Positions 1 to 46,301 of a DNA stretch of 46,301 nt are shown here, piece by piece. Under the pieces are notes generated by a model that had not been told where the DNA came from, ran no database searches, and saw only the letters and a program-made list of their open reading frames with translations. A program made the translations under genes and the position numbers. The stretch is from Lentimicrobium sp. Lineage in GTDB: Bacteria > Bacteroidota > Bacteroidia > Bacteroidales > Lentimicrobiaceae. Numbering within the stretch: position 1 is the first letter of the stretch; each line of letters begins with the position of its first letter. The DNA is taken from contig JANJXJ010000195.1 in the NCBI GenBank assembly GCA_024709105.1, forward strand, positions 1 through 46,301, written 5' to 3'.

Positions 1-196
1 TTTTGACAAAGGGAATCTGATTATTCGCGGAAAAACACGGGTTGGGCACAGGACTTATTCTGCATATCAGCCGCCATCGTACGTGCATAAACTTTTTGAA
101 GGTCATACCATTCTTGAACACCATCCGGGTGATATTTCGAATGGGAAACCACAGCAGGATATCTGGTTGGTAAAAATCAATAAGCCGGATAATTAA
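1..196 (+). CDS. C-terminal fragment of an unidentified protein (5' end outside window)
   Basis: The second frame is open from base 2 to a TAA stop at 194-196, giving the last 64 residues of a protein whose start lies outside the window. The fragment ends in a short hydrophilic tail (DIWLVKINKPDN). I do not recognise a family: no catalytic motif, transmembrane segment or T9SS sorting domain is visible in what remains. It is read as coding because the frame is open from the window edge and ends before a clear intergenic stretch that leads to the next gene. Confidence 0.5.
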   Translation, partial: FDKGNLIIRGKTRVGHRTYSAYQPPSYVHKLFEGHTILEHHPGDISNGKPQQDIWLVKINKPDN

Positions 197-402
197 TATC
201 AAGAGGTGTCTCATTTTTATATGAAGTGATCTTTCAAGCCTGATAATCAATAGATAGCAGGTGTATTAATAATTTCAGAGCTTCTGCTGGTAACAAATCT
301 GTTATTATTTTTATTGACTGCTTTTTAATTCCGCAAATATTATAGGCGCATATGCCGTAAAAATGCCGTAAAGAAACCACAACAATCAGGGACTCCGCAA
401 AG

Positions 403-410
403 TACTTTTG
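403..410 (+). promoter_or_regulatory. Putative -7 promoter box for the XRE gene
   Basis: TACTTTTG is an exact match to the Bacteroidota -7 consensus TAnnTTTG and ends 21 bases before the ATG at 432. It overlaps the upstream in-frame TTG at 408, which argues against that TTG being the real start. No convincing TTTG -33 box was seen at the usual spacing. Confidence 0.4.
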
Positions 411-431
411 TCAAAAATTAAATCCGGTAAA

Positions 432-1019
432 ATGAATCAATTAGGAAGCATTATCAGTTCAGCCCGAAAGGCCAAGGGCTTTTCACAGGAAAAACTTGCC
501 GAAGAATCAAAAGTAAACCTTCGCACAATACAAAGAATCGAAAAAGGAGATTCTGTTCCTCATGGCGATACACTTCAAAGAATAGCGAAAGCTCTTCAAT
601 TACCATTAGAGGAATTATTAGAATCAGGACCCGAAATTAATTCAGCATATATTAAACTGATGCACTTTTCGGCATTGATATTCTTTTTTATACCACTTGG
701 GAATATTTTTCTTCCGCTTATTCTCTGGATGGTGAAAAAGAAAACGATCAGAAATATTGACTTCTTTGCAAAAAATCTGCTGAATTTTCAGATTACCTGG
801 ACAATTATATTTTCACTCCCCATAGTTTTAATTTTTGTAAGCCGGGTTTTCAACATCAATATTGAAACCGGAGAAACCTACCTTAGTCCCTGGGCCATAC
901 TGGTCACATACCTTTTTTCCTTAGTCGCTTTAAATGCTGTCTATACTTTGGTAGTTGGGGTTGTGGTGAAGGAAAAGGCGAAGAATTACTTTCCTGTGGC
1001 CATCAGGTTTATTAAATAA
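432..1019 (+). CDS. XRE-family helix-turn-helix regulator with DUF4870-like membrane domain
   Basis: The protein has 195 residues from the ATG at 432. Residues about 3-60 form a classical Cro/C1-type helix-turn-helix (start of the domain LGSIISSARKAKGFSQEKLA, then the recognition region NLRTIQRIEKG). From residue about 70 the chain is hydrophobic with roughly three or four membrane segments, resembling the DUF4870/Tic20-like domain fused to XRE regulators in Bacteroidota. It is therefore probably an inner-membrane protein with its DNA-binding domain in the cytoplasm. An in-frame TTG at 408 would add eight residues but overlaps a promoter box. No partner gene is evident. The ligand and target are unknown. 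Confidence 0.8.
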   Translation: MNQLGSIISSARKAKGFSQEKLAEESKVNLRTIQRIEKGDSVPHGDTLQRIAKALQLPLEELLESGPEINSAYIKLMHFSALIFFFIPLGNIFLPLILWMVKKKTIRNIDFFAKNLLNFQITWTIIFSLPIVLIFVSRVFNINIETGETYLSPWAILVTYLFSLVALNAVYTLVVGVVVKEKAKNYFPVAIRFIK

Positions 1020-1206
1020 AGCAGAAAAACAGCATCTGATCAAGAAAACAGATTCTATGATTTAAAGAATCGTTATTTATCTGCTCGTCAGGTGCAATTG
1101 CAAAAAATAAATTTCGGAGTGAAGTTTTGATACTTTCTTGCTATTATATTTCCTTTTGCGGTGAAAAAACTCTATTTATACCGCAAATTGTGCGGTGAAA
1201 AGGAGT

Positions 1207-2340
1207 ATGTATATACACGAAAAAGAAAACTGGTTCAACTTTGTTTGGGACAACGAGAAAATTTTTCCAATATTAGCCGCTGTACGACATTTACAAGGTA
1301 GGTTGCTTGGGTGTATGGAAAGGCTTGGTTTCGATTTAATTGAAAGTGCAAAATTAGAATCTCTGGTTTTAGATGTTGTTGACACTTCAAGAATTGAAGG
1401 TGAATTTCTGAATCCAGAGCTTGTTCGCTCTTCCATTGCGCGAAAATTAGGAATTGAAGGAACTGAATATGTTTCGATACCTAGAAATATTGAAGGTGTA
1501 GTTGACGTACTGTTAGATGCAACTCAAAATTACGACAAAACACTTTCAGAAGAACGACTTTTTGGTTGGCACAACGCATTATTTCAATCCGGCTACAGTG
1601 GACATTTGAAAATTGATGCTGCACGTTACCGTTCGGTGGGCAAGAAAGTTGTTTCCGGTTCATTTGGTTGAGAAAAAGTACATTTTGAGGCTCCAAATGC
1701 CGGCCGGGTTATTAATGAAATGAACATTTTTCTTGATTGGTTAAACCAAAATAATCACACGGATTTATTGCTGAAATCAGCAATATCACATTTTTGGTTT
1801 GTAACCATTCACCCATTCGACGACGGTAACGGACGACTTGCACGAGCAATTATGGATATGTTTTTGGCACGCAGCGAAGGTAGTAAAATCAGATTTTACA
1901 GTATGTCGAACCAAATTTTCAAAGAACATAAGCATTACAACGAAATTATTGAAAAAACACAAAAATGAACAAGTGACATTACGAAATATTTGCTGTGGTT
2001 TTTAGATTGTTTCGAAAGAGCATTGAATTCTAGTAAAAACAATTTAGAAATTATACCCGACAAAGCACATTTTTGGGACAAACACAAATTCACATCCTTA
2101 AACGAGAGACAACGCAAAATAATCAACTATTTGTACGACAATTATGAAAATGAAGCCGGATTATTGAGAACTTCAAACTATGCGAAACTAGCAAACTGTT
2201 CGACAGATACAGCTTTGCGTGATTTGCAGGATTTGGTGAAGAAAAAAATCTTGAAATCAGAAGACACTGGAAAGAAAACCAATTATCTGATTATTAGTCC
2301 AAAAAATATACGAATTCCAAAAATATCGGCAACAAATTAA
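1207..2340 (+). pseudogene. Fic/DOC family protein gene interrupted by two in-frame TGA codons
   Basis: One reading frame runs from ATG 1207 to TAA 2338-2340 (377 codons, the usual length for this family) but contains TGA at 1669-1671 and 1966-1968. Translation continues in the same frame on both sides, so these are nonsense changes, not frameshifts. The N-terminal part carries the inhibitory motif TSRIEGE of autoinhibited Fic proteins. The middle part carries the catalytic Fic motif HPFDDGNGRLAR (1810-1845). The end is a winged-helix-like region. Family members usually AMPylate proteins using the motif histidine. The first TGA falls after VVSGSFG, where homologues usually have Arg; the second falls after EKTQK, where a small residue such as Gly is common. 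No intact product is expected unless the stops are read through. Confidence 0.85.
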
Positions 2341-2687
2341 ATACAACCAAGCACCAGCACCAAACGCACGCCAATGTTCACAGCCTTGCTGACGATCTCA
2401 TAGCGGGTTTTGCGCCCGCATTAAATTTGTCTCTTTACGACAGCGAATACGCCCGCAACCTGCCCGTGTCCATAGCTTTGGTCGTTTTGAGAACTATAGG
2501 ATTGTTTTTTAAGGTACTTAACAATATAATATGCTGTTGAGCCTGCAGTTTCCAGATTATTCTCAAAAACTTAAAGTTGAAATCAACAAAATATATTAAG
2601 AATTAGGTATTTTTGACTGTTTACTTCGGGTTACCATTACACTTTTACAAAAAAGGGTTAACAAATTTATTTCATACCAGCACAAAA
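2341..2687. other. Gene-poor stretch after the Fic pseudogene
   Basis: I see no credible gene in this 347-base stretch. Bases about 2350-2500 look richer in G+C than their surroundings and include a short inverted repeat (GCGGG/CCCGC near 2404-2420). This may be decayed sequence linked to the broken Fic gene. The right end holds the promoter box of the next gene. Confidence 0.3.
2608..2615 (+). promoter_or_regulatory. Putative -7 promoter box
   Basis: TATTTTTG matches TAnnTTTG exactly and lies about 70 bases upstream of the ATG at 2688. An in-frame TTG at 2613 overlaps this box, so the later ATG is the better start. Confidence 0.35.
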
Positions 2688-3068
2688 ATGACAGTACTTC
2701 TTTCAGCGCAAATTTTTGCATTTTTTACGGGGATAGTTATTTTATTTCAGGCTTGTCTGGCTGCCGGTCTGCCCTGGGGCGCAGCTTCCATGGGAGGCAA
2801 ATACCCTGGAAAATATCCTCCGCGAATGAGGCTATTCGCTTTATTCAATATACTTGTATTAATTCTGATAACTGCTATTGTATTAAGCCGGGCCGGGCTG
2901 TTTTTGCCACAATGGATGCCAGTTGCAAAAATTGCTATTTGGGTGATTGTAGCCTTGCTTTTTGCTGGAACAGTTATGAATACAATAACGCCGAGTAAAA
3001 TAGAGCGGGTCTGGGCTCCGGTTGCTCTTATTCAAATGATAACAAGTGCTATAATTGCTCTGAGCTGA
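2688..3068 (+). CDS. Small four-helix membrane protein of unknown function
   Basis: The protein has 126 residues and almost the whole chain is hydrophobic, with about four membrane segments. The conserved-looking parts are a first loop rich in Gly and Pro (GLPWGAASMGGKYPGKYPP) followed by charged RMR, a second helix ending LSRAG, and TPSKIERVWAP before the last helix. I recall uncharacterised small membrane proteins with this loop pattern in several bacterial phyla, but no function is known to me. The ATG at 2688 was chosen because the upstream in-frame TTG at 2613 coincides with a promoter box and would add a non-membrane extension. It ends with TGA and stands alone. Confidence 0.7.
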   Translation: MTVLLSAQIFAFFTGIVILFQACLAAGLPWGAASMGGKYPGKYPPRMRLFALFNILVLILITAIVLSRAGLFLPQWMPVAKIAIWVIVALLFAGTVMNTITPSKIERVWAPVALIQMITSAIIALS

Positions 3069-3201
3069 AAATCAAAAATTATTAATTGGGAATTTCAACG
3101 AAGTGAATCATTAATTTAAGCCAAACAGATTGACCATTCTTATGCCGGGTTGCTGCCATTATATAAACCTGCCAAAGAATTTGTTCTAGCATTTTAATTA
3201 A

Positions 3202-3237
3202 AACCGGTTGTTGGCTGCTTTACAGACTAAACCGGTT
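3202..3237. promoter_or_regulatory. Pair of AACCGGTT palindromes (candidate LacI-type operators)
   Basis: Two perfect 8-bp palindromes AACCGGTT lie at 3202-3209 and 3230-3237, 28 bases centre to centre and each inside AAACCGGTTGT. They sit about 60-95 bases upstream of the -33 box of the cysteate synthase gene. The same core occurs twice upstream of the TonB receptor at 38.3 kb. The core fits the AAnCGnTT pattern common for LacI-family operators. Confidence 0.4.
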
Positions 3238-3296
3238 GTATGAGTCTGCCCATTCTTTTAAAGGAATCACAATTGCACTCAGGCAGTTTGACATTC

Positions 3297-3326
3297 TTGG
3301 CCTTTGCTCCACTTTTCTTACTTTTG
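3297..3326 (+). promoter_or_regulatory. Bacteroidota promoter of the cysteate synthase gene
   Basis: A TTG -33 element (3297-3299), a 19-base spacer and TACTTTTG (3319-3326) match the Bacteroidota promoter layout. This places transcription start a few bases downstream and just before the ATG at 3348. Confidence 0.55.
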
Positions 3327-3347
3327 CGATTTCTTAAAGGAATTGTT

Positions 3348-4640
3348 ATGTCGGCTTTTGAACCTACCCGTTATAAGTTGCAGTCGGTGGCTGCCGGAAA
3401 TATTTTTGAAGACAGCGGCTGGCTGCTCGATGCTCCCGGGGCTGAAAAACCAAGCCTGATAAGGGCCATTTACGAGAAAAAGCAACTCAATCTGCGTGGA
3501 AACCAAGCCGGTATTTACACTTTTGCCGATTGGCTGCCCATTGTACGAATGTTGCAAGGGTCATCGGCTCCGGTTACCTATAAAAGTGAAGGGTTAGCCA
3601 AAGCCCTGGGTTTGAGTAACCTTTGGATTACCTTCAGCGGATACTGGCCCGAACGTGAAGCAGCAATGACTACCTGTTCTTTTAAGGAAACCGAAGCCTA
3701 CACGGTTTGTGGAAGGATGCCGGGCACTCAGCATCAGGTGCTTGTAGTAGCTTCTGCCGGAAACACAGCGAGAGCTTTTGCAAAAGTTTGTTCAGATAAT
3801 AAAATCCCCTTGCTGCTTTGTGTTCCGCACGATTACATCAATGCATTGTGGTTCGAAAAACCGCTCAACTCATGTGTAAAGCTGGCGGTTACTGCACATG
3901 GCAGCGATTATTTTGATGCCATTCACTTGTCGAATCTGGCAACTCAATGTGAAGGTTTTTTGGCTGAAGGTGGCGCCAAAAATGTTGCCCGCCGCGATGG
4001 AATGGGCACTACAGTACTTTCTGCGGTAACTACCATCGGCCAGATTCCTGAATATTATTTTCAGGCAGTGGGGAGCGGAACAGGTGCCATAGCTGCCTGG
4101 GAAGCCAACCTCCGGCTGATTGAAGATGGCCGGTTTGGCAGCAACAAAATGAAATTGCTGGTTTCGCAAAACTCACCTTTTTTGCCTATTTACGATGCCT
4201 GGAAAGCCGGATCGCGCGAAATGCTTCCTTACGACGACGACCTTGCCCGTGAGCATGTTACCGAAATTGATGCCAAGGTACTCTCCAACCGCAAACCGCC
4301 ATATCCTATAGCAGGCGGGCTTTTTGATGCTCTCAACGACAGCGGCGGTGATGTGCTGAAAGCTTCCAACCGTGAATCAAGATTGGCGAAAGAGCTATTC
4401 CTTGAAAAAGAAGGCATAGATATCTATTCTGCATCAGCTGTGGCTACCGCCTCTCTGATTGAAGCTGTAAAAGAGGGGATTGTAGAAAAAGATGCTCTGA
4501 TTATGCTCAACATCACCGGAGGAGGTGAAGAAAGGTTCAAACGCGAACATAGTCTGCATTATCTTGAACCTTCATTGTTTTTTGGTATAACTCCCGATGC
4601 CGCTGAAGTAAAAGAAAAATTAACAAGTTTAAGTTGGTAA
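3348..4640 (+). CDS. Cysteate synthase (PLP-dependent, threonine-synthase fold)
   Basis: The 430-residue protein belongs to the threonine synthase branch of fold type II PLP enzymes and most resembles the cysteate synthase family, which makes L-cysteate from O-phosphoserine and sulfite. The PLP lysine is Lys113 in CSFKETEAYT; a serine/glycine loop (VVASAGNTARAF) and a late glycine-rich LNITGGGEERF fit phosphate and cofactor binding. In Bacteroidota, cysteate is the precursor of capnine-type sulfonolipids; in methanogens it leads to coenzyme M. The start at 3348 is supported by AAAGGA just upstream and by the promoter that ends at 3326. An upstream in-frame ATG at 3240 lies before that promoter and would add a spurious 36-residue hydrophobic leader. 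No other sulfonolipid gene is adjacent. A threonine synthase paralogue is the alternative. Confidence 0.75.
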   Translation: MSAFEPTRYKLQSVAAGNIFEDSGWLLDAPGAEKPSLIRAIYEKKQLNLRGNQAGIYTFADWLPIVRMLQGSSAPVTYKSEGLAKALGLSNLWITFSGYWPEREAAMTTCSFKETEAYTVCGRMPGTQHQVLVVASAGNTARAFAKVCSDNKIPLLLCVPHDYINALWFEKPLNSCVKLAVTAHGSDYFDAIHLSNLATQCEGFLAEGGAKNVARRDGMGTTVLSAVTTIGQIPEYYFQAVGSGTGAIAAWEANLRLIEDGRFGSNKMKLLVSQNSPFLPIYDAWKAGSREMLPYDDDLAREHVTEIDAKVLSNRKPPYPIAGGLFDALNDSGGDVLKASNRESRLAKELFLEKEGIDIYSASAVATASLIEAVKEGIVEKDALIMLNITGGGEERFKREHSLHYLEPSLFFGITPDAAEVKEKLTSLSW

Positions 4641-4675
4641 ATAAATACTAGTCATAGTAACAACACTGATTTGCA

Positions 4676-5161
4676 TTGAATATCAAGGCACAAAACCTCA
4701 TCAGAAACTACAAACTTCTTCCTCACCCCGAAGGAGGGTATTACCGTGAAACCTACCGTAGTCCTGAAATAATCAATGTTGACGACAAACAAAGGAACAC
4801 CGCAACCGCCATCTATTACCTGCTGAACGACGGAGATAAATCACATTTCCATCGGTTGAGTTCCGATGAAATATGGTTCTTCCATGAAGGAGAAGCCCTG
4901 GAAATACTGACGATTGATCAAAGAGGAGATTTGATTATCAATACATTAGGTATAGATAGTGAATTAGGATCTGTTCCACAATTAACTATAAAGGCAGGCA
5001 CCTGGTTTGCAGCAAGGATAAAAGGGGGGGCAGGGTATTCGCTGGTTAGTTGTGTAGTGGCACCAGGTTTCGATTTTGCCGATTTTGAAATGGCAAATAA
5101 AGTACGGTTGTGTGCACTTTTCCCTCACTTAAAGGCTGAGATAGAAGAGATGAGTATGTAG
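4676..5161 (+). CDS. DUF985 (Cupin_5) family cupin protein
   Basis: This 161-residue cytosolic protein matches the Cupin_5/DUF985 family along its whole length. The N-terminus has the family hallmark LLPHPEGGYYRETYRS. It is followed by TAIYYLL, SHFHRLSSDEIWFFHEGEALE (the metal-site-like cupin motif) and a late GYSLVSCVVAPGFDFADFE. The family is structurally a single-domain cupin with no firmly known reaction. TTG at 4676 is the only usable start: an in-frame TGA lies three codons upstream and there is no nearby ATG, and it gives the usual family N-terminus. It lies 35 bases after cysteate synthase and may share its transcript. It converges with the ATPase gene, with two bases between the stops. 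Confidence 0.85.
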   Translation: MNIKAQNLIRNYKLLPHPEGGYYRETYRSPEIINVDDKQRNTATAIYYLLNDGDKSHFHRLSSDEIWFFHEGEALEILTIDQRGDLIINTLGIDSELGSVPQLTIKAGTWFAARIKGGAGYSLVSCVVAPGFDFADFEMANKVRLCALFPHLKAEIEEMSM

Positions 5162-5163
5162 CT

Positions 5164-6321
5164 TTATTCAGCTATTATTTTTAGTTCTGACAGTGCCTGA
5201 TGTAATCCACAAACAGTTATTCCTTCATGGAGCAGGTAAGGGTCTCCCTTTACAGGAGCAATTATATAAGTATGCATAGGTTTAAGTGCTTCGATCGCCC
5301 TGTAATTGCCAGCAGATAAGCCTGGAGCAGAGGATGCTTTACATTCCACAGCGATAATTTGGTTGTTTATATTTAACACCAGGTCCATTTCGTCGCCCTT
5401 TTCTGTGCGGTAAAAGCCTGCAGGTACATTTAATTCAGAAATTAGCTGTTCAACAACAAGCCCTTCCCAGGATGCTCCAAAAACAGGATGAGCGAAAAGC
5501 ATGTCTATATTCTTAATTCCGAGCAACTGATGCAGAATCCCGCTGTCTCTGACATAAATTTTTGGCGATTTCACTAATCTTTTTTTAGTATTTATTTCAT
5601 AAGGAGGCAGTGAACGTACCATATAGGTTTGTTCCAGCAGATCAAGGTATTTGCGCATGGTAGGATGGGTCATTTCCATAGCTGCAGCTATCTTGCTTAA
5701 ATTGGTTGTTTGGGCCTGATTATGAGCACATAGTGTTAAAAATCTCCGCAATTGCAATGCCGGAATCTGAAATCCAAGCTGAGGAATATCTCTTTCAATA
5801 TAAGTCTTAATAAAATTATCGCGCCAGATATAACTGAAGTTATCATTTTCTGCCAGCACGCTTTCAGGGAATCCACCCCTGTTCCAGAAAGTCATAATAT
5901 TTGTTTGAGGAATCTCTGTACTTAGAAATGGAGTAAGAGCCAGATATCCTATTCTGCCTGCAAGAGATTCTGAACTTTTTTGAATTAAATCACGCGAGGC
6001 TGAGCCCAGCAGGACAAATCGGCCATTCCTGCGATTTTTGTCAATAATACTGCGTAATACCGAAAAAAGCTGTGGCAAAAGTTGTATTTCGTCCAGGCAG
6101 ATGATTTTATCCTCATGTGTGTTGAAAAATAAAACCGGATCGCGCAGCTTATTCAGGTCTTCCATACTTTGCAGATCAAGATAAATGGCATTGGTTTTTT
6201 CTGAAAACAAATGTTTAACAAGTGTAGATTTGCCGCATTGACGCGGGCCAAGTATGGCAACTACTGGAAATATTCTGCGGAAAGTTTCTATTTCTGCAGT
6301 AAGTGAGCGAGGTATGTACAT
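5164..6321 (-). CDS. AAA-type ATPase with C-terminal DUF4143 domain
   Basis: The 385-residue protein has a P-loop at residues 25-33 (GPRQCGKST), a Walker B-like ICLDEIQLLP, an arginine/sensor region (LLGSASRDLI), then a winged-helix region and a C-terminal DUF4143 domain with nuclease-like residues (EKGDEMDLVL and IIAVECKAS). Such ATPases are abundant and often mobile in Bacteroidota; they are suspected to act on DNA or in defence, but no reaction is established. The ATG at 6321 was chosen over an in-frame TTG at 6348 because that TTG lies inside the -7 promoter box. A perfect 20-bp-arm palindrome lies immediately upstream. The gene appears monocistronic. Confidence 0.85.
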   Translation of the reverse strand: MYIPRSLTAEIETFRRIFPVVAILGPRQCGKSTLVKHLFSEKTNAIYLDLQSMEDLNKLRDPVLFFNTHEDKIICLDEIQLLPQLFSVLRSIIDKNRRNGRFVLLGSASRDLIQKSSESLAGRIGYLALTPFLSTEIPQTNIMTFWNRGGFPESVLAENDNFSYIWRDNFIKTYIERDIPQLGFQIPALQLRRFLTLCAHNQAQTTNLSKIAAAMEMTHPTMRKYLDLLEQTYMVRSLPPYEINTKKRLVKSPKIYVRDSGILHQLLGIKNIDMLFAHPVFGASWEGLVVEQLISELNVPAGFYRTEKGDEMDLVLNINNQIIAVECKASSAPGLSAGNYRAIEALKPMHTYIIAPVKGDPYLLHEGITVCGLHQALSELKIIAE

Positions 6322-6345
6322 CTTCAAGTTATTATAAATCAAATG

Positions 6346-6353
6346 CAAAGATA
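6346..6353 (-). promoter_or_regulatory. -7 promoter box of the DUF4143 ATPase gene
   Basis: On the minus strand this reads TATCTTTG, an exact TAnnTTTG match about 25 bases before the ATG at 6321. The place where a -33 box should lie falls in the palindrome at 6367-6407. Confidence 0.5.
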
Positions 6354-6366
6354 ATAAAAATTAGCA

Positions 6367-6407
6367 ATCTTCGTAAATTGAAAGTATTACTTTCAATTTA
6401 CGAAGAT
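6367..6407. repeat. Perfect palindrome, 20-bp arms, one-base centre (candidate operator)
   Basis: Bases 6367-6386 are the exact reverse complement of 6388-6407, with a single T at 6387 between them. The palindrome begins 13 bases upstream of the -7 box of the ATPase gene, so it covers the -33 region. Such an arrangement fits an operator for a dimeric or tetrameric protein. A mobile-element end or a cruciform site is the alternative. Confidence 0.7.
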
Positions 6408-6443
6408 ATTTTTAATGGGTGGGTTACTGAAATGGCAGAATCG

Positions 6444-6475
6444 GTTAATGCTTGCTGCATTAACTCATCAGCAAG
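6444..6475. repeat. Two overlapping, mutually exclusive inverted repeats
   Basis: GTTAATGC (6444-6451) pairs with GCATTAAC (6457-6464), while CTTGCTG (6451-6457) pairs with CAGCAAG (6469-6475). The two stems share bases and cannot form together. They lie in the stretch between creD and the ATPase gene. No T-run follows, so a simple terminator is not supported. Confidence 0.35.
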
Positions 6476-6549
6476 CAGTAAAAGCTTCCCCGGCAATGTG
6501 TTGTTTTGCAGGTATCAGGAAATGAATATTTTCAGAAAAAAGGTTGCAA

Positions 6550-7869
6550 TTAAGGTTTTGTCCCCAGCGACAGGTTGTACCAGTCAATTTTTCTCGAAAA
6601 GTACATGGTGAGGGCAAGTATTATAAATACACCAATACTTCCGATAAGCAGAGCATAATCCTGAAGCTGAATAATAACAAAAATGAAAGAATACAGCACA
6701 GAAAGGATTCCTGTTATCAAACCGGTAAGTTTCCATGATTTAAGGATGGCCCGGATATAACCGCCAATCAGAATCAAAGTAGCTAAAGCTGAAATTACAA
6801 AGGCATAATTGAACCTGATGTGCTCAGAAATTGCCAGCAGTAATGTGTAAAATACAATCAGCGCGATGCCCACCAGAATGTATTGCACCGGATGAATAAA
6901 AATTTTATTGAGTACTTCAATAAAAAAGAAAACCAGGAAAGTAAAACCAATAAATAAGATGGCATAACGAATGGCCCTGTATGATTTCTGGTAATTATCA
7001 ACGGGCAGCAGCAGGTCAACCCCAAAAGCCGATCCTTCAATTGTTTGATGAGAACCAGTCCATATTTGCGGAAAGTTTCTGTTTAAATGAAGCACATTCC
7101 AGTTGGCGATAAATCCATTGTGATCAACTTTATGAGTATCAGGCAGAAATGCTCCATTAAAACTGGGATTGCTCCAGTTTGAATTCATGTTGATGTCGGT
7201 AACCTTTCCCATGGGTGTAAAGTAAAGTAACTGACTGCCTTTCAAGTCAATAACAAAATCAAACTGGTAGCTGAGACTATCATCAGCATTCAATTGAACC
7301 TTTGCATTGATGCCACTGCTTACCACATCGTTTGAAGAAACACCGGGATTAAACGAAATCTGCTGCTCATTCCATTTTAAACTGATCTGCTGCTCAATGC
7401 CCCTGAGATCAGGAATGCCAACCACAAATTCAGCCTTGTTGAACTGAATATTCTGTGGTTTGATATCAAGAACAGCAAAATCAAGTTTATTGAAAACTCC
7501 CGAGAAATGTAAACGTGAATCATAAACTACTACTTCGTAGATTCCTCTTTCCCGTTTTTTCGGACTGATTTCTCCATTCACATCAAGCTTATCGGGCAGA
7601 ATATGAATATAATCTTTGATTTGAACAATGCGTTCAACGGAATCCTTTTTTACAGTTTCCTTTATGTACCTGAAATAAGGAATCGAAATAAAAGGTCCTG
7701 CAATGGTTTGTTGCCCTCCCCATTTTGAGCTTACTTCGGCAATAGCTTGCTCCTGAGTGTGTTCCCTTTCAAAAATCAATCCTCTGATCATGAAAGCAGG
7801 GATAAGAAGCAGCAAGGCAATAATGACAATAGTGCCAACTTTGAAATAAATGTTGTGTTTCATGCTCAT
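6550..7869 (-). CDS. creD: CreD-family inner membrane protein
   Basis: The 439-residue protein matches the CreD family (cell envelope integrity, formerly Cet). It has an N-terminal membrane helix (residues about 9-30) followed by EREHTQEQAIAEVSSKWGG, which is the family hallmark. A long periplasmic beta-rich part comes next (ITAGPF-like segment TIAGPFISIPYF, about residues 35-300). At least four C-terminal membrane helices follow (about 300-425). In enterobacteria CreD belongs to the CreBC regulon and affects colicin tolerance and beta-lactam response. No CreBC-like two-component genes are adjacent here, so regulation is unknown. It starts at ATG 7869; a second ATG two codons later is equally possible. 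Confidence 0.88.
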   Translation of the reverse strand: MSMKHNIYFKVGTIVIIALLLLIPAFMIRGLIFEREHTQEQAIAEVSSKWGGQQTIAGPFISIPYFRYIKETVKKDSVERIVQIKDYIHILPDKLDVNGEISPKKRERGIYEVVVYDSRLHFSGVFNKLDFAVLDIKPQNIQFNKAEFVVGIPDLRGIEQQISLKWNEQQISFNPGVSSNDVVSSGINAKVQLNADDSLSYQFDFVIDLKGSQLLYFTPMGKVTDINMNSNWSNPSFNGAFLPDTHKVDHNGFIANWNVLHLNRNFPQIWTGSHQTIEGSAFGVDLLLPVDNYQKSYRAIRYAILFIGFTFLVFFFIEVLNKIFIHPVQYILVGIALIVFYTLLLAISEHIRFNYAFVISALATLILIGGYIRAILKSWKLTGLITGILSVLYSFIFVIIQLQDYALLIGSIGVFIILALTMYFSRKIDWYNLSLGTKP

Positions 7870-7950
7870 GGGGAAAAGGATTTGATATAATGCCCGAAAA
7901 GAGTAGCTAAGTTACAAAAATCTGATACTGTATGCAATTATAACCAACAG

Positions 7951-8856
7951 TTAATTCATTATAATTATTGCATACACCCTGCCTTTTCTTATTCTATTTA
8001 CTGTAGCTTTAACTGGCTGTAAATTAATTGATTCTGGCGAAAAGCCATCAGGGAAATGCAAATGGGCTTCTTCATTAAAAATGTCGCGGGCAATGAGTGT
8101 GTACATATAATTACCACCAGCGTATTCAGCCTTCATCAGGTAATCGGGTATAAAAAAGTAAGTTTCTCCGGATTTATAGTGTGGATGTTCGGGTTCAGGC
8201 ATCGTTGATCCATATGGCGGTATAGTGCATAATAGAGTATTACCTTTTTGGATGTTGTAATCCCGGTACCATTGCGTTTCAATTTTAAAACGATGCCCAT
8301 TAATGCTTTCTAAATGATAAAATCCATCTGTGCAATTGGTTACAATAAACTGATATTGTTTTCCGGGAATCAGGATGTTGTTTTCTGCATCGCTTTCAGC
8401 CGGAGTAAGGAACAGTTTTCCCTTTTTAATTCGTTCAATGCGGAGTTGTATCTTTTGTTGTGAAAGGAAAGACTGTTGATTACTGATTTCCATACTGTGA
8501 GTCTTTCCATCTTCACCTGTTAGCTGAAGTTCAGGTAAACCATTTGAATGGCTGATGCCGCTTACAGTGAATTCATAGATTTTCCCTTCAGAAAACACAG
8601 GATGCTCTGGCTCAAGGAATATCTGTCCGCTGCAATTGATTTTGTCTACGCGACATCGAATGGTTTCGCCGGTTTTTATCGGGTAGGTTTTGTAAGGTTC
8701 TGCGGGGAGCAACATACGATATCCTGCCTGATCTCTGAGTACAAAATATTTACTTTCAGGAGAAATCTCCACATTTTTTTCAACTGTAAATATGTAATTC
8801 ATGCCTTCTTCCAGGCGCCTGTGAGGGTATTTTATAATTTCAGTGCGAAGGGACAT
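7951..8856 (-). CDS. Unknown protein built from four tandem beta-rich (OB/S1-like) repeats
   Basis: The 301-residue protein contains four units of about 70-80 residues. Each begins with a G-x-x-Y-x-F motif (EGMNYIF, EGKIYEF, PGKQYQF, SGETYFF). The units end in a short strand, and three of the boundaries carry variants of LEPEHP (FLEPEHPVF, FLTPAESD, PEPEHPHY). Within units the pattern G-x-x-I-x-C-x-V-x-x-I-x-x-G resembles S1/OB-fold strands, but this is a visual similarity only. ATG 8856 was chosen because the promoter box at 8887-8894 lies just upstream; an in-frame TTG at 8907 would precede the promoter. There is no signal peptide from this start, so it is probably cytoplasmic. I cannot name a function. 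Confidence 0.7.
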   Translation of the reverse strand: MSLRTEIIKYPHRRLEEGMNYIFTVEKNVEISPESKYFVLRDQAGYRMLLPAEPYKTYPIKTGETIRCRVDKINCSGQIFLEPEHPVFSEGKIYEFTVSGISHSNGLPELQLTGEDGKTHSMEISNQQSFLSQQKIQLRIERIKKGKLFLTPAESDAENNILIPGKQYQFIVTNCTDGFYHLESINGHRFKIETQWYRDYNIQKGNTLLCTIPPYGSTMPEPEHPHYKSGETYFFIPDYLMKAEYAGGNYMYTLIARDIFNEEAHLHFPDGFSPESINLQPVKATVNRIRKGRVYAIIIMN

Positions 8857-8886
8857 CAGGCAGTTAAAGTTGCAGAGGAGAGAGAG

Positions 8887-8894
8887 CAAAAGTA
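8887..8894 (-). promoter_or_regulatory. -7 promoter box of the tandem-repeat protein gene
   Basis: On the minus strand the site reads TACTTTTG, an exact TAnnTTTG match 30 bases before the ATG at 8856. Confidence 0.4.
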
Positions 8895-9076
8895 ATAAAA
8901 AGGGCAAATTTGCAGTATCGGGTTATTAATATATTATCACTAACTTTTGTGTTAAGATTTCAGTTTTCATAGCTGCAAGGTAGCGGTTCAACAAGCAGGT
9001 TATTTGTTGGCACTTTTTAATTACTTTAGCAAAGTTTGGTAAGGGTGAAAATCAAAGGGGGTAAATTAATGACAAT

Positions 9077-9122
9077 CAATCAGTAACAGTGTAATATTAT
9101 TTTTGTTACACTGAGCTGATTG
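9077..9122. promoter_or_regulatory. Inverted repeat with embedded -7 box upstream of the sensor/regulator gene
   Basis: Two-part arms face each other: CAATCAG (9077-9083) with CTGATTG (9116-9122), and CAGTGTAA (9087-9094) with TTACACTG (9106-9113). The 11-base centre contains most of TATTTTTG (9098-9105), an exact -7 box directed toward the regulator gene. A protein bound to the arms would cover the promoter. Transcription from here would give a leader of roughly 190 bases. Confidence 0.55.
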
Positions 9123-9305
9123 TTAAAACTTACTGAATTTGTATTTTTATTGCTGAATGAGACCGGGGATTATGCCAAAGAAAAGTGGTTAAGCCATTTA
9201 AGATTCTGGCTAATAACCATAATTTTTCCGTTAATAATGTCTTTTCCGGAATGTGCTCAGATTTGTGGTCTGAAATGTTAATAATACCGGAAAAAATCTT
9301 GAAAA

Positions 9306-11858
9306 ATGAGGGTAAAAGCATTTTTTCTTACTTTACTTCTGTTGAATTTCAGCCAGTTATATGCTCAGAATAATTATGGGCTGAGGTTCAGGTCTAAGGA
9401 TGTGGAAAAAAAATACCGTACAGGCCTCGACATAACAAAATCCGGTGCAGTTTCATTCAATAAAGATTTCAACATTACTTTCGATCTTTCGTTCAGATCT
9501 TTTGAAGGCTTTGGCTATATATTGCGTTTAAAAGATTCCAGAACCGGAGCCCAGCTAGATCTTATCAGTAAATTTGATAAGGTTTCTCCTGGTATGTATC
9601 TGGTATACAATAAGAAGGAAGTAGAGAAGAGCATAGATCTGAGCAAAATAAGCAATTGTTTAAATCGCTGGAATGAGGTTTCTCTGGATTATAATGCCCA
9701 AACCGGAATGGTCAAACTCACTTTCAATAATGATACAATAAGCGAGAGAATCAATTATCCGGGTAAATCAGAATTCTTTCTGGCATTTGGGGTGTTGAAC
9801 AAATATGGATTTGATACCCGGGAAGTGCCGTTTATTTCTATCAGGGCTATAAATATTTATACCGATGGCAAACAAAGTTTTAACTGGCCATTAAACGATC
9901 AGTCAGGGAGTATCTCTAAAGATAAAATAGCCGGAAAAGAGGCTGAAATAATTAATCCTGAATGGGAATTGCCGCATCATGCAGCCTGGAAAGTATTGAA
10001 TTCAATCAGACTTTTAGAAAAACCCAAAATCGCCTATGATCAGAATAAAGAGCGAATTTACATGGTAACTGACCATCAGAAAATATATACCTATGACCTG
10101 AATCTAAATCACTTTGATTCAATTATATACGCAGGAAACCCTCCTTTAAATGAACAGGATAATCAGGTTATAGTTACTGCCGATTCGAGGCTAAAGGTAT
10201 ATAGTCATGCTGTGGATAATTTATCCGTTTTTGACAACGAATCTGGTTATTGGTCTAATCAGGTTGAAATGCACGACAGCTTGCCTACCCATTGGCATCA
10301 CAACAAACTGATAAACCCTTTGAATAATAAACTTACATCCATTTGCGGCTATGGTTTTTACAGATTTAAGAATGATATTCTTGAATTTAATGAGGATGAA
10401 AATATCTGGCAAAAAGCGACTTTTTCAGGAGATACCATATTTCCGCGTTATTTATCAGCTGTGGGCCAAAACCCTTCAAACAAGGATCAATTCTACCTTT
10501 TTGGTGGGCTAGGCAATAAAAGCGGGGATCAAATGCTGGGAACGCGCTTTTATTATGATTTGTATCTTATTGATTTCAAAACCCGTAATATTAGGAGAAT
10601 CTGGGATTTACATTCGTTGAATATCAAGGATATAACTCCTGTAAATTCATTATGGGTTGATGAAGAACAGAACGCTCTCTATACCTTATGTTTTTCTCAC
10701 CATGATGAAAAGAGTCATTTGAGAATATTAAAAGCATCGCTTACTGAACCAGAGTATGAGTTTGTTGGAGATAGTATTCCGTATTATTTTATTGATGTTC
10801 AATCGTATGCTGATCTTTTTTACTGGAAATCGCAGCGTAAACTGGTAGCCATTACTTCATTTATGTCGGGCAACAATCTTAACGAGATAAAGATTTATTC
10901 TATTCAAACACCACCAGGCAATGTTTTACCTGCAGTGGTTACAACGCTGCCCAAAACATACATAAAGTTATTAACTGTGCTAATTCCAGTTTTTGTTTTG
11001 CTGTTTATTCTGGCAATTGTTTTTATTTACCGCCGAAGATCAATCAAAAACAAAGCAGAAAATGTAGCAGTTCTGGTTGATTATAAAGCATCAGGAATAA
11101 AAAATCCATGTAAAGCCGAACCTGCCGGACCAGGAAGTATAAATTTGTTTGGTGGCCTGCAGGTTGTTGACTTTAAAGGGCAGAATATTACATACAGGTT
11201 CAGCCCGACAGTAAAAGAACTTTTTATACTTATCCTGCTCTATTCTTCAAATGACAGCAATGGAATAAGTTCGGTGGAGCTAAGGGAAATTCTGTGGCCA
11301 GGAAAACCTTTGGATAGTGCAAATAACAACCGTGGTGTAAACATTGCCAAACTGCGCTCTATTTTAAGCGATCTGGGCGATGCTGAAATTATACACGAAA
11401 ATTCTTTCTGGAGGTTTAAATCTGGTAACACTATTTTCTGCGATCACACTTTTGTGCTAAAACTTATTAATGACAATGATATTCAATACTTTACGTCAGA
11501 GGGGAATATTTATCAGCTATTAAAATATTTAAAAAGGGGCGATTTTTTACCCGACATTCAAACGGAATGGATAGATAAATTTAAAAGTGAAACAGTTAAT
11601 CAGATTGTTGCATTGCTCGAAATGTTATTGCCGCATTACGAATCGGAAAAGCATCCCGGAGTTGTACTTGAGATAGCCAATTCAATTTTTACATTTGACC
11701 AATGTAATGAAACTGCTTTAAAATATAAATGCAGGGCATTAAATCACCTGGGCAAACATGGTATTGCTGTAAAAACCTTTGATGAGTTTGCTGGCAGGTA
11801 CGAAACACTTTATGGAGAAGGTTATAAGGAGAACATTAAAAACCTGCTCAAAGATTAA
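9306..11858 (+). CDS. Transmembrane one-component regulator: LamG-like and kelch-like sensor, winged helix, helical repeats
   Basis: The 850-residue protein starts with a signal sequence (residues 1-20, ending LYAQ). Residues about 25-220 look like a concanavalin/LamG sandwich (GYILRLKD, WNEVSLDY, ISIRAINIY). Residues about 230-540 contain kelch-like beta-propeller strands (YLFGGLGNKSGDQ, YYDLYLIDFKTRNIRRIW). One membrane helix lies at about 553-577 and is followed by RRR. In the cytoplasm, about 612-710 is an OmpR/SARP-like winged helix (FSPTVKELFILILLYS, LREILWPG, NNNRGVNIAKLRSIL). About 720-850 is a helical, BTAD/TPR-like region. It therefore appears to sense a glycan outside and bind DNA inside without a kinase step. 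It lies 254 bases upstream of susC in the same direction, which suggests control of that operon. Confidence 0.8.
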   Translation: MRVKAFFLTLLLLNFSQLYAQNNYGLRFRSKDVEKKYRTGLDITKSGAVSFNKDFNITFDLSFRSFEGFGYILRLKDSRTGAQLDLISKFDKVSPGMYLVYNKKEVEKSIDLSKISNCLNRWNEVSLDYNAQTGMVKLTFNNDTISERINYPGKSEFFLAFGVLNKYGFDTREVPFISIRAINIYTDGKQSFNWPLNDQSGSISKDKIAGKEAEIINPEWELPHHAAWKVLNSIRLLEKPKIAYDQNKERIYMVTDHQKIYTYDLNLNHFDSIIYAGNPPLNEQDNQVIVTADSRLKVYSHAVDNLSVFDNESGYWSNQVEMHDSLPTHWHHNKLINPLNNKLTSICGYGFYRFKNDILEFNEDENIWQKATFSGDTIFPRYLSAVGQNPSNKDQFYLFGGLGNKSGDQMLGTRFYYDLYLIDFKTRNIRRIWDLHSLNIKDITPVNSLWVDEEQNALYTLCFSHHDEKSHLRILKASLTEPEYEFVGDSIPYYFIDVQSYADLFYWKSQRKLVAITSFMSGNNLNEIKIYSIQTPPGNVLPAVVTTLPKTYIKLLTVLIPVFVLLFILAIVFIYRRRSIKNKAENVAVLVDYKASGIKNPCKAEPAGPGSINLFGGLQVVDFKGQNITYRFSPTVKELFILILLYSSNDSNGISSVELREILWPGKPLDSANNNRGVNIAKLRSILSDLGDAEIIHENSFWRFKSGNTIFCDHTFVLKLINDNDIQYFTSEGNIYQLLKYLKRGDFLPDIQTEWIDKFKSETVNQIVALLEMLLPHYESEKHPGVVLEIANSIFTFDQCNETALKYKCRALNHLGKHGIAVKTFDEFAGRYETLYGEGYKENIKNLLKD

Positions 11859-11890
11859 AAGTTGATTACATTAATTTACATAAGTGTTAA

Positions 11891-11917
11891 AAAGTGCTTC
11901 TTTCTGTAAAGCATTTT
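11891..11917 (+). terminator. Weak hairpin after the sensor/regulator gene
   Basis: AAAGTGCTT (11891-11899) pairs with AAGCATTTT (11909-11917) with one G-U pair and a 9-base loop, ending in a short T-run. It lies 33 bases after the stop codon. The stem is A/T-rich, so termination would be weak. Confidence 0.35.
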
Positions 11918-11982
11918 CATGAGCTATAAAACAAATGCATGTTTTTCGGGGAAATTGAAGGAAACTAGTGAAAATCTTTCTA

Positions 11983-12010
11983 AAATTGGTGGAAATTAAC
12001 AAATTGGCGG
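11983..12010 (+). promoter_or_regulatory. Direct repeats upstream of susC (candidate regulator site)
   Basis: AAATTGGTGG (11983-11992) and AAATTGGCGG (12001-12010) are 18 bases apart, and each is followed by a similar AAATTAA block. A third related copy (AAATTTGGCGG) overlaps the -7 box at 12055. SARP-type regulators usually bind direct repeats upstream of promoters, so this is a plausible target of the adjacent regulator. Confidence 0.35.
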
Positions 12011-12053
12011 GCAAATTAATGAAATATTAATCCTGCCATTAATAGCCTGCAGG

Positions 12054-12061
12054 TAAATTTG
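12054..12061 (+). promoter_or_regulatory. -7 promoter box of the SusC/SusD operon
   Basis: TAAATTTG matches TAnnTTTG exactly and lies about 50 bases before the susC start. No clear TTTG -33 box is present at the normal distance, which fits an activator-dependent promoter. Confidence 0.45.
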
Positions 12062-12112
12062 GCGGCTCTAACACACACTAAACTCATTGTTTAATTCATT
12101 AAAACATTTTTT

Positions 12113-15100
12113 ATGATAAAAAAGTTTTTACTGATTATCCCGATGCTGATTTTATATGCGTCAGGCATAATGGCGCAACAAAAAGAAGTAAGCGGAAAGG
12201 TTTACAACGAAAGTAACGAGGCTATGGTCGGAGTTACAGTTGTTGTTAAAGGAACCACCACCGGAACCACCACACAGGTAGATGGTAGTTATACCATTAA
12301 AGTATCGCCCGATGCGGTGCTGCTTTTTTCTTTTGTGGGCTACAACACACAGGAAATCCCTGTAGCCGGAAAAACAGTAATTGATGTTACCCTCACGTCT
12401 TCTGTTTCTTCACTCGAAGAGGTAGTTGTAACAGCGCTGGGAATAAAACGCGAAAAAAAGGCACTCGGTTATGCTGTACAGGATGTCAAGGCCGAAGACT
12501 TAACCTCATCAGGCGATGCCAATATTGCAAATGCCCTGCAGAGTAAAGTTGCCGGTGTTGTAATTAATCAGTCCGGAGCTGGTGTAGGAGGTACTTCACG
12601 TATTGAAATCAGGGGAGCAAGTTCTCTCTCCGACAACAATCAGCCACTTATTATTGTGGACGGAATTCCTTTTAACAGTTCAGATGCTTCCAATGCAGGT
12701 ATCTGGGGCGGAGTTGAAAGTGCCGGAGGATTGTCGGACATCAATCCACAGGATATTGAAAACATTTCAGTACTCAAAGGTCCCAATGCAGCTGCATTGT
12801 ATGGGTCAAGGGCTGGTAACGGAGTTATTCTTATAACTACAAAAAAAGGTGCCTCAAAAGGGCTGAATGTTAATTACAATGGCAATTTTGCTTTCTCAAA
12901 TCTGGGTTACACCCTCGATTTACAAGAAAAATATGGACAGGGCAGCGAAGGAGTTTATGATAAGTTCGGAACAGCTTCGTGGGGACCACTCATGAACGGA
13001 CAGATGCTAGAATCCTGGAAAGGTGAAGAAATTCCCTTTTCCGCACAAACCGGAAGAATTGAAGACTTTGTTCAGACAGCATACAGTCAGAACCATAACA
13101 TTTCACTGTCAGGTGGTAATGACAAAGGCTCAATCAGAGTTTCAGCTTCAAAAAGCAACGAAAACGGACTTTACGAAGGACATAAAGTTGACAAAACCAA
13201 TTTAGATCTCAAAGCTGCTTATCAGGTAAACTCGTGGTTAAGTGTGGATGCAAAGGCTTCATACTTCAACTCAAAAGGCGAACAAAGACCCGAAATGGGA
13301 TATTACAGCTTTATTTCTTACTTCAACACCATGCCGATGAACATCAGATCGGCTGATCTTGCACCGGGTTATATCATTAACCAGGCAGGAAATCACCAGG
13401 AAATACTCTATACCACTGCTAACGCAAACTACAGGAACCCTTATTTCATGCGTGAGCAAATTTATAATAACGACGAAAGGTACAGAGGTTTCGGATATCT
13501 GGGAACCAATATTCAGTTCACCGATGCTCTTAAACTCAGACTCAAATACGGGCTTGACTTTTATCGCGAAGGACTCAGCAATGGCTATAAATATGCTGAC
13601 AATGTAAGCTCTATCAGGCCGGATTACAACACCGAGGAGCGCTTTTTTAAGGAAGAGAACTACGAATTTTTGCTTAGCTACAACAAAGATTTTGAAGACC
13701 TTACCCTGAGTGTTAATATGGGTGGAAACCGCATGTACACACAGTCGCAATCGCTGCTCAGCCGATCGGGTAAACTGCCTACCGAAGGATATTATTTCCT
13801 GGGTTACGGTACAAACATCACCTCAGCACAGGCTTTCAGCGAACAGGAAGTGCAGTCACTATACGGATTTGCACAGGTAGGATACAAGGATATGGTTTAC
13901 TTTGATGCAACAGCACGCAACGACTGGTCGTCAACATTACCAGTTGAAAACAACTCGTATTTCTATCCATCTTTTGGCATCAGCGGACTTATTTCAGAAA
14001 TGTACGACCTGCCCGACTGGTTTACCTTTGCCAAGGTCAGAGGATCGTGGGCGCAGGTTGGAAAAGCTGCTGATCCCTATGCTATTGACGAAAGTTTCAC
14101 CATCAGCACCTGGAATTATAATCTGTTGAACGGAAATGTTAAATCAGTTCTAGTTAATAAAGACCTGAAACCCGAAATTTCTTCATCCTTTGAATTGGGA
14201 ACTGATTTGAGATTCCTCAACAACAGAATCGGACTCGACTTTACATACTACAATGAAAACACAACAAACCAGATTCTCAGGGTTCCAACAGATCAAAGTA
14301 CCGGATACAGCGAAAAACTGATCAATGCCGGACGTATTTCGAACAAAGGGATTGAGATAATGCTGAATACCACGCCAGTAAAGAAGAGCGATTTCACTTT
14401 TGAAATGAATTTCAACTTTGCTAAAAACACTACCCTGCTTGAAGATCTCGATAATGACCTCAAAGTATATTCTTTCGGAGGCCTGAACAACAGTGTGGAT
14501 GTAATAGGCATAGAGGGCGAAAAAATGGGCGACATCAGAGGTTCGGTTTATAAACGCGATGCCAGCGGCCGCATCATTGCCGGTGCCGACGGACTTCCTA
14601 TGCGTCAGGACAGTCTGGTTACCATTGGCAACATTCAGGCCGATTTTACAGGTTCGGTATTGTTAAAAGCCACTTATAAAGGTTTTTATGTTGGAGCTTT
14701 GATTTCGATGCAGCAGGGAGGTGAGATTTTCTCAGCAACCGAAGCCGCGGCAACAAGTGCAGGTAACTCACTCAGAACTACCGAAAATGACCGTATGTCG
14801 TTCTTCTTTGATGGTCCGCTCGAAGACGGAAGTCTCAATACCACCATGGTAACAGCTCAGCAATACTGGACCAGGGTTGCATCCATCAACGAAGAGTTTA
14901 TTTATGATGCGTCCTACATGAAACTCAGAGAGATAACACTGGGTTACAACCTTCCGCAGAAAATGCTTAAAAAGCTGAACAAAGAGCCGATCAAAAGTGC
15001 CAGAATTGCAGTTTTCGGAAGAAACCTTTTCTACTTCTACAAACATACTCCCGGCACTGTTCCCGATGCTAGTGCTTACAGCAACAGCTATGCAGCACAG

Positions 15101-15166
15101 GCATTTGACTTTGCCCCGGTACCTGCAACAAGAACTTTTGGTATTTCGCTGGACGTAGCATTCTAA
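12113..15166 (+). CDS. SusC/RagA-family TonB-linked outer membrane transporter
   Basis: The 1017-residue protein has a signal peptide (1-21, ending GIMAQ), a carboxypeptidase-regulatory-like beta domain (about 23-110; VSGKVYNESNEAMVGVTVVV), a TonB-box-like segment (LEEVVVTALGIKREKKALGY) and a plug domain (about 115-235). A long 22-strand barrel region follows and ends with the aromatic terminus TFGISLDVAF. The family imports oligosaccharides across the outer membrane with a SusD lid and TonB energy. It is the first gene of a three-gene unit (SusC, SusD, LamG lipoprotein), 18 bases before susD. The neighbouring GH92 and GH130 genes suggest that its substrate is an alpha-mannosylated glycan. 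Confidence 0.95.
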   Translation: MIKKFLLIIPMLILYASGIMAQQKEVSGKVYNESNEAMVGVTVVVKGTTTGTTTQVDGSYTIKVSPDAVLLFSFVGYNTQEIPVAGKTVIDVTLTSSVSSLEEVVVTALGIKREKKALGYAVQDVKAEDLTSSGDANIANALQSKVAGVVINQSGAGVGGTSRIEIRGASSLSDNNQPLIIVDGIPFNSSDASNAGIWGGVESAGGLSDINPQDIENISVLKGPNAAALYGSRAGNGVILITTKKGASKGLNVNYNGNFAFSNLGYTLDLQEKYGQGSEGVYDKFGTASWGPLMNGQMLESWKGEEIPFSAQTGRIEDFVQTAYSQNHNISLSGGNDKGSIRVSASKSNENGLYEGHKVDKTNLDLKAAYQVNSWLSVDAKASYFNSKGEQRPEMGYYSFISYFNTMPMNIRSADLAPGYIINQAGNHQEILYTTANANYRNPYFMREQIYNNDERYRGFGYLGTNIQFTDALKLRLKYGLDFYREGLSNGYKYADNVSSIRPDYNTEERFFKEENYEFLLSYNKDFEDLTLSVNMGGNRMYTQSQSLLSRSGKLPTEGYYFLGYGTNITSAQAFSEQEVQSLYGFAQVGYKDMVYFDATARNDWSSTLPVENNSYFYPSFGISGLISEMYDLPDWFTFAKVRGSWAQVGKAADPYAIDESFTISTWNYNLLNGNVKSVLVNKDLKPEISSSFELGTDLRFLNNRIGLDFTYYNENTTNQILRVPTDQSTGYSEKLINAGRISNKGIEIMLNTTPVKKSDFTFEMNFNFAKNTTLLEDLDNDLKVYSFGGLNNSVDVIGIEGEKMGDIRGSVYKRDASGRIIAGADGLPMRQDSLVTIGNIQADFTGSVLLKATYKGFYVGALISMQQGGEIFSATEAAATSAGNSLRTTENDRMSFFFDGPLEDGSLNTTMVTAQQYWTRVASINEEFIYDASYMKLREITLGYNLPQKMLKKLNKEPIKSARIAVFGRNLFYFYKHTPGTVPDASAYSNSYAAQAFDFAPVPATRTFGISLDVAF

Positions 15167-15184
15167 TATTAAAACACTGAACAA

Positions 15185-16735
15185 ATGAAAAAGACAACAA
15201 TATATTTATTCTCACTTCTGCTGATTCTGGTTGCCGGCTGCACCAAGGATTTTGAGAAAATGAATACCGACCCCAATGCTGTAACCAAAGTTGAACCTGC
15301 ATATTTCTTTTCAGGCATGGTACAGCAGGTCTTTGCAAACTATCAGAGAAATGTAAACCTCTATCCCGATTTTTACAGCCAGTATTTTGCCAATACCGTT
15401 CAGAGTTTTGGTTCCCCCAGATATGAATACGTTGATGGATGGATCGGAAACCAATGGAAAGAGCATTACACTGAGTTTCTCAGAAAATCAAATGCCATTC
15501 AGGATCAGTATAAAGATGATGCATCATTTCAGGAGCAGCTCGCAATTGCAGAGATTTTCACCTGTTACTGGTGGTCGAGAATGACTGATACTTATGGCGA
15601 TATTCCTTATTTCGGCGCCGGACTTGGAGAAACCGTTCCCTATACTTCGCAGGAAGAGATTTACAAAGATTTGTTTGCACGGCTCGAAGCTGCAGTAAAT
15701 AAACTCCCTATGGGTGATAATCAGGTAAAATACGGACAATACGACCGCATTTATAATGGTGATGCTGCAAAATGGAAAAAATTCGGTAATTCTCTAAGAC
15801 TTCGTCTTGCCATGAGAATTTCGAACATTGATCCTGCTACAGCTGCTTCAGTTGCGCAATCGGCTGTTAGTTCAGGTGTTATGACCAGTAACGACGATGT
15901 TGCCAAAGTTCCTATGTGGGCTTCGGGTTGGTACGATTATCTGCACCAGATGTTATGGAACTGGGACAACGCCCGCGTTTCCAAAACCTTCACCAATTAT
16001 CTTTACAGCGAATCAACAGCTGGAGAAGATCCCCGTGCCCCGTATTGGCTTACCTACAAAAGGGATGGAGCTGCGGCTACCAGAGAATCGCTTGGACTGG
16101 AAGAATATGTTGGTTTAGAAAACGGATACGGCACAAACATGCCTTCCGATGCCAACGATAAAGCTACCATTAACCTGTATGGAAGTTATGTAGATTTCTC
16201 AGGAAATGGCGCCGATGCCATGTATTGCCCGGTAATGTTCTATTCAGAAGTACTTTTCCTGCAGGCTGAAGCTGCCCTCAGAGGCTGGGTTCCCGGCGAT
16301 GCAAATGCACTATACAAAGCTGGTATTCAGGCATCAATGGATTATGTTGGGGTAGATGCTTCAGCTGCTCAACAATATATTGATGGCGTTGCTAACCTGA
16401 ACGGCTCTGACGAAGCCCGACTGAAAAAAATCATTACCCAGAAATGGATTGCCAACTTCCCCAACGGTGTGGAAGGCTGGGCCGATTTCAGAAGAACTGA
16501 TTATCCTGATCTTACTCTTCCCATTGACGGTGTGAGCGGAAATGCCAGCGTTGCACAGGGTACCTTCGTAAAACGTGTACGCTATCCGAACAATCAGCAC
16601 GACCTCAACAGCAGCTCAATGCCGGCAAGTCTCAACACTTTGGATAAAGACAGAATGGACGTTAAGGTATGGTGGGATGTTGAAGGCACTGAGTCAAAAG
16701 GAGCAGACGGTCTCATGAACAGCAACTTCAGGTAA
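15185..16735 (+). CDS. SusD/RagB-family surface glycan-binding lipoprotein
   Basis: The 516-residue protein has a lipoprotein signal with the lipobox ending at Cys19 (LVAGC), followed by TKDFEK, an acidic/charged stretch like the surface-export signals of Bacteroidota lipoproteins. The body shows SusD features: TPR-like helices, RKSNAIQDQYKDDASFQEQ early, ARMTDTYGDIPYFGAG-like WWSRMTDTYGDIPYF at about residue 130, SEVLFLQAEAALRGW at about 355, and a C-terminal WADFRRTDYPDL. SusD-type proteins form a lid on the SusC barrel and bind the glycan. It lies 18 bases downstream of susC. The subgroup looks like SusD-like_2, though the assignment to a subfamily is by eye. Confidence 0.93.
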   Translation: MKKTTIYLFSLLLILVAGCTKDFEKMNTDPNAVTKVEPAYFFSGMVQQVFANYQRNVNLYPDFYSQYFANTVQSFGSPRYEYVDGWIGNQWKEHYTEFLRKSNAIQDQYKDDASFQEQLAIAEIFTCYWWSRMTDTYGDIPYFGAGLGETVPYTSQEEIYKDLFARLEAAVNKLPMGDNQVKYGQYDRIYNGDAAKWKKFGNSLRLRLAMRISNIDPATAASVAQSAVSSGVMTSNDDVAKVPMWASGWYDYLHQMLWNWDNARVSKTFTNYLYSESTAGEDPRAPYWLTYKRDGAAATRESLGLEEYVGLENGYGTNMPSDANDKATINLYGSYVDFSGNGADAMYCPVMFYSEVLFLQAEAALRGWVPGDANALYKAGIQASMDYVGVDASAAQQYIDGVANLNGSDEARLKKIITQKWIANFPNGVEGWADFRRTDYPDLTLPIDGVSGNASVAQGTFVKRVRYPNNQHDLNSSSMPASLNTLDKDRMDVKVWWDVEGTESKGADGLMNSNFR

Positions 16736-16849
16736 ATCATAAAATTAATCAAACAGACCCGGATGAACCCTGCATGTGATTGTCTTTTCAAAAAAGAATA
16801 ATACTCCAGCATGTGGGTTCATTCTGGCCTTAACCAAAAAAAAATTCAG

Positions 16850-18745
16850 ATGAAAAACATAAAATTTATAAGCAGCAGAAGCATAAGCAGGCTAACTTTT
16901 GTGTTGCTTGTATTGCTGGCTTTCGCATGTAAAAAAGATGAAACCTATGGTCCTTTTAATACCGCTGCATTGGATACAGTGATTGCTGAAGCTCAGGCAC
17001 TTGTTTCAAACAGCGCGGAAGGAACCTCTCCCGGCGATTTTAAACCCGGTTCAATCAAAGAATTGCAGAGCGTGATAGACTGGGCGGTATGGCAGAAAAA
17101 CAATGCCAAAGAACAGGAAGACATTGCCGATGCAGTGGAAAGAGTAAATGAGTATATTGCCAAATTCAATTCAAATATTGTGAGTCTTGCTATTCCCTGG
17201 ATTCATCAGGAGCCCGGAACTTACATTGAAATTGAAGATAATACAGCCGGAGATGGTGTGGCCGGACGTATGAAGGAAATTACCAAACAGCCGTTTACCC
17301 TGGAAGCAAAATTTTATATTCTTAACCTGAAACAACGGGGATACAGCAATACCTTTTTCTCAAATGTTATGGGCGAAGGCGGTGCAAACGACCGCGGATT
17401 CGACATCAGGTATTTTAACGATGGAGTGGTACATGTGAATGTCGGTGGTGGCAACGGATGGAAAGAAGTTGTTAGCGCACCGGGTACCATTAAAGCCGGA
17501 CAGTGGATTCATGTAAGTTATGTAAATAACATTACCAGCCACAAACTTTATATAGATGGAGTTGAGGTTTTATCGTCAAACAACACCTATGCTGATTCTG
17601 ATGTGGATTATCCTTTTGCCATTGGCAATACCATTCCCTGGGACGACAGAACCTGCAACGCCATGGTGCAGGACATCAGGGTGTGGACTGAGGCCCGCAC
17701 TGCTGCCCAGATCAATGAAACCCTCGAGTCTGTAAACGGAGAAGAAGCCAAACTTGAAATTTCAATTCCGTTGAATGCCGATCTTGGTAACGAAGTAGTT
17801 TCGGTAAATAATAAGTTTAAAGCTAGCTTAGTAGGTAATATTACCTGGGTAGCCGACGGAATTCCTCCGGTTATAGTGCTTGATTATACCAAAATCAATG
17901 CTGCGAAATCTGCGGTGGTTGCAATGGGAACCCTTACCGAAGGAACCAACAACGGCGATTATCCGGTTGGCACCAACGCTTTCCTGCAATCGCTCGTTGC
18001 ACAGGCCGACGAAGTAATTGCTACTGCAATCCGCCAGGATCAGCTTGATTCAAAAGCAGAAGAAATCAATGCCAAACTTGCACTTGTAAAGAAATATACA
18101 GTGGCCGATGCCGATGGTATTTTTGTTGACCTTAACGATCCCAATGCCATTGGATTAAGAATCACCCCCAACTATACACCACAGGGAGACTATACTGTTG
18201 AATTTCAGGTAAAAGTTAAAACCCTGTTTGGATACGGAACCGGCGAATTCTTTAATAATGGAAACTACGGAGTGTGGGTTTACGGATACAAAAATCTTAC
18301 CGAGGAAGAAATTCTTAAATCGGGTGGTTTGTGGAACTTTACCGATGCAGGTGCCGGATGGCAGGGACCCAAAACCAGCCCACTGGTAATTACCCCGGGC
18401 AACTGGCAGCATGTTGCCATTGTTCACGACAACAGCGCCAGAACCACCAAACTCTTTGTTGACGGAATTCAACGTGCTGTTCAGGAAGACATAGGCGCTC
18501 CCAATGTTTCGGGCTGGGGCGAAATGTGGCTCGGCAATGGCTGGGGAAAAATGTACGGATCTGTCAAAAACTTCCGCTTATGGAACGAAGCCCGCAGCGC
18601 ATCTGATCTCAATGGAACTATTTCAGGCACAGAACCAAACCTCGAAGTTTATCTGCCGTTGAACAGAGTAGCTGGTGTTAGTTTCTCTGATGTAACCGGT
18701 GATTATAATGCCGAACTGCGCGGAATAAAATGGAATTTAGAATAA
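16850..18745 (+). CDS. Surface lipoprotein with duplicated helical plus LamG modules
   Basis: The 631-residue protein has a lipoprotein signal with Cys27 (LAFAC) followed by KKDE, typical of surface-exposed lipoproteins. It then shows two similar halves. Each begins with a FIVAR-like helical segment (residues about 35-105 and 345-410; compare SAEGTSPGDFKPGS with TEGTNNGDYPVGT). Each helical part is followed by a LamG/concanavalin-like domain (about 110-340 and 415-631; WIHVSYVNN with LYIDGVEV, and WQHVAIVHD with LFVDGIQ). It occupies the SusE/SusF position and probably binds glycan. An upstream ATG at 16811 would put 13 residues before the signal peptide, so 16850 was chosen. A terminator follows the gene. 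Confidence 0.85.
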   Translation: MKNIKFISSRSISRLTFVLLVLLAFACKKDETYGPFNTAALDTVIAEAQALVSNSAEGTSPGDFKPGSIKELQSVIDWAVWQKNNAKEQEDIADAVERVNEYIAKFNSNIVSLAIPWIHQEPGTYIEIEDNTAGDGVAGRMKEITKQPFTLEAKFYILNLKQRGYSNTFFSNVMGEGGANDRGFDIRYFNDGVVHVNVGGGNGWKEVVSAPGTIKAGQWIHVSYVNNITSHKLYIDGVEVLSSNNTYADSDVDYPFAIGNTIPWDDRTCNAMVQDIRVWTEARTAAQINETLESVNGEEAKLEISIPLNADLGNEVVSVNNKFKASLVGNITWVADGIPPVIVLDYTKINAAKSAVVAMGTLTEGTNNGDYPVGTNAFLQSLVAQADEVIATAIRQDQLDSKAEEINAKLALVKKYTVADADGIFVDLNDPNAIGLRITPNYTPQGDYTVEFQVKVKTLFGYGTGEFFNNGNYGVWVYGYKNLTEEEILKSGGLWNFTDAGAGWQGPKTSPLVITPGNWQHVAIVHDNSARTTKLFVDGIQRAVQEDIGAPNVSGWGEMWLGNGWGKMYGSVKNFRLWNEARSASDLNGTISGTEPNLEVYLPLNRVAGVSFSDVTGDYNAELRGIKWNLE

Positions 18746-18789
18746 ACTGGTTTTTTTGACTAGTGTGTGATGAAGGTTGGTTGGTGTGT

Positions 18790-18829
18790 AATCCCTGGTA
18801 ATGTATTTTACTTATCAGGGATTCTTTTT
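18790..18829 (+). terminator. Rho-independent terminator after the SusC/SusD/LamG operon
   Basis: The arms 18790-18801 and 18812-18823 (AATCCCTGGTAA and TTATCAGGGATT) form a 12-bp stem with one G-U pair and a 10-base loop, followed by CTTTTT. It separates the surface-binding operon from the GH92 genes. Confidence 0.75.
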
Positions 18830-19027
18830 AATACATCATCAATCTTTAACCAATTAATTTGAATAAAATCTTCGGTCATCACAATGTTCAGAAATGCAGT
18901 TATCAGTAAAAACCTGCTGCATTTACCAATTTTTCTATACTTGCTCCAATCACTTGTTTTTCTCAAACTGCTCCCAACTCAATAATTGCCGTAAGTTACT
19001 GGCAGGCAACTCAAAAAAAGAAATATT

Positions 19028-21307
19028 ATGAAGAAAATATCAGGGCTTGTATTAATTTCTCTGCTTTGGGCAGGTTGCAATTTTCTGCACAAAAAGACTG
19101 ACCCTGCTGAGAGCAATGTCGTTAATGCTTTATCAGCATTTGTTGACCCCTATATTGGCAGTGACTATCACGGCCATGTTTTTGTAGGGGCTAGTGTTCC
19201 TTTTGGTGCCGTGCAGCTTGGCCCGAATAATTTTTACAGGGGTTGGGATTGGTGCTCAGGATATCATTATTCCGACAGTATCTTGCTCGGGTTCTCGCAC
19301 ACCCGGCTCAGCGGAACAGGTTGTACCGACCTGGGAGATATCCTTATTATGCCTGCCACCGGCCAGCTTCATATTAATCAAAGTACACCAGATAAATATG
19401 AGCAGGGTTATGCTTCATTATACAGGCGCGAAACCGAAATCGTAAAACCCGGCTATTATGCAGTAGAACTTGAACGATATGGAATATTTGCCGAATTAAC
19501 ATCAACCGAAAGAGTGGGAATGCACAGATATTCGGTACCTGAAAATGAAACATGCAATATTATCATTGACCTTAAACATGGTAATGAAGACAAAGCAATC
19601 AAAACATTCCTCAAACAAACCAGCGACAGTACAATTGCCGGTTACAGAATTTCAAACGGATGGTCAATGGACCAGCGTATATATTTTGTTTTGAAAGCTT
19701 CCCGGCCTATTCAGGCATTTACAATTTATGACGATAGTATCAGAATCGAAGGCAATGCCGCTGAAGCTATGTCGCTCAAAGGAGTTATGAGTTTCAGTCC
19801 ATCGGCAAATCCCATTGTTCTGAAGGTTGGAATTTCTCCGGTAAGTATTGATAATGCCCTGCTTAATCTTGGTGAAGAGCTACCCGGATGGGATTTTGAT
19901 CAGGTGAGGAAAAATGCAGAAGCACTTTGGGAAAAAGAACTGAGCCGGATAAAAATAAAATCAGACAAAGAAACTCAGCGCATTTTTTATACTGCACTTT
20001 ACCATACCATGATTGCACCTACCCTTTACAACGATGTAAATGGAGACTATCTGGGAGCAGATAAGGTGGTATATAACAGCAAAGATTTCAACAATTACAC
20101 CACTTTTTCGCTTTGGGATACTTACAGAGCCGCAAACCCTCTTTTTACTCTGCTGCAACCTGAAAGAACCTCTGATTTTATAAATTCCATGCTCAGGTTG
20201 TATCAACAGGAAGGGAAATTGCCCGAATGGCATCTGATGGGGCACGATAACCGGGTAATGATAGGTTACAACGCCGTGCCTGTTGTTGTAGATGCCTACT
20301 TTAAAGGAATTAAAGGGTTTGACAAGGAATTGGCCTATAAGGCAGTTGTTGAAACTGCCATGAACGACAACCGTGGCGGGCAGTTTGTGAAAAGCAATGA
20401 ATTTATTCCTTCTGACAAAGAAACAGAATCGGTAGCCAAGGCTCTTGAATATGCCATATACGACTGGGGCATTGCCCAAATGGCAAAGGATATGCAAAAA
20501 AACGGAGATTTTGAATATTTTGAAAAAAGGTCAAAATTCTACAAGCATTATTTCGATTCCAGAGATGGATTTTTTAAAGGCAAAAAGTACGACGGAACTT
20601 TCAGGGGTGATTTTGACCCTGTAAAATCGAGCCACCGTGAGGATGAGTTTTGTGAAGGCAACGGCTGGCAATATCTGTGGCTGGTAAATCACGATGTGGA
20701 TGGCTTTATAAAACTGCTTGGTGGAAATGATAAATTCATCCGAAAGCTGGATAGCCTGTTTGTTCTTGAAGAAAAACTTAACGAAGGAGCTTCTGCCGAC
20801 ATTTCAGGATTGATAGGAATGTATGCCCATGGTAATGAACCTTGCCATCACATAGCATATTTGTTCGCTTATGCCGGCCAGCAATGGAAATCGGCTGAAA
20901 AGACCCGGCAAATCATGCGTGAAATGTACACAGACCAACCCGATGGCCTTTGCGGTAACGAAGACTGCGGGCAAATGTCGGCCTGGTATATCTGGTCATC
21001 ACTTGGCTTTTATCCGGTTAATCCCCAGAATGGTGTGTATGTTTTTGGAAGCCCTGCAGTTGATGAAGCTGAGATAACAGGCCCCGAAGGAAAAAGTTTT
21101 AAAATTGCTGCACACAACAATAGCACCAAAAACATTTATATTCAGTCAGTTAAGTTGAATGGCAAAGATTATACCCGATCGTATATTCTGCACCGTGACA
21201 TAGTAAATGGAGGTATTCTTGAGTTCTTTATGGGAGACCAACCCAATAAACAGTTTGGCTCAGCAACCGAAGATTTGCCTCAGAATGCCAGCTGGAATCT
21301 GAAATAA
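19028..21307 (+). CDS. GH92 alpha-mannosidase 1 (lipoprotein)
   Basis: The 759-residue protein has a lipoprotein signal with Cys17 (LLWAGC). The family start motif VDPYIGSDYHGHVFVGASVP is followed by the GH92 signatures GFSHTRLSGTGCTDLGD, FSLWDTYRAANPL, a catalytic-acid region with Glu543 (FCEGNGWQY), HGNEPCHH and GNEDCGQMSAWYIWSSLGF with the presumed base aspartate. GH92 enzymes are calcium-dependent inverting exo-alpha-mannosidases. Glu at the acid position, rather than Gln, indicates action on ordinary mannosides, not phosphomannose. The GNEP-x-HH type is shared with the second copy. It is the first gene after the terminator at 18.8 kb. I found no exact -7 box in the 200 bases before it. 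Confidence 0.93.
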   Translation: MKKISGLVLISLLWAGCNFLHKKTDPAESNVVNALSAFVDPYIGSDYHGHVFVGASVPFGAVQLGPNNFYRGWDWCSGYHYSDSILLGFSHTRLSGTGCTDLGDILIMPATGQLHINQSTPDKYEQGYASLYRRETEIVKPGYYAVELERYGIFAELTSTERVGMHRYSVPENETCNIIIDLKHGNEDKAIKTFLKQTSDSTIAGYRISNGWSMDQRIYFVLKASRPIQAFTIYDDSIRIEGNAAEAMSLKGVMSFSPSANPIVLKVGISPVSIDNALLNLGEELPGWDFDQVRKNAEALWEKELSRIKIKSDKETQRIFYTALYHTMIAPTLYNDVNGDYLGADKVVYNSKDFNNYTTFSLWDTYRAANPLFTLLQPERTSDFINSMLRLYQQEGKLPEWHLMGHDNRVMIGYNAVPVVVDAYFKGIKGFDKELAYKAVVETAMNDNRGGQFVKSNEFIPSDKETESVAKALEYAIYDWGIAQMAKDMQKNGDFEYFEKRSKFYKHYFDSRDGFFKGKKYDGTFRGDFDPVKSSHREDEFCEGNGWQYLWLVNHDVDGFIKLLGGNDKFIRKLDSLFVLEEKLNEGASADISGLIGMYAHGNEPCHHIAYLFAYAGQQWKSAEKTRQIMREMYTDQPDGLCGNEDCGQMSAWYIWSSLGFYPVNPQNGVYVFGSPAVDEAEITGPEGKSFKIAAHNNSTKNIYIQSVKLNGKDYTRSYILHRDIVNGGILEFFMGDQPNKQFGSATEDLPQNASWNLK

Positions 21308-21388
21308 AACTGCTGTATCGCTGCAATAATACTTCCCGGAAAACATTCCAAATCAACGAAAAATTTCAGACTCTGAAGCATATCAACC

Positions 21389-22672
21389 ATGACCACCGGC
21401 TTTAAAATTGACAACATTCCGCCAGCTATGTGGATTCCTACAGTATATTTTGCTATGGGGCTTCCGTTTGTGGCTATAGCGCAGGCTTCGTCTCTTATGT
21501 ATAAAAATCTGGGGGTCAGCGATACCCAAATTGCCTTCTGGACTTCGCTCATTATGCTTCCCTGGACATTAAAACCGCTATGGAGCCCGTTGCTTGAAAT
21601 GTTTAAAACCAAAAAGCATTTTGTGGTGGCCACGCAGTTGTTTATTGCTGCGATGTTTGTACTGGTGGCTTTTTCGTTGCCCCTGCAGCATTATTTCAGT
21701 TATTCTATTGCATTACTTGCATTGGTAGCGTTGGGAGGTGCCACACATGATATTGCAACTGATGGAGTTTATTTAAGTTCACTTTCTCCTAAACTTCAGG
21801 CAAGATATGTTGGCTGGCAGGGAGCCGCCTACAATATTGCCAAAATTGTATCAGGCGGAGGTTTTGTTTATCTGGCAGGTGAGCTCGAAAAAAGTATGGG
21901 GATAGTGAATGCCTGGAAAATGGTAATGCTGGCTTATGCGCTGGTGATGTTCGTTTTAGGTATTTACCATATCAGAATGTTGCCTATGGGGAGTGCCTCA
22001 CGTCAGGTGCAGTCGCTAAGGGAAGGATTTGGTGTATTCCACAAGGTTTTGATGAGTTTTTTCAGCAAAAAATTTATAATTGCGCAGGTAGCACTAATTA
22101 TTCTTTACCGTTTTGCTGAAGGTTTTGCCATTAAAATTGCGCCTTTGTTTTTTAAAGCAGCAATATCTGACGGAGGCCTGGGAATGACAACATCGCAAAT
22201 CGGACTGGTGTACGGGGTTTTTGGTGCAGCGGCATTTGTTGCCGGATCGCTTGCAGGAGGTTATTACATCGCTGCAAAGGGATTAAAAAATTCACTCTTT
22301 ACGCTGGCTTGTTTTTTCAATATTCCATTTGCAGTGTATGCTTTGCTCGCCCTTACCCAGCCCGAAAATCTGGCCATAATTTCATTGGCAGTAATTTTTG
22401 AATATTTCGGCTACGGCTTTGGCTTTGTAGGGTTGATACTTTTTATGATGCAGCAGATTGCTCCGGGGAAATATCAAACCGCACATTATGCCTTTGCCAC
22501 CGGAATCATGAACCTCGGGTTTATGATTCCTTCCATGCTCAGTGGATATTTCAGCGATATGCTGGGATATAAGCTGTTTTTTATCTGGGTGCTGGTGGCG
22601 GCTGTCCCTTCGCTGCTTGCTGCCCGATTTGTACCATTTAAGGAGATTCAGCCTGAAGTAATTGACGATTAA
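21389..22672 (+). CDS. MFS permease, AmpG-like
   Basis: The 427-residue protein has about twelve membrane helices. Its sequence resembles the AmpG branch of the major facilitator superfamily (PWTLKPLWSPLLEM after helix 2, GGATHDIATDGVYLSSL in helix 4/5, WQGAAYNIAKI). AmpG permeases move amino-sugar disaccharides or muropeptides into the cytoplasm. Between a GH92 gene and a GH130 phosphorylase, it probably imports the mannosyl disaccharide that GH130 cleaves; this is inference from gene order and from similar MFS-GH130 pairs in Bacteroides. It lies 81 bases after GH92 copy 1 and 52 before GH130, so a shared transcript is likely. A muropeptide function cannot be excluded. Confidence 0.85.
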   Translation: MTTGFKIDNIPPAMWIPTVYFAMGLPFVAIAQASSLMYKNLGVSDTQIAFWTSLIMLPWTLKPLWSPLLEMFKTKKHFVVATQLFIAAMFVLVAFSLPLQHYFSYSIALLALVALGGATHDIATDGVYLSSLSPKLQARYVGWQGAAYNIAKIVSGGGFVYLAGELEKSMGIVNAWKMVMLAYALVMFVLGIYHIRMLPMGSASRQVQSLREGFGVFHKVLMSFFSKKFIIAQVALIILYRFAEGFAIKIAPLFFKAAISDGGLGMTTSQIGLVYGVFGAAAFVAGSLAGGYYIAAKGLKNSLFTLACFFNIPFAVYALLALTQPENLAIISLAVIFEYFGYGFGFVGLILFMMQQIAPGKYQTAHYAFATGIMNLGFMIPSMLSGYFSDMLGYKLFFIWVLVAAVPSLLAARFVPFKEIQPEVIDD

Positions 22673-22724
22673 TTCATTGGTTCTGTTTGCTTTAAAGCAA
22701 GCAAAAACCTCAAAATAACCAGAA

Positions 22725-23699
22725 ATGAACAAAAAATTAATTATCCCCTGGTCAGAAAGACCTGCAGGCGACAACAGCATCATGTGGCGTTATGCTGAGA
22801 ATCCTATAATCGGAAGGTATCATATTCCTGCCTCAAACAGTATTTTTAACAGTGCGGTAGTGCCCTTTAAGGATGGCTTTGCCGGGGTTTTCAGATGCGA
22901 CAACAAGGCTGTGCAAATGAATATTTTTGCAGGATTCAGCAGCGATGGAATACATTGGGAAATCAACCACGAACCTATTCAGATGAAGGCGGGAAATACC
23001 GATATGATAGATTCGGATTACAAATACGACCCCCGGGTTACTTTTATCGAGGACCGCTACTGGGTAACCTGGTGCAACGGATATCACGGGCCAACCATTG
23101 GAATAGCTTACACGTTTGATTTTGTCAGTTTTTATCAGTGCGAAAATGCATTTCTGCCTTTCAACCGCAACGGAGTGTTGTTCCCTGAAAAGATTAATGG
23201 AAAATATTGTATGCTCAGCCGGCCCAGCGATAACGGCCATACCCCTTTCGGTGATATTTATCTGAGCTACAGCCCAGATATGAAGTATTGGGGTGAGCAC
23301 CGCTGTGTTATGAAAGTGGCTGATTTTAAAGATAGTGCCTGGCAATGTACCAAAATAGGAGCAGGCACTGTCCCCATAAGAACTGACGAGGGATGGCTTA
23401 TGTTTTACCACGGTGTTATTAATACCTGCAACGGGTTCAGATACTCAATGGGCGCAGCTTTGCTTGACCTAAGAAATCCAGCAAAGGTGCTTTACCGCTC
23501 ACAGCCATATCTGCTGGCACCCGCAGCACCCTATGAGCTGGCCGGAGATGTGCCGAATGTGGTTTTCCCCTGCGCTGCATTGAGCGATGGCGAAAAAATA
23601 GCAGTTTATTATGGCGCAGCCGATACAGTGGTTGGCCTGGCTTTTGGTTATCTTGATGAAATCATTGATTTCCTGAAAAACAACTCTTTGTTGCTTTAG
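22725..23699 (+). CDS. GH130 beta-mannoside phosphorylase
   Basis: The 324-residue cytoplasmic protein is a five-bladed-propeller GH130 enzyme. Typical parts are [16 protein letters not shown], the acid Asp102 in YKYDPRVTF, the substrate/phosphate-binding [33 protein letters not shown] and FYHGV with the phosphate-binding histidine. GH130 enzymes split beta-1,4-mannosides with phosphate, giving mannose 1-phosphate. The sequence is closest in feel to the GH130_2 group that includes the Bacteroides Man-beta-1,4-GlcNAc phosphorylase acting on N-glycan cores, which fits the GH92 neighbours. The exact acceptor (GlcNAc, mannose or glucose) cannot be read from the sequence by eye. There is no signal peptide. 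It lies between the permease and GH92 copy 2. Confidence 0.9.
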
Positions 23700-23854
23700 A
23701 ACCAGGTTGCTGCTTATTGTCTTTTTTTACTCGTTTGGTGTTTGAAAGCATAGAGCACAAAGCCCTTCAGGCCTGAATAATTTTCGTTAACTTGCGGGCA
23801 GATATTGTTTTTTTAAGTGGTATCATAACACCCCTCCTTTTAAGATTGAGTTCC

Positions 23855-26095
23855 ATGAAGTACATCACTCTGGCTAAAATATTGTTTCTGGCGGTGGCTA
23901 TAACTAATTTTTATAGCTGTAAAACAGGATCAGATGCAACTTATTCCCGGGAAAACCTCACCCAATGGGTAAATGTTTTTACAGGTACCGACGGGCCCGG
24001 GAATACATACCCGGGTGTGGCAAGGCCTTTTGGAATGGTGCAGTTGAGCCCCGACAACGGACTGGGCGGCTGGAGCCGGATTGCAGGTTATTCCTGGAAT
24101 GACACCACCATTGCCGGATTCAGTCATAAACACCTTACCGGAACCGGCGCCGGTGACATGTACGATATTCTGGTGATGCCCGTAAACAGCAGGTTTAACG
24201 ATGACCTTTGGCCAGATGAGGAGGATTTCAGGCCTTATTCTGTGTTCAGCCATGAGCATGAATGGGGCCGACCCGGTTATTATGCTGTGAATTTGCTCAG
24301 CTATGGAATTAAAGCCGAACTTACAACTACCGAAAGAGTTGGTTTTCACCGTTATACCTTTCCTGAAGATGATACCTCGCAAATCTTAATTGATCTTGGC
24401 TATGCCCTCAACTGGGATGCTCCGGTAGATACTTATATTGAAATTCTTAACGACACCACCTTGTCGGGGTACAGATTTTCAACGGGTTGGGCAAAAGACC
24501 AGCGCGAATATTTTGTGATTAAAATTTCAAAGCCTTTCAAATCATTCACTCTTTTCGAAAACAATAAACCGGTTATCAGCAAAACAGCGCACGCAAAAAA
24601 AACGAAAGTCAATCTTGGATTCAAAACTTCAGAAAATGAACAGATTTTGCTTAAAGTTGCCCTTTCTTCGGTATCTGCTGATGGCGCACTTGCAAATTTA
24701 GAAGCTGAACTTCCTGGCTGGGATTTTGATAATTCGGTTCAAGAAGCCGATGCAGCCTGGCAGGAGCAACTGGCATGTATCAGCATTGAGGGCAGCGATT
24801 ACCTGAAGGGTGTGTTTTACACCAATCTGTATCATTGTTTCTTAACGCCTTCATTACACAGCGATATTGACGGCCAGTACAAAGCCCCAGACAGCAGCAT
24901 ACGCAGGGCAGTTGGCTTCAGACGCTACGACACTTTTTCACTCTGGGATACTTACCGGGCAGCACATCCGCTTTACACGCTGGTTTGTCCTGAAAAGGTG
25001 AATGATTTTATTGCTTCTTTTCTTGCGCATTATGATGCTACAGGTTTATTACCTGTGTGGTCAATGGCTGGAAATGAAACAGATATGATGATAGGCTACC
25101 ACGCTGTACCTGTTATTGTTGATGCATATTTCAAGAATATCCCCATGGATGCTGAAAAGGCCTATGAAGCCTGCAGGCAAACAGCAATGAGCAACGCCTG
25201 GGATCTGGCTGAATATATAAAGTACGGCTATGTTCCTTCCGATGGCCTGAACAAAGGATACTGGTCGGTTTCAAAAACCATGGAATACGCTTACGACGAT
25301 TATTGTGTGGCCGTATTTGCAAAAGCGCTTACTAAAACGGCTGACTATAGTTACTTTTTTCAACGTTCCCTCAGCTGGAAAAACCACTATGATTCTTTAA
25401 GTACCTTTTTCAGGCCAAAGGATAAATCGGGTGAGTTTGTCATGAACTTTGTTGCAAAGGATTACACTGAATATTTCTGCGAAAGCAATGCCTGGCAATA
25501 TTTCTGGTCGGTGCAGCATCAGTTGGATTCGTTGATAAAATTAACAGGTAAGGAAATCTTTGAATCAAAACTTGACTCAATGTTCAGCTATTTTCCCGAA
25601 CCCGGAGACAAACTGCCGATTTTCAGCACCGGAATGATCGGGCAATATGCTCATGGCAACGAACCCGGACATCATGTTGCTTATCTCTATAACTACATCG
25701 GGCAACCGCACAAAACCCAGAAGCTGGCCAGAGAGATCATGGCCACCCAATACAGTAACCGGCCCGATGGTTTTTGCGGTAACGAGGATTGCGGACAGAT
25801 GTCGGCCTGGTATGTGTGGTCGGCATTAGGATTTTACCCTGTAAATCCTGTTGACGGAATCTATCATCTGGGCAGCCCGGTGATCGATAATGCCAAAATA
25901 AAACTTCCTGACGGACAGTTGTTTGAAATATCGGTTCATAACAATTCCGATGAAAATGTCTACATTCAGTCCATTAAATTGAATGGTAACAGTTACAATA
26001 AACTTTCCATTACCCATCAGGAAATTCTGAAAGGGGGTAAAATCGAGTTCTTTATGGGAAACACCCCTGTATCCGGTGAAAAGTTCATCAGATAA
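23855..26095 (+). CDS. GH92 alpha-mannosidase 2 (lipoprotein)
   Basis: The 746-residue protein starts at ATG 23855 with a lipoprotein signal ending at Cys22 (NFYSC); an upstream in-frame start at 23792 would precede the signal peptide. It has the GH92 signatures VNVFTGTDGPGNTYPGVARP, FSHKHLTGTGAGDMYD, FSLWDTYRAAHPL, the acid Glu543 in FCESNAWQY, HGNEPGHHVAYLY and GNEDCGQMSAWYVWSALGF. It is the closest relative of copy 1 among the four, by its shared GNEP-x-HH and FCE-x-N-x-WQY motifs, so both may attack the same linkage, probably alpha-1,2. It lies 155 bases after GH130 and 78 before copy 3. Confidence 0.93.
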   Translation: MKYITLAKILFLAVAITNFYSCKTGSDATYSRENLTQWVNVFTGTDGPGNTYPGVARPFGMVQLSPDNGLGGWSRIAGYSWNDTTIAGFSHKHLTGTGAGDMYDILVMPVNSRFNDDLWPDEEDFRPYSVFSHEHEWGRPGYYAVNLLSYGIKAELTTTERVGFHRYTFPEDDTSQILIDLGYALNWDAPVDTYIEILNDTTLSGYRFSTGWAKDQREYFVIKISKPFKSFTLFENNKPVISKTAHAKKTKVNLGFKTSENEQILLKVALSSVSADGALANLEAELPGWDFDNSVQEADAAWQEQLACISIEGSDYLKGVFYTNLYHCFLTPSLHSDIDGQYKAPDSSIRRAVGFRRYDTFSLWDTYRAAHPLYTLVCPEKVNDFIASFLAHYDATGLLPVWSMAGNETDMMIGYHAVPVIVDAYFKNIPMDAEKAYEACRQTAMSNAWDLAEYIKYGYVPSDGLNKGYWSVSKTMEYAYDDYCVAVFAKALTKTADYSYFFQRSLSWKNHYDSLSTFFRPKDKSGEFVMNFVAKDYTEYFCESNAWQYFWSVQHQLDSLIKLTGKEIFESKLDSMFSYFPEPGDKLPIFSTGMIGQYAHGNEPGHHVAYLYNYIGQPHKTQKLAREIMATQYSNRPDGFCGNEDCGQMSAWYVWSALGFYPVNPVDGIYHLGSPVIDNAKIKLPDGQLFEISVHNNSDENVYIQSIKLNGNSYNKLSITHQEILKGGKIEFFMGNTPVSGEKFIR

Positions 26096-26173
26096 CGAAA
26101 AATTGATTCCTCAATGCAGATTTCTGCTAAGTTTGAAAACAGGTTCAGGAAAAACTGACTAACGACCAATATC

Positions 26174-28435
26174 ATGATAAAAGCCGCTTGTTCACCGTGT
26201 ATTAAAGCCTTGATTGTCATTAATTTGCTGATTTTTCAAACAATTTTGGTTTCAGGACAATCCCTTGCCCGTTTTGTTAATCCTTTTATCGGAACATCAA
26301 ACTATGGAGCGACCCATCCAGGAGCTGTTGTACCACAGGGAATGGTTTCGGTGGTGCCGTTTAATGTTACCGGTTCATCAGCAAATAAATTCGATAAGGA
26401 CGCGCGGTGGTGGTCTGCACCGTATGCCAGCGAAAACACTTTTTTTTCAGGATACAGCCATGTGAATCTAAGTGGAGTTGGATGCCCCGACCTCGGCGTA
26501 ATTATGCTTATGCCAACTTCAGGAAAGCTTACTGCCCGAATTAGTGATTATGGTTCAGCAATGAGCAGACAAAAAGCTTCGGCCGGTTATTACAGCTGCT
26601 TTCTCGATAAATACCAGATACTAACCGAAGTTTCGGCCACCCAACGCACCGGAGTCAGCAGGTTTACCTATCCTGCCGGTGAAGCAAACATCATGATTGA
26701 TCTGGGAAACGGACTTACCAATGAATCGGGGGCTTACATCAGGGTGCTGAACAATTATGAGGTAGAAGGCTGGCGCATGACCGGGAATTTTTGTTATCAG
26801 GGTAATTCCGAACGTCCGGTATATTTTTATGCAAGAATAAGCAAGCCTGCCAAAGAATTCGGAGTCTGGAAAAAGATGCCGGAAATGAAAGTGGAAGGAA
26901 ACTGGTCGGCAACAAACAATAATTTTAAGTTCTACAAAAATTACACTGAACCTATGGCCGGTGACAGCATTGGAGCCTGGTTTTCGTATCAGGTGGAAGA
27001 AGGGGAAATGATTACAGTGCAGCTTGGCATTTCCTACGTTAGTATTGAAAATGCCCGCCTCAATCTGCAAGCTGAGCAGCCCGTTGCCGATTTTGATAAG
27101 GTCTGGAAAAATGCACAGAATGAATGGGAAACCGTTCTTTCTAAAATACAGGTTGAAGGTGGTACCGATGACGAAAAAACAATTTTCTATACAGCGCTGT
27201 ATCACATGAATCTGCACCCGAATATTCTGAACGATGTTAATGGCGAATACCCTCTAATGGAATCAGCCGGGACAGGTAAATTGAGCTCAGGAAACCGGTA
27301 TACTGTTTTTTCGCTCTGGGATACCTACCGCAATTATCATCCTTTTATGAGTTTGGTTTACCCTGAGATTCAGACAGCCATGGTGAACTCAATGGTTGAA
27401 ATGTACAAGGAAAGTGGCTGGTTGCCCAAGTGGGAGCTCAACAGCCGCGAAACTTATACCATGAATGGAGATCCGGCTCTTCCGGTGATTACCGATACTT
27501 ACCTTAGGGGATTAACAGGCTTCGATGTGCAAACTGCCTATGAGGCTATGGTGAAGTCGGCAACTACTCCCGAAAAGGAAAACAAAATCAGGGTTTCCAA
27601 CGATTTTTACCTTACAAATGGTTATGTGCCTTTTCTTGAGCCTTTTGATAATTCTGTTTCCGTTGCACTTGAGTATTATATTGCCGACTGGAACCTTGGG
27701 CAATTGGCCAAAGCACTCGGGAAAACCGAAGATTACAAACGGTTTAATGCCCAATCGCTCAGGTATGTTAATTACTACGATGCTGAACAGTTTGGGGTAT
27801 TCCGGCCTAAACTGCCCAATGGTTCATTTTTGAGTAATTTTGATCCCATGCAGGGAAAAAACTTCGAGCCTGTACATGGTTTTCATGAGGGGACTGCATG
27901 GAATTATGCGTTTTGCGTACAGCATGATATTCCGGGATTGATAAGATTATCGGGAGGCAAAAATAAATTTCTCGATAAACTGAATACTGTCTTTTCTGAC
28001 AGTCTATATGATATGACCAACGAGCCCGACATTCACTATCCATATCTTTACAATTATCTCAAAGGGGAAGAATGGAGAGCGCAGCAGGAAGTAAGCAGTT
28101 TGATTAACACATGGTTCAGCAACAAGCCCGGAGGTTTGCCCGGAAACGATGACTGCGGAACCATGAGTGCCTGGCTGGCTTTCAGTATGATGGGATTGTA
28201 TCCGGTTTGCCCCGGCGATATGAATTTTGCTATTGTAAAACCTGTTTTCGAAAAAGTTACCATTCATCTCGATAGCAAATATTATCCCGGCAAACAATTT
28301 GAAATCAGCAGGAACGGCACTGCGAACGGTGGATATATTAAAGGACTGATGTTAAACGAAAAAAAATACAGTTCCTATTTTGTACCTCATCAAACCATTG
28401 TTGCCGGAGGTAAACTTGAAATCCTGAATGATTAA
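26174..28435 (+). CDS. GH92 alpha-mannosidase 3 (secreted, divergent)
   Basis: The 753-residue protein has a signal peptide (1-28, ending LVSGQ) without a lipobox cysteine, so it is probably periplasmic. GH92 signatures are present but differ from copies 1 and 2: VNPFIGTSNYGATHPGAVVP, GYSHVNLSGVGCPDLG, FSLWDTYRNYHPF, the acid Glu572 in FHEGTAWNYAF, TNEPDIHYPYLY and GNDDCGTMSAWLAFSMMGL. The changes around the TNEPDIH segment, which in this family helps shape the +1 side of the active site, suggest a different linkage or aglycone preference. It lies between copies 2 and 4 in the same direction. The substrate is unassigned. Confidence 0.9.
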   Translation: MIKAACSPCIKALIVINLLIFQTILVSGQSLARFVNPFIGTSNYGATHPGAVVPQGMVSVVPFNVTGSSANKFDKDARWWSAPYASENTFFSGYSHVNLSGVGCPDLGVIMLMPTSGKLTARISDYGSAMSRQKASAGYYSCFLDKYQILTEVSATQRTGVSRFTYPAGEANIMIDLGNGLTNESGAYIRVLNNYEVEGWRMTGNFCYQGNSERPVYFYARISKPAKEFGVWKKMPEMKVEGNWSATNNNFKFYKNYTEPMAGDSIGAWFSYQVEEGEMITVQLGISYVSIENARLNLQAEQPVADFDKVWKNAQNEWETVLSKIQVEGGTDDEKTIFYTALYHMNLHPNILNDVNGEYPLMESAGTGKLSSGNRYTVFSLWDTYRNYHPFMSLVYPEIQTAMVNSMVEMYKESGWLPKWELNSRETYTMNGDPALPVITDTYLRGLTGFDVQTAYEAMVKSATTPEKENKIRVSNDFYLTNGYVPFLEPFDNSVSVALEYYIADWNLGQLAKALGKTEDYKRFNAQSLRYVNYYDAEQFGVFRPKLPNGSFLSNFDPMQGKNFEPVHGFHEGTAWNYAFCVQHDIPGLIRLSGGKNKFLDKLNTVFSDSLYDMTNEPDIHYPYLYNYLKGEEWRAQQEVSSLINTWFSNKPGGLPGNDDCGTMSAWLAFSMMGLYPVCPGDMNFAIVKPVFEKVTIHLDSKYYPGKQFEISRNGTANGGYIKGLMLNEKKYSSYFVPHQTIVAGGKLEILND

Positions 28436-28499
28436 TTGCCGGAGACCTTTTTTTGAATTCAGGGAAAACAAAAGCTTAAAAACAAAAGAACCAAAAGAC

Positions 28500-30782
28500 A
28501 TGAAAAGAACATTAGCAATCCTTTCTTTATTGATTAGTTTTTTGTCGCTTTCGGCACAGGACAAAAGGGATTACACACAGTATGTAAATCCTCTGATTGG
28601 CACCGACTCGCGCTACGAGTTGTCAAACGGCAATACCTATCCAGCCATTGCTTTGCCCTGGGGAATGAACTTCTGGACCCCGCAAACCAATCGTATGGGC
28701 GATGGATGGACTTACCAGTATTCCACATCAAAAATCAGAGGGTTTAAGCAAACCCGCCAGCCTTCGCCCTGGATTAATGACTATGGAGCTTTTTCAATTT
28801 TTGCCACAACCGGAAAGCCAGTTTTTGATGAAAACAAGCGCGAATCATGGTTTTCGCACAAAGCAGAAACAGCAAAGCCTGATTATTACAAGGTTTATCT
28901 GGCCGACTATAATACTACTGTCGAAATCGCACCTGCCGAAAGAGCGGCCTGTTTCAGGATAACCTATCCCAAAAGCACTGAAGCCAACCTGATAGTTGAT
29001 GGTTTTTTCAAGAATTCTTATGTAAAAGTAATTCCCGGAGAACGTAAAATTATTGGGTATGCCTGCAATAACTCAGGCGGCGTGCCCGACAATTTCAGAA
29101 ACTACTTTGTAATTTATGCCGATAAAAACTTCGAAGAAGTATTTGTTGTAAAGGACAGCCTGATGAAAACCGGTTTGCTTGAAGCTGAAGGCAAACACGC
29201 CGGGGCAATTGTTCGTTTTGTTACCCGGGCAGGTGAACAGGTAAATTTAAAAATTGCATCTTCTTTCATTAGCTTTGAACAGGCTGAGCTTAACCTTCAA
29301 CAGGAAATCGGAAACCGTTCTTTTGATGAGATACGGGCAAATGCCAATGCAGAATGGAACAAACATCTGGGCCGAATTGAAGTGGAAGGAGGAACCGATG
29401 CTCAGCTAACTACCTTTTACACCGCGCTTTATCGCACTTTACTCTTTCCGAGGAAGTTTTACGAATTTAACAAGGATGGGGAAATGTACCATTACAGCCC
29501 TTACAACGGAAAAGTAGAAAAGGGCTATATGTTTACCGACAATGGCTTTTGGGATACCTTCAGGGCGGTATTTCCTTTCTTCACACTGATGTATCCCGGG
29601 TTTAACAGCGATGTTATGGACGGGCTTGCCAACACATATATGCAGAGCGGCTGGCTGCCCGAGTGGGCAAGTCCGGGACACCGCGATTGTATGATCGGCT
29701 CCAATTCAGCTATAAATATTGCCGACTCCTATTTAAAAGGGATACCCGGGAAAAAAATCGACGTTCTTTACGAAGCAATTTTAAAAAACAGCAGCAATGC
29801 GGGCCCGCTCACATCGGTTGGCAGGTATGGAGTTGATTATTACAACTCCCTGGGATACATACCTTATAATGTTGGTGTAAACGAAAATACCGCCCGAACC
29901 CTTGAATATGCCTTTGCCGATTACAACATCTGGAAACTTGCTAAAGCCCTGAACAGGCCACAACAAGAAATTGATTTATTCGAAAAAAGGGCCATGAATT
30001 ACAAAAATGTTTTTGACAAGTCGGTAAATTTTGTTCGCGGAAGAAATAAAAACGGGGAATTTCAATCCCCTTTCAGGCCCGACAAGTGGGGTGATGCCTT
30101 TACCGAAGGTTGCTCGTGGCACTGGACCTGGTGTGTTTTTCACGATATACAGGGGTTGATTGATTTAATGGGTGGCCCGGCGCCATTTGTCAATAAACTT
30201 GACTCCGTGTTTATTGCACCGCCAACTTTCGACTATTCCTATTATGGTTTTCAGATTCACGAAATTACGGAGATGCTTATCATGAACATGGGACAATATG
30301 CACACGGAAATCAGCCCATTCAGCATATGCCATATCTATACAATTATGCAGGCCAGCCCTGGAAAACCCAGTTTCATGTGAGAGAAATCATGAACCGCCT
30401 GTACACTTCACTACCCGATGGCCTTTGCGGTGATGAAGACAACGGACAAACCTCGGCCTGGTATGTTTTTTCGGCTATGGGATTTTATCCTGTTGCTCCC
30501 GGAACCGGACAGTACGTTTTAGGTGCTCCATTGTTCAGGAAGGTAACCTTGCATCTTGAGGATGGTAAAACATTTGTAATTTCTGCCCCCGGAAACAGTG
30601 CAGAAAATCGCTATGTATCTGAAGCTAAACTAAATGACAAAGTTTACACAAAAAACTACCTCAATCATTCCGATATTACAAAAGGCGGGGCACTTGAATT
30701 TAAAATGAATGCAGAACCTGTTAAAACAAGAGGAATCCATAAAGAGGATTTCCCCTATTCAATGTCGGATGAACTGAAATAG
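28500..30782 (+). CDS. GH92 alpha-mannosidase 4 (secreted, divergent)
   Basis: The 760-residue protein starts at ATG 28500 with a signal peptide (1-20, ending LSLSAQ). An in-frame start at 28428 overlapping the previous gene would put 24 charged residues before the signal. Signatures are VNPLIGTDSRYELSNGNTYP, GFKQTRQPSPWINDYG in place of the usual GFSH block, FWDTFRAVFPF, the acid Glu536 in FTEGCSWHWTW, HGNQPIQHMPYLY and GDEDNGQTSAWYVFSAMGF. Asn-Gln-Pro instead of Asn-Glu-Pro and the altered early motif set it apart from the other three copies, so a distinct linkage is likely. It is the last gene of the run; a terminator follows. Confidence 0.9.
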   Translation: MKRTLAILSLLISFLSLSAQDKRDYTQYVNPLIGTDSRYELSNGNTYPAIALPWGMNFWTPQTNRMGDGWTYQYSTSKIRGFKQTRQPSPWINDYGAFSIFATTGKPVFDENKRESWFSHKAETAKPDYYKVYLADYNTTVEIAPAERAACFRITYPKSTEANLIVDGFFKNSYVKVIPGERKIIGYACNNSGGVPDNFRNYFVIYADKNFEEVFVVKDSLMKTGLLEAEGKHAGAIVRFVTRAGEQVNLKIASSFISFEQAELNLQQEIGNRSFDEIRANANAEWNKHLGRIEVEGGTDAQLTTFYTALYRTLLFPRKFYEFNKDGEMYHYSPYNGKVEKGYMFTDNGFWDTFRAVFPFFTLMYPGFNSDVMDGLANTYMQSGWLPEWASPGHRDCMIGSNSAINIADSYLKGIPGKKIDVLYEAILKNSSNAGPLTSVGRYGVDYYNSLGYIPYNVGVNENTARTLEYAFADYNIWKLAKALNRPQQEIDLFEKRAMNYKNVFDKSVNFVRGRNKNGEFQSPFRPDKWGDAFTEGCSWHWTWCVFHDIQGLIDLMGGPAPFVNKLDSVFIAPPTFDYSYYGFQIHEITEMLIMNMGQYAHGNQPIQHMPYLYNYAGQPWKTQFHVREIMNRLYTSLPDGLCGDEDNGQTSAWYVFSAMGFYPVAPGTGQYVLGAPLFRKVTLHLEDGKTFVISAPGNSAENRYVSEAKLNDKVYTKNYLNHSDITKGGALEFKMNAEPVKTRGIHKEDFPYSMSDELK

Positions 30783-30805
30783 TTAGCCTGAAAATTTTAT
30801 TTTTA

Positions 30806-30848
30806 AAGCGGGCAGGCAAAATCAGAGTCTGCCTGCTTCATTTTCATT
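30806..30848 (+). terminator. Rho-independent terminator after the GH92 run
   Basis: The arms 30806-30817 (AAGCGGGCAGGC) and 30827-30838 (GTCTGCCTGCTT) form a 12-bp stem with two G-U pairs and a 9-base loop, followed by CATTTTCATTATT. It lies about 25 bases after the last GH92 stop. Confidence 0.7.
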
Positions 30849-30873
30849 ATTACACGGATATTGTTTTATTATT

Positions 30874-30890
30874 CCGAAAACGTTTATCGG
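30874..30890. promoter_or_regulatory. LacI-type operator upstream of the LacI gene
   Basis: CCGAAAACGTTTATCGG contains the perfect core AAACGTTT (30878-30885) flanked by CCGA and TCGG. The core fits AAnCGnTT, the general pattern of LacI/GalR operators. Its place about 55 bases upstream of the -7 box suggests autoregulation, or control of this promoter by another LacI-family protein. Confidence 0.5.
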
Positions 30891-30945
30891 ATAAATTGTA
30901 ATGCTCTACATTTTAAAGGAAGCATAAATGTGTTAATAATTTCCG

Positions 30946-30953
30946 TACATTTG
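30946..30953 (+). promoter_or_regulatory. -7 promoter box of the LacI gene
   Basis: TACATTTG is an exact TAnnTTTG match about 40 bases before the ATG at 30994. No clear -33 box was found. Confidence 0.4.
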
Positions 30954-30993
30954 AGGCACAGGAAATGGTTCGGAATAAAAAAAACAGAAAAAT

Positions 30994-32013
30994 ATGGCTG
31001 CAAATCCGGTTACGATAATGGATCTGGCAAAATTGCTGAACCTTTCCAAGTCAACGGTAAGCCGCGCTTTAAAAAATCATCCTGACATAAGTCCTTCTAC
31101 CCGCGAGGCTGTAAAGCAACTGGCCGATGCTCTGAATTACAGACCTAATTCCGTTGCGGTAACACTTCGCCACAAAAAAAGTAAAATCATAGGTTTGGTA
31201 GTGCCTCAGATTTCCTATTTCTTTTTTCCATCGGTTGTTAAGGGTATTGAAGATGAAGTTGCCCGGCATGGTTATACAATCATGATTATGCAGTCGAACG
31301 AAGAGTATGAAAGAGAAAAGCAGGCATGTGACCACCTGATGTCGGGGAATGTAGAAGGAATACTTGTTTCGGTTTCGATGCAGACACTCGATTTTAACCA
31401 TTTTGATAAAATTATAGATTCAGGTTTGCCGGTTGTGTTTTTTGACCGCGTTCCTGAAAACTGCCAGGCCGACATGGTGCTGGTTGATGATACCGATGGT
31501 GCCTACAGGGCAACCCTTCACCTGATAGAAACAGGCAAAAAGCGGATAGGTATTTGTACCGGAACTCCCAACCTGCTCATCAGCCGAAACCGGCTTAAAG
31601 GTTATAAACGTGCTCTTGCAGAATCAGGGATTGATCTGGATGAAAGATATATTTTTGAAGGAGAAAGTCCCGCCGAGGTGGAAGCCGGTATGGAAAAACT
31701 GCTCAGCCTGCCCGACCCTCCCGATGGAATTTTCGCCATAAGCGACCTGACTATGGCAGGTATTATGCGGGCCATTTATAAGCGAAGATTGAAAATCCCT
31801 GAAGACATCGGAGTAATTGGTTTCTGCGAAGAACCTTTCAGCCTGATGTACAATCCTCCCCTTTCTACCATTAAGCCGATGGGTTACGAAATTGGCCGTA
31901 CTGCAGCAAGAATGCTTTTTAACAAGATACTTAATGCTGAACCCAACCTTTCTCAGGGCCGCGTATTGCTTGCCGGAGACCTGATAGTAAGAGAATCAAC
32001 GTTAAAAGATTAA
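30994..32013 (+). CDS. LacI/GalR-family transcriptional regulator
   Basis: The 339-residue protein has the LacI helix-turn-helix at residues about 6-28 (TIMDLAKLLNLSKSTVSRAL) and the hinge helix near 48-58 (YRPNSVAVTLR). A periplasmic-binding-protein-like sensor domain follows (about 60-335; KIIGLVVPQISYFFFP, VVFFDRVPENCQADMVLVDD, GVIGFCEEPFSLMYNPPLSTI). It should bind a sugar effector and AAnCGnTT operators. Such sites occur before its own gene and before the TonB receptor at 38.2 kb. It stands between the GH92 run and the convergent sucrose-type locus, 23 bases from the permease stop. The operator sites make the sucrose-type locus the more likely target. Confidence 0.9.
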   Translation: MAANPVTIMDLAKLLNLSKSTVSRALKNHPDISPSTREAVKQLADALNYRPNSVAVTLRHKKSKIIGLVVPQISYFFFPSVVKGIEDEVARHGYTIMIMQSNEEYEREKQACDHLMSGNVEGILVSVSMQTLDFNHFDKIIDSGLPVVFFDRVPENCQADMVLVDDTDGAYRATLHLIETGKKRIGICTGTPNLLISRNRLKGYKRALAESGIDLDERYIFEGESPAEVEAGMEKLLSLPDPPDGIFAISDLTMAGIMRAIYKRRLKIPEDIGVIGFCEEPFSLMYNPPLSTIKPMGYEIGRTAARMLFNKILNAEPNLSQGRVLLAGDLIVRESTLKD

Positions 32014-32036
32014 CGCCTGTAAATAAATTGCCTGAG

Positions 32037-33269
32037 TTAATACTCGGTCTCCTCAAGTTTCTTCAGGCGGGCTGTGGTTGGGGAGTAAATAAGATTAATA
32101 AGAGCTCCTGCAAACAGCAATCCGGCAAAAATGGTTGCAACCGTAAATCCAGCCAGGGGATTCTTACCATAGGCATCACTAACAGCACCCATAATCAGTG
32201 GCCCGACAGCAGCACCGGCAGCAGTAAAAAACAATATCACTCCTGCCACAGCTCCGTGGCTTGATTTAGGGAAACAGCTGATTCCTTTTGAATTAATGGT
32301 TGGATAAATAACCGACATAAATAGCCCTGACAACGGCAGCAACAGCACAGCCAGATGTATGCCCACGGTTATACTCAGAATAAAGCAAATAAAAATTGCT
32401 CCGCTGAAAAGTGCCATAGCACCGCTCCAGTTGAATCTGCGTAGAATAAATGCACCCAGGAATCTGCCGCCTGCCCTCAGGAAGAAGAAAACCGATAACG
32501 AATAAGTTGCCAGCACCAGCAAGCCTCCGCCGTATCCTTCAAGCAGGGTTGGCATCCATACGTATATTGCCGATTCTACAGCAACATAAAGAAATGCGGC
32601 AAATGAGAATCCCAGAGCATATGGATCTTTGAGCATTTTAAGTGTTCTTCTGAGATTTACAGGTTCTTCTTTTGATTGTTTGGTGGGCGGGTATTTTACC
32701 AGCATGGAAATTCCGATAAGGATAAAACCCATAATGGCAGCCACTACATAAAGGTACTTCCATTCTACGTTTTGATTTAACAGGTAACTAACCAGAAAAG
32801 TGCCTGCAATGGCACCTACGCCAAAAAAGCCTTCTACCATATTCATGGTTGAGGTATGTTCGGTGTTTGATGTGCTGATGTCGCCGATAAGAGCCAGCGC
32901 CGCAGTTTTGAAAATACCGATGGCAAGGCCCGAAATTATCAGCAGGGTTAGAAAGAATCCAAAACTGTTTCCGGCAATAAACAGGAGTGAATTTACAGCA
33001 AACAAAAGAAGCCCTATGATGATGGTTTTTTTTCGTCCGAGCTTATCGGCCAGGAAGCCCAGAAGTATTCCTCCTAAAGCAATGGCTACCATCGGGCCAT
33101 AATGAAGCAAGCCTGCAGAAGTCATGCTGAGCTCGAATTGCTTCATCACCACACGTATGATTTCTCCCACAGCATCGGTTGTCATGGCAAACATCATAAA
33201 CATAAGGTAGGTTAACCATTTTATGGTGGTGAGATTTCTTTTGCCGGTTATTGCTGTTGTGTCTTTCAT
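32037..33269 (-). CDS. MFS sugar permease
   Basis: The 410-residue protein has about twelve membrane helices with the MFS loop motif GFLADKLGRKKTIIIG between helices 2 and 3. A central cytoplasmic loop (KYPPTKQSKEEPVNLRRTL) separates the two halves. It is the last gene of the minus-strand unit kinase - GH13_18 - permease, so it probably brings the glucoside cleaved by the GH13_18 enzyme into the cytoplasm. The start at 33269 lies 19 bases after the GH13 stop. In-frame ATGs at 33296, which overlaps that stop, and 33317 are possible and would add 9 or 16 polar residues. The substrate cannot be read from the sequence. Confidence 0.85.
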   Translation of the reverse strand: MKDTTAITGKRNLTTIKWLTYLMFMMFAMTTDAVGEIIRVVMKQFELSMTSAGLLHYGPMVAIALGGILLGFLADKLGRKKTIIIGLLLFAVNSLLFIAGNSFGFFLTLLIISGLAIGIFKTAALALIGDISTSNTEHTSTMNMVEGFFGVGAIAGTFLVSYLLNQNVEWKYLYVVAAIMGFILIGISMLVKYPPTKQSKEEPVNLRRTLKMLKDPYALGFSFAAFLYVAVESAIYVWMPTLLEGYGGGLLVLATYSLSVFFFLRAGGRFLGAFILRRFNWSGAMALFSGAIFICFILSITVGIHLAVLLLPLSGLFMSVIYPTINSKGISCFPKSSHGAVAGVILFFTAAGAAVGPLIMGAVSDAYGKNPLAGFTVATIFAGLLFAGALINLIYSPTTARLKKLEETEY

Positions 33270-33288
33270 ATTGCTTGTTGATTTTTGG

Positions 33289-34758
33289 TTATGCATTGTA
33301 AACCAGCTGTTCTCCATTATTACCTGTGTAGGTTATGGTATTGCTGAAGTCGTTTAAGTTAATAGTCAGGGTGCATTCTGTCCCATTGTGCTTGCGGTTA
33401 AGGGAAAGTATATGGTCAGGAGAATCCAGAATAACCAGTTCCCCGTCGAAAGCCGGATGTGTATTCCTGAACCTGATCAGTTGCTGCAATCTTTTTACAA
33501 CCGGTTTTTCAGCTGCTGCAGCAATTTCTTCCATGCTGAAATTATGGCGGTTTATTTCGCGGCCTTCGCCGGTTTTATTTACCATTTCCATGTCGTTTTC
33601 ACCAGCCAGCAAACCTACATAATAAACCTGAGGAATTCCGGGAGCAAAAAACTGTATTGCCCGGGCTGCAATATAAGCATTGTCGTTGCTGTTAAGCACC
33701 GAATAATATGAACATCTTATCTGATGAACATCAAATCCATCGGCGGCTTTATGTTTGTCAGAAAAAACATAGCTTAGATTGGCTCCCCTTTCGAGACACA
33801 CATCTACTATCTTGCGCGCTTCGGTGCTGCTAACCATTTCGTCAAGGTCGGGTTTAACAGGTATTCCGTCGTGGCAGTCGAGCATGGTAAACTGTTTAGA
33901 AGGACGATCAGCCAGGTATTTTTTTAGTCGTTCACCCGACCCGTTGATGAGTGCTTCAAGTATTGTATAGGGCAGAATAAAATCATAAATCCAGTGACCT
34001 TTTTCTGCCAGTTTGTATTGTATGGAGTAGTGCGAATGAACCTCAGGAAGCAGCGCCAGTCCCAATGAGGCAGCTTTTTCTGAAATCCAGTCGATAAACC
34101 GGTAAATTTCGGGTTCAACAAAGAAGCAGCTTGTTCCGGGTTTCTTAATGATATAGCCAACTGCATCAAGACGAACAATTTTAACTCCGTTTGCGGCGAA
34201 GTTTTCGAGGAAACTTTCAAGCATCCTGCGGGTAAGCGGAGCATTTATGTCCAGATCAATCTGTTCTGATGGATTTTCTTTTCCGAAAGTAGTCCAAACC
34301 AACTGCTTTTTCTTACCGGGGCCGGTTTCGTATTCCGACCAGGGTTGTTTGCGGCGTAAAAACATCAATGCAACATCTTGGGCAACTGGTTTCCCGCTTT
34401 CCCAGATTTTATCAGGGGTTAGAAACAGCTCCGCCCATTCCGATTTATCGCCGTTATTCAGAAAATCCTGAAACCATTCTGATTTCCGCGAAATATGATT
34501 TACCATCAGATCAAGCAGAATATGGTAATCCTGCGAAAGTTGCCTGATGTCGTTCCAGGAGCCGAATTGCGGGTCAATTTCCAGATAAGTAAGTGGCGCA
34601 AAACCACGGTCGCCCGAAGACGGGTAGGGTGGAAGGATGTGTATTCCCCCTTCAAAAAGATTGGGAAAATACTTGCTGAGTGCAGCCTTAAGCGCTTGCA
34701 GGTTTCCTCCCAGCGAATCGGGATAGGTAATCAGCTGAACCTTGTTTTTGAGTTCCAT
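33289..34758 (-). CDS. GH13 subfamily 18 phosphorylase, sucrose phosphorylase-like
   Basis: The 489-residue protein closely resembles Bifidobacterium sucrose phosphorylase: KVQLITYPDSLGGNLQAL at the start, GGIHILPPYPSSGDRGFAPL, and then VNHIS. The nucleophile is Asp198 (RLDAVGY), the acid/base Glu239 (EVHSHY) and the third carboxylate Asp297 (DCHDGI). YYSVLNSNDNAYIAARAIQFF and GIPQVYYVGLLAGENDME follow. These enzymes convert sucrose and phosphate to glucose 1-phosphate and fructose. Subfamily 18 also contains sucrose-6'-phosphate, glucosylglycerol and glucosylglycerate phosphorylases, so the acceptor is not certain. There is no signal peptide. It lies 9 bases after the kinase gene, and the permease follows directly. 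Confidence 0.88.
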   Translation of the reverse strand: MELKNKVQLITYPDSLGGNLQALKAALSKYFPNLFEGGIHILPPYPSSGDRGFAPLTYLEIDPQFGSWNDIRQLSQDYHILLDLMVNHISRKSEWFQDFLNNGDKSEWAELFLTPDKIWESGKPVAQDVALMFLRRKQPWSEYETGPGKKKQLVWTTFGKENPSEQIDLDINAPLTRRMLESFLENFAANGVKIVRLDAVGYIIKKPGTSCFFVEPEIYRFIDWISEKAASLGLALLPEVHSHYSIQYKLAEKGHWIYDFILPYTILEALINGSGERLKKYLADRPSKQFTMLDCHDGIPVKPDLDEMVSSTEARKIVDVCLERGANLSYVFSDKHKAADGFDVHQIRCSYYSVLNSNDNAYIAARAIQFFAPGIPQVYYVGLLAGENDMEMVNKTGEGREINRHNFSMEEIAAAAEKPVVKRLQQLIRFRNTHPAFDGELVILDSPDHILSLNRKHNGTECTLTINLNDFSNTITYTGNNGEQLVYNA

Positions 34759-34767
34759 GTTTTGTCT

Positions 34768-35421
34768 TTACAGGTTTTCAGTAACTTTCAGGTCATTGGA
34801 AATCAGGAAGTCGGCCAGAAAACGATGCCCTGCAATAATTTTGTGCTCTGTAATGAGAATGTTTTCCACAAATGGATCATTTACTTCGTTGCCCCGGTTG
34901 CGTTTTTTGCGATAAGGCAGCGTGTCGTTGTAATCGCTGGTAATAAATATACGCGAATCTACTTTACGCAAAAGCGAAACATAAGTCCCTTCTATAATAA
35001 TTACCTTGATACCTTCAAGGCTGATTCTGAGTTCGGTAACAGTATTTGCATGATAGTCAATTATTGGTGTGCTTATGGTATTTTTCCCTGACAAGGCATC
35101 ATTTATATTTAGTTGCAACAGGTCAAGCCTTACTTCTGCATGAGGTCCGAGCCATGCCGGGTCTGATTTTCGGCGGGCGTCGTTCAGCGCCGGAGGCAGC
35201 ACAAAATAATTGTCCTGATTAATTACCAGGGATTCTATTCCCCTGTTCCTCAATTCGCGGAACAATGAAGCGCCGGTTTCGGTTTTTCCGCATCCCGATT
35301 CGCCTGCAACAGTAATGATGTAAACTGCGTTTTTATTCTTTATCTGACTTTCTGTTTTGTCGGCAATCTGCCGGGCTACCTGGTCGTGCAGTGAATTAAC
35401 AGGAATCTGATTGGTATTCAT
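34768..35421 (-). CDS. P-loop kinase of the uridine kinase/phosphoribulokinase family
   Basis: The 217-residue protein has Walker A at 40-47 (GESGCGKT), a substrate-loop-like QDNYFVLPPALND, PIIDYH, a Walker B-like strand VIIIEGTYVSLL and a lid-like RKKRNRG, where uridine kinases have an RD-x-x-ERG motif. It belongs to the same fold as uridine kinase, phosphoribulokinase, pantothenate kinase and the P-loop glycerate kinases. It directly precedes the phosphorylase with 9 bases between them. A role in phosphorylating the acceptor released by that enzyme (fructose, or glycerate if the substrate is glucosylglycerate) is attractive but inferred. Housekeeping uridine kinases are usually not placed in sugar operons. 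Confidence 0.75.
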   Translation of the reverse strand: MNTNQIPVNSLHDQVARQIADKTESQIKNKNAVYIITVAGESGCGKTETGASLFRELRNRGIESLVINQDNYFVLPPALNDARRKSDPAWLGPHAEVRLDLLQLNINDALSGKNTISTPIIDYHANTVTELRISLEGIKVIIIEGTYVSLLRKVDSRIFITSDYNDTLPYRKKRNRGNEVNDPFVENILITEHKIIAGHRFLADFLISNDLKVTENL

Positions 35422-35482
35422 AGCTTTGGAGATGTTAGTTAATTAAGCAGTTACATGAAATTTCAGCTTTTGTTTTTCCGGT

Positions 35483-35515
35483 AAAAAACACCGGTGGCAG
35501 TACCCACCGGTGTTT
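35483..35515 (-). terminator. Strong rho-independent terminator after the TonB receptor
   Basis: The arms AAACACCGGTGG (35486-35497) and CCACCGGTGTTT (35504-35515) form a perfect 12-bp stem with a 6-base loop. On the minus strand the stem is followed by TTTTTT. It separates the receptor from the kinase - phosphorylase - permease unit and may limit read-through into it. Confidence 0.85.
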
Positions 35516-35536
35516 CACCAACCAACCAAAAATTGC

Positions 35537-38197
35537 TCAGAAATTATACACTACTGAGAAATTTGTTGCCCTTCCCGTAATGGGGCGGCCACGCATGTAG
35601 TTCACGGCATTGTCAGTAAATGCATCGCCTTCCATTTCGGTTAAACCGAATGTATTGAACAGATTATTCACATTAGCACGAACCACCAGCCCGCGGGTAA
35701 TTTTATATGATGCAAAGGCATTTACATATGTAAATCCAGGGAGTACCACTACGTTATCGAATTGTGCAAATACTTTGGTTGTTCCAACCAGACTGAAACC
35801 TATGGCTGCATTTCCGATTCTGTAGGATGGATTGATGTTGAACATAAGATCGGGAACCCTGCGTGGTGTGTTGCCAACTTGCTCAGGATTGTTGCTCTTT
35901 GATATCTCAGCTTTGGTATAAGTAGCACCGGCTGTAGTTTCAAAATTTCCGAATTTTACCGAACCATCCACCTCAGCTCCGAAAGAAGTGTAGTCAATAT
36001 TGAAAACTTTTTCAAATTCAGAGTTCTGCTCAGATAATTTGGCCCAGAATCCGGTTACGTTAAAAGCATAATTGGTGTGTTTAAATTTAAACCCGATTTC
36101 TGCCTGTGAAATTTCATCGGCATCCAGCCCCGGAATGGTTTGTCCTTCGGCAGTAATGTAAGGTGAGTAAAGCAGCCTGTCGGCATTGGCCCTTGCACCT
36201 TTGCTGTATCTTGCAAATATGGCTTTGTTATCACCCAGTTTGTAGTTGGCTCCTACTGAATAAGAAAGATAGCTGTAATCGTAATCCACCGGATTAGGGT
36301 TGGCATTATTTAGTACGGTTGTGGTGGAATCAATGGCCGACATTACGCCGTCGTTGTTAACATCAACCGGAGTTTGCATGTTTGAGAGGTAGTATCCGTA
36401 AGCATTGCCGAAGTCGTAACGCATGCTGGCATCAATATTCAGATCGCTGGTGATTTCTACGCCAACATTGGCATAAGGAGCGTCAACGCTGTAGCGCATA
36501 TCGTAGCCGCGGGTACAGCAATTGCCCCAAGCGGGTACTCCGTGGGCGTAAAGACCGTTTTCGGTAGCAGCTGTGCCGTCGGCACGGGTCAGATTCATGA
36601 GCCTGATTCCATCGCCGTTGATGTCGGTTACATAGGCCTGCCACAGCCAGGTCATGTCAATACGCTGATAAGCTTTGTAATAACCGGCAGTAAGGTGAAT
36701 TTTGTCGTTAAATGACTTGGTGAGGTAAAAATCATTGGTAAAATTGTCGAGGCTGTTCATTTCAACATCGAAACTGTGAACTGTCATGAGAAGGCCATTT
36801 CCATTAAGAGCAGAAAGTTCGGCAGCTGAAAGAGCTTCACCTGCATTTGCTCCATTGGCATAACTTGCGGTGTAACCTGCACCAGCAATTGAGGTAGCAA
36901 TGGCGTCGGCTGTGTTAATGGCTACAGGGAAAGGTGAATTGAATTTGCCTTTATTGAATGCCATACGTGCTTTGTTTTTTACCATCCAGCCTTCGCCGAG
37001 TTCGAATGAGAATTCAGTGCCAACAGCAGTCGATATGGGGTGCATTCCATCACTGATATCACTGGTTCTGAGATTGCCGTTGCCATCAACACCATTCAGT
37101 TTGAGGAAGTAAGGGCTTTGCAGGGTTGATGTAAGTGCATCGTATCCTTCAATGGATTCGAAAGTGGGGTCAGCAGCAGTACCTGTTCCCTTAACCGGCA
37201 TCGGCATGTAGCTTATTGCTCTGTCGTTCAGATATTTAAAATATACGCGTGCATAACCTTTCTTGAAGTTTTTGGTGAGATTGGCTTTTATCTGGCCGCC
37301 ATAGTTGCCTTCGTAACCGGCATTGCGGGGGCCTTCGCCCTGGCGGAAGAAACCTCCCACATGGAAGCTGACATCTTTTCCAATGGGTGAGCCATACTCA
37401 AAGTCGGTTCTGAACGATCTGTGATCAACGCCCAGCGATGTACCTATGCTTCCACCTTCGGTAGCTCCGGTTTTGCTGATGAAGTTGATGATACCAGCGG
37501 GAGAGTTGCTGGCAAATGTTGAGGCAGAGCCTCCTTTGATGGCTTCAAGCCTGTCAATGGTGTAATCGGCACGCAGAAAAATATCGGCATTACCAAACGA
37601 AATATCGCCAAATTGCATAACTGGAAGTCCGTCTTCGTGTAATTGTAAAAATTTTGAACCTCCTGAAGTAATGGGAATACCACGAACCGAAATGTTTGCA
37701 TTTCCTTCACCACCGGTTGCTTCGGAGTGAATTCCGGGAATAGCTTTGAAAATTTCTGCTGTGGTAACTGCTCCGAATTCTTCAATGGCTTTCGGGCGCA
37801 TGGTATTTACATTGATGCTTGACTCAAGTGCCGATTTCTGATTCACAACACCGGTTACCACAATCTGATCAAGACCGATCAGGTCGGCAGATAGTTCGAA
37901 ATCAACATTAACTTCCTGCCCCGGAGCTAGTGTAATTTTTTTCTCAGCATTGCTGTAGCCTACATATGATACCACCAGGGTAAGTTCTCCTGAGTCGGTA
38001 TTGCTGAGCACATAGGCGCCGTTTACATCAGTAATGGTTCCGGCGGTTGTTCCTTTGACCCTTATGGTTGCTCCGATCAAGGTTTCTTTTGTTTGTGCAT
38101 CCTGAATTTTTCCCTTAATGGTGCCGGTTCCCTGTGCAAATACGGAAACAGAACCAATGCCGAGGAAAAGCAGCAAGTAAAGTAATGTTGTTTTCAT
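35537..38197 (-). CDS. TonB-dependent outer membrane receptor without SusD partner
   Basis: The 886-residue protein has a signal peptide (1-21, ending SVFAQ), a carboxypeptidase-regulatory-like domain (about 24-110; GTIKGKIQDAQTKETLIGAT), a TonB-box-like DQIVVTGV and a plug domain (about 120-230; ISVRGIPITSG, LEAIKGGSASTFASNSPAGI). A beta-barrel ends in the aromatic terminus FSVVYNF. Unlike SusC it has no SusD gene beside it, as in TonB receptors for small sugars such as sucrose or maltose in other bacteria. Its neighbours suggest that it takes up the glucoside used by the GH13_18 enzyme. It has its own promoter and terminator, and tandem LacI-type operators lie upstream. Confidence 0.93.
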   Translation of the reverse strand: MKTTLLYLLLFLGIGSVSVFAQGTGTIKGKIQDAQTKETLIGATIRVKGTTAGTITDVNGAYVLSNTDSGELTLVVSYVGYSNAEKKITLAPGQEVNVDFELSADLIGLDQIVVTGVVNQKSALESSINVNTMRPKAIEEFGAVTTAEIFKAIPGIHSEATGGEGNANISVRGIPITSGGSKFLQLHEDGLPVMQFGDISFGNADIFLRADYTIDRLEAIKGGSASTFASNSPAGIINFISKTGATEGGSIGTSLGVDHRSFRTDFEYGSPIGKDVSFHVGGFFRQGEGPRNAGYEGNYGGQIKANLTKNFKKGYARVYFKYLNDRAISYMPMPVKGTGTAADPTFESIEGYDALTSTLQSPYFLKLNGVDGNGNLRTSDISDGMHPISTAVGTEFSFELGEGWMVKNKARMAFNKGKFNSPFPVAINTADAIATSIAGAGYTASYANGANAGEALSAAELSALNGNGLLMTVHSFDVEMNSLDNFTNDFYLTKSFNDKIHLTAGYYKAYQRIDMTWLWQAYVTDINGDGIRLMNLTRADGTAATENGLYAHGVPAWGNCCTRGYDMRYSVDAPYANVGVEITSDLNIDASMRYDFGNAYGYYLSNMQTPVDVNNDGVMSAIDSTTTVLNNANPNPVDYDYSYLSYSVGANYKLGDNKAIFARYSKGARANADRLLYSPYITAEGQTIPGLDADEISQAEIGFKFKHTNYAFNVTGFWAKLSEQNSEFEKVFNIDYTSFGAEVDGSVKFGNFETTAGATYTKAEISKSNNPEQVGNTPRRVPDLMFNINPSYRIGNAAIGFSLVGTTKVFAQFDNVVVLPGFTYVNAFASYKITRGLVVRANVNNLFNTFGLTEMEGDAFTDNAVNYMRGRPITGRATNFSVVYNF

Positions 38198-38267
38198 GGA
38201 TTGGGTTTTTTAATGTAAATGTGTGGTTCTACCCAGAGGTTGGTTAAATTGTTGACTCTGGAGGTGG

Positions 38268-38298
38268 CAAATGTATATCATGTAACTGCCTGAGTCAA
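38268..38298 (-). promoter_or_regulatory. Bacteroidota promoter of the TonB receptor gene
   Basis: On the minus strand TTG (38296-38298), 20 bases of spacer and TACATTTG (38268-38275) fit the -33/-7 consensus. The box lies about 70 bases before the receptor ATG. Confidence 0.55.
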
Positions 38299-38333
38299 TA
38301 GACTTTGGCTGAGTTGCAATCGTTTTCTGATTT

Positions 38334-38357
38334 CAACCGGTTGTGCAACCGGTTGCA
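38334..38357. promoter_or_regulatory. Tandem AACCGGTT palindromes upstream of the TonB receptor
   Basis: CAACCGGTTG (38334-38343) and TGCAACCGGTTGCA (38344-38357) are perfect 10- and 14-bp palindromes set 12 bases centre to centre. They lie about 36 bases upstream of the -33 element. The AAnCGnTT core is typical for LacI-family regulators, and one is encoded at the other end of this locus. Confidence 0.65.
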
Positions 38358-38650
38358 GTTGATAACTTTATTGAAAAAAATTTTATTAGTTCATGAAAAT
38401 TGTTCATGCATTTTGAAAGAAACCAACTTTTTACTAAAAATTGCCCCTGTTTTACAGCTAAAAATTGCCATGATTTTTATTTTGAGTGTCTTGCGATGAA
38501 AATTATGAAGAATCGCTGAGTTTGGAACGGTTTTTATTTCCATCCGGTAGGTTCAAAGGAGTTTCAGGCTTTTCTAACCGTTAGCCTGAAAAGTAAACAG
38601 ATTTTTTTTGAGATTTAATCATTAAAAGTTCAGGTTTACAGTTAACTTTC

Positions 38651-38658
38651 TATTTTTG
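38651..38658 (+). promoter_or_regulatory. -7 promoter box of the lipoprotein gene
   Basis: TATTTTTG matches TAnnTTTG exactly and lies about 80 bases before the ATG at 38740. Confidence 0.4.
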
Positions 38659-38739
38659 CTGCTAATTCTGCCCGAAATACACATTTATTGTTTCCTGATA
38701 AATACACACTGTTTTTTTAACTTCTAACTAAACCCTGCT

Positions 38740-39222
38740 ATGAAAAAATTGAGATTTATTGCACTTTTAATGCTTGCAATTACTTTGTTTTCGGCCTGCA
38801 ACAAAGACGATAACGATGACAATAACGAAGTATCCGGAATGTCGGTTGATTACGATGGAAGAACATGGAAGTCAACCGTGGCTACTGCATCTTATATGGA
38901 AACCGGAGACCTGACAATGATTACAGGCGCAAATTCAAATACTGGACAACAAATTGTAATCACTTTTACCGGCTCTCTTCCCGCAACACTTCCCATCAGT
39001 AGTTCTGAAGATAGTCCGTCCATTAGCCTGAGCATGGGCTTGAGTGGTTCGTTTTCAACAATTACTACCGATAATCCAACAGGAGAAGTGGTAATCACCA
39101 AATTCGACAAGGAGAAAAAACTCATTTCAGGAACTTTCAGATGCAAGGTTGCAGAATTTGATGGAACCGAAATGGAATTCACCAACGGGAAGTTTACAAA
39201 TATTGCATACATCTCTCAGTAG
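38740..39222 (+). CDS. Small lipoprotein, DUF6252-like
   Basis: The 160-residue protein has a lipoprotein signal ending at Cys20 (LFSAC) followed by NKDDNDDNN, an acidic tract like those of surface-exported Bacteroidota lipoproteins. The body looks like a small beta-barrel or sandwich: VDYDGRTWKSTVATASY near the start, VVITKFDKEKKLISGTFRCKV in the middle, and EFTNGKFTNIAYI at the end. The GTF-x-C and NGKF-x-N-I pattern resembles the uncharacterised DUF6252 lipoproteins. No function is known. It is transcribed alone and closed by a strong terminator, facing the FtsZ-like gene. Confidence 0.75.
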   Translation: MKKLRFIALLMLAITLFSACNKDDNDDNNEVSGMSVDYDGRTWKSTVATASYMETGDLTMITGANSNTGQQIVITFTGSLPATLPISSSEDSPSISLSMGLSGSFSTITTDNPTGEVVITKFDKEKKLISGTFRCKVAEFDGTEMEFTNGKFTNIAYISQ

Positions 39223-39280
39223 CGACTGACAGACAGCAGATTATGGGCTTCTCTGGCCCGAAAATATCAGGAAATAATAA

Positions 39281-39314
39281 AGAAACAGCCCATGAAAGCG
39301 GGCTGTTTCTTTTT
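39281..39314. terminator. Bidirectional terminator between the lipoprotein and FtsZ-like genes
   Basis: AGAAACAGCCC (39281-39291) and GGGCTGTTTCT (39300-39310) form a perfect 11-bp stem with an 8-base loop. The plus strand continues with TTTT and the minus strand with TTTATTATTT, so it can end both convergent transcripts. Confidence 0.8.
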
Positions 39315-39402
39315 GGAATGGAATGTGTTTTTTCTTTAAGAATTAGCACGCCATATCCATTTTGAACTTGTGGCCATGTATTATCTGTGCAGAAATCAAT
39401 AA

Positions 39403-40083
39403 TCATTCATATTCACAACTATCAATATGCCTGCCAATTACCAGTAGTTCCCTGACTATGCGGTAATGGGCATGATCAGCAGCTTCGAAAGCCTGGTCTA
39501 GTTTCAGATTGGGGTACTCATAATTCAGATCATCAAGTTTAAACGAAATGTAATTTCGCATCCCCGACATAATTTCTAATAAATCATCAGCCGCATTGCG
39601 CCTTTTACTGCCTTCGAAATTAAACGGATAGCTGAAAATAACTAAAAAACGTACCTTTTTCTCCTGAAGGATAGGAATCAAAGCAGCAGCCAGACCACTT
39701 CCTGAATAGCCTCCTGCAGATACAAGCAACATATTGTTATTGTCCTCATCAAACAGAGGCAATACATCCGCGGGTAATTCAACTGGCACTTCAGGATCCG
39801 GATAAATGAATGTATGCCGGCTGGTTTTAATTTCCTTAAAAGCAGAAGGCACAAACCTGATCAGATTTATGCCTTCGGGTAAGGGCAATCCGGGGTTGCC
39901 CACAGCAGTATACTTCCCGGCAATTTTGCGGCGGTGCAGGTATTTCAAAACATTCACTCCGCCATATCCCAGTCCAAAAAAATGACAGTTTTTCTCAGGT
40001 CTAAAACCTGCCTCTTTCAACGTGGCCATGTACCCAAAAACCTTGATGGCTTGCCTTCTCTTTTCAAATGATTTGTGTTTCAT
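39403..40083 (-). CDS. Truncated FtsZ/tubulin-like protein (GTP-binding domain and core helix only)
   Basis: The 226-residue protein follows the FtsZ N-terminal domain from end to end. Residues 37-44 (GLGYGGVN) match the first glycine loop GVGGGGGN. Residues 124-130 (GGYSGSG) take the place of the tubulin signature GGGTGTG. Residues 153-158 and beyond (PFNFEGSKR) are nearly identical to FtsZ PFNFEGKKR. AFEAADHAHYRIVREL aligns with the core helix H7. The chain stops there, so the T7 loop that completes GTP hydrolysis in a filament, and the whole C-terminal domain, are missing. It is too short to be the cell's main FtsZ. It may bind nucleotide without polymerising, or act with another protein. 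It ends with TGA before a terminator, and no frameshifted continuation was found. Confidence 0.75.
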   Translation of the reverse strand: MKHKSFEKRRQAIKVFGYMATLKEAGFRPEKNCHFFGLGYGGVNVLKYLHRRKIAGKYTAVGNPGLPLPEGINLIRFVPSAFKEIKTSRHTFIYPDPEVPVELPADVLPLFDEDNNNMLLVSAGGYSGSGLAAALIPILQEKKVRFLVIFSYPFNFEGSKRRNAADDLLEIMSGMRNYISFKLDDLNYEYPNLKLDQAFEAADHAHYRIVRELLVIGRHIDSCEYE

Positions 40084-40160
40084 AACGTTTTATTTTTCTG
40101 TTAACGGTTTAAGAGCAGCCAAAGCGCGGAAGGGGAGCCAAAGTGAGGCCGCAGGTAAAA

Positions 40161-40201
40161 ATTGGGGTTGGAACCCTGCTTTACAGGCAACCAACCCCAA
40201 T
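40161..40201. repeat. Perfect 11-bp inverted repeat in the leader of the FtsZ-like gene
   Basis: ATTGGGGTTGG (40161-40171) pairs exactly with CCAACCCCAAT (40191-40201) around a 19-base loop. It lies about 78 bases before the start codon, inside the expected transcript. No T-run follows on the minus strand, so a regulatory RNA structure or protein site is more likely than a terminator. Confidence 0.55.
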
Positions 40202-40296
40202 ATAACCTGAAAGAAATGAAGGAAATCAGCTGTTAATCCGGTGTAAAAATTGAAACTGATATAATTGTGGTCCGGATGATATTTCCCTGAAATAAT

Positions 40297-40304
40297 CAAA
40301 AGTA
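40297..40304 (-). promoter_or_regulatory. Putative -7 promoter box of the FtsZ-like gene
   Basis: On the minus strand TACTTTTG matches TAnnTTTG exactly. A TTG at 40321-40323 gives a 16-base spacer, slightly short. Use of this promoter implies a leader of roughly 205 bases. Confidence 0.4.
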
Positions 40305-40387
40305 AATCAGAGCACACAATCAAGATTTACAGTTTTTTCAGCGAAAGGCACAATTTATATTTTGCCTTGCATACTATCTTCTGCACC

Positions 40388-41080
40388 TCAATCTTTCACA
40401 CACCGGATAGAAAATCCATGTTCTTTTATGCTCTGCCCCTTATAAAGACCAGCTCCGTTTTCGGTTATCAGAATATAAGTCGCCTGTGCGGTGTCAATTT
40501 CTGTTTTGGTCCACCAGGTGGCGAAATCTTCTAACCCGTCAAAAAGTCCGTTTGACAGACAACAGCCTCCCGGTAGTGCAGTAAACCCGTATTCATCGGT
40601 AATCTCATCACTTACAACTCCCCAATGTGATGTGCCACTTTCCTTTAATTTGTCACCGGCAGTTCCTGCACCTCCGATAAAATCAGCAAGCTGCATCCAT
40701 TCTGCTTCGGTGGGCAAATGCCATCCCGGTGGACAGGCCTGTTGTGCTGCTGCCCAATTGTACAGGGTACCATAAGTCTTATAGTACTCTGATGCTTTGG
40801 CTTCATTTAAGTTGTTTCCTTCGTAGGCTAAAACATAATAAAGCGGAATAATATGAGAACCGGAGTCGGGTTCAACCACCATGGGCAGATATCTCAGGTT
40901 TTCAGCCATCCATACCTGATCGCCAATTTGAAGTGTTTTGTAAGAAACACCATCTCTTGGGTCGGTAAAGTATTCATAAGTTTTATTATTTTCATCATCG
41001 TCTTTGCTGCAGCCGCTTGCAAATGACATGAACAGGGCCAGAGTGGCCAAAGGCAAAATCAGTAATTTCTGTTTTTTCAT
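40388..41080 (-). CDS. Lipoprotein with Fibrobacter succinogenes major paralogous (FISUMP) domain
   Basis: The 230-residue protein starts at the internal ATG (MKKQKLLILP) because an upstream GTG would put eight residues before the signal peptide. The lipobox ends at a Cys near residue 24 (SFASGC) and is followed by SKDDDENN. The rest is one FISUMP domain: DGVSYKTLQIGDQVWMAENL, YGTLYNWAAAQQACPPGWHL, PTEAEWMQLADFIGG, GFTALPGGCC, WWTKTEID and FSIRCVKD at the very end. The domain is C-type-lectin/FGE-like in fold, is common in surface proteins of Bacteroidota and Fibrobacter, and has no proven function. It ends with TGA. Confidence 0.9.
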   Translation of the reverse strand: MKKQKLLILPLATLALFMSFASGCSKDDDENNKTYEYFTDPRDGVSYKTLQIGDQVWMAENLRYLPMVVEPDSGSHIIPLYYVLAYEGNNLNEAKASEYYKTYGTLYNWAAAQQACPPGWHLPTEAEWMQLADFIGGAGTAGDKLKESGTSHWGVVSDEITDEYGFTALPGGCCLSNGLFDGLEDFATWWTKTEIDTAQATYILITENGAGLYKGQSIKEHGFSIRCVKD

Positions 41081-41201
41081 TTTAGAAGAATTAAATGTTG
41101 ACACTCGTTTTGTTGTTGGTTAAGCAATTGAAAATTCCGGGACTTTGTCGTGAATATGTTTACCACCGGTTCTTATTGGTTTCATTTTTAAGATTGGGTA
41201 G

Positions 41202-42404
41202 TTAAAGTTTGATTACCTGCTTATTCAGGGTATATTGCCCGCAATTAACTCTCAGTATATAGATTCCGGGTTTTAATGAGCTGAAATCCATTGATATACC
41301 ATCACCATGCATGGCAGAAGAGATTTTTGACATTACACTGTTTCCGGTAACATCCAAAAGTTGTATGGTATAACTTTTGTCTTTCCAGCCGTGTGCTTCC
41401 ACAAAACACAGCTCCGAAACCGGATTAGGAAATATCTTAATCTCTTGCTCCTGATGAATTCCGGCTGATGTGACCACCCCCTCATCAGCATACCACAAGC
41501 CATCGGATACAGTACTGAAAACAACATTATCGCTGTTTACTCCAACTGCACTTAACAAATACCCTCCCATCGGCATGCCCTGGGTAATCAATCTAAAGCT
41601 GCTGCTGTCAGTATGTTGCACATAACCACCGGCCAGGGTGGCAACATACAGATAATCTCCAAGGGTAGCCATGTCCATTATGTTCATACCCGGAACAAGG
41701 CCTGTTGATGCGGGTGACCAGTTCAGGCCATCATCGAGGCTGTGATACATCAGGGTACCTGATGCAGCAAAAAGTTCGTCGTTAAGTTTGGCCAGCTGTA
41801 CAACTTCATACATGCCTGATCCGTAAGGATACCAATTGATTCCATTATCTGAGGATCGGTATAGGTAGCTTCCTGAGTTGGAAAGACCGGCGAGAATGTC
41901 TGAGCCATTTTTAAGGAAGCACCTCACTGATTGATTTGATGCCCCCACACTTACAGCCGACCAGTTCTGACCGGAATTCTCTGACCTGAAAACTCCTTCA
42001 TCCGTGGATACAAGCAGGGTGGTTCCATCTGAAAAAATTGCGCCTGTATTAAGGCTGGCAAGTCCATTATTCACAGCAGTCCAGCTATAACCCAGCATAG
42101 CCGACCGGTATACGCCATTTGCCGTTGAAGCATACAACACAATGGCTGACCCTTCAACAGATGTAATAATCCTGCGAATGTCACTGCTGCCTATACCTGT
42201 AGAAGAACCATACCAGTCGGTGAAGTTTTGTGTTCGCTGTATGCCGTTGTTGGAGGTCGCCACATACCAGACATTTCCGTATGAAAGTATGTCGGTGACC
42301 TGGTTTGATACCGGCAGGCCCGACTGTATCCATTGGGCTTGAACTGATCCACTGACCAGAACTACCAGAAAAATGGTTTTAAAAATGAAAAGAGTTGTTT
42401 TCAT
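41202..42404 (-). CDS. T9SS cargo protein with sortilin/BNR-like beta-propeller
   Basis: The 400-residue protein has a signal peptide (ending SVQAQ) and a propeller of repeated strands typical of sortilin/BNR proteins (WYVATSNNGIQRTQNFTDWY, VYRSAMLGYSWTAVNNGL, VFRSENSGQNWSAV, LYRSSDNGINWYPYG, MYHSLDDGLNWSPAS). It ends in a type A T9SS sorting domain (IKIFPNPVSE, SSLKPGIYILRV, NKQVIKL). It should be secreted across the outer membrane and anchored or released at the surface. ATG 42404 was chosen because the upstream ATG at 42416 sits with GAGGAAA just before it, which would act as its ribosome site. The binding target is unknown. Confidence 0.85.
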   Translation of the reverse strand: MKTTLFIFKTIFLVVLVSGSVQAQWIQSGLPVSNQVTDILSYGNVWYVATSNNGIQRTQNFTDWYGSSTGIGSSDIRRIITSVEGSAIVLYASTANGVYRSAMLGYSWTAVNNGLASLNTGAIFSDGTTLLVSTDEGVFRSENSGQNWSAVSVGASNQSVRCFLKNGSDILAGLSNSGSYLYRSSDNGINWYPYGSGMYEVVQLAKLNDELFAASGTLMYHSLDDGLNWSPASTGLVPGMNIMDMATLGDYLYVATLAGGYVQHTDSSSFRLITQGMPMGGYLLSAVGVNSDNVVFSTVSDGLWYADEGVVTSAGIHQEQEIKIFPNPVSELCFVEAHGWKDKSYTIQLLDVTGNSVMSKISSAMHGDGISMDFSSLKPGIYILRVNCGQYTLNKQVIKL

Positions 42405-42518
42405 AGATTTCCTCATTAGGCGTAAGTTGAATTACAGGTTTGCTCAAATCAAGTATGCCGGAAAATTTGTATTTACCCTGAATTTCACAATCTGAGATCT
42501 GGCATGGAAATTTGATTT

Positions 42519-44012
42519 TCAAATTTTTACCAACTTCTTCACAATCGTTTGATTTCCAAAATTTATCCTGATGAAATAGGTTCCGGCAGGCAGGTGTGTG
42601 ATATTAAGTTCAAGGTTTCGGGTTTCTGGTGCCGGGTGCCGTATTTCGAGGATTTCTCCGTATAAATTGGCCAGCTCCAGGCTTTGAAAGTCAAAGTCGT
42701 TCTCTGAATCATCTATTCGGATTTGAACGCTGAACAGGCCTTCAGCAGGGCTTGGAGCCACCACAATCATTTCCTGTCTCCGTAAATCCGGTTGGTCATA
42801 CAATTCCAAACCTAATGGGTTTCCGTTGGGATTCCTTTTATAAAAGACATTCCATTCTCCTGTCCTGTTATCGCACCAAACCACATTTACCGACTGTCCG
42901 TTGAGGGCAACCGACGGATACCAGGAATCAGAAGCGTCGTTTGTCAGTCTTGTATCTGTTGACCAGGATAATCCGGCATCTGTTGAATTTTTATAATAGA
43001 TTTCCCAGTTCCCGTCACGGTGCTCATTCCAAATCAGGTGGAGGGCATCTCCCGAAACTGCAACATTGGGTCCATAGGAATCATCGCCGGCAAACGTAAG
43101 GCGGGATTCACTACCCCAGGTTTCACCGGCATCCTGAGACCGGGCAAAATACAATTCATAATAGTCAACTTCATCCCTTGAATCGCTCCAGAATACATAA
43201 ACATTATTACCAGTTGCACCTATGGTAGGATAACGGCCAACCCCTGCCTGGTTATTGAAAGAAAGCCTGACAGGTTCACTCCATGTGCCCGCCTGTTCTG
43301 AAAACCGGCAATAGAAAATCTCCTGGCCAATGCTGAAAGGAGTTTTGCTGTAAGCCAGATGTAATGTTCCATTATTGGTTGCAATAGATGGGAATCCCGG
43401 GTTTTCCTCAACAGGTGTTGTCAGTTTCTCATCTTCGCTCCAGTTTACTCCTCCATCAGAAGATTTTTTGAAATATAGTTCCGTGTAATTGCCATTTGGC
43501 GGGTAGTCGCGGCTATCTTCCCAAATCACATATACATGCTGCCCGTCAGCTGCAATTACAGGATGCTGAGAATCAAGCAAACTGTTTGTAAGACGCACCG
43601 CTCCAATCCACGTTGCCCCGCCATCGGTTGAGTGGTTGTAGTAGATTTCACTGTTGTTGCCGGCAACTGTCTGGCTCCAGACCACATGTACATGATCTCC
43701 GGAAACAGCAACTGCCGGGGAGGATGAATAGGTGTACATAGCTGATAGAAGCACCTGTTCGTTCCAGGTAACACCTCCGTCGGGTGAATTTTTATACAGA
43801 ATGGCATCGGTTAAGGTAAGAGAGCCAGCCCATACCACATGAATCTGATTATCCCGGGCTGCAATGCACCAGGCATTGTTATCAGAGGTGTATGACCCCG
43901 GTGTAGTGGTAAGTTGAAAATCCGGCTCCCATTGCGACCACCCTGCAAACGGCAGCAAGAATGTGAATAAAACAAGTAAAACCATCTTGTAGAAAAGAGT
44001 TTGTGCTTTCAT
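42519..44012 (-). CDS. T9SS cargo protein with sialidase-like Asp-box repeats
   Basis: The 497-residue protein has a signal peptide (1-26, ending AGWSQ) and about seven repeats. Each combines an Asp-box (NSPDGGVTWNEQ, HSTDGGATW, KSSDGGVNWSED, RSQDAGETWGSE, NSTDAGLSWSTD) with a following strand of the type VHVVWSQ, VYVIWEDSRD or LHLIWNEHRDG. This is a six- or seven-bladed propeller of the sialidase type, but the arginine triad of true sialidases was not seen, so enzymatic activity is not supported. It ends with a T9SS sorting domain (LPAGTYFIRINFGNQTIVKK). It lies 102 bases upstream of the sortilin-like gene on the same strand. Confidence 0.85.
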   Translation of the reverse strand: MKAQTLFYKMVLLVLFTFLLPFAGWSQWEPDFQLTTTPGSYTSDNNAWCIAARDNQIHVVWAGSLTLTDAILYKNSPDGGVTWNEQVLLSAMYTYSSSPAVAVSGDHVHVVWSQTVAGNNSEIYYNHSTDGGATWIGAVRLTNSLLDSQHPVIAADGQHVYVIWEDSRDYPPNGNYTELYFKKSSDGGVNWSEDEKLTTPVEENPGFPSIATNNGTLHLAYSKTPFSIGQEIFYCRFSEQAGTWSEPVRLSFNNQAGVGRYPTIGATGNNVYVFWSDSRDEVDYYELYFARSQDAGETWGSESRLTFAGDDSYGPNVAVSGDALHLIWNEHRDGNWEIYYKNSTDAGLSWSTDTRLTNDASDSWYPSVALNGQSVNVVWCDNRTGEWNVFYKRNPNGNPLGLELYDQPDLRRQEMIVVAPSPAEGLFSVQIRIDDSENDFDFQSLELANLYGEILEIRHPAPETRNLELNITHLPAGTYFIRINFGNQTIVKKLVKI

Positions 44013-44063
44013 GGGGGAGTTATTTAAAGGTTCGTTGTTAATACAGACTCTTTTTTTTTGATT

Positions 44064-45536
44064 TCATAACCTGATGATTTTTTTCACAATTATTTGGTTT
44101 TCAGACTCTATTCTGACGAAGTAGATTCCAGGGGGGAAGTGTGTGATGTCCATCAGAATGCTGGCTGCACCCCGTTCAGATTTGAGTTTTTCCCGGGTTT
44201 TCCCTGTGGGATCAACGATCTCAACCTGACAATCCGGATAAAGCATATTGGATAATAAAATCTGAAATTTTCCCTGTGTCGGGTTTGGCATTATTTCAGC
44301 ACTTATCCGGCCGGGTTCATCAAATCCCTGTGCCTCCTGCCGCGACCAGGAATAATAATCCCGGGTGCTGAGCACAAACTGCTGCACATGTACGATCCAT
44401 TTATGATACGAATCGCTGTGCCACCTGTTCAATGAATCGAATGTATAAAGGTGCATGTCTACCCCTTTCCAGGATGCTGACCCTGCATCCCATTGCGAAA
44501 GGGCATCTTCAGCAAGCAGGGTATCCTGAAAATATTCATAAGCACGCATATAGCCAGGCACCCATTCACCAAAGTTATTACCGCTGTATCCGGTGTTTCT
44601 CAACATTCTGTTAAACGCGTTATAGGTCATTTCAGATTTTATACTTGGCATCCACGTGACGGTATCTTCGCCAATGCGGTAATATTCATACAGGGTCATA
44701 TTACCGGACTCATCCCACTCCCAATAATCCTTCTCCTGTGGAATCCATTCTTCGATTGATTCCTCGTATTTCCAATACCACGACTGAATTTTGCGATGGA
44801 GTTCATCCCAGGTGCATTCTTCCTTTATCATATAGTACCACAGTTGTGTATTGGGATTATAAAAGTACCTGGTTTTCAGAACCATATCGCCGGCTGTATT
44901 GTACTCATAGTCGTGCCTTAATTTTGGATAAAAAACCCCTGTACCTTCTTCATCTTCCCATTCGGTCACGCGTTCCGGAAGTCCCTCAGGATTGTATTCA
45001 TATACACTGTATGCCGTTGAATCCCAATGCTGGCTGAGGTTATTCCATTCGAAATTCACTTCATTCGTGAGCCTTTGCTGATTATCGTAATAATTCAGTT
45101 CCATTTTATAATTTATCCAGTCGGGAGATGATAGGCTCCAGCCATCGGAATATGATTCGGAAACATTGCCATGGGCATCAAATACATATCTTTCCCTGAA
45201 AAGGCCTTTGTAAGCCATGGTTTCGTTTTCCCAGAACAATACCGCCCACATGGTTTGCCGGTCCTGAGCATCATACTGCCATTTTTCCATTCGGTATGGC
45301 ACCCAAAGATTCAGGGCCTGCTCCCTGACGAATTCCTCGGTTTGTGTGGTTCGCCTTTGCTCATCGTACCGATAGGTTATCCGGTAAGAGAGAACCGAAT
45401 CGCTGATGCCGGAAAATTTCCAGGTAATTACTGAATCGAGCACTTCGGTTTGCGGATTCCCGCGCCACATCTGGCCCCATATGCAAAGGGGTAACAGAAT
45501 AAGCACTTCCATCAAAATTGTAATTGAGTTTTTCAT
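44064..45536 (-). CDS. T9SS cargo protein with YD-like repeats
   Basis: The 490-residue protein has a signal peptide (1-21, ending CIWGQ). The body is built of about nine imperfect repeats of 35-45 residues with Tyr-Asp turns and Trp-rich stretches (ITYRYDEQRRTTQTEEF, EKWQYDAQDRQTMW, RYVFDAHGNVSESY, NYYDNQQRLTNEVNF, HDYEYNTAGDMVLKT, YWEWDESGNMTLYEYY). These resemble YD/RHS repeats but lack the RHS core and toxin end. A T9SS sorting domain ends the chain (IMPNPTQGKFQI, FPPGIYFVRIESENQIIVKK). It lies 8 bases downstream of the next gene and is probably co-transcribed with it. Its function is unknown. Confidence 0.8.
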   Translation of the reverse strand: MKNSITILMEVLILLPLCIWGQMWRGNPQTEVLDSVITWKFSGISDSVLSYRITYRYDEQRRTTQTEEFVREQALNLWVPYRMEKWQYDAQDRQTMWAVLFWENETMAYKGLFRERYVFDAHGNVSESYSDGWSLSSPDWINYKMELNYYDNQQRLTNEVNFEWNNLSQHWDSTAYSVYEYNPEGLPERVTEWEDEEGTGVFYPKLRHDYEYNTAGDMVLKTRYFYNPNTQLWYYMIKEECTWDELHRKIQSWYWKYEESIEEWIPQEKDYWEWDESGNMTLYEYYRIGEDTVTWMPSIKSEMTYNAFNRMLRNTGYSGNNFGEWVPGYMRAYEYFQDTLLAEDALSQWDAGSASWKGVDMHLYTFDSLNRWHSDSYHKWIVHVQQFVLSTRDYYSWSRQEAQGFDEPGRISAEIMPNPTQGKFQILLSNMLYPDCQVEIVDPTGKTREKLKSERGAASILMDITHFPPGIYFVRIESENQIIVKKIIRL

Positions 45537-45544
45537 GGCCTGAA

Positions 45545-46301
45545 TTATTTCTGGAGTACAATTTTTCCTGAAAAAAGCTGGTTACCGGCTATTACCCTGC
45601 AGATGTATATTCCGCCGGCAAGAACCCCTGGTTCCCAGGAAATCCGGTTGTTCCCGGCCTGACAGAAGCCATGGTTTGCCTGATATACCGTTCGTCCCTG
45701 CAAATCAGTAACAGAAACGGTTACATCTGCTGAGGCATTCAGTTCAAAATCGAAAACAGCGATGTTGTTTGCCGGATTGGGTGAAATCTGCAAAGGCCGC
45801 GAAGTGTCTTTTTTCCCAAAGAAGGGAAAGTCATCTATCCCCAGCGGGGGCAAAGGCAGTTTGGTCAGTTCACCACCTTTTCTATACAGAATAATATTTG
45901 CATTCATTCCACTGCCGCCTGAAATCCGGCCTTCGCCAACAGCTACATAACCTCCGCCTGCCAGCGGCTGAGCATCGAAAACATTACCCCTGGTCGGCAT
46001 ATATACATTTCCGGGAGACCAGGCAGCGGTATCAGCCGAGATGAAGTTTCCATCCGGATCATAAACCGCCACATAAATCATTTCCTGTGAGCCGAAACCA
46101 TTGCGACTGAGTATGTAATTACCATCGGAATTCCTGGCGATGGAGTTGAAACCACCATTTTGGTTCGCATGCGGCATTTTCTCCCAGAGTGTGGCGCCAT
46201 CAGCATCAAGTTTAGCCAGGTACTCACTGTTCATGTAGTATCCGGCAAGCAGAAATGAACCGTCATCCTGTTCGATAATATCCCCTCCCGTATCCCAGTA
46301 A
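45545..46301 (-). CDS. T9SS cargo protein, 5' end outside window
   Basis: The frame is open to the window edge, so only the last 251 residues are visible. They show repeated segments such as GGDIIEQDDGSFLLAGYY, YLAKLDADGATLWEK, GNYILSRNGFGSQEM and GGGYVAVGEGRISGG. This is the delta-60/propeller-like pattern common in T9SS cargo. A type A sorting domain follows (LQISPNPANNIAVFDFEL, VLAGGIYICRVIAGNQLFSGKIVLQK). A methionine at 46234 is internal, not the start. The next gene begins 8 bases downstream. Confidence 0.85.
   Translation of the reverse strand, partial: YWDTGGDIIEQDDGSFLLAGYYMNSEYLAKLDADGATLWEKMPHANQNGGFNSIARNSDGNYILSRNGFGSQEMIYVAVYDPDGNFISADTAAWSPGNVYMPTRGNVFDAQPLAGGGYVAVGEGRISGGSGMNANIILYRKGGELTKLPLPPLGIDDFPFFGKKDTSRPLQISPNPANNIAVFDFELNASADVTVSVTDLQGRTVYQANHGFCQAGNNRISWEPGVLAGGIYICRVIAGNQLFSGKIVLQK

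What the first reader, a model, noticed from the sequence alone, without database searches (positions are those of the whole stretch)
39403..40083. Stand-alone FtsZ-like G domain lacking the T7 loop and C-terminal domain
The 226-residue protein keeps the FtsZ glycine loop (GLGYGGVN), a modified tubulin signature (GGYSGSG for GGGTGTG), the nearly identical PFNFEGSKR segment and the H7 helix, then stops. In FtsZ and tubulin the T7 loop of one subunit completes the GTPase site of the next, so a protein ending at H7 should not polymerise in the usual way. It could bind GTP as a monomer, cap or poison FtsZ filaments, or work with a partner. It is flanked by two surface-type lipoproteins and has a long structured leader. 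I am not aware of a described family with this truncation, but I cannot search.
Basis: partly seen in the sequence, partly recalled or inferred. Interest (0 to 1): 0.75.

Follow-up and report, generated by a model that had tools for sequence, protein, structure and literature searches.

The report
Short FtsZ-like domain without polymerising half
A Bacteroidota bacterium carries, besides its normal cell-division protein FtsZ, a small relative that stops before the part FtsZ needs to form filaments; similar short copies turn up rarely and in unrelated places in other Bacteroidota, so it looks like a real protein family of unknown use rather than a broken gene.

Summary
In detail: window 39403-40083, minus strand, encodes an intact 226-residue protein with a predicted FtsZ fold (AlphaFold pLDDT 89; the 50 PDB matches listed are all FtsZ) that ends at helix H7, with no T7 loop or C-terminal domain. 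It is not a local truncation: I found eight copies in seven Bacteroidia genomes, 183-240 residues, 22-37% identical, grouping apart from FtsZ; all seven genomes also have full-length FtsZ. The family is rare and patchy: 3 of 19 genomes of the genus, at loci with no shared neighbour. The pocket is altered: the T6 Asn of FtsZ is lost in 7 of 8 and the third signature Gly in 8 of 8. So 'binds GTP' is open; 'does not polymerise like FtsZ' follows from the anatomy but is untested. Two new points: two or three members begin with Tat-export-like signals, of which the window N-terminus may be a decayed version; some copies sit beside restriction/defence-type genes, the window copy not. Best reading: a non-polymerising, FtsZ-derived ligand-binding module on accessory DNA. 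New family in a known superfamily; function unproven.

The parts
39403..40083 (-). 226-aa short FtsZ-fold protein (P0001)
   Evidence: ORF; FtsZ fold; family
40009..40080 (-). N-terminal helix, residues 2-25, with RR at 9-10 (KRRQAIKVFG); lines up with Tat-like signals of L064, L070, L071 but has no hydrophobic core
   Evidence: descent from a Tat signal is inference
39952..39975 (-). T1 glycine loop GLGYGGVN, residues 37-44
39694..39714 (-). T4 signature, modified: GGYSGSG, residues 124-130
39601..39627 (-). PFNFEGSKR, residues 153-161 (E and R of the FtsZ segment kept)
39418..39501 (-). H7 helix, residues 195-222; protein ends four residues later, no T7 loop
39279..39312 (-). terminator-like hairpin just downstream of the gene, between it and the convergent DUF6252 gene
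   Evidence: consensus match only
40153..40199 (-). stem followed by a T-run in the 304-nt gap upstream; possible terminator of the FISUMP gene, in which case the short gene is transcribed alone
   Evidence: not listed by the pattern scan; inference

Best explanation
It is one member of a rare family, not named in any library I searched, of stand-alone FtsZ-fold domains in Bacteroidia (183-240 aa). SHOWN: intact gene, FtsZ fold by prediction, end at H7, no T7 loop and no C-terminal domain, seven related copies elsewhere. STRONG INFERENCE: it cannot build FtsZ-type protofilaments by itself, because the bottom half of the longitudinal interface and the catalytic T7 aspartates are missing. WEAKER INFERENCE: the kept T1 loop, T4 backbone and Glu/Arg pair hold a phosphate-containing ligand, but without the FtsZ guanine/gamma-phosphate switch, so it works as a static or partner-gated ligand-binding module, not as a hydrolysing filament. 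WEAKEST: it is an accessory (conflict- or envelope-related) gene that moves between lineages and works with whatever partner is encoded beside it.
For: Fold: AF2 pLDDT 89.1, pTM 0.86, the 50 Foldseek rows listed all FtsZ; second member L064 pLDDT 79.9, again all FtsZ in the 50 rows listed. Family: 8 copies of 183-240 aa; the 8 group apart from seven FtsZ, support 100/99 and 100/98. Members not in the searching profile stood well above FtsZ: L064 161.5 bits (profile A1), G544 185.6 and G722 154.2 (profile A2), FtsZ at most 87.2 there and 100. Pocket: Glu of PFxFEG 8 of 8; the Arg position Arg 6, Lys 2 of 8; first T1 Gly 8 of 8; T6 Asn replaced by Leu in 7 of 8; T4 third Gly replaced in 8 of 8. 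PMC8936486 (passages): catalysis uses D210/D213 of the neighbour's T7, R143, and G72 of T3. Accessory: found in 3 of 19 genomes of the genus (single-protein search); these three copies are 32.6-33.5% identical and share no neighbour within 8 kb; synteny with two relatives that lack the gene there stops at window 38383.
Against: No binding or polymerisation data exist. The H3/T3 change is seen in the window model, but that stretch is low-confidence in L064 and a helix 109-116 follows. No conserved partner. L066b scores only 49 bits and is the weakest member. Base composition gives no sign of recent transfer for the window copy (GC 0.424 vs 0.422 for the window). The comparison locus is itself accessory: its TonB receptor was found in 4 of 19 genomes of the genus, own included. 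Patchiness could also reflect loss, fast evolution, search insensitivity or draft-genome gaps.
Confidence: 0.55

Rival explanations
1. FtsZ cap or poison: the top (nucleotide) face is kept and the bottom face is lost, so it binds the exposed T7 face of host FtsZ and blocks growth of the filament, for example as a growth-arrest effector in defence-type loci.
For: Geometry of the truncation; PMC8936486 passages suggest that monomers add through the GTP-bound top surface; restriction/defence-type neighbours at L064, L066, L070.
Against: T3/H3, near the FtsZ top face, is remodelled in the window model; Tat-like members would leave the cytoplasm; the two neighbours of the window copy match no PADLOC model.
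Confidence: 0.18
2. Extracytoplasmic ligand-binding protein: the ancestral form is folded with its ligand in the cytoplasm and exported by the Tat system; the window copy has a decayed signal and stays in the cytoplasm.
For: L070 and L071 pass a simplified Tat rule of my own and L064 (NRRDLIKKLIAAGLLAAMP..STSA) misses it by one uncharged residue; of 470 distinct ORF translations in all loci fetched by then 4 passed, two of them these. Pfam TAT_signal matches 1 of 8 (E 6.1e-4). TatC is present in all seven carriers. AF2 gives L064 an N-terminal helix followed by a low-confidence linker.
Against: Five of eight show no working-looking signal, and three of these have almost no N-terminal extension; TatC was found in 21 of 23 genomes, so it does not discriminate; I recall no tubulin-fold protein outside the cytoplasm.
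Confidence: 0.2
3. Heteromeric polymer subunit: a partner (host FtsZ or another protein) supplies T7, so it joins filaments at one end or as a doped subunit.
For: T1, T4 backbone and Glu/Arg kept; full-length FtsZ present in the same genome.
Against: It could only be terminal in a filament; no conserved partner gene; altered T6/T3.
Confidence: 0.1
4. Decaying FtsZ duplicate without function.
For: Low identity among copies (22-37%); G007 also holds a rearranged partial copy.
Against: Eight intact ORFs of similar length; 14 columns invariant in all eight, 7 of them in T1, T4 and PFxFEG; no C-terminal-domain remnant better than E 0.32 in the 3.0-4.3 kb searched at each locus.
Confidence: 0.05

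Closest known systems
FtsZ (TIGR00065; PF00091 GTPase domain)
   Same: Fold S1 to H7, T1 glycine loop, T4 signature, PFxFEGxxR, AFxxAD of H7
   Different: No T7, no C-terminal domain; T4 third Gly changed; T6 Asn changed in 7 of 8; 32.9 bits vs cut-off 295.2, PF00091 23 vs 33 bits
FtsZl1 / Tubulin_2 (Makarova and Koonin 2010, PMC2875224, text part 1 of 5 read)
   Same: Divergent FtsZ-like GTPase region; the paper could not identify T6-H7 or a known C-terminal domain there either
   Different: The paper describes mostly long proteins with coiled coil and helical C-terminal domain; here a stand-alone domain with H7, and no Tubulin_2 among the Pfam matches of the 8 members
FtsZl2 (same paper)
   Same: Divergent FtsZ-like protein in bacteria
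   Different: The paper says T1, T4, T6, T7 and H7 are all kept, plus a C-terminal region of about 300 aa; proteobacterial
Short FtsZ domain of G098 (L169:3495-4163, found here)
   Same: 223 aa, ends after H7, no T7; beside split GmrSD-like genes
   Different: Groups with FtsZ, not with the eight (86/82); pocket nearly canonical (GLGTGGNP, GGGCGTG, NNQ); looks like a second, independent truncation
PhuZ / TubZ of phages and plasmids
   Same: Tubulin-fold outliers on mobile DNA (recalled)
   Different: Full length (recalled); phrog_4733 'tubulin PhuZ' only E 0.054; best viral structure match E 2.8e-6 vs 2.9e-8 for FtsZ

Membership tests
FtsZ | Full-length model score above NCBIfam cut-off | tested here: not met
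   32.9 vs 295.2 bits
FtsZ | T7 loop completing the neighbour's GTPase site | tested here: not met
   absent in 8 of 8; proteins end at or just past H7, except L063 with a longer unrelated tail
FtsZ | C-terminal domain | tested here: not met
   absent; no remnant downstream; AF2 model ends with H7
FtsZ | GTP-dependent polymerisation | not testable with these tools
   needs biochemistry
FtsZ/tubulin superfamily (fold) | N-terminal Rossmann GTPase fold with H7 | tested here: met
   by prediction; PDB profile E 1.9e-19
FtsZ/tubulin superfamily (signature) | GGGTG(S/T)G | tested here: not met
   GGYSGSG in the window, GG[YHR][TSG]G in the family
FtsZ/tubulin superfamily (guanine pocket) | T6 Asn and H7 Asp (roles recalled, not from a call) | tested here: inconclusive
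   T6 Asn kept only in L066b (1 of 8); H7 Asp kept in 5 of 8, Asn in 2, Thr in 1
FtsZl1 / Tubulin_2 | Tubulin_2 domain with coiled coil and helical C-terminal domain | tested here: not met
   no Tubulin_2 among the 11 Pfam families matched by the 8 members at E<=1; lengths 183-240
FtsZl2 | T7 kept and ~300-aa C-terminal region | tested here: not met
   and lengths
Tat substrate (window protein) | RR motif followed by uncharged hydrophobic core | tested here: not met
   RR present, core absent; L070 and L071 pass, L064 fails by one residue, the other five fail
Anti-phage defence gene | PADLOC model match of the protein itself | tested here: not met
   window protein 0 families up to E 10
Anti-phage defence gene | enriched next to defence genes | tested here: inconclusive
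   6 of 14 nearest sizeable neighbours match PADLOC models at E<=1e-3, from 4 of 8 loci; one is a MoeB/ThiF-type gene; no background rate measured

The most novel reading that the evidence does not exclude
A family of tubulin-superfamily proteins that have given up polymerisation and, in some members, are exported through the Tat system carrying a bound ligand: to my recollection the first tubulin-fold proteins working outside the cytoplasm, and a non-filament use of this fold in mobile bacterial gene sets. The independently truncated G098 copy beside GmrSD-like genes would suggest that T7-less FtsZ domains were recruited for bacterial conflict more than once.
Probability: 0.18. Interest if true: 0.85.

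Novelty: new variant of a known kind. Interest (0 to 1): 0.55.

Why it matters
FtsZ and tubulin are known as filament formers whose active site is completed by the next subunit. A conserved family that keeps the nucleotide-side domain and discards the other half asks what this fold does without polymerising, a question that can be tested on a small protein. The Tat-like signals and the restriction/defence-type neighbours of some members give two concrete, cheap tests of function.

Tried and rejected
Local truncation or frameshift of a full-length paralog: rejected, eight intact short copies and no C-terminal remnant in the stretches searched. A different Rossmann family (ThiF, NAD-binding): rejected by Foldseek and the PDB profile search, whose best 49 rows are FtsZ. 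Conserved partner gene: not found. Upstream genes differ (FISUMP; T9SS protein; WYL; RHS-repeat; AAA_13; DUF932; PDDEXK_4; L063 lies near a contig end). Of 74 neighbour frames of at least 100 aa within 8 kb of the eight copies, three pairs matched across loci at E<=1e-4: a response-regulator-like pair (L099, L103), the TonB receptor two genes from the window copy with the gene directly after the L071 copy (27% over 164), and a T9SS-type pair. Phage or plasmid carriage: no member in viral contigs (pattern-based scans), phages or plasmids. Query L070 gave three plasmid and three phage records: four annotated ftsZ, one unannotated and not checked, one a full-length FtsZ paralog of a Marinomonas plasmid. 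Query L169 gave 116 plasmid and 20 phage records with FtsZ-type matches that I did not sort for short ones, and no viral contig. TatC as a discriminator: useless. GC signal of transfer: none for the window copy. Structured leader: modest, probably a terminator.

Limits: the search for related loci on genome contigs uses peptide patterns (none with the single protein; 4 loci with the profile). The thresholds of 1e-20 and 1e-22 would hide members as divergent as L066b, so counts are lower bounds. (order) covered the same 16 and 87 genomes as 37 and 38. The Tat rule, the ORF caller and the 470-ORF background are my own simplifications; the background is biased towards FtsZ loci and includes frames that are not genes.

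Full report
WHAT IS THERE. Window 39403-40083 on the minus strand is an intact ATG-to-stop ORF of 226 codons. Its best matches are FtsZ: NCBIfam ftsZ E 4.3e-8 over residues 116-211, Pfam Tubulin E 1e-4, below the curated cut-off, PDB FtsZ E 6.4e-6 over residues 36-216. The same genome has a normal FtsZ with a 546-codon open frame on another contig. AlphaFold2 on an alignment of five members gives pLDDT 89.1 and pTM 0.86, and the 50 Foldseek PDB matches listed are all FtsZ (best E 2.9e-8, TM-score by query length 0.63). The model runs S1 to H7 and stops four residues after H7; the T7 loop and the C-terminal domain are absent.

IT IS A FAMILY, NOT A BROKEN COPY. A single-protein search of 99 related genomes found matches (E<=0.001) in 86; the four best (E<=4.9e-17; G000, G012, G007, G073) lie in short frames of 206-280 codons, the next is E 1.3e-10 and the others are FtsZ-type by frame length or, where read, by sequence; one of them, in G098, is a short frame of another kind (below). 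Profile searches: the same 4 of 393 genomes of the order (>=294 bits; next 78.5); 3 of 395 genomes of the class sample, two of them new, G544 (185.6 bits) and G722 (154.2), others <=87.2; 1 of 395 in the phylum sample (G000 itself); 1 of 16 in the family of G544 and 1 of 87 in that of G722. A scan of genome contigs added Marinilabiliaceae bacterium ANBcel2 (L064; the other three loci found were already known), which holds a second, divergent copy of 183 aa (L066:9043-9591, called L066b; seen in pieces, read whole). That makes eight copies in seven genomes, 183-240 aa, 21.8-36.8% identical, with 14 columns invariant in all eight. All seven genomes also hold a long FtsZ frame (494-584 codons, own genome). 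A tree puts the eight together apart from seven FtsZ (100/99; 100/98 with two more rows); branches are long and the FtsZ rows are close to one another, so this shows separateness, not age. No trace of an FtsZ C-terminal domain better than E 0.32 lies in the 3.0-4.3 kb searched at each of the eight loci.

THE POCKET. Alignment with FtsZ of seven related genomes: the first Gly of T1 and the Glu of PFxFEG are kept 8 of 8, the Arg of that segment is Arg in 6 and Lys in 2, the H7 Phe is kept in 7 of 8 and the H7 Asp in 5 of 8. Changed: the third Gly of GGGTGTG is Tyr in 6, His in 1 and Arg in 1; the T6 Asn is Leu in 7 of 8. The window model has strands 82-86 and 91-95 where FtsZ has T3 and helix H3, but in the L064 model this stretch is low-confidence and a helix 109-116 follows. 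PMC8936486 (passages only) says that FtsZ catalysis uses T7 residues D210 and D213 of the neighbour, G72 of T3 and the charge of R143. So the catalytic half is gone, one phosphate-side charge is kept, and base recognition has probably changed; the roles given to the T6 Asn and H7 Asp are from memory. An invariant His precedes the T1 loop (H34, 8 of 8) where the seven FtsZ rows have Lys.

THE N-TERMINUS. L070 (MNITRRETLKHLSLLGTLAFLPQSAFA) and L071 (TSRRQVLKSLISLGAAALLPSVLKA) pass a simple Tat rule of mine (RR motif, at least 13 uncharged residues, hydrophobic core); L064 (NRRDLIKKLIAAGLLAAMPIKSTSA) fails by one residue; the other five fail. Of 470 distinct ORF translations of at least 150 aa in all loci fetched by then, 4 passed, two of them these; that background is biased, because many loci are FtsZ loci and all six frames were taken. 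Pfam TAT_signal matches one of the eight. In the alignment the window (KRRQAIKVFGYMATL) and L062 (NRIKALQKLSFKPWL) line up with these signals but lack the hydrophobic core; three members have almost no extension. TatC is present in all seven carriers, and in 21 of 23 genomes searched. I read the window N-terminus as a decayed signal; that is inference.

CONTEXT. Left of the gene, the stretch from about 30974 to 38383 (LacI, MFS, amylase-like, PRK-like, TonB receptor) matches two genomes of the genus, and a third as far as its short contig reaches, at 68-75% nucleotide identity; nothing to the right of 38383, the short gene included, matches the stretches fetched there. The receptor itself was found in 4 of 19 genomes of the genus, own included, so this locus is itself variable. 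The three copies in the genus share no neighbour within 8 kb and are about 33% identical. Neighbours elsewhere: WYL regulator about 25 bp upstream, AbiE genes some 2 kb away (L064/L068); PD-(D/E)XK gene whose stop overlaps the start codon, behind genes that I take from sequence alone for a type I restriction system (L066); AAA_13 about 0.4 kb upstream and Fic downstream (L070/L099); DUF932-like gene about 25 bp upstream and a TonB-type protein downstream (L071/L100); RHS-repeat gene (L065/L103); T9SS proteins (L062, L063). Of 14 nearest sizeable neighbours scanned with PADLOC, 6 matched, from 4 of 8 loci; one is a MoeB/ThiF-type gene and probably irrelevant; the two of the window did not match. 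No background rate was measured, so the defence link is a lead only.

A SECOND, INDEPENDENT SHORT COPY. G098 holds a 223-aa FtsZ domain that also ends after H7 (L169:3495-4163), with a nearly canonical pocket (Pfam Tubulin E 3.6e-30) and grouping with FtsZ (86/82). It lies behind split GmrSD_C and GmrSD_N genes, before a 383-codon frame without Pfam match and, further on, a WYL regulator. Against a single operon: a terminator-like stem lies between GmrSD_N and the short gene (3433-3459; 1 found in the stretch scanned, 1.2 expected by chance). I keep it apart from the family.

WHAT IS KNOWN. Searches of the held open-access library (listings and starts of abstracts, of which searches showed 20 of 32 and 10 of 60 papers) showed no described family of this kind; subscription papers are largely not held, so this is weak evidence of absence. 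The nearest are FtsZl1 and FtsZl2 (PMC2875224, first part of five read), whose features were tested here as absent. PMC9871819 (passages) calls Tubulin_2 proteins sparse and diverse; the passages seen mention nothing like this.

VERDICT. A real, rare FtsZ-fold family lacking the polymerising half: new variant of a known kind. Non-polymerisation follows from the anatomy; ligand, partner and role are open.

Noticed in passing
L169:1-6844 (G098:C5): Second, independent T7-less FtsZ domain (223 aa) near split GmrSD_C/GmrSD_N genes, an unknown 383-codon frame and a WYL regulator, with a terminator-like stem before it; G201 and G289, labelled with the same genus, also showed two FtsZ-profile matches.
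   Followed up: partly
L162:8364-10945 (Marinomonas algicola plasmid NZ_CP061942.1): Full-length divergent FtsZ paralog (320 aa, T7-like segment by eye) overlapping a PcfJ-domain gene by a few bases, some way behind a type I restriction-modification operon.
   Followed up: partly
G048:C11, G086:C83: Three tandem FtsZ-type frames of 447-482 codons within 4 kb in each genome.
   Followed up: no
L067:10394-10714 (G407:C21): Near-identical 225-bp and 57-bp pieces of the L063 short gene's 5' region, in swapped order, on a second contig: rearranged partial copy or assembly artefact.
   Followed up: partly
L170:2743-4321 (G233:C9): The ordinary ftsZ locus reads as two frames (284 codons, then 193), as after a frameshift or sequencing error.
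   Followed up: no
window 26174-38197: Sugar-use gene set: two GH92 enzymes, LacI regulator, MFS transporter, amylase-like and PRK-like proteins, TonB receptor; the part from about 30974 is syntenic in relatives.
   Followed up: partly
window 41202-46234: Run of four proteins with type IX secretion tails to the right of the short gene.
   Followed up: no
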